Shown here piece by piece: positions 1-35,892 of a DNA stretch of 35,892 nucleotides (the stretch's first letter is position 1; every line of letters begins with the position of its first letter). The stretch covers positions 1 through 35,892 of the forward strand of contig NZ_JANYEK010000118.1 of NCBI RefSeq assembly GCF_025363195.1. The letters are read 5' to 3'. The position numbers and the translations under genes are program-made. Below the pieces are notes generated by a model. That model saw only the letters and a list, made by a program, of their open reading frames with translations. It was not told the DNA's origin and did no database searches. The stretch comes from Sphingomonas sp. Its GTDB lineage: Bacteria; Pseudomonadota; Alphaproteobacteria; Sphingomonadales; Sphingomonadaceae.

Positions 1-19
1 GTATTAAGTTATTGAAAAA

Positions 20-94
<75 letters not shown>

Positions 95-161
95 ATTTCC
101 ACTTGTCAGCGGAAGCGGCCTAAGAGACGAGGGCGGGGCGAATGTCAAGGCGAAGGCGGCA

Positions 162-323
162 ATGAATTCCAAAGATGACCAAGCGGACCGGCTGGCGGCG
201 GCGTTGCGCGAGAACCTCCGACGGCGCAAGACTCAGGCGCGCGCCGCCGATGTGCCCCCATCACCGCCCCCATCACCGCCAGCGCCGGACGACCTCCTGC
301 AGGAAGACGGCCTCAAGCGATAG
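162..323 (+). CDS. Small conserved Arg/Pro-rich protein (53 aa)
   Basis: A 53-residue open frame starts at ATG 162 and ends at TAG 321-323. The N-terminal half is a charged, probably helical segment (ADRLAAALRENLRRRKTQAR), followed by a Pro/Ser run (VPPSPPPSPP) and an acidic tail. Short proteins with the same RLAAALRENLRRRK-like segment are common as unnamed proteins in sphingomonads; this is recalled from family knowledge, not searched here. The function is unknown. There is no signal peptide or membrane segment. The basic helix could bind nucleic acid or a protein partner, but that is speculation. Its last 11 bases overlap the 3' end of the convergent aminopeptidase gene. A weak purine-rich stretch precedes the ATG. 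Confidence 0.6.
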   Translation: MNSKDDQADRLAAALRENLRRRKTQARAADVPPSPPPSPPAPDDLLQEDGLKR

Positions 324-2109
324 GCGCGCATTTCCCCTGCAACCAGGCGAGGTCGTCCGGCTCCATTTGGGGGCCAAGAATCGCCAGAACGTTCGCGTGA
401 TAGGCGTCGAGCCAGCCGCGTTCCGCTGTGGTCAGCATTTCGGCCACGATCAGGCTGCGCTCGATCGGGCAGAAGGTCAGCGTCTCAAAGCCGAGCATGG
501 TCGCGTCGCCGCCTGGAAAGGCGCGCTCCTCGACCAGTACGAGATTTTCGATGCGGATGCCGTATGCGCCGGCCTTGTAATACCCCGGCTCGTTCGAGAT
601 CATCATCCCCGCACGCAACGGCTCCGACGGCCCGCCGCCGGGATAATTGGGCGGGGCGATGCGCTGCGGCCCTTCGTGCACCGACAGATACGCGCCGATG
701 CCGTGGCCGGTGCCATGCGCATAATCCAGCCCCGCCTCCCATAACGGGCGGCGCGCGAAAGCATCGAGTTGCCCGCCATTGGTGCCGGGCGGGAAGATCG
801 CGGTGGCCAAAGCGATATGCCCTTGCAGCACGCGGGTGAAGCGATCGCACATCTCGTCGGTCGGCGTGCCGACGGGAACGACGCGCGTCACATCGGTCGT
901 GCCATCGGCATATTGCCCGCCAGAATCGACCAGATAGAGCTGGCCCAGTTCGATCGGAGCGCTCGATTCCTCGGTGACGTGGTAATGCGGGCTTGCTCCG
1001 TTGGCGCCGATCGCCGAGATCGTGTCGAACGACGTGTCGAGCAGCACGCCGGTCGCCTCGCGGAATTCCTGCAATTTGGCGGCGGCGGACAGTTCGCTCT
1101 GCCCGCCCTGCGGCAGTTCGATCTCGCACCAGCGCAGGAACCGCGCCAGCGCTGCGCCGTCGCGGGCGGACGCCGCGCGGTGGCCGGAGATTTCCGCCGG
1201 GTTCTTGAGCGCCTTGGCCAGCACGACCGGGTCACGCTCGGCGATGACGGTTGCGCCGCCTGCCTCCAACGCGTCGAAGATCGCCGCCACCGCGCGTTCC
1301 GGATCGGCAGCGATGCGCTTGCCGGCATAGAGCCCCAAAGCATCGGCGAAGTCGGCGCGAGGGCGGACGCGCACGGCATTGCCGAGATGCTGTGCCACAT
1401 CCTCGCCGATCTTGTCGGGCGCGACGAACACGTCTGCCGTGCCGTCCGCATCGACGATCGCATAGGCCAGGGCCACCGGGGTGTGCGCGACATCGCCGCC
1501 GCGCACATTCAGCGCCCAGGCGATCGAATCGAGCGCCGTCAGTATCACGGCATCAGCCTTGTGCTCGGCCAGCCAATCGGCGATCAGCGCGCGCTTTTCC
1601 GCCGAGGAAGCGCCTGCGCGGTCATCGCCCTGCACGGTCAGCTTCGCATCGGACGGCTGCGGACGATCGGGCCAGATCGCATCGACCGGGTTGGTATCGA
1701 CCGCGACCAGCTCGGCCCCGCGCGCCACCAGCGCAGCGCTCGCTTGTTTCACCCACGCGCTGGTGTGCAGCCACGGATCGTACCCGATTCGTCCGCCCTG
1801 CGGCGCATGTTCCCCGAGCCATGCGGCAACGCTGACCGCAGGCACCGGGACATAGTGCCACTGCGCTCCATCGACCTGCTGGCGCACCTGCAACGTATAG
1901 CGCCCATCGGTGAAGATCGCCGCAGCCTCGGGCAGCACGGCGGCGGTGCCGGCCGAGCCCTGAAAACCGGTCAGCCACGCGAGGCGCTGGGCATAGGCGC
2001 CGACATATTCGCTCATATGTTCGTCGGTCAGCGGAACGACGAACCCGTCGAGGCGATCCCGCTTCAACTGGTCGCGCAGGGCTTTGAGGCGGTCGGCATA
2101 GGTGGACAT
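313..2109 (-). CDS. Xaa-Pro aminopeptidase, M24B family
   Basis: This 598-residue cytoplasmic metallopeptidase should remove the N-terminal residue from peptides with proline in position 2, helping peptide turnover. The architecture is that of long aminopeptidase P: two creatinase N-terminal-like domains (about residues 1-300) precede the pita-bread catalytic domain (about 310-540) and a short C-terminal extension. The metal-binding motifs are visible: VDSGGQYADGTTDVTR supplies the two Asp ligands, TGHGIGAYLSVHEGP the His, SNEPGYY the first Glu and GIRIENLVLV the second Glu. The length matches the roughly 600-residue class rather than the 440-residue E. coli PepP. The start is ATG 2107-2109. 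It diverges from the 3-hydroxybutyryl-CoA dehydrogenase gene across about 100 bp. Family assignment is secure; physiological substrates are not visible. Confidence 0.93.
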   Translation of the reverse strand: MSTYADRLKALRDQLKRDRLDGFVVPLTDEHMSEYVGAYAQRLAWLTGFQGSAGTAAVLPEAAAIFTDGRYTLQVRQQVDGAQWHYVPVPAVSVAAWLGEHAPQGGRIGYDPWLHTSAWVKQASAALVARGAELVAVDTNPVDAIWPDRPQPSDAKLTVQGDDRAGASSAEKRALIADWLAEHKADAVILTALDSIAWALNVRGGDVAHTPVALAYAIVDADGTADVFVAPDKIGEDVAQHLGNAVRVRPRADFADALGLYAGKRIAADPERAVAAIFDALEAGGATVIAERDPVVLAKALKNPAEISGHRAASARDGAALARFLRWCEIELPQGGQSELSAAAKLQEFREATGVLLDTSFDTISAIGANGASPHYHVTEESSAPIELGQLYLVDSGGQYADGTTDVTRVVPVGTPTDEMCDRFTRVLQGHIALATAIFPPGTNGGQLDAFARRPLWEAGLDYAHGTGHGIGAYLSVHEGPQRIAPPNYPGGGPSEPLRAGMMISNEPGYYKAGAYGIRIENLVLVEERAFPGGDATMLGFETLTFCPIERSLIVAEMLTTAERGWLDAYHANVLAILGPQMEPDDLAWLQGKCAPIA

Positions 2110-2212
2110 CGGATGGTTCCCGAACTGCGATCTGGTTGCCGCACGTCTGGCAGATTTCCCGCGTGCGCAACAGGCGGCGATTGCCTAGGAGCGGGGCAAA
2201 GGAGATTTGGAC

Positions 2213-3082
2213 ATGCAGACGGTGGGTGTGATCGGGGCCGGACAGATGGGCGCGGGCATTGCGCAGGTTTCGGCGCAGGCGGGCTATCATGTCGTGCTCA
2301 GCGACGTATCGAAGGAGCGCGCCGAAACCGGCAAGGCTGGCATCGCCAAGCAACTCGACCGGCTGGTGGCCAAGGAAAAGCTCGATGCCCAATCCCGCGA
2401 TCAGGCGCTGGCGCGGATCGAGTGTATCCAGAGCGTCACCGACATGGGCACTTGCGGCCTGGTGATCGAGGCGGCGACCGAGCGCGAGGAAATCAAGCGC
2501 GCGATCTTCGCCGAGGTCGGCAAGGTGCTGGGGGCGGACGCCGTGCTGGCGTCGAACACGTCCTCCATCCCGATCACGCGGCTCGCCCAGGCGTCGCCCG
2601 ATCCGCAGCGCTTCATCGGCGTACATTTCTTCAATCCGGTGCCGGTGATGGGGCTGATCGAGGTGATTCGCGGCCTCGCCACCTCCGACGCCACGGTCGC
2701 GGCCATCGAAGATTATGCCGGAGCGCTGGGCAAGAAAGTAGTCCGGGCGAACGATGCGCCGGGCTTCATCGTCAACCGCGTGCTGATGCCGATGATCAAC
2801 GAGGCGTGCTTCGCACTGGGCGAGGGCGTGGCGACGATGGCCGATATCGATCTGGCCTGCCAACTCGGCCTCAACCACCCGATGGGGCCACTGACGCTCG
2901 CCGATTTCATCGGGCTGGATACGTGTCTTGAAATTACCCGTGTGCTGTTCGAGGGCACCGGCGACCCCAAGTTCCGCCCTGCCCCGGTGCTGGTAAAATA
3001 TGTTGAGGCCGGCTGGTATGGCCGCAAGACCAAACGCGGCTTCTACGATTATTCGGGTGCGGAGCCGGAGCCGACGCGGTGA
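2213..3082 (+). CDS. 3-hydroxybutyryl-CoA dehydrogenase
   Basis: This 289-residue NAD(P)-dependent dehydrogenase interconverts (S)-3-hydroxybutyryl-CoA (or another short 3-hydroxyacyl-CoA) and acetoacetyl-CoA, in butanoate or PHB-linked metabolism or beta-oxidation. The N-terminal Rossmann motif is [12 protein letters not shown]. The family signature around [15 protein letters not shown] carries the catalytic His, with the downstream Glu and Asn of the hydroxyacyl-CoA dehydrogenase fold (residues [11 protein letters not shown]). The C-terminal helical domain contains [18 protein letters not shown]. The length is typical of stand-alone Hbd/FadB2-type enzymes. I chose ATG 2213 because an AAAGGAG ribosome-binding site lies 8 bases upstream; an in-frame TTG at 2207 is too close to that site. 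The gene is monocistronic. Confidence 0.93.
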
Positions 3083-3110
3083 CGTTTTTGCGGCCTGTCG
3101 GGTGAGCATT

Positions 3111-3303
3111 GTTCATACAAAGGCACGGAAAGGCAGCGAAGCGGTGCGCACAGGACGAACCCAAAGCGGGCTGACTTTACCCCACTCCGCTTGTGCTGAG
3201 CCTGCGATTCATCCCATGCCATCCGCTCCGAACCGCTGAAGGCAAGCCATCCTCCATCTGGCGATTATCTTCTTTTTCGTGGCTTCGTGGCTTTGTGTGA
3301 AAC
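3111..3303. repeat. Inverted repeat pair in the hbd/SRPBCC intergenic region
   Basis: Two related sequences of about 31 bases face each other. The left copy (3111-3141) begins GTTCATACAAAGGCACGG. The reverse complement of the right copy (3272-3303) begins GTTTCACACAAAGCCACG. They share the GTTxxxACAAAGxCACG core and then diverge. Similar ACACAAAGCCACGAAG-type sequences are scattered between genes in many proteobacteria. The 130 bp between them shows no convincing gene. The arrangement could be a small non-autonomous repeat unit. It accounts for the 233-bp gap between the convergent hbd and SRPBCC genes. Confidence 0.5.
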
Positions 3304-3315
3304 CGCTTCTACTGC

Positions 3316-3774
3316 TCAGGCCGCCAGCGCTTCCAGCCAGCGTTGATGCCAATGTTCCATGCGGCGCGGGAACAGCCGGCGGGCGATGCGGGCGACCAAG
3401 CCGTGTTGCGTTTCTTCGGTCACGATCGTGCAACCGCCACCCGTCAGCGGCGTGATCAGCCAGGCGTGATAGGCCCGTACGCCCAGGCTTTCGGCGATCC
3501 ACGCGATCCGCGTTTCGGGTTCGAATTCCACCACGCGGGTGTCGAGTGCGACACCGAAGGTCTTCCAGTGGAAGCGCGCGTCGGCGAACAGGTCCGCGCC
3601 GCCGCCCTCGATCGCCACATTTTTGGCGTTGGCGTAGATCGCCGGCCAGCCAACGGCATGGACCAGGCGGGCCCAGACGATATCGGGCGCGATCATGGTC
3701 TCGATCCGGTTGATGACATGCACCGGGCTGTCCGTCGGCGCGAAGCCGGATGGCCAGCGAATGCCTTCACTCAC
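3316..3774 (-). CDS. SRPBCC (START-like) domain protein
   Basis: This 152-residue protein looks like a member of the SRPBCC/polyketide-cyclase-like superfamily, helix-grip folds that bind hydrophobic or small ligands. Support comes from the overall layout: an N-terminal strand with HVINRIETMIAPDIVWARLVHAVGWP, a central FHWKTFGVALDTRVVEFEPETRIAWIAE segment typical of these proteins, and a C-terminal amphipathic helix. No catalytic motif can be named. It starts with GTG (3774), and the GTGA overlaps the stop of the cytochrome gene, so it is translationally coupled as the last gene of the sulfite dehydrogenase operon. There is no signal peptide, so it is probably cytoplasmic. Its role in the operon is unknown; ligand binding or a maturation function is conceivable. 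Confidence 0.75.
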   Translation of the reverse strand: MSEGIRWPSGFAPTDSPVHVINRIETMIAPDIVWARLVHAVGWPAIYANAKNVAIEGGGADLFADARFHWKTFGVALDTRVVEFEPETRIAWIAESLGVRAYHAWLITPLTGGGCTIVTEETQHGLVARIARRLFPRRMEHWHQRWLEALAA

Positions 3775-4175
3775 TTCGGTGTCGCCTGGTGTGGCAATGC
3801 CATCAGCGCGGTGGCCAGCGCCTTGTCGTCGACCGGGGCGATCGGGGCCTTATAGATGCCGCGCATTTTTTCGATCGTCGCCTGCCATTTCTCCGCGTTC
3901 AGTTGCGGCTGATTAAGGATCATCTCGACCGAATGACAGGCAGTACAATGCGCGGTGATCAGGTCACTGCCCGGCGTGGCCGGAAGCGCGGCGGCCTCCT
4001 CGGGTAGCGTGATGCTGTCCGAAACGAGGGTGACCCCGCCGCCCGAAACCGAAGGCCCGGCCGCGGCCACACTAGCCGCCCCGGTCGGATCGATACGGTG
4101 GATAAGCGCCAGCCAGCCGACTGCCAGTACAGCGAAGATCGCGATCGCGGCGATGGCGATGTTGCGCCCGATCAT
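3771..4175 (-). CDS. Membrane-anchored monoheme cytochrome c, SorB-like
   Basis: A 134-residue cytochrome c that probably accepts electrons from the adjacent molybdopterin enzyme and passes them to the respiratory chain. Residues 5-26 form one hydrophobic segment, either an uncleaved membrane anchor or a signal. After a Gly/Ser/Ala-rich linker comes the single heme-binding motif CTACH (residues 77-81), with Met104 (IEKMRG) a possible sixth ligand. The size and layout fit the small cytochrome subunits of sulfite dehydrogenases (SorB). The start ATG 4175 overlaps the stop of the sorA-like gene by ATGA, and its own stop overlaps the GTG of the SRPBCC gene. The close pairing with a SorA-like protein is the main reason for the functional call; the heme site itself is certain. 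Confidence 0.85.
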   Translation of the reverse strand: MIGRNIAIAAIAIFAVLAVGWLALIHRIDPTGAASVAAAGPSVSGGGVTLVSDSITLPEEAAALPATPGSDLITAHCTACHSVEMILNQPQLNAEKWQATIEKMRGIYKAPIAPVDDKALATALMALPHQATPK

Positions 4176-5398
4176 GCCGCCGTCACCGTGATGCGCTCGA
4201 TCGCGTTGCGCATGAAGCCACCGGGATTCCAGCTCGGCTGGAGCACCTGTGTCTGCCCGGCGGCGTTGGTGCAGCGCACGGCGAGGGTGTAATCGCCCGG
4301 CGATTGCGCAGGCACCGTCGCCTCCCACAGGCGGAAGCTGTATCGGCCGTGATCGGGCCCCAGCGGCGTGGCATGCCAGCTCCGCCCCTGACCCATCGAC
4401 AGCTCGACGCGTGTGACCGGGCTCGTCCCGCCCATCGCGAGCCCACGCAGGTAGAAGGGCGAATGCGCCACCACCTTCGCACCGTCGGCCATGTTGGTGA
4501 AGAAGGACCGGGGGATCATCCGGTTGATCGGCACGGTCGGGAAATCCTTGGCCCCGGGCGGCACATTGGCACCGGGCGTGTCGGGAATCTTGTAGGCCTT
4601 GTCCATCCAATAGCCGGTGTCCGGCGCATCCAGCACCTCGATCCGGTCGAGCGCCTTGACCCAATAGGTCGAATACCAACCGGGCACGATCAGGCGCAGC
4701 GGAAAGCCATTGAGCATCGGCAATTGCGCAGTGTTCATCTGGAAGGCGACCATCACCTCGCCGTCCCGAGCGTGATCGAGCAGCAGCGATTTCTCGAACG
4801 GCGCGGCACCGGGCGGCGGCTTGTCGAGCCCGCCGACCCGCACCGCCATCGCGCCCGGCGCAACGCCCGCGAGATCGAGCAGGTGACGCAGGCTGACGCC
4901 GACCCATTTCGCATTGCCGATCGCGCCATTGCCCCATTGCCCGCCAGGTACGCGCGGAAAGAACTGCCCCCGCGAATTGCCCGAACACTGGTTGATCGCG
5001 GCGATCTCGACCCGCGGCATCGCCAGCAGATCGGCGAGGGACACGCTGAGCCGCTTCCGCACCGCGCCGCCGACGTTCAGGCGGAAACTGCGCACATCGA
5101 CCGCAGTCGGGATGTCGCTGTAATGCCAGCGCACGAAGAAGCGGTCGTTGGGGGTGAAGACGTTGCCATCCAGCGCGTCCATCGGCGTTTCGAGCAACGG
5201 CGCGCGGGACCGTTGCAGGATCATGCTGCCCTTGCCGGGAAATCCGCCCGCGACCGGCCGCGCATCGTTGCCGCCGGGCAGGCCGAGATTGACCAGCGCC
5301 TGCGCCCAGGCCGGTGCGGTGGCGATTCCCGCCGCGCCCAGCCCGATCAGGCCGAGCGCGCGGCGGCGGTTGCCACTCTCGTCGAGCGCGTCAACCAT
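4172..5398 (-). CDS. SorA-like molybdopterin sulfite dehydrogenase catalytic subunit
   Basis: A 408-residue enzyme of the sulfite oxidase family, expected to oxidise sulfite to sulfate in the periplasm. The N-terminus has a Tat-like signal (NRRRALGLIGLGAAGIATAP, residues 10-29), as expected for export of a folded molybdenum protein. The Moco-binding domain contains INQCSGNSRGQF, in which Cys138 is the predicted molybdenum ligand, as in SorA and sulfite oxidases. A C-terminal Mo-cofactor dimerisation domain follows (about 290-408, including RVELSMGQGRSW and QPSWNPGGFMRN). No cytochrome b5 domain is present, which matches the SorA/YedY-type bacterial layout. It overlaps the FMN reductase gene by 8 bp upstream and the cytochrome gene by 4 bp downstream. 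A different S- or N-oxide substrate cannot be excluded, but the cytochrome partner and the upstream monooxygenase favour sulfite. Confidence 0.85.
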   Translation of the reverse strand: MVDALDESGNRRRALGLIGLGAAGIATAPAWAQALVNLGLPGGNDARPVAGGFPGKGSMILQRSRAPLLETPMDALDGNVFTPNDRFFVRWHYSDIPTAVDVRSFRLNVGGAVRKRLSVSLADLLAMPRVEIAAINQCSGNSRGQFFPRVPGGQWGNGAIGNAKWVGVSLRHLLDLAGVAPGAMAVRVGGLDKPPPGAAPFEKSLLLDHARDGEVMVAFQMNTAQLPMLNGFPLRLIVPGWYSTYWVKALDRIEVLDAPDTGYWMDKAYKIPDTPGANVPPGAKDFPTVPINRMIPRSFFTNMADGAKVVAHSPFYLRGLAMGGTSPVTRVELSMGQGRSWHATPLGPDHGRYSFRLWEATVPAQSPGDYTLAVRCTNAAGQTQVLQPSWNPGGFMRNAIERITVTAA

Positions 5399-5981
5399 TG
5401 GTCTGCATGTTCAGCGGCGCGAAGCGGGCGACCTGCTTGCCGACCATGCAGAGCTGATCGACCACCGACGGATCGTTTGCCCCGCCTTCGTCGTCGAACT
5501 TGGTGATCTGCGTGTTGATCGCGGCGGCAAACGGCGTCGGCCAGCCGCGCAGCGCGTGGACGATCGAGCGCAGCGCCGCGATCGTGCTGCCGGTCGCCTG
5601 CCAGCCGTACGCCGTACAGATCAACCCGACCGGCATGTCGGCGAGATACGGGCGGCTCGCATCGCGCGCGGTTTCCTCGAGCAGGTCGAGCGCGTTCTTG
5701 ACCACGCCGGAAATGCTGCCGTGATAACCGGGCGAGGCGATGATCAGCGCGGAGGCCTTGCGCACCGTTTCCACGAAATCCTGTTCATCCGGCGTACGCG
5801 TGGGCGCCTTGGGATCGTAAAGCGGCAGGCGCCCCATCTCGATACCGCCGAACATGCGCGTCCGGAAACCCTCACGGCCCGCCGCATCGAGCGCGATCTT
5901 CAGTGCCCGCTCGGTCGAGGACATGCCGCCGATCGTGCCGCCGATCCCGACGACAAGCGGTTGGTCTTCCTTGTCTGCCAC
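5391..5981 (-). CDS. NAD(P)H-dependent FMN reductase (SsuE-type flavodoxin fold)
   Basis: This 196-residue protein of the NADPH-dependent FMN reductase family would supply FMNH2 to the neighbouring two-component monooxygenase. The N-terminal strand-loop VVGIGGTIGGMSSTERAL is the phosphate-binding loop of the flavodoxin-like fold. The SPGYHGSISGVVKNALDLLEE segment is the family flavin-binding signature (the SPxYxGSxxGxLKNxLD type), and LICTAYGWQATGS continues the flavin pocket. The start is GTG 5981, with AAGGGG about 6 bases upstream. It lies 30 bp after the monooxygenase gene and overlaps the sorA-like gene, so it belongs to the same operon. The characterised sulfoquinovose monooxygenase clusters use a flavin reductase of another fold, so this would be an SsuE-like replacement. 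Confidence 0.9.
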   Translation of the reverse strand: MADKEDQPLVVGIGGTIGGMSSTERALKIALDAAGREGFRTRMFGGIEMGRLPLYDPKAPTRTPDEQDFVETVRKASALIIASPGYHGSISGVVKNALDLLEETARDASRPYLADMPVGLICTAYGWQATGSTIAALRSIVHALRGWPTPFAAAINTQITKFDDEGGANDPSVVDQLCMVGKQVARFAPLNMQTNG

Positions 5982-6011
5982 GTCTGCCCCTTCGTTCGAT
6001 CAGCCAGCCTG

Positions 6012-7100
6012 TTAGCGTGTCAGCGCTGCGTGGTCGATGTTCGGAAGCACATGGCGCGCGAACAAATCGGCCTCCGCCGCGTGTGGATAGCCCGACAGGA
6101 TGAACGCCTCGATGCCCATGTCGCGATACGCGTTGATCTTGGCCAGCACCTGATCCGGATCACCGACGATCGCGGCACCACAGCCCGAGCGCGCCCGCCC
6201 GACGCCGGTCCACAAATTCGCCTCGGCATACCCGTCATCCGCCGCGCCGTCGCGCAACGCAGCCTGGGCAGCGACACCGGTCGAGGTCGAATCAAGCGAC
6301 TTGGCGCGAATCGCGGCACCCTCCGCAGCATCCAGCTTGGAGAGCAGGCGCGTCGCGGCGGTGCGCGCCTCCGCCTCGGTATCGCGGACGATGACGTGTG
6401 CACGGTAACCGAACTTCAGCGTGCGGCCATGTGCGGCGGCGCGCGCGGTCATGTCGGCGATGATCGCGGCGACCGTTTCCTGTTTGTCGGGCCACATCAG
6501 GAACACGTCGCAGCCCTTGGCGGCGGCGTCGCGCGCGTCGGGCGACAGGCCGCCGAAATACAGCAAGGGTGCCTTGCCATCGACCGTGCCGATGCGCGGC
6601 GGATCGACCTTCAGCTTCCAGAACTCGCCGTCATGATCGAGCGATTCGCCGTTCAGCAGGGTCTTGAGGATGTGCATCGCCTCGACTGTGCGGGCGTAGC
6701 GCGGCGCGCTGGCCAGCGTCTCGCCCGGCAGGTCGCTGGAGATGATATTGACCGTCAGGCGCCCCTTGCCGGAAGAATTGGCACCCAGCAACCGGTCGAT
6801 CGTCGCGATCTGGCGGGCGAGTTGCGGCGGCCAGCTTTCGCCGATGCGCACCGCCATCAGCAGCGCCATCCGCCGCAGCATCGGCGCTATTGCGGCGGCG
6901 AAGGCGGTGGTGTCGATGCCGAGCTGATAGCCCGAGGGCAGCAGGATATTGTCGAACCCGCCCGTCTCCGCCTGCATCACGATGTCGCGGCAATGCTCCC
7001 AGCTCGATTTCAGCTTGGCATCGGGCTGCCCGAGAAATGCGTAATCGTCGTCACACAGCGCCGAGAACCAGCTGATCTCGCAGGGCGGGTTCGCGGTCAT
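6012..7100 (-). CDS. FMNH2-dependent alkanesulfonate/sulfosugar monooxygenase, SsuD-like (LLM family)
   Basis: A 362-residue luciferase-like monooxygenase. SsuD relatives use FMNH2 and O2 to cleave the C-S bond of a sulfonate, giving an aldehyde and sulfite. Residues matching the SsuD active site are visible: FGYRAHVIVRD contains the Arg and His equivalent to SsuD Arg226/His228, NLWTGVGRARSGCG carries the Arg equivalent to Arg297 (about residue 304), and SGYPHAAEADLF holds the Tyr/His pair equivalent to Tyr331/His333 (about 338/340). The SsuD cysteine in the early GRSC segment is not conserved here (GYQLG), suggesting a different substrate pocket. ATG 7098-7100 overlaps the aldo/keto reductase stop (ATGA). 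With the reductase, sulfite dehydrogenase and aldo/keto reductase around it, a sulfoquinovose monooxygenase role (SmoC-like) is plausible, but a plain alkanesulfonate substrate remains possible. Confidence 0.85.
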   Translation of the reverse strand: MTANPPCEISWFSALCDDDYAFLGQPDAKLKSSWEHCRDIVMQAETGGFDNILLPSGYQLGIDTTAFAAAIAPMLRRMALLMAVRIGESWPPQLARQIATIDRLLGANSSGKGRLTVNIISSDLPGETLASAPRYARTVEAMHILKTLLNGESLDHDGEFWKLKVDPPRIGTVDGKAPLLYFGGLSPDARDAAAKGCDVFLMWPDKQETVAAIIADMTARAAAHGRTLKFGYRAHVIVRDTEAEARTAATRLLSKLDAAEGAAIRAKSLDSTSTGVAAQAALRDGAADDGYAEANLWTGVGRARSGCGAAIVGDPDQVLAKINAYRDMGIEAFILSGYPHAAEADLFARHVLPNIDHAALTR

Positions 7101-8005
7101 GGCAGTTTTTCTCCGCGTGAAGCGACCAGCACGTCATACCATTCGGTGCGGGTCCACTGCACTTTATAGACATCGGCGATCTCGGCGATGCGACCGGCAT
7201 TCTGCGTGCCAACGATCGGGATCACCCGCGCAGGATGCGCCATGATCCAGCTATAGGCGGCGGTGGTCCGGCTGACGCCCGCACCTTGCGCCTTCACGTC
7301 GAGCGCGGCGGCGACGGCCTGTTCCCGCGCGCTGCCCGGATCGGCGATGCGCCCGCCGCCGAGTGGCGACCAGGCCAGCACCGCGACGTCGCGCTCCATC
7401 GTCAGATCGAGCAACCCCGAAGTGATCGGCTCCAGCTCGAGCGGCGAGAATTCCGGCTGCACGCTCGCCAGCGGGGTCGTCAGAAAGCTGGCCAGCGCAG
7501 TCGTCTGCGTCAGCGTGTAGTTCGACACGCCGATCGCGCGGACCTTGCCCGATGCGACCATCCTTTCCAGCGTGGCAGCCACTTCCTGCGGGTGGGCGAG
7601 AATGTCCGGGCGGTGGATCTGATACAAATCGACTCGGTCCGTCTTCAGGCGGCGCAGCGAATTGTCGAGCGCCTTTTCGAGATAGGCCGCACTGGAATTG
7701 TACGGCACCGGCGGGGTGATCCCGCCCTTGGTCGCCAGCACCATGCGGTCGCGCAGCCCCGGCGTTTCGGCAAACATATCGCCCAGCAGCGACTCGGCAT
7801 CGCCGAACCCGCCCGTGTCGTGCAGGCCGTAGATATCGGCGGTATCGAACAGGTTCACGCCCGCACCGAACGCTGCCTCGATCAGCGCGTGGCGCTGATC
7901 GGGCGCGGCATCGACGAAGCGCCACATCCCCCATGCAATCGGTGAGACCAGCAATCCGCTCTTGCCGAGCGGACGCATTTCGGGTGTAAGGTGTTTTTCA
8001 GACAT
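7097..8005 (-). CDS. Aldo/keto reductase (candidate 6-oxo-glucose reductase)
   Basis: About 302 residues, a TIM-barrel NAD(P)H-dependent oxidoreductase. The AKR catalytic tetrad is visible: Asp and Tyr in GVNLFDTADIYG, Lys in LATKGG and His in LYQIHRPD. The cofactor-side motif GVSNYT and the C-terminal AWSPLGGGRI and IPIVGTQNAGRI segments are also typical. In the sulfoquinovose monooxygenase pathway an AKR (SmoB) reduces the 6-aldehyde product to glucose, which would fit a gene placed first in this operon; this role is inferred from context. The start is either ATG 8005 (MSEKHLTPEM) or ATG 8014, three codons upstream. The open frame extends further upstream, but that part is antisense to the Gfo/Idh gene and unlikely to be translated. 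The divergent start is only 15-25 bp away. Confidence 0.9.
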   Translation of the reverse strand: MSEKHLTPEMRPLGKSGLLVSPIAWGMWRFVDAAPDQRHALIEAAFGAGVNLFDTADIYGLHDTGGFGDAESLLGDMFAETPGLRDRMVLATKGGITPPVPYNSSAAYLEKALDNSLRRLKTDRVDLYQIHRPDILAHPQEVAATLERMVASGKVRAIGVSNYTLTQTTALASFLTTPLASVQPEFSPLELEPITSGLLDLTMERDVAVLAWSPLGGGRIADPGSAREQAVAAALDVKAQGAGVSRTTAAYSWIMAHPARVIPIVGTQNAGRIAEIADVYKVQWTRTEWYDVLVASRGEKLP

Positions 8006-8029
8006 CGCTGTCATATAAAGGTGGGATTG

Positions 8030-9118
8030 GTGGGAGAGCAAGTACGATATGGTCTGGTCGGTGCCGGAATGATGGGCATCGAGCATATCACCAACCTCGC
8101 GATCACGCCGGGTGCCGTCGTCACTGCGCTCGCCGATCCGACCCGGACGTCGTTGGACGCAAGCCTCAAGGCACTCGGCGAAAAGGCCGGTTCGGTGCAG
8201 AGTTTCGACTCGGTCGAGGCACTGGCCACCAGCGGCCTGTGCGATGCGGTGATCGTCGCCAGCCCGAACTACACCCACCGTGCGGTGCTGGAACCTGTGT
8301 TCGATGCCGGGCTACACATCCTGTGCGAAAAGCCGGTCGCGACGACGATTGCGGACGCCAAGTGGATCGTCGAGCGCGCGGAAGCCTCCGACAAGGTGTT
8401 CTGGACGGCGATGGAATATCGCTACATGCCGCCCGCCGCCGAATTCATCCGCGAAATCCGTGACGGTCGCGTCGGCCGCTTGCAGATGCTGTCGATCCGT
8501 GAACACCGCTTCCCGTTCCTCGAAAAGGTCGGCGACTGGAACCGCTTCAACCGCAACACCGGTGGCACGATGGTCGAGAAATGCTGCCACTTCTTCGATC
8601 TGATGCGGCTGATCACCCAGAGCGAGGCCGTACGCGTCTGTTGCTCGGGCGCGATGGACGTGAACCATCTCGACGAGCGCTATGACGGCCAGACACCGGA
8701 CATCATCGACAACAGTTACACGACGGTCGATTTCGCCAACGGCGTACGCGCGATGCTCGATCTGTCGATGTTCGCAGATGGGGCCGAAAACCAGGAGGAG
8801 ATCGCGGCGGTCGGCGACAAAGCCCGGCTGGAAGTGCTGATCCCCGAAGGCGCGATCGTCTATTCGCCGCGCGTCGGTTTCCGCAACGCCAAGCAGGTCG
8901 AACGCCGCATGGTCCATACCGACGAGACTGCGCTCAACGCCGGCAGCCACCACGGATCGACCTTTTACGAACACCAGAAGTTCAACGCCGCGGTGCGCGG
9001 CGACGGCAAGGTCGAGGTGACCGCGCGCGACGGCCTGATGGCGGTCGCGATCGGCACGGCGGCGGAAATCAGCGCGCGCGAACACCGCGTGGTGGACATG
9101 AGCGAATTGGGACTCTGA
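8030..9118 (+). CDS. Gfo/Idh/MocA-family protein (candidate NAD-dependent glycosidase, GH188-like)
   Basis: About 362 residues, with an N-terminal Rossmann domain (YGLVGAGMMGIEH), the family CEKP motif (the Lys normally acts in catalysis) and a C-terminal alpha/beta domain containing GGTMVEKCCHFFDLM, with a conserved His on the active-site strand. The family oxidises or epimerises sugars, but some members (GH4-, GH109- and GH188-type) use transient NAD oxidation to hydrolyse glycosides. GH188 enzymes release sulfoquinovose from its glycerol glycoside and replace the usual GH31 enzyme in some clusters. No GH31 is present here, so this is the best candidate for that step. A plain sugar dehydrogenase is the alternative. 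Start codon: GTG 8030 sits 5 bases after AAGGTGG; GTG 8021 or GTG 7991 are possible. The TonB receptor follows 100 bp downstream. Confidence 0.8.
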   Translation: MGEQVRYGLVGAGMMGIEHITNLAITPGAVVTALADPTRTSLDASLKALGEKAGSVQSFDSVEALATSGLCDAVIVASPNYTHRAVLEPVFDAGLHILCEKPVATTIADAKWIVERAEASDKVFWTAMEYRYMPPAAEFIREIRDGRVGRLQMLSIREHRFPFLEKVGDWNRFNRNTGGTMVEKCCHFFDLMRLITQSEAVRVCCSGAMDVNHLDERYDGQTPDIIDNSYTTVDFANGVRAMLDLSMFADGAENQEEIAAVGDKARLEVLIPEGAIVYSPRVGFRNAKQVERRMVHTDETALNAGSHHGSTFYEHQKFNAAVRGDGKVEVTARDGLMAVAIGTAAEISAREHRVVDMSELGL

Positions 9119-9128
9119 AGCGAAGCCC

Positions 9129-9148
9129 GGCTTTGTCGCAGCAAAGCC
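9129..9148 (+). promoter_or_regulatory. Hairpin between the Gfo/Idh and TonB receptor genes
   Basis: GGCTTTG (9129-9135) and CAAAGCC (9142-9148) form a perfect 7-bp stem with a 6-base loop, 10 bases after the Gfo/Idh stop codon. There is no T-run after it, so it is not a clear intrinsic terminator. It may stabilise or partly terminate the upstream transcript, allowing different expression of the receptor. Confidence 0.4.
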
Positions 9149-9181
9149 TGATTGCGCTGTCAGGAATTTGAAAACGATAAT

Positions 9182-9202
9182 ATCCCATCAATCGAATGGG
9201 AT
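9182..9202 (+). promoter_or_regulatory. Perfect inverted repeat just upstream of the TonB receptor
   Basis: ATCCCAT (9182-9188) and ATGGGAT (9196-9202) are perfect 7-base inverted arms separated by 7 bases. The structure ends 16 bases before the receptor ATG and directly precedes the GGAGGGA ribosome-binding site. As DNA it could be a dimer operator (14-bp centre-to-centre spacing); as RNA it would be a leader hairpin next to the ribosome-binding site. No regulator gene is in the locus. Confidence 0.45.
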
Positions 9203-9218
9203 TTCAGTGGAGGGAAGA

Positions 9219-11573
9219 ATGAAAACACTTTATCTGTCCGGCGCGGCCCTGCTCGCGCTGATCGCTGCCCCGGCTTTCGCGCAGGTCGCGCCACCGACGA
9301 CGCCCGCCGACGCTGCCCCGGCAGCAGAGGAGGCCACGCCCGGCGAGATCATCGTCACCGCGCAGAAACGCAGCGAGCGATTGCAGGATGTGCCGGTCGC
9401 CGTGTCGGTCATTTCGGGCGATGCGCTGGCGGCCCAGGGCAAGGTCAGCCTGGAGGGCGCGCAATATCTCGTCCCCACGCTGAACTTCCTGAAATCCGGT
9501 ACGACGCTCAACCAGTCGCTGTTCCTGCGCGGCGTGGGCACCGCGACCTTCTCGATCGCCGGCGAGCCTTCGGTCTCGACCGTGGTCGATGGTGTCGTCT
9601 TCGCCCGTGCGGGTGAGGCGTTCGGCGATCTGGTCGACATCGATCAGCTCGAAGTGCTGCGCGGGCCGCAGGGCACGTTGTTCGGCAAGAACGCGTCGGC
9701 CGGCGTGATCAATATCATCTCGAAAAAACCGACCCGCGACCTGGGCGGCTATGTCGAGGCCGGCTTCTTCACCAAGAGCGAATTCCGCGGTCGTGCCGTA
9801 CTCAACCTGCCGCTGGGCGACACTGTCCGGTCGCGCATCACCGGTTTCTACAACAGCTATGACGGCAACATCTACAACACCGCCGTCAACAAGACGGTCA
9901 ACGGCTTCAAGCATTATGGCGGCCGCCTGCAGATCGAGGCGGATCCGACGCCGGGCCTGAAGCTTGCCTTCATCGCCGATTATCACCGCAACGACGACAA
10001 TTGCTGCGCCGAAGTGATCGCGACCGGCCCGATCAGGGCGTCAGACGGCACCGTGATCACCAACCCCTCGACCGCCGCGCTCCCGACGCCTAACGGCGAC
10101 AAATCGCGCCAGATCGCCCAGAACCTCATCACCGCGACCAAGGAGACCGGCTACGGCTTCTCGCTGCAGGGTGATCTCGACATCGGCGATCACACGCTGA
10201 CGTCGATCACGGCATATCGCGACTATAAGAACACCGAAATCCGCGACGGCGATTTCCTGCCCAACGCCTATGTCGGCTTCAACCAGCTGCACGATTTCGG
10301 GCCGCAGACCGGGCATACGTTCAGCCAGGAAATTCGCATCGCGTCACCGGCCAAGCAGTTCGTCACCTACGTGCTCGGTGCCTATTACTCGCGCGCCGTC
10401 AGCGAGCGGATCTTCACGCGCAACGATGTGGTCTGCAACACCACCCCCGGCACCACCCCGAGCCCGCTGGTGCCGTGCGGCAGCGCCGGTGCACCGGCTT
10501 CCACCTTCCCAACCGGGACGGCGGATTTCGGATCGACCTTCGACAACCTCGCTTTCTTCGGCCAGGGCACGGTCAACGTCGCGCCGCGCTTCCGCATCAT
10601 TGGCGGCCTACGCTATTCGATCGATCACCTTGACGTGTTCCACAAACGGGTAACCGCGCTGGCCGGGCCAGGCATCAACGGCAATTTCGATCAGGGCGTG
10701 TATAATAACGGGCTCGGCGGTGGTGTGTCGAACGGCGTGCCGTTCACCGCCAGCACGAAGAACACCAACCTTTCGGGCAAGGCTGGCTTGCAGTTCGACC
10801 TGTCACGAGATTCGACCGCCTATGCCAGCTATTCGCGTGGCTATAAGGGGCCGGCATACAACGTGTTCTTCAACCTGACCGCGACCGGCACCAACGTGAT
10901 CGCGCCAGAAACGTCCGACGCTTATGAGATCGGCCTGAAGAACACGCTGGCCGGTGGCAAGCTGGTGCTCAACCTCGCCGCATTCTACGCCAAGTACCAC
11001 AATTTTCAGGCCAATAACCCGGATTTGGTGGCAGGCGTGGTCGTGACGCGCTTCACCAACGCCGGTGAAGTCTCGACCCGTGGCGTGGAACTGGACGCGA
11101 TCTTCCGTCCCGCGCGCGATTTCAGCCTGTCCGGTGGTGTCGCTTACACCGATGCCAAGGTCGATCAGTTCAACGCCCCAGCGGGTGCGGCGGTCGTTCC
11201 CTCCGGCACACCACTCGGCTTCGCACCAAAGTGGAAGGGCAATCTCAGCGCCGATTACCGCTGGCGGACCGGCGGCGCGTTCGACGTGATGATGGGTGCG
11301 CAAGGGTCGTACCAGAGTTCGGAACTGGCGCTGTTCGCCTCCGACGCGGTGCAGCGCGGCCTGGGTACGATCAAGGGCTATGGCCTGGTCAATCTTAGTG
11401 CGGGCGTCACCTCGACCGACGACCATTATCGCCTGACCTTCCAGGTGCGGAACCTGTTCGACCAGAGCTTCGCCGCCTCGATCATCAATGGCGGGCCGGG
11501 CGGCGCCTACCGCTACCAGATCCCGCGCGATGCCGATCGCTATTATGGCGTGACCGGGCGGGTGACCTTCTGA
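9219..11573 (+). CDS. TonB-dependent outer-membrane receptor of the sulfur locus
   Basis: A 784-residue beta-barrel receptor for energised uptake across the outer membrane. A cleavable signal peptide (MKTLYLSGAALLALIAAPAFA) precedes a plug domain (about residues 40-165, with GEIIVTAQKRSERLQDVPVAVSVI and EVLRGPQGTLFGKNASAGVINI), a 22-stranded-type barrel and a C-terminal Phe (GRVTF), as expected for BAM-dependent insertion. The TonB box is probably the EIIVTAQKR region. ATG 9219 was chosen because GGAGGGA lies just upstream and the signal peptide begins there. There is no N-terminal secretin/STN signalling domain. Its position after the Gfo/Idh gene suggests uptake of the substrate processed by this cluster, perhaps a sulfoquinovosyl glyceride; sequence alone cannot show this. 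A hairpin follows the stop codon. Confidence 0.93.
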   Translation: MKTLYLSGAALLALIAAPAFAQVAPPTTPADAAPAAEEATPGEIIVTAQKRSERLQDVPVAVSVISGDALAAQGKVSLEGAQYLVPTLNFLKSGTTLNQSLFLRGVGTATFSIAGEPSVSTVVDGVVFARAGEAFGDLVDIDQLEVLRGPQGTLFGKNASAGVINIISKKPTRDLGGYVEAGFFTKSEFRGRAVLNLPLGDTVRSRITGFYNSYDGNIYNTAVNKTVNGFKHYGGRLQIEADPTPGLKLAFIADYHRNDDNCCAEVIATGPIRASDGTVITNPSTAALPTPNGDKSRQIAQNLITATKETGYGFSLQGDLDIGDHTLTSITAYRDYKNTEIRDGDFLPNAYVGFNQLHDFGPQTGHTFSQEIRIASPAKQFVTYVLGAYYSRAVSERIFTRNDVVCNTTPGTTPSPLVPCGSAGAPASTFPTGTADFGSTFDNLAFFGQGTVNVAPRFRIIGGLRYSIDHLDVFHKRVTALAGPGINGNFDQGVYNNGLGGGVSNGVPFTASTKNTNLSGKAGLQFDLSRDSTAYASYSRGYKGPAYNVFFNLTATGTNVIAPETSDAYEIGLKNTLAGGKLVLNLAAFYAKYHNFQANNPDLVAGVVVTRFTNAGEVSTRGVELDAIFRPARDFSLSGGVAYTDAKVDQFNAPAGAAVVPSGTPLGFAPKWKGNLSADYRWRTGGAFDVMMGAQGSYQSSELALFASDAVQRGLGTIKGYGLVNLSAGVTSTDDHYRLTFQVRNLFDQSFAASIINGGPGGAYRYQIPRDADRYYGVTGRVTF

Positions 11574-11580
11574 CCTCTTT

Positions 11581-11610
11581 CGCCCGTCGATCCTGTCGGA
11601 TCGGCGGGCG
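11581..11610 (+). terminator. Hairpin downstream of the TonB receptor
   Basis: Starting 8 bases after the receptor stop, CGCCCGTCGATCC pairs with GGATCGGCGGGCG in a 13-bp stem (one T:G pair) around a TGTC loop. It lacks a T-run on the plus strand, so it is a strong hairpin of terminator type but not a classical intrinsic terminator. Its position between the receptor and a repeat-rich gap supports a 3'-end role. Confidence 0.6.
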
Positions 11611-11634
11611 AATCCCGGAGTTGAACTTGGCGTT

Positions 11635-11908
11635 CGTCATCCTGGACTTGATCCGGGATCCAACGCGCAGCGATTTTCTGTCAAAAGAGGCTCGGACCGA
11701 GACGCTCGCCGCCCGATCGACCACGGATCAGGTCGGCGCTTATCCCGTTCGAGCATGGACCATGCTTGTCATCCCCGCGCAGGCGGGGATCCATAATCAC
11801 CACGACCAGTAATCCCCCGCCCACGGCAGCCAGTATGGATTCCCGCCGCCGCGGGAATGACGACTATCTGTTTGAAGGGTACAATCACCGATCAGGTTCG
11901 GGATGACG
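11635..11908. repeat. Nested palindromic intergenic repeats (REP-like)
   Basis: This gap between the receptor and cyoD holds two nested inverted pairs. The inner pair is 11768-11796 (GTCATCCCCGCGCAGGCGGGG, then ATCCATAA) and 11834-11863 (the reverse complement of a TCGTCATTCCCGC...GCGGGAATCCATA unit). Each copy has a GC-rich palindromic core flanked by GTCAT and ATCCATA. The outer pair is 11635-11662 (CGTCATCCTGGACTTGATC...) and 11890-11908 (the reverse complement of CGTCATCCCGAACCTGATC). Such CGTCAT-type palindromes are frequent between sphingomonad genes. They may act as transcript 3'-end stabilisers or be remnants of REP-type mobile units. No protein-coding gene is supported here. Confidence 0.7.
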
Positions 11909-11947
11909 GCCTTTGGAAACGACCGGCGGCAGCACCGAAAGCCTGCC

Positions 11948-12352
11948 CTAACGCTGCATCTGCTGCAACATTCCCGCAGGCATCGTGTTGTGCGCCAGAT
12001 TGGCCATGATCCAGATCGATCCGATCAGCACCAGCGCCACGATCAGCACGCCGAACGCCAGCGCGAGCACGTTGTTGGTATTGTCCGGGCCCGTGGTGAT
12101 GTGCAGGAAGAACACCAGGTGGACACCCATCTGCGCCACCGCCAGCGCGACCAGGGCGACCGGCACGCCGGGGCCGTAAATCAACCCCGATCCGAGCGCC
12201 CAGAAAGACGCCGCCGTCAGCATGGCGGCCAGCACCAGCCCGATGACATAGCCGCGCACGCCGCGCGCGATCGCCTGCGGGTCGCGACCATCTTCGCCCG
12301 GTGCCAGATCGTCGCCGGCGGAATGGCCGATCGCATCGTCTTCCCCGGTCAT
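11948..12352 (-). CDS. cyoD: Cytochrome bo3 quinol oxidase subunit IV
   Basis: A 134-residue membrane protein, the small subunit IV that assists assembly of the quinol oxidase. Three hydrophobic helices are visible (about residues 42-64, 68-90 and 103-126), with the family-typical AQMGVHLVFFLHIT segment between helices 2 and 3. The start is ATG 12350-12352, whose ATGA overlaps the cyoC stop. The gene is the last of the cyoABCD operon. The N-terminus is somewhat longer and more acidic ([20 protein letters not shown]) than in E. coli, a harmless variation. No cyoE heme O synthase follows, so that gene must be elsewhere. Confidence 0.93.
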   Translation of the reverse strand: MTGEDDAIGHSAGDDLAPGEDGRDPQAIARGVRGYVIGLVLAAMLTAASFWALGSGLIYGPGVPVALVALAVAQMGVHLVFFLHITTGPDNTNNVLALAFGVLIVALVLIGSIWIMANLAHNTMPAGMLQQMQR

Positions 12353-12993
12353 GCGCCCGATCCCAACAGATAAACCATCGTGAACACCGCCACCCAGATG
12401 ATATCGAGCGCATGCCAGAACAATGCGAAACAGGCCACGCGCCGTCCGATATCGTCGCGGAATCCCTTCGTCCAAACCTGCGCCATCATCGTCGTCAGCC
12501 ACACCAGACCGAGCGTCACGTGCAGCCCGTGGCACCCGACAAGTGCGAAGAAGGCCGACAGGAACGCGCTGCGCTGCGGCCCTGCCCCTTCCGTTATCAG
12601 ATGATTGAATTCGTAAAGTTCGAGCGCAAGGAAACCCGCGCCAAGCAACGCCGTCGTCGCCATCGCCACCTGAAACCAGCGCATGCTGCGTGCGGCCAGG
12701 GCGATCCCCGCGAGCCCGCAGGCGAAGCTGGACACAAGCAGCAGCGCCGTCTCGGTCGCGACTAGGGGCAATTCGAACAGGTCGTGCCCCGCCGGCCCGC
12801 CGGCCGTTTCTCCCGACAATACGGCATAGGCCGCGAAGAAGCCGGAAAAGAGGATGAAGTCCGACAGCAGGAAGATCCAGAATCCGTAGGCGACCACGAT
12901 GCGCTTGGGGGCGGGGCCGCGCTCGCTGATCGGGACGGCATCGTCATGGCCAAGATTGTGCGGGTCGCCGGGCCGGGCCGCGTGCGCGCTCAT
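12349..12993 (-). CDS. cyoC: Cytochrome bo3 quinol oxidase subunit III
   Basis: A 214-residue subunit III with five predicted transmembrane helices, typical of bo3 oxidases (cytochrome c oxidase subunit III usually has seven). Recognisable parts are [22 protein letters not shown] near the N-terminus, a central [21 protein letters not shown] segment and [18 protein letters not shown] in the fourth helix. It has no redox centre; it stabilises subunit I and the proton pathway. The ATG (12993) overlaps the cyoB stop by 4 bases and its stop overlaps cyoD, so the operon is translationally coupled. Confidence 0.94.
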
Positions 12994-15029
12994 GCCGGAT
13001 CGCCGTCTTCGAAGCCGAGCATCGTCGCCTTGCCGCGACGCCGGTCGCTGTCATGTGCCTGCAAATCTCGCGCATGGATCTCGTATTCGGGGTCGTCGCG
13101 CCACGCAAACACCACGAACGTCGCCCACGCACCGAGAAAGCCCAGAACGACCAGCCACCAGATATGCCAGATCAAGGCGAAACCCATCATGGTGGCGAAG
13201 AACGCACACACCACCCCGGTCGGCGAATTTTTCGGCATTTCGATATCCACATAATCCGGCAGGTCGCTCAGCCGCTTGCGCTCACGGGCCAGCGCCTTCA
13301 GGCTCCAATACGGCTCCTCGCCCTCGACATTGGGCAGCACCGCGAAGTTATAGGCGGGCGGCGGCGAGGTGGTGATCCATTCCAGCGTGCGCCCGTCCCA
13401 CGGGTCGCCGGTCGTGTCGCGCAGTCTTTCCCGATTTCGGATGCTGACCACGATCTGCGTGATCTGGCAGGCGATACCCCCGGCGATCAGCACCACGCCG
13501 ACCGCGGCGGCGATCAGCCACGGTTGCCAGCCGGGCACATCGTACCGCGCGAGCCGCCGCGTCATCCCCATCAGCCCGAGCACGTACAGCGGCATGAACG
13601 CCACGTAGAAACCGGTGATCCACAGCCAGAACGCCCGCTTGCCCCAGGTCTCGTCGAGCGAGAAGCCGAACGCCTTGGGCCACCAGTATGTCAGGCCGGC
13701 AAACGCCCCGAACAACACGCCGCCGATCACCACGTTATGGAAATGCGCGACCAGAAACAGCGAATTGTGCAACACGAAATCCGCCGGTGGCACGGCCAGC
13801 AGCACACCCGTCATCCCCCCGATCGTGAACGTCACCATGAACCCCACCGACCACAGCATCGGGGTGGTGAAGCGGATGCGCCCGCCATACATCGTGAACA
13901 GCCAGTTGAAGACCTTCACCCCTGTCGGCACGGCGATGATCATCGTCATCACCCCGAAGAAGCCGTTGACGTCGGCCCCCGCCCCCATCGTGAAGAAATG
14001 GTGCAACCAGACCATGAAGCTGAGGATGCAGATCGCCATCGTCGCCAGGATCATCGAGCGATAGCCGAACAGCGGCTTGCCCGAGAAAGTGGACACGACC
14101 TCGCTGAACACCCCGAAGGCGGGCAGGATCAGGATATAGACTTCCGGATGGCCCCACGCCCAGATCAGGTTGACGAACATCATCGCGTTGCCGCCAAGTT
14201 CGCCGGTGAAGAAGTGGAAGCCGAGATAGCGGTCGAGCGTCAGCATGCCCAAGGTGGCGGTCAGAATCGGGAAAGCCGCGACGATCAGCAAATTTGCCGC
14301 GAGCGCCGTCCAGCAGAACATCGGCATGCGCGTATAGCCCATGCCCGGCGCGCGCATCTTGAGGATCGTGGTAACGAGATTGACGCCGGACAAAAGCGTT
14401 CCGACGCCGGATATCTGGATCGCCCAGAGGTAATAATCGACCCCCACGCCGGGCGAAAAGCGCAGTTCGCTTAAGGGAGGATAGACCACCCACCCGGTCT
14501 TCGCGAATTCGCCCAGCACCAAGCTGATGTTGATCAGCAACGCGCCGCTCGCCGTCAGCCAGAAACTAACCGAATTGAGCGTCGGGAAAGCGACGTCGCG
14601 CACGCCGAGTTGCAGCGGCACGACGAAGTTCATCAGCCCGATCATGAACGTCATCGCGACGAAGAAGATCATGATCGTGCCGTGCGCGCTGAACACCTGA
14701 TCGTAATGGTCGGACGGCAGATACCCGGCATTGCCATACGCCATCGCCTGTTGCGACCGCATCAGGATCGCATCCGAAAACCCGCGCAACAACATCACCG
14801 CACCGAGCAGGCAATACATCACGCCGATGCGCTTGTGATCGACCGAGGTAATCCATTCGCGCCACAGATAGGGGAAATAGCCCGACCGCCAGGTCCAGAA
14901 AAGGATGCCGAGGATGCCCAATGCCACCACGCCCGAGGCGATCATCGGGATCGGCTCGTTCAGCGGCACCGCGTTCCAGCCCAGCTTGCCGAACAGAAAG
15001 CTCGTTTCGGGAGGGGTCTGGACGCTCAT
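12990..15029 (-). CDS. cyoB: Cytochrome bo3 quinol oxidase subunit I
   Basis: A 679-residue heme-copper oxidase subunit I that reduces O2 to water with electrons from quinol while pumping protons. The low-spin heme His is His116 ([10 protein letters not shown]). CuB ligands are His293 of WGHPEVYI (with the cross-linked Tyr297) and His343/His344 (WLHHFF). The heme ligands of the last motif are His429 and His431 (VAHFHNVV). The quinone-site residues of E. coli CyoB (Arg71, Asp75, His98, Gln101) correspond to Arg82, Asp86, His108 and Gln111 in [15 protein letters not shown] and DHYDQVF, which separates it from cytochrome c oxidases. The length is slightly above the 663 residues of E. coli CyoB. 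Start and stop overlap cyoA and cyoC by 4 bases each. Confidence 0.97.
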
Positions 15030-15898
15030 TGCTGCCTGCCGTCCTGCGCGCGATTGGCCGACATCGTACCCGAATCCTTCACCACCGCATCGAATAGGCC
15101 GGGCGTGACCGCACGATAGGTATAGGGCGGCACATTCTCGCTGTCTTTCAACAGGGCGAGATAGCCCGCACGATCGAGCACCGGCCCGCCAGCCCTCGCG
15201 CCCGCGACCCAGCCGGCGAATTGTTCGGTGGATACCGCATCCATGTGGAACGTCATGCCGGGAAAACCCTTGCCGCTATAATGCGCCGAGAGGCCGCGAT
15301 ACCTGCCCGCTGCGTCCGCCCGCAGGTTCAGCTTCGTTTCCATCCCCGCCATCGCATAGATCTGCCCGCCAAGCTGCGGCACGAACAGGCTGTTCATCAC
15401 GGTCGCCGAGGTGATGCGGAAGCTGACCGGAACGCCGACCGGGGCGACCACGCGGTTGACGCTGGCGATACCCTGGTCGGGATAGATAAACAGCCATTTC
15501 CAATCGAGCGCGACGACATCGACGCGGATCGGTGCGATCTTGGATGCGATCGGTTTCGACGGATCGAGATCGTGGCTGCCGATCCATCCCACCCCGCCAA
15601 GGAAGATCACCACCAGCGCCGGCACCGACCAGACGAGCAGCTCGAGCCGCCCGGAATAGGCCCAGTCGGGCCGATACGTCGCCTTGGTGTTCCCGGCGCG
15701 GAACCACCACGCAAAGGCAAAGGTCGCCAGGATCGTCGGCACGACGATCGCCAGCATGATCGTCAGCGCATTGAGCAGGACGATCCGATCCCCTGCCGCG
15801 ACCGGCCCGGCGGGATCGAGCACGCCGGGTGCGCACCCGCCGAGCAGGAGCGGCAGGATCGTCCAAAGGGATATGCGGCGTGAGTCGGGAGTGTTCAC
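15026..15898 (-). CDS. cyoA: Cytochrome bo3 quinol oxidase subunit II
   Basis: A 290-residue lipoprotein subunit II. The start is GTG 15898, since an in-frame stop lies four codons upstream. The signal ends in the lipobox LLLGGC, so the mature protein is lipid-anchored at Cys22. Two transmembrane helices follow (about 40-65 and 85-110), then a periplasmic cupredoxin domain. The CuA ligands (CxxxC...H...M) of cytochrome c oxidases are missing: the matching region reads [18 protein letters not shown]. This confirms a quinol oxidase. It is the first gene of cyoABCD; the promoter should lie in the 130 bp between it and the acylase gene, where I see no convincing -35/-10 pair. Confidence 0.95.
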
Positions 15899-15990
15899 GC
15901 GAGCAAGCTAGACCTCGCAGCCCGACGCCGCCAGCCGGAAGGCATAGATGTGGGTCAAGCTGTGCCGATCCGCACAGTTACGCGTCGCTC

Positions 15991-16013
15991 GTCCCCGGCC
16001 TCCCGCCGGGGAC
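15991..16013 (-). terminator. GC-rich hairpin after the acylase gene
   Basis: GTCCCCGGC and GCCGGGGAC form a perfect 9-bp stem around a 5-base loop, 17 bases beyond the acylase stop codon. No T-run follows on the minus strand, so it is a probable but not classical terminator. It also separates the acylase transcript from the upstream region of cyoA. The smaller palindrome CTGTGC/GCACAG (15960-15977) lies next to it, on the cyoA side. Confidence 0.5.
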
Positions 16014-16029
16014 GTTAATAGGAATGGAA

Positions 16030-18198
16030 TTAAGGCCGGTACACGCGGTCCGTATGCCCGCGCAGATCGCCCAGCCGGAATCGCACCGGCTTGGTCTGGT
16101 GTGCCGCGAACAACGGCGCCTGATCGGCATAATGCGGCGAGGTCGGTCGCGTCGTCGCGGCCCCATAAGGCTGGATCGACGTCGACGACACCCGCCCGGC
16201 TTTGTCCCACGCCATGAACATGATGAAGCTGTCGCCGTGATTGACCACCAGCCGCCCGTCCGGCGCCTCATCCCAGGTCGATGCGGCCCGCAACACGTCC
16301 GGCGCGCCATCCAGCGGCAAATCCACCTTCCCCTGACGCAAGCGCAACACCGTGCCCAGCGGCGGATCGAGCCGACCGAAATGCGTCGCCAGATATTTCG
16401 CCGCCTTGGCCAGCTCCTCGCGCGGATCCTTCTGGGCTTTGCGCGTGTAATGCCACGATTGGCCTGCACGCAGCAGGATTGCCGCCATCGCCTCGGCAGA
16501 ATTATTGCCGTCGAAGCGCCAGTTCCATTTCGCCATCAACGCTTTGGCCGCAACAAGTTGCGCATCGCCCTTGGGGTCGACCTTGGCCAGATCGTCATAC
16601 CAGCGCGCCGCCCAGCTCAACCGGCTGACCCCGGTATCGTATTTGATGCGGTGCAGGTCGGCATCACTGATCTTGCCGTTCTGCCCCATCAATTCCACCG
16701 CGCGCGTGCCGCGGTTGGTCGTATCCGTCTCGATGCCGAGCAAGGGCGACCAGTCGGCAGGGTTCATTTCCGATCCCGCGCCCGCCGCCTGGAACGGCGT
16801 GTTGTTGGCGTTGACCAGGAAGCCCGAAGCCGGGTTCACGTTGCGCGGAACCTGTGCCCACGGCACCGTTCCCGCCATCAGGTCGCGCGACGTATCGCCG
16901 GGGAGGACCTGGCGATAATCGAAGCCCGGCTTCCGGTTGGGGAAGCTCGCATTGTAGAAATAGGCGATGTTGCCCTTGGCGTCGCCGTACAGGAAATTGG
17001 TCGCCGATATGCCCTGCATGCTGAGCGCCTGCTGCCACTGCGCGAAGTCGGTCGCGCGGGTCAGGCGGTAATATTCCTCGACCATGCGCATCTGGTCCGC
17101 GCCGCCATAATGGATCGCATAGGCGCCGCTCTTGTTGACGATCACTGGGCCCTGCACGGCGCGGTACACCGTCTTGGGGATCGGCACCACGAACGGCCCG
17201 ACCTTCACGTGCAGCCACACGCGTGTCGCCTCCAGCGGCAGGGATTTTCCGTCGAAGCTGTAATGCTCCCCGTCCGGCTGCATCGCCAATTTATAGACAT
17301 CGACCAGATCGGGCCGGTTGACCGTGTTGGTCCATCCGAGATGCTCGTTATGTCCCAGCACCGGATACGGCACACCGGGGAACGTCGCGCCGGCGAAATT
17401 CCACCCCGTGCCCGAATGAACGACCAGTTCGTACCACGCCACCGGCCCCTTCCACGGCTGGTGCGAATTGGACACAACTCGGGTGAAGCCGTCGGTGGAT
17501 CTTTTGGGCGCGACGATGAACGCGTTGGAGCCGTTCATATTGCCCTCGCCCCCTGAACCCTTTGGCGCAGCCTGCTGTCCGGCGGGGATTGCTGCGGGGT
17601 CCGGCGAATCCGGCGTCGGCCCGGCACTTTCCTTGGGCAGCGGCTGATCGCCCGTCAGCGCACCCAAGACCTGATCCAGCCCAAAGAAGAATGGCGTCCG
17701 CAACACGAAGCCGGTCGCGATATCGCGACCGTCGACCGGGAACAGCTTGCCCAGCCGCACCTCGCCCGGATGCTTGTCGGCATAATGGTTGAGCCCCGAG
17801 GCATAGCCATCGAGCAACGCCCGCACATCGGCGGGTTGTTTGTCGTAATCCCGGTCCACCGTCGCGCGCGCGCCGAGCAGCGCGAGCGCATAATCCACCT
17901 TCGCGCCGTCCGCCCCGTTCATCGCGCCAAGCCGACCGCGCGACATGGCGATCGCCTCCTGCAGCGTCGAGAAATCGTCCTCGGCATGGGCATAGGCCAC
18001 GCCGTAGGCGACATCCGGATCGGTCTTGCCGAAAATGTGCGGCACGCCGAAGGTGTCCCGGGCGATGACGGTATCATAGGTGTGTGCAGGCGGCGGCGCG
18101 GGCGTGGTGGCGGACAGCGGCTCCCATACGATCAGCCCGATCGCGACGATCGCCACCGTCGACAGCATACCGATTGTTATCTTGCCAAACCTGCGCAT
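16030..18198 (-). CDS. Penicillin acylase family protein (Ntn hydrolase)
   Basis: A 722-residue precursor of the S45 peptidase family, which hydrolyses amide bonds in substrates such as beta-lactam side chains, N-acyl-homoserine lactones or N-acyl amino acids. An N-terminal hydrophobic segment (residues 8-25) directs it to the periplasm or anchors it. The alpha chain contains [20 protein letters not shown], the typical family opening. The autocatalytic cleavage site is GSNAF, with Ser224 the predicted N-terminal nucleophile of the beta chain. The linker just before it (residues 188-220) is rich in Pro, Gly and Ser, consistent with a removed spacer. [10 protein letters not shown] and the Asn/Arg residues later in the beta chain fit the fold. 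Substrate is not predictable from sequence. It is monocistronic and diverges from clpB; an SD-like GGAG precedes ATG 18198. Confidence 0.9.
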
Positions 18199-18357
18199 CG
18201 TCTCCGGTCCTTTTCTATTTTCGTCTGTCCTACACCAACCGCATCAGGTTACCATTGCACAGTCGCACCGCCGCTTGGCGAAACGGCCGACGCGCCAATG
18301 TTGATAAAAAGCGCGCTGGCGGTTCAACGTTGGCAACACTCGCAGTGGCGCACCAAT

Positions 18358-18386
18358 CTTGTGTTGCCGAAATACAACACTACATT
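18358..18386 (+). promoter_or_regulatory. Possible heat-shock promoter and palindrome upstream of clpB
   Basis: A CTTG element (18358-18361) is followed after 18 bases by CTACATT (18380-18386), a loose match to alphaproteobacterial sigma-32 promoters (CTTG, 17-18 bases, then a CYTATNT-like box). Inside it, GTGTTG (18361-18366) and CAACAC (18375-18380) are perfect 6-base inverted arms with an 8-base spacer. A shorter GTTGGCAAC palindrome lies about 30 bases upstream. A CIRCE element is not present. The -10 match is poor, so this is tentative. Confidence 0.3.
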
Positions 18387-18414
18387 GCGTCGGACCTCAA
18401 CGAAGCGGAACGCC

Positions 18415-20994
18415 ATGAACATCGAGAAATTCACCGACCGCGCCAAAGGCTTTTTGCAAAGCGCCCAGACCGTAGCGATCCGCATGAGTCACCAGCGCAT
18501 TTCGCCCGAACACATGCTGAAAGCCTTGCTGGAAGACGATCAGGGCATGGCCGCTGGATTGATCTCGGCGGCGGGTGGCGACGCGAAGAAGGCGGCGAGC
18601 GAAACCGATCTCGCTTTGTCGAAAATTCCTTCGGTTTCGGGTGGGGGCGCGCAACAGACCCCGGGGCTCGACAATGATGCGGTCCGCGTGCTCGATTCCG
18701 CCGAACAGATCGCGCAGAAATCCGGCGACAGCTTCGTCACCGTGGAACGCCTGCTGGTCGCACTGGCTTTATCGCTCAACACCGCCGCCGGCAAAGCGCT
18801 CGAGACCGCGGGCATTACGCCCGAAGACCTCAACGCTGCGATCAACCAAGTGCGCAATGGCCGCACCGCCGACAGCGCAGGCGCAGAGGACAAGTTCGAC
18901 GCGCTGAAGAAATTCGCCCGCGACCTGACGCAGGCCGCGCGCGACGGCAAGCTCGACCCCGTCATCGGCCGCGACGAGGAAATCCGCCGCACGATCCAGA
19001 TCCTCGCGCGCCGCACCAAGAACAATCCCGTGCTGATCGGCGAACCCGGTGTCGGCAAGACCGCGATCGCCGAGGGCCTCGCGCTGCGCATCGCCAATGG
19101 CGACGTGCCCGATACGCTGAAAGGTCGCCGCCTGATGTCGCTCGACATGGGGTCGCTCATCGCCGGCGCGAAATATCGCGGCGAGTTCGAGGAACGCCTG
19201 AAGGGTGTGCTCGACGAGGTGAAGGCCGCCGAGGGCGATATCATCCTGTTCATCGACGAGATGCACACCCTGGTCGGCGCGGGCAAGGGCGAGGGCGCGA
19301 TGGACGCCTCCAACCTGCTCAAGCCAGCCCTTGCGCGCGGCGAACTGCATTGCATCGGCGCGACCACGCTGGACGAATATCGCAAGCATGTCGAAAAGGA
19401 CCCGGCGTTGCAGCGCCGCTTCCAGCCGGTGTTCGCCGACGAACCCAGCGTCGAGGACACGATCTCGATCCTGCGCGGACTGAAAGAGAAATACGAACTC
19501 CATCACGGCGTGCGCATCACCGATGCCGCGATCGTGGCCTCGGCCACGTTGTCGAACCGCTACATCACCGATCGTTTCCTGCCCGACAAGGCGATCGACC
19601 TGATGGACGAAGCCGCCAGCCGCATCCGCATGGAGGTCGAGAGCAAGCCCGAGGAGATCGAAAACCTCGACCGCCGCATCATCCAGCTCAAGATCGAGCG
19701 CGAGGCCCTAAAGCGCGAGAGCGATGCCGCGTCGAAGGAGCGGCTGACGATATTGGAGGGCGACCTTGCCAATCTCGAACAGCAATCCGCCGAACTGACC
19801 ACGCGCTGGCTGGCGGAGAAGGACAAGATTTCCGCCGAAGCGAAGCTCAAGGAACAGCTGGATGCCGCCCGGCTCGAACTGGAACAGGCCCAGCGCGCCG
19901 GCGATCTCGCCAAGGCCGGCGAGCTGTCCTACGGGCGCATCCCGCACCTGGAAAAACAACTCGCCGATGCCGCTGGCGCAGGCGAGGGCGCGATGCTGCG
20001 CGAGGAAGTCACCGCCGACGATATCGCCGGAGTGGTCAGCCGCTGGACCGGAATCCCGGTCGACCGCATGCTGGAGGGCGAACGTGCGAAACTCCTCGGC
20101 ATGGAAGAGGCGATCGGCAAACGTGTCATCGGGCAGGCCCAGGCCGTGCGCGCCGTCTCGACCGCCGTGCGCCGCGCCCGCGCCGGATTACAGGAGGCCA
20201 ATCGCCCGCTCGGCAGTTTCCTGTTTCTCGGCCCGACCGGTGTCGGCAAGACCGAATTGACCAAGGCGCTCGCCGAATTCCTGTTCGACGATCCATCGGC
20301 CATGGTACGCATCGACATGAGCGAGTTCATGGAGAAACACGCCGTATCCCGCCTGATCGGCGCACCTCCCGGTTATGTCGGGTATGAGGAGGGCGGCGTG
20401 CTGACCGAGGCCGTCCGCCGGCGCCCGTATCAGGTGATCCTGTTCGACGAGGTCGAGAAGGCGCATGGCGACGTCTTCAACATCCTGCTTCAGGTGCTCG
20501 ACGATGGTCGCCTGACCGACGGGCAGGGCCGCACGGTGGATTTCAGCAATACGCTGATCATCCTGACGTCCAACCTCGGCAGCCAGTATCTGACGCAATT
20601 GGCCGATGGCGAGGATGTCGGCACGGTCGAACCGCAGGTTATGGAGATCGTCCGCAGTCATTTCCGCCCCGAATTCCTCAACCGGCTGGACGAGATCATC
20701 CTGTTTCACCGCCTCGGCCAAAGCGAGATGGCGCCGATCGTCGACATCCAGGTGTCGCGCATCGGCAAGCTGCTGGCGGATCGCAAGATCATCCTCGACC
20801 TCACCGAAGGCGCCCGCGCATGGCTCGGCCGGGTGGGCTACGATCCGGTCTACGGTGCCCGCCCGCTGAAACGCGCAGTTCAACGCTACCTGCAGGATCC
20901 GCTCGCCGACATGATCCTGCGCGGTAACGTGAAGGACGGCGCGACGGTGCGGGTTGAAGAAGGAGACGGGGGGCTGAAACTAGCCGTCGGTTGA
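18415..20994 (+). CDS. clpB: ATP-dependent disaggregase ClpB
   Basis: An 859-residue Hsp100 chaperone that, with DnaK, extracts polypeptides from aggregates in the cytoplasm. The domains are in order: an N-terminal Clp repeat domain (about 1-150), a first AAA+ module with Walker A GEPGVGKT from residue 209 and Walker [23 protein letters not shown], the long middle coiled-coil domain (about 405-530, rich in Glu, Lys, Leu and Ala) that separates ClpB from ClpA, and a second AAA+ module with Walker [10 protein letters not shown] from residue 606. The C-terminal D2-small domain ends normally. The start ATG 18415 gives the standard N-terminus [14 protein letters not shown]; a much longer open frame upstream is not supported by homology. 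It is single-gene and convergent with the next gene, with only 11 bases between. Confidence 0.97.
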
Positions 20995-21005
20995 GCGTTG
21001 GTTTT

Positions 21006-22292
21006 CTACTCGGTCACCTGCGCGCGCGGATCATGACCGTGCGCGTCCGCCAGCGGGAAAAATTCGCGCAACAGGGCCCGTTCGGCCGGGCGGATATGCG
21101 GGTTCCACACGTCGAAGATCAGGATCGCGCGCAGCTGGTCGGAATCGTTCCAAGCTTCATGCTCAATCGTGTCGTCGAACGCCCAGGCCTCGCCCGGTCG
21201 CCAAACCCGCGTCTCGCCGCCCACGCGAAAACGACAGCCGTCGGGCACGATCAGTGGCAGATGGATGATCGTGCGGACGTTGCTGACCCCGGTGTGCGCT
21301 GGCAGATGGATCCCGGGGCGCAACACCGAGAAGAACACGGTCGGCGCGCGCTGCGGAAGATCGGCCAGCGGCAGCGCCTCGATTGCGGCGGTGGTTTGCG
21401 GGCAACGGGCGCAGGCGGCATCGTCCCGCACGCCGTTTTTCCAGAGATGATACGCGCTCCAGTCGAGCCTGTGGTCCAGCGGTGACCATTTGTTTTGGGG
21501 CGTCCCCGACGGCATCGCGACATACGGGGAAAAGCCGGTGGACATCCCCGCAAACAGCGCCTCAAATTCCTCGCGAATTATGTCGGTCTTCGCTTCGATC
21601 TCCTCCATCCACGGGAAGTGGCGGCAATCGAAAAATTCGTCCGCTGGAAGGAAGGGAAAGTGCAGCCCGGCGCATTGGTTGGCGTAGATCTGCCGACGTC
21701 CAAGCAACTGATCGACACAGGCGTCGAACCGTCGACTGTCCGCACTGTCCACCGCACTTCGCGCGTCGGCCAGACCCCGATCAAGCGCGGCGGCGAAGTC
21801 CGCCTGTTGCGCCGTGACATAGGATTGTGCGTGCGCCACCATCTCGTCGATGGCGGCGCTGCGCTCCTCCATCTGCGCCGCCATTGCCAGGACGCCCGAC
21901 CAGTGCTCCGCCGCTTGCGCCAAGGCCCCCGCCCGCTCAAACAGTTCGGCCAGCCGTACCAGCGCCATGAAGTGGCGCTGGTCGATCGCCAACGCGCCTT
22001 CCAGCGCCGCCTGCTCACCCGCAGCATCGCCGCTCGACCGCAACGCGCGTGCAAGGTTCATGTGCAACTCGGGCGCGTTCGGATCCGCAAGCGTGGCACG
22101 TCGGAACATCAGGGCGGCGGCGATAAAGTCATTCCGCGCCAGCGCTTGGAAACCGAGCATGTTGAGGGCCAGCGGATGGTCCCCGGCGCTGGCCAGTATC
22201 TCTTGACACAGCTTCGCCGCTTGGTCGTGCAGACCCGCGCGCTGCGCCTGGCTGGCCGCAGCCAGTATATTCTGAACGTTCGTCTGGTTCAT
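21006..22292 (-). CDS. TPR protein with aspartyl/asparaginyl beta-hydroxylase domain (copy 1)
   Basis: This 428-residue protein has TPR-like helical repeats at residues 5-140 (including HPLALNMLGFQALARNDFIAAALMF-type repeats), then a spacer and a C-terminal aspartyl/asparaginyl beta-hydroxylase domain (about 215-415). This family uses Fe(II), O2 and 2-oxoglutarate to hydroxylate Asp or Asn side chains in proteins. The two-histidine iron site is visible as PAHTGVSNVR (His333) and DDTIEHEAWNDS (His378), and Arg388 fits the 2-oxoglutarate-binding Arg. As in AspH, no acidic iron ligand is apparent. ATG 22292 is preceded by GGGAGG. No signal peptide is seen, so it would act in the cytoplasm. It has a clear paralogue at 23421-24596 and diverges from a sulfotransferase-like gene 52 bp away. 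The substrate is unknown. Confidence 0.9.
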   Translation of the reverse strand: MNQTNVQNILAAASQAQRAGLHDQAAKLCQEILASAGDHPLALNMLGFQALARNDFIAAALMFRRATLADPNAPELHMNLARALRSSGDAAGEQAALEGALAIDQRHFMALVRLAELFERAGALAQAAEHWSGVLAMAAQMEERSAAIDEMVAHAQSYVTAQQADFAAALDRGLADARSAVDSADSRRFDACVDQLLGRRQIYANQCAGLHFPFLPADEFFDCRHFPWMEEIEAKTDIIREEFEALFAGMSTGFSPYVAMPSGTPQNKWSPLDHRLDWSAYHLWKNGVRDDAACARCPQTTAAIEALPLADLPQRAPTVFFSVLRPGIHLPAHTGVSNVRTIIHLPLIVPDGCRFRVGGETRVWRPGEAWAFDDTIEHEAWNDSDQLRAILIFDVWNPHIRPAERALLREFFPLADAHGHDPRAQVTE

Positions 22293-22344
22293 TTCCACCT
22301 CCCCTCCTCTATATCTGCCTGCTCCCACTAGACAACCAGCGCGC

Positions 22345-23424
22345 ATGGCGGGCATTATTGGGGTAATGAACGCGCGATTACCAATCATGGCTGGGCTGTC
22401 CGCGGAGACTGCAACCGTGGTCCGTGATCCTTCTTGGCTCGCACACCGCTACGACCCAGCGCAGGATGTCGTACAGTTCCTGCCCGTATCGCGCACGGTC
22501 CATCAGAAATCGACCTTCATCACTGACGAGTATTTGCCGAAAGGGCTTGTACCAGTTGTGGTGCCCCGCGCCCTGGCAAAGGCCGAAGCCCCGTCTGAAG
22601 CACCGTTGCATTTCGTGTTCCATTCCGCGTTTTGCTGCTCGACGCTGCTGGCACGCGCATTCGAACGACCGGGATGGGCAATGGGGCTGAAAGAGCCCGT
22701 CATCCTCAACGACATTGTCGGCTGGCGCCGGCGCGGTGGGCAGGGCGCCGACATGGCCACGGTGCTCGACGATGTGCTGACACTGCTCGCGCGACCGTTT
22801 GAGCCCGGCGAAGCGGTGATCGTCAAGCCGTCCAACATCGTCAATAGTCTCGCTGCGGCAATTCTGGCGTTGCGGCCGAATGCGCGGGCGATCCTGCTCC
22901 ACGCGCCCTTACGCACCTATCTCGGCTCGATTGCGCGCAAAGGGATGGACGGGCGATTATGGGTCCGCGTTTTACTGCAGGGGCTGCTCGACGATAAATT
23001 AGTCGATTTTGGCTTCTCGCCGCGCGATTATTTAGGCCTGACCGACCTGCAAGTGGCGGCGATAGGGTGGCTTGCGCAGCAACGGTTGTTCGGACGGCTA
23101 GTCGCGCAGTTTGGGCCGACACGGGTCGCGACGATCAACAGCGCGATGGTGACAGCCGAACCCGCCGCGACGATGCAGGGACTGGCCGAGCTGTTCGGCT
23201 TGCCGCTGGAGGCGCCCGCGCTGGAGGAAATCCTATCTGGGCCTGCCTTTACGCGCCATTCCAAACACGAAACCTCGTTTGCGCCGGAGGACAGGGCGCA
23301 GGAATTGGCCGACGGTAACCGCCTGCATGCCCCCGAGATCGAAATGGTCGCGCATTGGGCCGAAGTCGTCGCTGAAACGATGCAGGTGCCGATGACCCTT
23401 CCAGCACCTTTGCTGTCGCGATGA
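22345..23424 (+). CDS. Sulfotransferase-like P-loop protein (copy 1)
   Basis: Up to 359 residues. It resembles the sulfotransferase fold but with a variant nucleotide loop: HFVFHSAFCCSTLLARAF (residues 89-106) stands where sulfotransferases have GYPRSGTTLL. Following motifs (LKEPVILNDIVGW, IVKPSNIVNSLAAAILALRPNARAILLHAPLRTYL) look like the core of that fold. Its closest relative in the window is the protein at 30611-31597, sharing STLLARA, REP/KEP, APLRxYL/LPLRDYL and LTD...WLAQ segments. Whether it binds PAPS and transfers sulfate is not shown. The start is uncertain: ATG 22345, 22366 and 22387 are in frame and none has a good ribosome-binding site; comparison with the paralogue favours one of the later ones. 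Its stop overlaps the next start (ATGA), so it is co-translated with hydroxylase copy 2. Confidence 0.75.
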   Translation: MAGIIGVMNARLPIMAGLSAETATVVRDPSWLAHRYDPAQDVVQFLPVSRTVHQKSTFITDEYLPKGLVPVVVPRALAKAEAPSEAPLHFVFHSAFCCSTLLARAFERPGWAMGLKEPVILNDIVGWRRRGGQGADMATVLDDVLTLLARPFEPGEAVIVKPSNIVNSLAAAILALRPNARAILLHAPLRTYLGSIARKGMDGRLWVRVLLQGLLDDKLVDFGFSPRDYLGLTDLQVAAIGWLAQQRLFGRLVAQFGPTRVATINSAMVTAEPAATMQGLAELFGLPLEAPALEEILSGPAFTRHSKHETSFAPEDRAQELADGNRLHAPEIEMVAHWAEVVAETMQVPMTLPAPLLSR

Positions 23425-24596
23425 TTGACGATCTGGCGTCCGTTGCCCAATCAGGCGTCGCGGCATTGCAACGTGGTGATCCTGAAGCCGCCCGGGCGGC
23501 GTTTGAGCAGGTCGAGCGCGCCGGGCGCGGCACGCACCAGCTGCGCCTGTTGCTGGCGCAGGCCTGCATGCTGGCGGCCGATGGCGCGGCGGCCCACCGT
23601 GCACTCGATCAGGTCCTGACCACGGAGCCCACCAACCTGTACGCCCTGATCATGCGTGGCGATCTCTATCGCGATGCGGATAATCCACGGGCGGCGGTCA
23701 GCTGGTATCACGCCGCACTTGCTCAGGCCCACGGCGCTGGGGCTTTGCCTCCCGATCTCCTCGACGCGCTGCGCCGCGTCGAAGGGGCGGTTACCCAAGC
23801 TGGCGCAGTTTTCCAGGCATCACTCAATGATGCGCTGGCCGATGCTGGTCTCGGAGCGCCCGCCCCTGGTACTCGCCTTGCCGAAGCGATGGACATTTTG
23901 GCGGGTAACGCGGAGGTTCATCTCCAGCAGCCAACCAATTTTTATTACCCGGGCCTGGCCCCGCGCCCGTTTTTCGACCGCGAGACGTTTGACTGGGTCC
24001 CCGGGCTCGAAGCACGCACCGATGCGATCCGGCGCGAGTTGGAACAGATACTGGCAGACGACGGCGCGCTCAGCCCCTATATAAAGGCCGAAGCCGATCG
24101 TCCGGCGAAGCAGCATGCCCTGCTCGGCGATCCAGCCTGGAGCGCCTTTCACTTGTTTCAGGACGGCCAGCCATTGGCTGAACATTCTGCGCGTTGCCCG
24201 GAGACAATGGCGGCGCTCGCCGATCTGCCGCTGCCGCGCATTGCTGGCAGATCTCCGACGGCGATGTTTTCAGTATTGCGTGCGGGCACGCATATTCCAC
24301 AGCATCACGGAATGCTCAATACGCGGCTAATCTGCCATTTACCGTTGATCGTGCCGCGCGATTGCCGGTTGCGGGTCGGGAATGTCGTGCAGGTCGTCCG
24401 ACCCGGACGCATGATGATCTTCGATGATTCGATCCAGCACGAAGCATGGAACGACAGCGACCAGACCCGCGTCGTCCTTCTGTTCGAAATTTGGCGGCCC
24501 GACCTCGATGTAGCCGAACGCCAAGCGCTCACCGTGCTCTTCGAAGCGATCGGCCGATTTACGCCAGGCGGAACAGCGGACCAAGCCGGCGCATGA
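23421..24596 (+). CDS. TPR protein with aspartyl/asparaginyl beta-hydroxylase domain (copy 2)
   Basis: A 391-residue paralogue of the 21006-22292 protein: N-terminal TPR-like helices (about 1-120), a linker, and the 2-oxoglutarate/Fe(II) hydroxylase domain (about 180-375). The iron site is PQHHGMLNTR (His296 aligned with His333 of copy 1) and DDSIQHEAWNDSDQTR (His340, with Arg350 for 2-oxoglutarate). Shared blocks include FSVLRAGTHIP, HLPLIVPRDCRLRVG and LLFEIWRPDL. It is predicted to hydroxylate Asp, Asn or a similar residue in a peptide or protein. The start ATG overlaps the stop of the sulfotransferase-like gene, a strong hint that the two act together. The C-terminus is short and Gly/Ala-rich. 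No export signal is present. Confidence 0.9.
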   Translation: MIDDLASVAQSGVAALQRGDPEAARAAFEQVERAGRGTHQLRLLLAQACMLAADGAAAHRALDQVLTTEPTNLYALIMRGDLYRDADNPRAAVSWYHAALAQAHGAGALPPDLLDALRRVEGAVTQAGAVFQASLNDALADAGLGAPAPGTRLAEAMDILAGNAEVHLQQPTNFYYPGLAPRPFFDRETFDWVPGLEARTDAIRRELEQILADDGALSPYIKAEADRPAKQHALLGDPAWSAFHLFQDGQPLAEHSARCPETMAALADLPLPRIAGRSPTAMFSVLRAGTHIPQHHGMLNTRLICHLPLIVPRDCRLRVGNVVQVVRPGRMMIFDDSIQHEAWNDSDQTRVVLLFEIWRPDLDVAERQALTVLFEAIGRFTPGGTADQAGA

Positions 24597-24604
24597 TTGC
24601 TGGC

Positions 24605-24877
24605 TCAGCAGGGTGTTCCAGCATCGCCGCCACGACAGGACTGCCTGGGAGCAAAACTGTCACGCGCCCGCAGCATCTCGCGGTCCCAATCAGCCTTTGA
24701 TTTGCAAACCTTGCGCTTCGCCACAAGCGAACCAATGTCGGTCTCCCGCTTGCAAACGATCGTCTGTGAATCGTCTGTCTTGGCGTTGGTCGTTACTGGA
24801 GAAGCAACACGGGTCTGTGCTGCGACCGAACTGCTGACCAATGCCGCAGCGGCCAGCCCTACTAATATGCGAACCAC
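24605..24877 (-). CDS. Small exported protein of unknown function (90 aa)
   Basis: A 90-residue protein with a clear signal peptide (MVRILVGLAAAALVSSSVAAQ), leaving about 69 mature residues. The mature part contains Cys residues in TIVCKRETDIGSLVAKRKVCKSKADWDRE and in the tail SCRGGDAGTPC, four in all, which suggests disulfides in the periplasm. Proteins with this CKRE...GS...KVCKSxADW pattern are common as hypothetical proteins in sphingomonads (recalled, not searched). The start is GTG 24877, with AAGGGAG 6 bases upstream. It lies on the opposite strand between hydroxylase copy 2 and the TPR-sulfotransferase, whose upstream region it faces. No function can be assigned; a role as substrate of the neighbouring enzymes is only a possibility. 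Confidence 0.75.
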   Translation of the reverse strand: MVRILVGLAAAALVSSSVAAQTRVASPVTTNAKTDDSQTIVCKRETDIGSLVAKRKVCKSKADWDREMLRARDSFAPRQSCRGGDAGTPC

Positions 24878-24987
24878 CTACGTCTCCCTTGAAATCATGC
24901 GCCGTTATAGACAAACCACGCTTGGGGAAAAGCCGGATCAATGAAGATGCAAAATTGAAGCGTCGCAAGAAGGCTCCGGGACAACGC

Positions 24988-26610
24988 ATGGTTGATTCAG
25001 CGCTGCACGCGAGCATCCAGCGAGCACTCGCGGCTAACGATATCCCTGGGGCAGCCCTTTTGGCCGAGCAGGCGCTCGCCCGAGGGCCAGCAGATCCGCT
25101 GCTCCTCAATCTCGCGGCATGGCGCAGGGAGGAGGCGGGGGACTATTTGGGTGCGCACGGTCTATTGCGCCGCGCTTTGGAAATGTCGCCAGGCGATGCG
25201 CTCGTGATGAGTGCGATCGGCGCGGTTTTCCGCAAGGAAGGCGTGTACGAGCAGGCGCTCATCATGCTCGATCGAGCGATCGCCGTCGAGCCGAGCCATG
25301 CAGCGACGTGGCTTGAACGCGGTTACACGCTCGATGGCTTGCGATTGGTGCGTGAATCGAAGGTGAGCTACGAACGCGCGCTTTCGCTCGATGCGACGCT
25401 AGCACCGGCTTGGGCAAAACTCGCGGATATCGCCGCGAAAGATGGCGATGCGGCGGGCGGTGCTTCGCTGGCGGAACGGGCACTGGAACTCGACCCATAC
25501 GAGCCGACCGCCCAGTGTGCGCTGGCGACGATCGAGATCGAGGCGCGCGAGGGTCGTGCCGCGGAAGCGCGGCTGAACGCATTGCTCGCTCGCGCCGTGC
25601 CGGAGAGCGACCGCGTGCGTGCGCTCACGCTGCTCGGCGATGCCTTCGACCGACAGGATCGCACCGCTGAGGCATTCGCAGCTTATGGGCGCGCACAGAC
25701 CAACTTCCGCGCGATCCACGCCAAAGACCTTGCGCCGCGCCCCGACCGACCATCGCACCGGGCGTTCATCGAGGCGATCGCGGCGCAGGTGCAGGAGGCG
25801 CCAGCCGTGCCTCCGCCTCCGCCTCCGGTTGCAGATGGGCAGATTGAGGGCGCCGCAGCCACTCATGTCTTCCTCCTCGGCTACCCCCGGTCCGGCACTA
25901 CCCTGCTCGAGAATGTGCTTGCCAGCGCGCCCCGTGTCTCGGCACTGGAAGAGCGCGATACGCTGGCCGATACCGACGAGGTACTGGTACGGAACGACGG
26001 GAGGATGCCGCCGCTGGACGAAATTGATCCTGCGGTGCTGCAGCGCTTACGCTACGGGTATTGGCGGCGCGTTCAGGCAATGACCGGCGATGTTGCAGGC
26101 GGAATCTTCGTCGACATGAACCCGTTCAACGGGATCAAGCTTCCGGTGATCGCGCGGTTATTTCCGCAGGCGCGAATCCTCATCATGCGGCGCGATCCAC
26201 GCGATGTGGTACTCAGCTGCTACCGCATCAATTTCACACCGAGCACTGCCGCCTGGGCATTCAGCGAGTTGGAGGAGACGGCGCGGCATTACGACGCCTT
26301 GATGCGGCTGACCGAATTGTGTCGCGAACGCCTGCCGCTAGCTTTCCACGACGTGCGCTATGACCGGTTGGTAACGGATTTCGAAGCGACGGTGCGCGAA
26401 ACCGCAGCGTTCCTTGGCATCGAATGGACCGAAGCATTCCATGCGTTCAATCGGACAGCTCAAACGCGCGGAGTGCGTACCGCAAGCGCGACGCAGGTAC
26501 GGCGCGGCCTGTATGACGGACGCGGCCAATGGCGACGCTATGCCGACCATCTTCAGCCGATCCTACCAATTCTGGCACCGTGGATCGAACGCTTCGGGTT
26601 CGATCAATAA
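24988..26610 (+). CDS. TPR-containing sulfotransferase
   Basis: A 540-residue fusion. Residues 1-260 form TPR repeats (with PADPLLLNLAAWRREEAGDY-, SHAATWLERGYTLDGL- and LAPAWAKLADIAAKDGD-type units), then a Pro-rich linker (VPPPPPPVA), then a sulfotransferase domain (about 290-540). The canonical PAPS 5'-phosphosulfate-binding loop is GYPRSGTTLLEN (from residue 298), and the 3'-phosphate-binding motif is RRDPRDVVLSCYR (from about 402). It should transfer sulfate from PAPS to a hydroxyl or amine, with the TPR part selecting a protein or peptide substrate, as in bacterial TPR-sulfotransferase proteins. ATG 24988 is preceded only by a weak, distant AAGG, so the start is uncertain; earlier in-frame starts exist back to 24841. 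It converges on the large TonB receptor gene across a bidirectional terminator. Confidence 0.88.
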   Translation: MVDSALHASIQRALAANDIPGAALLAEQALARGPADPLLLNLAAWRREEAGDYLGAHGLLRRALEMSPGDALVMSAIGAVFRKEGVYEQALIMLDRAIAVEPSHAATWLERGYTLDGLRLVRESKVSYERALSLDATLAPAWAKLADIAAKDGDAAGGASLAERALELDPYEPTAQCALATIEIEAREGRAAEARLNALLARAVPESDRVRALTLLGDAFDRQDRTAEAFAAYGRAQTNFRAIHAKDLAPRPDRPSHRAFIEAIAAQVQEAPAVPPPPPPVADGQIEGAAATHVFLLGYPRSGTTLLENVLASAPRVSALEERDTLADTDEVLVRNDGRMPPLDEIDPAVLQRLRYGYWRRVQAMTGDVAGGIFVDMNPFNGIKLPVIARLFPQARILIMRRDPRDVVLSCYRINFTPSTAAWAFSELEETARHYDALMRLTELCRERLPLAFHDVRYDRLVTDFEATVRETAAFLGIEWTEAFHAFNRTAQTRGVRTASATQVRRGLYDGRGQWRRYADHLQPILPILAPWIERFGFDQ

Positions 26611-26611
26611 A

Positions 26612-26637
26612 AAAGGGGCGGGAGAACCCGCCCCTTT
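26612..26637. terminator. Bidirectional intrinsic terminator
   Basis: AAAGGGGCGGG (26612-26622) and CCCGCCCCTTT (26627-26637) pair perfectly around an AGAA loop. On the minus strand the stem is followed by a run of six T, and on the plus strand by TTTCAT. It terminates the convergent TPR-sulfotransferase and TonB receptor transcripts. Confidence 0.93.
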
Positions 26638-26661
26638 CATCGTGTCGGAAACCGACCCAAA

Positions 26662-29600
26662 TTAGTATTTGAGGCGCACACCGACAGCGAAGCGACGACC
26701 CAATGTGTCGTAGGTCGACGGATAGGTGTTCCCGCTATTGTAAGACGTACTGCCGATCGTGCCGCCCACGACAGGCGGATTTTTGTCGAACAGGTTCATC
26801 ACGGAAATCGTGAAGTCGAAGTGGTTGTTGACGCTGAACCGGGTCGCCAGATCGAAATAGTTATAGGCGTTGATATGGCCGAAGTTGAACGTCTGGCCAG
26901 CCAAAGCACCCGTCGCGATGGTGCCGTTGAATGTCACCGTGTTCGGGTCGGCGTTAACCGCGTCGATATGACGCCACAATACCGAGAAATCGACCGAATC
27001 GAAGGTCAGGGTGGTGCGCTGGTTCCAGCTGAACTTCGGCTGGATCGAGGCGCATTTGTTGCTGTAGATGCCGACGCACTCGATGACCGACGTCGCTGGA
27101 AGCGCACCACCGCCGCCAGGAGCCCCAGCCGGCAGAACGCTATTCGGAACGATTGCCTGGAATTGCGAACGATGCGTCCAGTTACCCTGGAAGCTGAGGT
27201 TCAGCTTCACGACACCCAGATCACGGCGATAATTCACGCCGAGATCGATACCGTCCGTAAGCAACTTACCAGCGTTCGAGGTCGGCAGGATCACACCCTG
27301 GGTCGTCGCAGGATCGCCATCGAGCTGACCCGTCACCGGGTTACGCTTGATCAAGTTACAAATCGGATTCGCGGTAGTCGGATTAGCGAAGCAGGCATTG
27401 ACGAGATCCTGGCCCGATGGTGACGAAATCGCGTTGCGGATGAGGATGTTGTAATAATCCGCCGTGACCGAGAAGCCAGGTATGAGATGTTTTGGCTGTA
27501 GGACAACGCCGAACGTGTAGCTGTCCGACGTTTCCGGACGCAGGTAGGTAGCACCGGAGGAGGTTCCATTACCCTGGTTCGCAGTCGGATTCTTGATGCC
27601 GCCGATCGACGCAGCAGGAGCACCCTGAGCGATGCAGAGCGTTGCCAAAGCGCTACCAGCCGTTGCCAAGCGGCAAGGGTCGGCCGAGATGTTGGTCAGA
27701 CCGGTGCTGAGCGGCGTGAACAGCTCGGTGATGTTCGGGGCACGAACCGCACGCTGATAGTTGCCGCGGAACTTGATGCCATCGACAGGCTCCCAGCTAC
27801 CGCCTGCCTTGTAAGTGGTGGTGTTGTACTTGGGGGTTCCTGCTGCAAACACCTTGTAGGCCGAATAGCGAATGCCGGTTTCAAGCGTCAGGCTTTGGAA
27901 ACCTGGCCGATCTTGAACGAGCGGCGCGATCAATTCGCCATACGCTTCCTTCGCTTCATAGCTGCCGTTGAAGTTCAACACGGCGCCACCGGCGCCGCCC
28001 AGCTCACCGGCGGTCTGCGAAAGTGCATCCGCCGTCTGTGCGGCGTAATATTTGCGATATTCGCCACCGACCGCGAAGCCGATCGGATCGTTAGCGAACG
28101 GACTCGATTTGCCGAAATCGCCGCTCAGCAGCGCGCGAGCCTGCGTGAGCGAAGCCTTTTGCGCATTGGTCGCCGTCGCCGTCAGATATGGAATCTGGTT
28201 CGGTGAGATGCTGCCGTTTGCGCCAAAGATGTTGACTGGAACGCAGCCTGACCCGGCTGAAGTGCTGGCGCCGCCAGCAGCGAGCGGCGGAAGCAACGGG
28301 TTCGGGTTGTTCAACTGTGGCGCAGCACCCAGGTTACAGTTGGTGGTGCTGGTCGTATACACTGCGGTCCGCAAACGCGAGATCAGCACATACCCGTCCT
28401 GAGTTTGGCGATTTTCCGACTCACCGTACGAACCCGACAGGTCAAGGTCGATCGACTTGGTGATACCGACCTTCACACCCGCGCGATAATCGAAATACGT
28501 CGTCGTATATTCCGAATTACGCGTTCCGATCTCGGTCGTACGGCGACCCGTTGTGGTGGTGAACGAGCGGAAATTCGGATCATTCGGGCCCGTTGCGAGA
28601 GCAGCCGCGTCGCACTGCGCCGGGGTCAACGTCTGGATGCCGGGCGTGTTCGGATCAAAATCGTTGTTTGCGCAGAACTGCGCGCGGGCGGCCGCAGGCA
28701 GATACGGGTTGCTGACCGGGATGGTCAGAATCTGCGAAAACACGCCCGACGGCGCGACGATCGTGTCGACCGTGTTCTTGGAGAACAATCCGCGCGTGTA
28801 AACCTGAACGTTGTCCGCCACGTCGTAATGCGCTGCACCGTAGATGTTGTAGCGCTTAAACGGCGTCTGGAAGATGTTGTACGGGTTGAAGTTAAACGCG
28901 TCACGCGACTTCGAATACGGACGGAGTGCTCCGGTTGATGGATCAATGGTATTGAATTTCGTGCCGAGCGTGAAGCGCCCGGGAACCGTCGTTCCCGAAC
29001 CGCCCTGCCCGCCCGAGGTCGAGGTGTAATTGTTGAGCGAGAAGTTGCGCGCCCCTTGATAGACCGGATCGGACTTCTGGTAGCCGACGGATAGGACCGC
29101 GTTGCCGCGCCCATCATCGAAATTGGCGCCCATCGTCACGTCTGCGCGGAAATAACGGCCATCACCCTTGCCGTTGATCTGGTTGGACACGTTCGCCTCG
29201 AAGCCGCCGAAGTCCGACCGTGTGATGAAGTTGATTACGCCAGAAACGGCATCGGCGCCGTACGTCGTCGCTGCACCACCGGTTAACGTATCAACACGCT
29301 GGATCAGCGCGAGCGGGATGTTGTTGAGATCGGTTCGGCCGGTCGAACCCGATGGGGTAAGGCGCGTACCGTCGAGGAGCACGACGTTGCGGAAGTTGCC
29401 GAGGCCGCGAAGATCGACATATGCCGAGCCGCCGTTGCCGTTGTTGACGGCCGAACCAATCGACGGAACCGCTCCAGGCAGGTCGCGCAGGATCGATTCA
29501 GCGGTGTTCGCCTGACGTAATTGGATTTCTTCCTGACCAATGACCGCGATCGGGCTCGATGCAATCAAGTTCGGGTTGCGGATCAACGTGCCGGTAACGA

Positions 29601-29808
29601 CGATATCGCCGGTCGAGGTGGCTTCGGCAGGCGGGGCCGATTCCTGACTCGAGATCCCGGCCGCCGGTGCGCCCGACGAAGATGCCTGCACACCCGTCTT
29701 TGGCTGGCTGGCTGGGTTGGCGTCCTGCGCGAAAGCGGGCTGGGTCGCAAAGGCTGCACCGACCAGCAATGTGGAGGTCAGCAGACGCGAACGATACGTA
29801 GCTAGCAT
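26662..29808 (-). CDS. Large TonB-dependent receptor of the hydroxylase/sulfotransferase island
   Basis: A 1048-residue outer-membrane receptor. The signal peptide (LLTSTLLVGAAFATQPAFA) is followed by a Gln/Pro/Ser-rich stretch and a TonB-box-like DIVVTGTLIRN, then the plug (about 75-190; AESILRDLPGAVP, YVDLRGLGNFRNVVLLDGTRL, TYGADAVSGVINFITR) and a large barrel ending in VGVRLKY. It is much longer than the 784-residue receptor in the window, because of long extracellular loops with Cys-containing inserts (AQFCANNDFDP, TPAQCDAA, SAGSGCVPVN). The class resembles sphingomonad and Caulobacter receptors annotated for oligopeptide or oligosaccharide uptake. ATG 29808 was chosen from the AAGGGG site 7 bases upstream and the signal peptide. 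Base composition looks lower in G+C than the flanking housekeeping genes. The ligand is unknown. Confidence 0.93.
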   Translation of the reverse strand: MLATYRSRLLTSTLLVGAAFATQPAFAQDANPASQPKTGVQASSSGAPAAGISSQESAPPAEATSTGDIVVTGTLIRNPNLIASSPIAVIGQEEIQLRQANTAESILRDLPGAVPSIGSAVNNGNGGSAYVDLRGLGNFRNVVLLDGTRLTPSGSTGRTDLNNIPLALIQRVDTLTGGAATTYGADAVSGVINFITRSDFGGFEANVSNQINGKGDGRYFRADVTMGANFDDGRGNAVLSVGYQKSDPVYQGARNFSLNNYTSTSGGQGGSGTTVPGRFTLGTKFNTIDPSTGALRPYSKSRDAFNFNPYNIFQTPFKRYNIYGAAHYDVADNVQVYTRGLFSKNTVDTIVAPSGVFSQILTIPVSNPYLPAAARAQFCANNDFDPNTPGIQTLTPAQCDAAALATGPNDPNFRSFTTTTGRRTTEIGTRNSEYTTTYFDYRAGVKVGITKSIDLDLSGSYGESENRQTQDGYVLISRLRTAVYTTSTTNCNLGAAPQLNNPNPLLPPLAAGGASTSAGSGCVPVNIFGANGSISPNQIPYLTATATNAQKASLTQARALLSGDFGKSSPFANDPIGFAVGGEYRKYYAAQTADALSQTAGELGGAGGAVLNFNGSYEAKEAYGELIAPLVQDRPGFQSLTLETGIRYSAYKVFAAGTPKYNTTTYKAGGSWEPVDGIKFRGNYQRAVRAPNITELFTPLSTGLTNISADPCRLATAGSALATLCIAQGAPAASIGGIKNPTANQGNGTSSGATYLRPETSDSYTFGVVLQPKHLIPGFSVTADYYNILIRNAISSPSGQDLVNACFANPTTANPICNLIKRNPVTGQLDGDPATTQGVILPTSNAGKLLTDGIDLGVNYRRDLGVVKLNLSFQGNWTHRSQFQAIVPNSVLPAGAPGGGGALPATSVIECVGIYSNKCASIQPKFSWNQRTTLTFDSVDFSVLWRHIDAVNADPNTVTFNGTIATGALAGQTFNFGHINAYNYFDLATRFSVNNHFDFTISVMNLFDKNPPVVGGTIGSTSYNSGNTYPSTYDTLGRRFAVGVRLKY

Positions 29809-29944
29809 GGAATTCCCCTTTTGAACTTCAATAGTCCGATTGCCGGACTCCGACCGACTGTTATCGATCACTGCCCTACTGCCTATTGGACTTTTCTCAG
29901 GATCGCCATCGGGGTTGTCGCTGTGACAAAAGAATCCCGCGCGG

Positions 29945-29979
29945 TGTAACATCTACGACACACTTCGATACATGTTACA
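29945..29979. promoter_or_regulatory. Long inverted repeat between divergent TonB receptor and exported-protein genes
   Basis: TGTAACAT (29945-29952) and ATGTTACA (29972-29979) are perfect 8-base inverted arms with a 19-base spacer; the match continues inward for two further pairs after one mismatch. It lies in the 234-bp gap between the divergent starts at 29808 and 30043, 63 bases before the exported-protein ATG. The centre-to-centre distance of 27 bp is roughly two and a half helical turns, compatible with a dimer-of-dimers or looping operator, or with a hairpin in one leader. No regulator gene is adjacent. The rest of the gap shows no gene. Confidence 0.5.
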
Positions 29980-30042
29980 GGCGGCTTGTCGATTGTGGCA
30001 GCTTCCCGTACCAGTCCTCGCCACCACCAGAGAGAAATTCGC

Positions 30043-30594
30043 ATGCGAATAGCGTCGATCGCCACGGCAACAGCCCTCGCCTTGATAGCAATCACGGTAA
30101 CGGGGGGGGAAGCATCGGCGCAATCCGGATCCGCGGACGCTATCCTGCAATCCTTCTCGAAGTGCCGCTCCATCGGTGTCGTCGAAGCGCGACTCGACTG
30201 CTTCGACAAGGCGGCTCAGGCGCTGGAGAAAGCCGTCAAGACGCATGACGTCACGATTACCAACCGGCAGGAGGTACGCTCAGCGCAGCGGTCGCTATTC
30301 GGTTTCAACATCGGCCGCCTCGCTCTCTTCGGAACTGGTGGCGACCGCTCGGACGAGTCGATGAAGCGAGACGTGTTTGATCGACTCGATACCACAATCG
30401 TCAGCACGCAGCAGGTGGCGAACGGTAATGTCCAACTGCGCGTGGCTGAGGGTGGCGCGGTGTGGGTCACCACTGACGCCATGCCGTTCCCGCCACACGC
30501 CGGCACGAAAGTCTCGATAAGGCGTGGTGCACTTGGTAATTATTTCATCAACGTTGAGGGGCAACGCTCGGTGCGGGGCACACGCCTTCGCTAA
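30043..30594 (+). CDS. Exported protein of unknown function (183 aa)
   Basis: A 183-residue protein with a signal peptide (about residues 1-26, ending EASAQ). The mature part begins SGSADAILQSFSKCRSIGVVEARLDCFDKAAQALEKAV, with a C...RLDCFD pattern seen in various proteobacterial secreted proteins of unknown role; the two Cys may pair. The second half is beta-rich (RVAEGGAVWVTTDAMPFPPHAGTKVSIRRG, NYFINVEGQRSVRGTRLR), ending in a small domain with a basic tail. The start ATG 30043 follows an AGAGAGAA stretch. It is divergent from the large TonB receptor and converges on sulfotransferase-like copy 2, 16 bases away. Because it is periplasmic and shares the receptor's control region, a joint role is possible. 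No function can be named. Confidence 0.8.
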   Translation: MRIASIATATALALIAITVTGGEASAQSGSADAILQSFSKCRSIGVVEARLDCFDKAAQALEKAVKTHDVTITNRQEVRSAQRSLFGFNIGRLALFGTGGDRSDESMKRDVFDRLDTTIVSTQQVANGNVQLRVAEGGAVWVTTDAMPFPPHAGTKVSIRRGALGNYFINVEGQRSVRGTRLR

Positions 30595-30610
30595 GGTCGT
30601 ACTTCGGTAT

Positions 30611-31597
30611 TCAACCGAATAGCCTGCGCGATTCGAGCACCGCGCATGCGGCGTCCGCTTCTATAGCGCGCGGTTCGATCCAGCGCTGAGCCTGGACGAT
30701 TTCGGCCGCCAACAGCGTTTCCAGCGCTGCGCGCCGCGCCAGCCGCTCCATATTATCGAACGCGATGGCAGGGTTCTTGGAATAGGTCGAGAATAACGCA
30801 CCCGCGACAATAGTGTCCAAACTTTCGCACGACAGCGGTATTTGAAGGCGGTCGGCCACCGATGAAAGGATGATCCCAGGGTACGCGAAGAATGCCTCGG
30901 CATCCAGACTCCGCCCACCTTCCATCTTTCCGAGTGCCGTGGCGAAAGCGCTGACTTGCGCAAGCCAAAGGGCGGCGACCCGCTCAGCATCAGTCAGCCC
31001 CCCCGTGTCGCCGAGCCACGGCGCAAGCAGGGTGGTGACGCGTCGCAGCCATTCACGGTGATTGTCACTGCGCAGGATCGCCAGCAGATAATCGCGTAAC
31101 GGCAAATGCAGGAAGATCGAGCGCGCGCGGGGATCCGCCGCCGCCAATTCGGGCAGCAGGAAATTGACCGGCACATTCGCCTTGACGATCGTTGGGGTGT
31201 CGGCACGGTAGCGTTTCGACAGCATCGCGATAACCAAGGCCAAGCGATCTGCGGCGGCGCGGCCGGGCGCGTAAGCTGCCGCCACCTGCCGTAGCGCCAG
31301 CGGCTCGCGTAGCACGAGGTTCGAAGACAGATGATCGATCGCGCGGGCCAGGAGCGTCGAACCGCAATGAGCAAAATGGAAGATCCAGCCGGTCGCGGCC
31401 GGGCGCGGCATCGCGACGGTCAGCCCCGACACCGGCATATGCATGACACCCTCGGCAGCGGGCGAGATGCGACCGTCGAGGAAGATCGAGCGGTTATAGG
31501 CCGCGCGATCCATCGGCACGAACACCGCCGCGTCACCCTCGAAAGAATGGAGATAGTGGTCGGGTGAAACAAAAAGATCGTCGCGGGTCAGGGCCAT
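30611..31597 (-). CDS. Sulfotransferase-like P-loop protein (copy 2)
   Basis: A 328-residue paralogue of the 22345-23424 protein. The nucleotide-loop-like motif is WIFHFAHCGSTLLARAI (residues 71-87), then LVLREPLALRQVAA, TIVKANVPVNFLLPELAAADPRARSIFLHLPLRDYLLAILR and LTDAERVAALWLAQ, all mirrored in copy 1. The C-terminal IVAGALFSTYSKNPAIAFD matches ILSGPAFTRHSKHETSF of copy 1. The loop CGSTLL is closer to authentic sulfotransferase loops (RSGTTLL) than the CCSTLL of copy 1. Catalytic residues cannot be confirmed. It starts at ATG 31597 and diverges from the TauD-type gene with 50 bp between the starts. No export signal is seen. Confidence 0.78.
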   Translation of the reverse strand: MALTRDDLFVSPDHYLHSFEGDAAVFVPMDRAAYNRSIFLDGRISPAAEGVMHMPVSGLTVAMPRPAATGWIFHFAHCGSTLLARAIDHLSSNLVLREPLALRQVAAAYAPGRAAADRLALVIAMLSKRYRADTPTIVKANVPVNFLLPELAAADPRARSIFLHLPLRDYLLAILRSDNHREWLRRVTTLLAPWLGDTGGLTDAERVAALWLAQVSAFATALGKMEGGRSLDAEAFFAYPGIILSSVADRLQIPLSCESLDTIVAGALFSTYSKNPAIAFDNMERLARRAALETLLAAEIVQAQRWIEPRAIEADAACAVLESRRLFG

Positions 31598-31647
31598 CGC
31601 CAGACGCTATAGCTGACGGCCGAATTTGTCGCTATCCCGCCACGGCA

Positions 31648-32613
31648 ATGCCAAAGATTTTTCTGCCCGAACACGGCCGCCCGCAAGTCCTGATTGAACC
31701 CGCCGGCGAGCGGACAATCCTGACGATCGACCCGGCCCAGATCATCGCACTGTACAAGGCGCACGGCGCCCTGTTGTTTCGGGGATTCACTACCGAGGTT
31801 GCGGAGTTTCGAAGTTTCGCTCGGCAGTTCTGCCCGACCTCAGTGATCAACGAGAGCCCTGGCCGGCAGCCGATCGATCCCGACCACAACATCCATACGG
31901 TAGATGGCGGGACTGGCGCTTTCTCACTGCATCCTGAATTGTCGCGCGAGCCTTGGAAGCCCGACGCGGCATTCTTTGCGTGCCTGTCTCCGCCCTCGCG
32001 TGGCGGCGCTACCCTGATCTGCGACGGGGTCGCGCTGGTCCGTGCGCTGCCGGACGCCGTGCGACGCGGTCTCGAGCATCGCCGTCTCTTGTATATCAAG
32101 CCGACATGGCCAGAATTGCTCGAGTTCTGGCTGGGGGACCCCAACCCGAACGACGCTGTACTAGCCGCCTCGTCGCCGGATTGCCCCTATTCCTTCCGTC
32201 GGATTGAGCAACACATCGTGCGCTTCTTCACCCGTCCGGCGCTACACCGACCGATGTTCATTGACGAACCGGCGTTCGGCAACTTCCTGCTATTCGCTCG
32301 CTTCAACAACAACCGCCCGGATTTTCCGGTTCTGGACGATGGCTATCCGGTGCCCGAGGCATGGCTACAGGCGATCAAGGCGGCTGGTGACTCGGTGGCG
32401 GTGCCAATCGCATGGCAGACCGGGGACCTGCTGATGCTGGACAATACGCGTTTCATGCACGGACGCACACCAATCCTGGATGCGAAGGAGCGGTTGATCG
32501 CGACGTATTTCGGCTATGTCGGCTTTGCAAAGCCCGACCCTGAGGAGCCGGCCAATCCGCTCTGGCGCCGCGCCGACTTTACTCCGCCCTTCCCGCCCGG
32601 GCTGCTGCGCTAA
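31648..32613 (+). CDS. TauD/TfdA-family 2-oxoglutarate/Fe(II) oxygenase
   Basis: A 321-residue double-stranded beta-helix oxygenase. The iron facial triad is HPE (His95 and Glu97 in AFSLHPELSREP) with the distal His271 in LDNTRFMHGR; a following Arg serves 2-oxoglutarate binding. The Glu in place of Asp is common in TfdA/SyrP-like members that hydroxylate amino acids or natural-product intermediates. The segment ALLFRGFTTEVAEFRSFARQF is the usual family N-terminal block. Role: probably hydroxylation of a small molecule or peptide residue; taurine itself is not indicated. ATG 31648 was chosen over an earlier frame start, which would lie inside the divergent gene. It ends one base before the convergent M23 peptidase stop. 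It is part of the island with the two AspH-type enzymes. Confidence 0.9.
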   Translation: MPKIFLPEHGRPQVLIEPAGERTILTIDPAQIIALYKAHGALLFRGFTTEVAEFRSFARQFCPTSVINESPGRQPIDPDHNIHTVDGGTGAFSLHPELSREPWKPDAAFFACLSPPSRGGATLICDGVALVRALPDAVRRGLEHRRLLYIKPTWPELLEFWLGDPNPNDAVLAASSPDCPYSFRRIEQHIVRFFTRPALHRPMFIDEPAFGNFLLFARFNNNRPDFPVLDDGYPVPEAWLQAIKAAGDSVAVPIAWQTGDLLMLDNTRFMHGRTPILDAKERLIATYFGYVGFAKPDPEEPANPLWRRADFTPPFPPGLLR

Positions 32614-32614
32614 G

Positions 32615-33577
32615 TTATGGCGAGACGGGCACTGGCCCCGCCAGCAGCAACGGATCTATACGCGCATCCCGCCACTTCAGCCCCCAGTGCAGATGCGGGC
32701 CGGTCGCGCGCCCAGTCATGCCGACCGCGCCGATCACCTGCCCACGCCGCACCTGGTCACCGACATGCACATCGATGCGCGACAGGTGCAGGAACGCGCT
32801 GTTGAGGTCGGCGCCGTGGTCGATCATCAGCAGATTGCCCTCCAGTGTGAAGGGGTGGTCCGCCGCCAGAATCACCACGCCGTCGGCGGGGGCAAGCACT
32901 GGCGTGCCGGTCGGCCGCGCGATGTCGATCCCCGAATGGTACGACCCGGCCTCATTGTTTTTGTAGATGCGCTGCGACCCGAACAACGTCGAGATGCGCC
33001 CGGTCGTAGGCCACAGGAACGGCTGCCGCCAGCCATCGCTGTCCACCGGAATGCGGCGCGCGGCGGCAATCTCGGCCAGTTCGGCGGGGCGGATGCGCGC
33101 GAATTCCGCCTCGGGCACCGGATATTTTTGCAAACTGTCGAGCCGCGAGATATTCCAGCCGCGCGGTGCGACAACCAATGCGTCGCTGACCTGCCGCCCA
33201 TCATCCAGCGTCGCGACCAAAGTCGCGGAAGGTCCGGCATCGCGATCGAAGGCGATCAGGAACCGGCCGTCCGGCGCAACCCGCACCGCCGCGCCGTTGA
33301 AGCTGAGCGCGGCAGTCCCACCGGGGGCGAGGCCAATCACCGCGCCGCCCTGCATGCGCGGGCCGCTATAGCTGAAGGTGATCGGCCCGGCCGGGCGATT
33401 GGGCTGGACGGTCGGCGCGTCGCTAAGGGTCGACGGCGGCACCGATCGTATCGGTGGTTGAATTTTCGGGCGCGGCGGCGGGATGGTCGCGCAACTGCCG
33501 AGCAGCATCAGGCCAATGCTGATCAGCGCCCAGCGCTGCGGTCGGTGCAAGCTGCGGGTCGCCCGCGGACGCGTCAC
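32615..33577 (-). CDS. M23-family peptidoglycan endopeptidase (lipoprotein)
   Basis: A 320-residue LytM-domain protein, expected to cut peptidoglycan cross-links in the periplasm or to activate amidases. The start GTG 33577 overlaps the DUF2093 stop (GTGA). The signal ends in the lipobox LLGSC, so it is a probable lipoprotein. A Pro-rich linker leads to an N-terminal beta domain (about 45-180) and the M23 domain (about 200-315) with Zn-binding HSGIDIARPTG (His and Asp) and GPHLHWGL (His), so the zinc site looks intact. It lies last in the xseA - DUF2093 - M23 operon, an arrangement also seen in other alphaproteobacteria. Confidence 0.92.
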   Translation of the reverse strand: MTRPRATRSLHRPQRWALISIGLMLLGSCATIPPPRPKIQPPIRSVPPSTLSDAPTVQPNRPAGPITFSYSGPRMQGGAVIGLAPGGTAALSFNGAAVRVAPDGRFLIAFDRDAGPSATLVATLDDGRQVSDALVVAPRGWNISRLDSLQKYPVPEAEFARIRPAELAEIAAARRIPVDSDGWRQPFLWPTTGRISTLFGSQRIYKNNEAGSYHSGIDIARPTGTPVLAPADGVVILAADHPFTLEGNLLMIDHGADLNSAFLHLSRIDVHVGDQVRRGQVIGAVGMTGRATGPHLHWGLKWRDARIDPLLLAGPVPVSP

Positions 33578-33777
33578 GTCGCCGGGCTCATCGCCTTCGT
33601 CGCGATCTCGGCCGAGGCATAGGCTTCCTGCGCGGCCACGCTCCAATAGCGCAAGTCCTCCAGCGCGATGCGCTCGCCACTCACCGCGCAGATGACATGG
33701 TCGCCGGGCGCCAGCACGCGAAAGCCATTGGCCATGTAGTGGAGCCGCGCGGGGCGATCGGTGTTCGACATCAGCAT
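33574..33777 (-). CDS. DUF2093 domain-containing protein (67 aa)
   Basis: A 67-residue protein recognisable as DUF2093: LHYMANGFRVLAPGDHVICAVSGERIALEDLRYWSVAAQEAYASAE carries the family features (GxFxVLxPGxxVxCAVxGxxIxLxxLRYWSxxxQEAY). Function is unknown; the family is restricted mainly to alphaproteobacteria and is often next to xseA, as here (14 bp downstream of it). ATG 33777 or the second ATG at 33771 are both possible starts. It overlaps the M23 gene by 4 bases. Confidence 0.93.
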   Translation of the reverse strand: MLMSNTDRPARLHYMANGFRVLAPGDHVICAVSGERIALEDLRYWSVAAQEAYASAEIATKAMSPAT

Positions 33778-33791
33778 AGGAACGTCCGGAC

Positions 33792-35171
33792 TTAGAGCAG
33801 GGTCGGCTGGTCGGGCTTCGACACCGAACCGGCCTTGTCATAAGCTTTGACGGCTTTTGGCTCAAGTCGCGCATCGACCGAGCCGTCCCGGAAGTAGAGC
33901 GTGACGGTGCCCGCCGCGCGCGCCGCCGCCACGCTCGTCACCACCGCGCCCGATGGCCGCGCCGAAACGCGGACATAACCGCGATCCAGCAGCTTGTCCG
34001 GGTTGAGCGATTCGACCAGCCGCCAGGTCGCGTGCAGTCGATCGCTGGCCGAGGCCAATTGCCGCTCCAGCACCGACAGGCGCAGCGCCCCGCCGGACCG
34101 ATCGAGTTGCCCGCGCGCTAGCGTCACCCGCCGTTCCAGTCCCCGATCGAGCCGTGCGCCCGCCTCATCGAGGCGCTGGCGTTGCGGCCCGAGCAGAGCA
34201 TCGCGCTTCGGCAGCAGGCGGACCAGCGATTCCAGCCGCTCGCGACCGCGTTCGTGGTAGCGCCGCGCGCAGCGTTCGGTCCGCTGCCCGAAACTCTCCA
34301 GCGTCAGGCGCAGATCGGCCAGCACCGGCACCGCCATCTCCGCTGCCGCCGTCGGGGTCGGCGCGCGCAGATCGGCGGCGAAATCGCACAAGGTGGTATC
34401 CGTCTCATGCCCGACGGCCGAGATGATCGGGATCGAACACGTCGCGACCGCGCGCACCACGATTTCCTCGTTGAACGCCCACAGATCCTCGATCGAGCCG
34501 CCACCGCGCGCGACGATCACCAGATCGGGTCGGGTCTCCGGAGGCATCACATCGAAGCCCGCCACCGCCGCCGCAACCTCCTCCGCCGCACCCTGCCCCT
34601 GTACCTTGACCGGCCAGACCAGCACATGTGTCGGGCAACGATCCTCGAGCCGGTGGATAATATCGCGGATTACCGCCCCCGTCGGCGACGTTACCACGCC
34701 GATGCGACGCGGTAGATAGGGCAGCAATTGCTTGCGCGACGGATCGAACAATCCCTCACCCGCCAGCTTCGCCTTCAACTTGTCGAGCAAAGCCATCAGC
34801 GCGCCCGCGCCCGCCAGTTCCATCCGCTCGATCACGATCTGGTATTTCGATCGGCCCGGATAGGTCGTCACCTTGCCGGTCGCGATCACCTCCAAACCGT
34901 CCTGCGGCTGGAAGGCGAGGCTCGATACCGACCCCTTCCACATTACGCCGTCGATCACCGCGCTGTCGTCCTTCAGGCTCATATACGCATGACCCGAGCT
35001 AACGCGCTTGTAGCCCGATATCTCGCCGCGCAGCCGGACATGGCCGAATTCGCCCTCCACCACGCGCTTCAGCTTTTGCGCCAGTTCGCCAACGCCCATC
35101 GCCGAGGCGTTGTCGCCCGGCATCTCCTCGGCTACCAGCCGGTGTGACGTATCGAAAAAGGGGTCGGCCAT
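33792..35171 (-). CDS. xseA: Exodeoxyribonuclease VII large subunit
   Basis: A 459-residue nuclease subunit that degrades single-stranded DNA to acid-insoluble oligonucleotides with XseB in mismatch repair and recombination. The N-terminal OB-fold ([29 protein letters not shown], residues 34-62) is followed by the catalytic core (about 135-330), including [15 protein letters not shown]-type, [15 protein letters not shown] and [28 protein letters not shown] blocks, and a long coiled-coil C-terminal region (330-420). The length is near the usual 450 residues. A CAGGA site lies 5 bases upstream of ATG 35171. The start overlaps that of purD on the other strand. It is the first gene of the xseA - DUF2093 - M23 operon. 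Confidence 0.97.
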
Positions 35172-35892
35172 GAATATCCTGCTGATCGGCTCCGGGGGCC
35201 GTGAACATGCCCTTGCGTGGCGGCTGGCGCAATCGCCGGGATCGACGAAACTGTATGCCGCGCCGGGAAATCCGGGCATCGGCGAGCATGCCGAACTGGT
35301 CGATCTCGACCCCGCCGACCACCGCGCGGTGATCGATTTCTGCCACCGCCATTCGATCGGCTTCGTGGTAATCGGACCGGAAGCGCCGCTGGTCGATGGC
35401 CTCGCCGATAATATCCGTACCATGGGCCTGCCGGTGTTCGGGCCGAACAAGGCCGCCGCGCAGCTCGAAGGCTCCAAGGGCTTCACCAAGGATCTTTGCG
35501 CGCGCGCCAAAATCCCGACCGCAGCTTATGCCAAGGTTACATCGATAGACGGCGCGCTGGCGACACTCGACGACTTCACGATCCCGGTCGTCATCAAGGC
35601 GGACGGCCTCGCCGCCGGCAAGGGCGTGACTGTCGCCATGACGCGCGCCGAGGCGGAAGAGGCGATCGCCGATCTGTTTGCGGTGCCGAAGGCCGAGGCG
35701 GTGATCGAGGAGTTCCTCGAGGGCGAGGAAGTCAGTCTGTTCGTCCTGACCGACGGCACCACCCTGATGCCGTTTGGCTCCGCGCAGGATCATAAGCGTG
35801 TCGGTGACGGCGATATCGGCGCCAATACCGGCGGCATGGGCGCCTACAGTCCCGCGCCCGTTTTGACGCCTGACCTCGAACAGCGCGCGATC
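35170..35892 (+). CDS. purD: Phosphoribosylamine-glycine ligase, 5' part
   Basis: The first 241 codons of purD; the gene runs off the window. The enzyme ligates glycine to 5-phosphoribosylamine with ATP in de novo purine synthesis. The N-terminal segment [24 protein letters not shown] is the family signature, then the [12 protein letters not shown] region and the start of the ATP-grasp domain ([63 protein letters not shown]). The ATG at 35170-35172 is preceded by AAGGGG at about 6 bases and overlaps the divergent xseA start codon by 2 bases. Truncation is due to the window edge only. Confidence 0.97.

Follow-up and report, generated by a model that had tools for sequence, protein, structure and literature searches.

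Comparison with described systems

Methanobactin operons (MbnA/B/C/S/T), as presented in passages of PMC3621798, include a sulfotransferase in some cases, with sulfonation of threonine. They resemble the locus described here in combining a small ribosomal product, a sulfotransferase and a TonB-dependent transporter. However, no MbnB-type MNIO (DUF692) was found among the 22 ORFs scanned with Pfam in the window (the whole 35,892-nt stretch of Sphingomonas sp. contig NZ_JANYEK010000118.1, to which all coordinates refer); the oxygenases here are 2OG enzymes of other families, and the small protein sp1 has a Sec-like signal and a different cysteine pattern. Bufferins and MNIO-modified precursors, according to excerpts of PMC12452194, share with sp1 the small cysteine-containing protein, the Sec-type signal and, on the reading proposed below, modification before export, although the scanned ORFs contain no MNIO, the enzymes here are AspH/2OG oxygenases and sulfotransferases, and the usual partner is a TonB receptor.

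AspH and sulfotransferases are also listed together among the lasso-type genes in a portion of PMC10040529: its Table 2 gives, under adjoining cluster numbers, a lasso B2 protein, a sulfotransferase, an aspartyl beta-hydroxylase, a hypothetical protein, another sulfotransferase, PqqD and an Asn-synthase-like protein, with adjacency inferred from the numbering alone. Neither lasso B1/B2 proteins nor an Asn-synthase-like cyclase occur among the 22 scanned ORFs. One related locus, L130, was considered as a lasso cluster because of its gene lengths, but the sequences read by eye do not fit.

A literature search gave no description of this gene set among the matches listed. To our knowledge, little is known in bacteria about protein sulfation or Asp/Asn hydroxylation. 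The locus joins both types of enzyme to a given receptor and a small exported protein, providing a short gene list and a defined protein in which to search for modifications. It also suggests a role, open to testing, for some of the numerous sphingomonad TonB receptors with no known ligand.

Gene content and borders of the locus

Pfam matches, ORF coordinates and motifs read by eye place every gene named in a previous sequence-only reading of this DNA where that reading had put it (Table 1). The 22 ORFs scanned are a part of those in the window, and a few of them are probably not genes. The eight cassette proteins other than the receptor had no match to PADLOC defence models at E<=0.01.

Table 1. 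Features of the locus and its flanks, with positions in the 35,892-nt window
Feature	Position	Strand	Evidence and remarks
TPR-AspH A (P0001, "AspHa")	21006..22388	-	PF05118 E 1.2e-43; probable true start ~22292 (MNQTN)
STL1 (P0002), sulfotransferase-fold protein	22345..23424	+	No Pfam/NCBIfam family; probable true start ~22387
TPR-AspH B (P0003, "AspHb")	23421..24596	+	PF05118 E 2.5e-43
sp1, 90 aa, exported-looking, candidate substrate	24605..24877	-	C-x15-C hairpin core (predicted); Sec-signal-like N-terminus by eye
TPR-sulfotransferase (TPR-ST, P0004)	24841..26610	+	PF13469 E 2.9e-31; probable true start ~24988
TonB-dependent receptor (P0005)	26662..29952	-	PF00593 and PF07715; start ~29808 gives 1048 aa
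sp2 (P0008), 183 aa, exported-looking	30043..30594	+	Weak VasI likeness; Sec-signal-like N-terminus by eye
STL2 (P0006), second sulfotransferase-like protein	30611..31597	-	30% identity to STL1
TauD/TfdA-type 2OG oxygenase (P0007)	31564..32613	+	PF02668 E 2.9e-29; probable true start ~31648
clpB-like flank, locus border outside cassette	17770..20994	+	AAA_2 E 8e-70, Clp_N; flank in relatives too
M23 peptidase flank	32615..33874	-	PF01551 E 3.5e-30
xseA, after M23 flank	33792..35510	-	PF02601 E 1.1e-94

AspH proteins and other 2OG oxygenases

The two TPR-AspH proteins are 37% identical and match PF05118 (Asp_Arg_Hydrox) with 149.1 and 148.1 bits, against a cut-off of 22.6. In a HMMER alignment of P0001 with human AspH both His segments (lpahtg, ieheaw) stay in register, and the corresponding segments are present in P0003 when read by eye. 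On this sequence evidence we regard both, as the earlier reading did, as paralogous AspH-family proteins with a putative two-His metal site. They resemble human AspH, which also has a TPR region, in the PF05118 domain, the retained His segments and the TPR region in front, but differ in having no visible signal peptide and in also weakly matching lipid hydroxylases. The NCBIfam models for OlsC (E 1.6e-25 and 1.5e-30; 89.8 and 106.2 bits) and LpxO (E 5.2e-14 and 1.4e-13; 52 and 50.5 bits) match both AspH domains, with scores far below the cut-offs of 450 and 500, respectively, and we do not place the proteins in either family. Those matches would fit a locus that hydroxylates and sulfates an envelope lipid, as LpxO and OlsC act on acyl chains, with the receptor and small proteins as neighbours or envelope partners. 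We consider such a target improbable, as OlsC scores of 90-106 bits stand against a cut-off of 450, the sulfotransferase likeness is to protein sulfotransferases and TPR domains usually bind proteins.

The third oxygenase of the window, P0007, has the HxE and the distal H of a TauD-type site, seen by eye, as had been claimed. Enzymes of the TauD family are often catabolic and TonB receptors are importers, which would suit a system in which the receptor imports a (sulfated/hydroxylated) compound or peptide that the oxygenases and sulfotransferases process in the cytoplasm; an S9 peptidase in one locus, L104, points the same way. Nevertheless, the TPR-AspH and TPST-like proteins look like protein-modifying enzymes and TauD is absent from most loci, being present in 14 of 80 named loci and in 0 of the 72 strong STL1 loci of other genomes. 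Among the labelled neighbours in the locus maps, no recurring inner-membrane transporter is seen. We think an imported substrate unlikely.

The type of oxygenase varies between loci. PF13759 is found in L109 (Pfam-tested) and, by similarity, in L115 and L118, and a PF13661-type protein in L091 (Pfam-tested) and, by similarity, in L128 and L129. Among the relatives compared, different oxygenase and sulfotransferase types occupy corresponding positions. An AspHa-type gene adjoins STL1 in many relatives, and the AspH profile matches more than one gene in 13 of the 80 named loci. A P0003-type TPR-AspH gene was rejected as the sole marker of the cassette: of 20 fetched loci holding its best matches, 13 (L034, L035, L040, L042-L044, L046, L048-L053) lack any receptor, sulfotransferase or sp gene, and five have cassette genes (L036-L038, L041, L047). 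In L039 and L045 the only such gene is a distant TonB-like ORF (60 and 70 bits with the TonB profile); these two ORFs score 174 and 187 bits against the window's other receptor.

Sulfotransferase-fold proteins

The TPR-sulfotransferase P0004 matches Sulfotransfer_3 (PF13469) with 109.8 bits (cut-off 27) and, in agreement with the earlier reading, has both canonical PAPS loops (PRSGTT and RRDPRD..S), motifs conserved among the relatives compared. The nearest PDB sequences to its sulfotransferase domain are tyrosylprotein sulfotransferases (TPSTs; E 4.7e-9).

STL1 and STL2 have no Pfam or NCBIfam match, and STL1 thus falls in no known PAPS-sulfotransferase sequence family. An AlphaFold2 model of STL1 (pLDDT 89.7) has a sulfotransferase fold, with 8w5z the top Foldseek match (E 1e-5) and a TPST, 5wrj_C, the best VIA-align match (Z 15.4, rmsd 3.4, 226 aligned), so that the predicted fold is nearest to the tyrosylprotein sulfotransferases. 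STL1 nevertheless differs from TPST1/2 in lacking PRSGTT and in having no sequence-level match to any PDB chain: the best hit of an STL profile against PDB sequences was an unrelated protein at E 0.12. Profile-profile comparison with the sulfotransferase domain is weak (probability 44%, E 2.4e-4), and three of the 33 members of STL set A3 weakly match PF13469 (best E 0.016). In place of PRSGTT, STL1 reads FHSAFCCSTLL, and the canonical Arg/Lys of the 5' loop is absent. H93, S99, T100, E117, K161 and K307 are invariant in the 16 sequences of set A1. A point of resemblance to TPSTs is a Glu at the spacing of their catalytic base. The claim of two sulfotransferase-like proteins is thus backed by a fold model for STL1, while STL2 is judged sulfotransferase-like from its 30% identity to STL1. 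At E<=1e-8, STL1 has relatives in 147 of the 396 genomes from this order. It adds a sulfotransferase-fold family unseen by Pfam and NCBIfam.

Recurrence and the question of synteny

The gene set is not limited to this genome; such a restriction would, by the earlier reading's own criterion, have refuted it. Of the 80 named loci, 13 have the full set, STL2 and TauD included. In the 72 STL1 loci sampled, a TonB receptor lies within 6 kb of STL1 in 67, an sp1 family gene in 53, and a TPR-AspH, TPR-PF13759 or P4H-like gene in 52. This recurrence suggests that the grouping is more than chance. Across the order, receptor, sp1/sp2, 2OG oxygenases and sulfotransferase-fold enzymes thus co-occur in many genomes, and the types of enzyme replace one another. 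Two loci (L079, L080) have STL1, AspH and sp1 with no receptor within 6 kb; in seven of the 72, three of them incomplete, STL1 is accompanied by a receptor but by no sp1 and no profiled oxygenase, and three of the 72 lack all three partners. Around weaker STL relatives, sp1 or AspH lies within 6 kb in 0 of 33 among the matches listed, and a receptor is present in 0 of the 8 loci fetched.

The locus is receptor-centred, usually with clpB, M23 or xseA nearby: at least one of the three lies within the fetched region of 59 of the 72 STL1 loci. Together with the absence of any integrase or transposase among the 22 window ORFs scanned with Pfam, this led us to reject a mobile genomic island, and the word "island" in the earlier reading does not hold in that sense. 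The same common flank could be taken to mean that a clpB..xseA segment has been inherited vertically and holds unrelated genes with no joint function. In line with that view, independent-pairs (phylogeny-corrected) tests of association, with 6-8 pairs, gave no p <0.25 and are not significant, the few differing pairs pointing mostly in the expected direction, and the AspHb-type genes also stand alone, as described above. Shared synteny might account for part of the grouping: of the 13 STL1 loci without clpB, M23 or xseA, eight have a receptor, five AspH and five sp1, and only four combine the receptor with sp1 or an oxygenase. On the other hand, STL1 and AspH stay together without the usual flank in L058, L079, L080, L090 and L103, and in L143, L157 and L175 in the locus maps. 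The exchange of enzyme types at corresponding places and the recurrence, without STL1, of low-copy sp1 beside a TonB receptor also speak against mere synteny, which we regard as an unlikely explanation.

The TonB receptor

The receptor ORF has 1096 codons, and the length of 1048 residues given earlier holds if MLATYRS is the start. Relatives are present in at least 114 of 396 genomes (E<=1e-120). Among 92 receptor loci, 15 have an STL gene within 6 kb with no TPR-AspH, TPR-PF13759, P4H-like or TPR-ST gene (nine of the 15 with sp1, six without), and nine have no profiled cassette gene. In genomes lacking STL1, nine of 20 hand-picked receptor loci have neither sp1 nor an oxygenase.

As the most constant partner (67/72), the receptor might itself be modified before export, for example in its extracellular loops, which would shift its specificity for ligands or mask it from phages and bacteriocins; swapping of enzyme types would suit such an arms race. 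In a few receptor columns Asp/Asn is indeed found mainly in the presence of AspH (fractions in 51 receptors with AspH vs 41 without: N393 0.94 vs 0.46, D488 0.98 vs 0.44, N710 0.76 vs 0.12, N211 0.94 vs 0.44), but these were picked out of all columns with no correction for relatedness. For want of that correction, we treat any co-variation between receptor residues and AspH or STL as a lead only. The nine bare receptor loci also count against receptor modification, which leaves sp1 unexplained, and we consider it rather unlikely.

The small exported-looking proteins

Both small proteins have Sec-signal-like N-termini, judged by eye, consistent with the export claimed for them. sp1 has no Pfam match and is of low copy number: its own genome has two matches at E<=0.01 (this gene at 2.1e-19, the other at 0.002), and 26 genomes hold 0-7 copies each. 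The C-x15-C pattern is present in 171 of 184 family members, and position 8 of the loop is Ser or Thr in 98.8% of those 171. A model with a core pLDDT of 94-96, though a mean of 73 and a pTM of 0.45, places this position in a hairpin loop. The conserved Ser may have a structural role instead. We also sampled 20 sp1 loci that have no STL1 close by. In 12 of them a TonB receptor adjoins sp1, and ten of these 12 (all except L219 and L236) have a TPR-2OG, P4H-like or TPR-ST gene elsewhere in the 14-kb region; the other eight loci have neither receptor nor enzyme.

We looked for a conserved Asp or Asn in the sp1 loop and the next 26 residues and found none, any position reaching at most about half. 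This counts against sp1 as an AspH substrate, which should have one. It also means, together with the 15 STL-only receptor loci, that a strict order of hydroxylation and then sulfation, as previously supposed, is not supported. Nor is tyrosine a good candidate for sulfation: Tyr is absent from the mature sp1 of the window, a further difference from the TPST1/2 systems, and 42% of the 171 members have none in the part examined.

As a whole, the gene set has the look of a so far undescribed system that chemically modifies either an exported protein or the receptor. Of the three substrates proposed earlier (imported, exported or the receptor), the exported small protein has gained most support. 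We tentatively favour, as a plausible though far from secure explanation, a receptor-centred protein-tailoring cassette in which cytoplasmic enzymes modify the exported hairpin protein sp1, a partner of the receptor. The oxygenases and sulfotransferases, mostly with TPR regions and with no signal peptide discernible by eye, would act in the cytoplasm on unfolded sp1, ahead of Sec export. Sulfation would fall on Ser/Thr, the candidate being the near-invariant hairpin-loop residue between the two cysteines, and hydroxylation on residues that differ between lineages. Once exported and closed by its disulfide, the modified sp1 might work with the neighbouring TonB receptor or bring cargo to it, with variable enzyme sets setting the specificity of each sp1-receptor pair. 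There is precedent, in parts of the cited sources, for precursors modified and then Sec-exported (PMC12452194) and for a modified peptide with a sulfotransferase and TonB transporter (PMC3621798).

A wider version, which we hold possible but somewhat more doubtful, is a bacterial post-translational hydroxylation and sulfation system that serves a TonB receptor and its exported partner microprotein, with swappable 2OG oxygenases and TPST-like sulfotransferases, including the new STL family, diversifying receptor-ligand recognition at one chromosomal locus. The observations of the sequence-only reading are thus confirmed and its interpretation partly supported: the genes recur together and the enzymes resemble protein-acting AspH and TPSTs, while the weak AspH matches to OlsC and LpxO tell against hydroxylation and sulfation of a peptide or protein.

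The other small protein, sp2, matches TIGR03360 (VasI) at E 0.0019, far under the cut-off, and has one match in its own genome at E<=0.01; members of its family are found near the receptor in many relatives.

Genes of the cassette

The nine genes of the cassette (21006-32613) lie in a 3.07 Mb draft genome of 261 contigs (88% complete), and much the same company, with changing membership, recurs in many genomes of the order.

Cassette genes and flanking genes in order along the window, with profile matches
Feature	Protein	Coordinates	Strand	Profile matches
clpB-like gene		17770-20994		
TPR-AspH A	P0001		-	AspH domain (Pfam)
STL1, sulfotransferase-like	P0002		+	none in Pfam or NCBIfam
TPR-AspH B	P0003		+	AspH domain (Pfam)
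sp1, small exported-looking			-	none in Pfam
TPR-sulfotransferase	P0004		+	sulfotransferase (Pfam)
TonB receptor	P0005		-	receptor (Pfam)
sp2, small exported-looking	P0008		+	none in Pfam; weak VasI-like (NCBIfam)
STL2, sulfotransferase-like	P0006		-	none in Pfam or NCBIfam
TauD	P0007		+	TauD (Pfam)
M23 peptidase/xseA pair		32615-35510		

Signal peptides of sp1 and sp2 were judged by eye; sp2 has one match in its own genome. Aligned to human AspH, P0001 retains both His segments. The NCBIfam models nearest to the AspH domains of P0001 and P0003 are the lipid hydroxylases OlsC and LpxO, both far below cut-off, and a lipid is therefore a conceivable substrate of the cassette, although we consider this improbable. 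Three other loci (L034, L035, L046) lack a TonB receptor and carry stand-alone P0003-type TPR-AspH genes next to ones that by eye resemble mutS, glnD or both; the AspH there may act on another substrate.

The sulfotransferase domain of P0004 retains PRSGTT, an EE pair and RRDPRD..S, and its closest PDB chains are tyrosylprotein sulfotransferases (8w5z, E 4.7e-9; 3ap1, E 9.5e-8). The best matches of the predicted STL1 structure (33 sequences of alignment A3; pLDDT 89.7, pTM 0.88) are to the same enzymes: 8w5z by Foldseek (E 1e-5) and 5wrj_C by VIA-align (Z 15.4, rmsd 3.4, 226 residues). Its 5' phosphate loop reads FHSAFCCSTLL, without the canonical Arg, and H93, S99, T100, E117, K161 and K307 are invariant in the 16 sequences of alignment A1. 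Counted from the loop Thr, E117 falls at the position of the catalytic Glu of TPST2. STL1 and STL2 are 30% identical.

Recurrence of the gene company

Among 396 genomes of the order, relatives were found in at least 147 for STL1 (E<=1e-8), 184 for TPR-AspH (E<=1e-20), 114 for the receptor (E<=1e-120) and 215 for sp1 (E<=1e-5), all lower bounds with few candidates scored per genome. Eighty regions were fetched around STL1 matches (79 of 11-20 kb, one of 5.3 kb). The 72 strongest (L058-L129, matches down to about 6e-61, window excluded, six incomplete on one side) represent, by hand count, two families and 23 genera; given the relatedness of the genomes sampled, counts are not of independent events. 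Profile annotation placed a TonB receptor within 6 kb of STL1 in 67 of the 72 and sp1 in 53. A 2OG oxygenase gene lay equally close in 52 and a TPR-sulfotransferase in 10, the oxygenase tallies here and below covering the TPR-AspH, TPR-PF13759 and P4H-like families only. Three loci had none of these within 6 kb, and TauD was found in none of the 72. Genes in the relatives were called with a simple codon-score script, which may miss small genes.

A second set, from named genomes, comprises the best 80 of 240 loci found, the closest STL1 relatives, and shares some genomes with the first (L058 and L144 probably being one example). Receptor, sp1, AspH, TPR-sulfotransferase, TauD and STL2 occur together in 13 of these 80, a figure that should not be read as a frequency in the order: Sphingomonas sp. 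PAMC 26605, S. montana, S. echinoides, S. sp. ERG5, S. glacialis, S. sp. 28-66-16, S. adhaesiva, S. natans, S. ginsenosidimutans, S. immobilis, Novosphingobium chloroacetimidivorans, Sphingobium boeckii and Novosphingobium sp. 18050. The 67 loci of at least 16 kb all have the receptor, 60 have sp1 and 56 an oxygenase gene.

Among the matches listed, none of 33 weaker STL relatives has sp1 or AspH within 6 kb; none of the eight such loci fetched (L130-L137) has a receptor, and a P4H-like gene is present in L130 and L131. The neighbourhood of the STL and P4H-like frames at L130:8583-15671 is reminiscent of bufferin clusters, with a 92-residue protein and genes that by eye resemble DoxX, an ECF sigma factor and an anti-sigma factor. 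An M13-family peptidase (c68; Pfam test in L127, PF05649 and PF01431) is found near distant STL relatives in L127, L131 and L135.

Usual site and modular composition

The flanks also recur, with clpB, M23 or xseA inside the fetched region in 59 of the 72 STL1 loci. All 59 have the receptor, 47 an oxygenase gene and 48 sp1; the 13 others include eight with the receptor, five with AspH and five with sp1, and four with the receptor plus sp1 or an oxygenase. AspH may be replaced by a PF13759 TPR protein (L109 by Pfam; L115 and L118 by similarity) or by a P4H-like PF13661 protein (L091 by Pfam; L128 and L129 by similarity), and visible differences in P-loop motif separate the TPR-sulfotransferases found at receptor loci. 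On a FastTree receptor tree of 77 usable loci, the minimum number of changes is nine for oxygenase state (type or none), eight for STL presence, ten for sp1 and seven for TPR-sulfotransferase, and because these states change repeatedly the cassette is modular.

Across 92 receptor-centred loci, AspH is no more than 6 kb away in 45 of the 67 that have STL and in 6 of the 25 that lack it (uncorrected for relatedness). Phylogeny-corrected pair tests (STL or any sulfotransferase against 2OG oxygenase, sp1 against 2OG oxygenase, and others) gave no p below 0.25, with 6-8 independent pairs each; the second trait was usually unchanged in about half or more of the pairs, and pairs that differed did so more often in the expected direction.

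The sequence-only reading had the cassette hydroxylate, then sulfate, a peptide or protein. That fixed order is not needed, because nine receptor loci hold STL and sp1 with no oxygenase or TPR-sulfotransferase gene within 6 kb, and in six more STL is the receptor's only partner. A scheme in which each enzyme tailors independently fits better.

Loci without STL1

Twenty sp1 loci far from STL1 were taken, one per genome, as every third of 60. A TonB receptor adjoins sp1 in 12 (L218, L219, L220, L221, L225, L227, L228, L230, L231, L232, L234, L236), and a TPR-2OG, P4H-like or TPR-sulfotransferase gene lies in the roughly 14-kb region of all of these except L219 and L236. The remaining eight have no such gene or receptor in the region. 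Twenty receptor loci were hand-picked among higher-scoring matches in genomes that have no STL1 match; sp1 or an oxygenase gene is present in 11 (L238-L240, L242-L244, L248-L250, L255, L256), and neither was found in nine. The receptor itself might be what is modified, which we think unlikely, and modification of an imported substrate seems a little less likely still.

Close to sp1, AspH or a TPR-2OG gene, a locus often contains a second TonB receptor relative (L218, L225, L238, L242, L243, L248, L249). In L036 and L060 the open frame that contains a receptor relative (G121:C74:30090-32501) runs to 4173 codons, against the usual 1000, and is either a fusion or an assembly artefact. Proteins of the sp1 family also occur as a pair in a second context with no receptor or cassette enzyme (L224, L226, L229, L233, L237); in L224 the pair by eye adjoins trmJ-, nrdR-, glyA- and rpiB-like genes, and the others resemble it by gene sizes only.

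The small protein and known systems

Search profile A2 of the sp1 family, built from locus members and favouring them, has one strong match in the genome of the window, the sp1 gene described here, and one at E 0.002. C-x15-C is present in 171 of 184 distinct sp1 members from fetched loci. Among these 171, Ser or Thr occupies loop position 8 in 98.8% and the second place past the second Cys in 98%; Asp/Asn reaches no more than about half at any position of the loop or of the 26 residues that follow. The Trp after the second Cys is invariant in sets A2 (17 sequences) and A4 (31), and was part of the search pattern for the 184. The sp1 model (mean pLDDT 73, core 94-96) predicts a helix preceded by a hairpin (40-46, 54-60), whose two strands bear Cys42 and Cys58 and whose loop contains Ser50. 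The data show the gene company, its modular turnover and the sulfotransferase fold of STL1. As to function, our tentative preference, somewhat short of an even chance, is that the oxygenases and sulfotransferases would modify an exported small protein in the cytoplasm, that site of action being assumed.

A full-text literature search, with subscription papers and preprints mostly outside its coverage, found no description of this gene set. Methanobactin operons combine a sulfotransferase and a TonB transporter with a modified peptide (PMC3621798), and bufferins are modified precursors that contain Cys and carry Sec signals (PMC12452194). In Table 2 of PMC10040529 the cluster numbers of a lasso B2 protein, a sulfotransferase, an aspartyl beta-hydroxylase, a hypothetical protein, another sulfotransferase, PqqD and an Asn-synthase-like protein neighbour one another, a hint of a peptide cluster that has this enzyme pair too. 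None of the three is the system described here. The lasso-peptide-type genes in that table (clusters 1738-1748), with two sulfotransferases and the hydroxylase, possibly represent an undescribed sulfated, hydroxylated lasso peptide.
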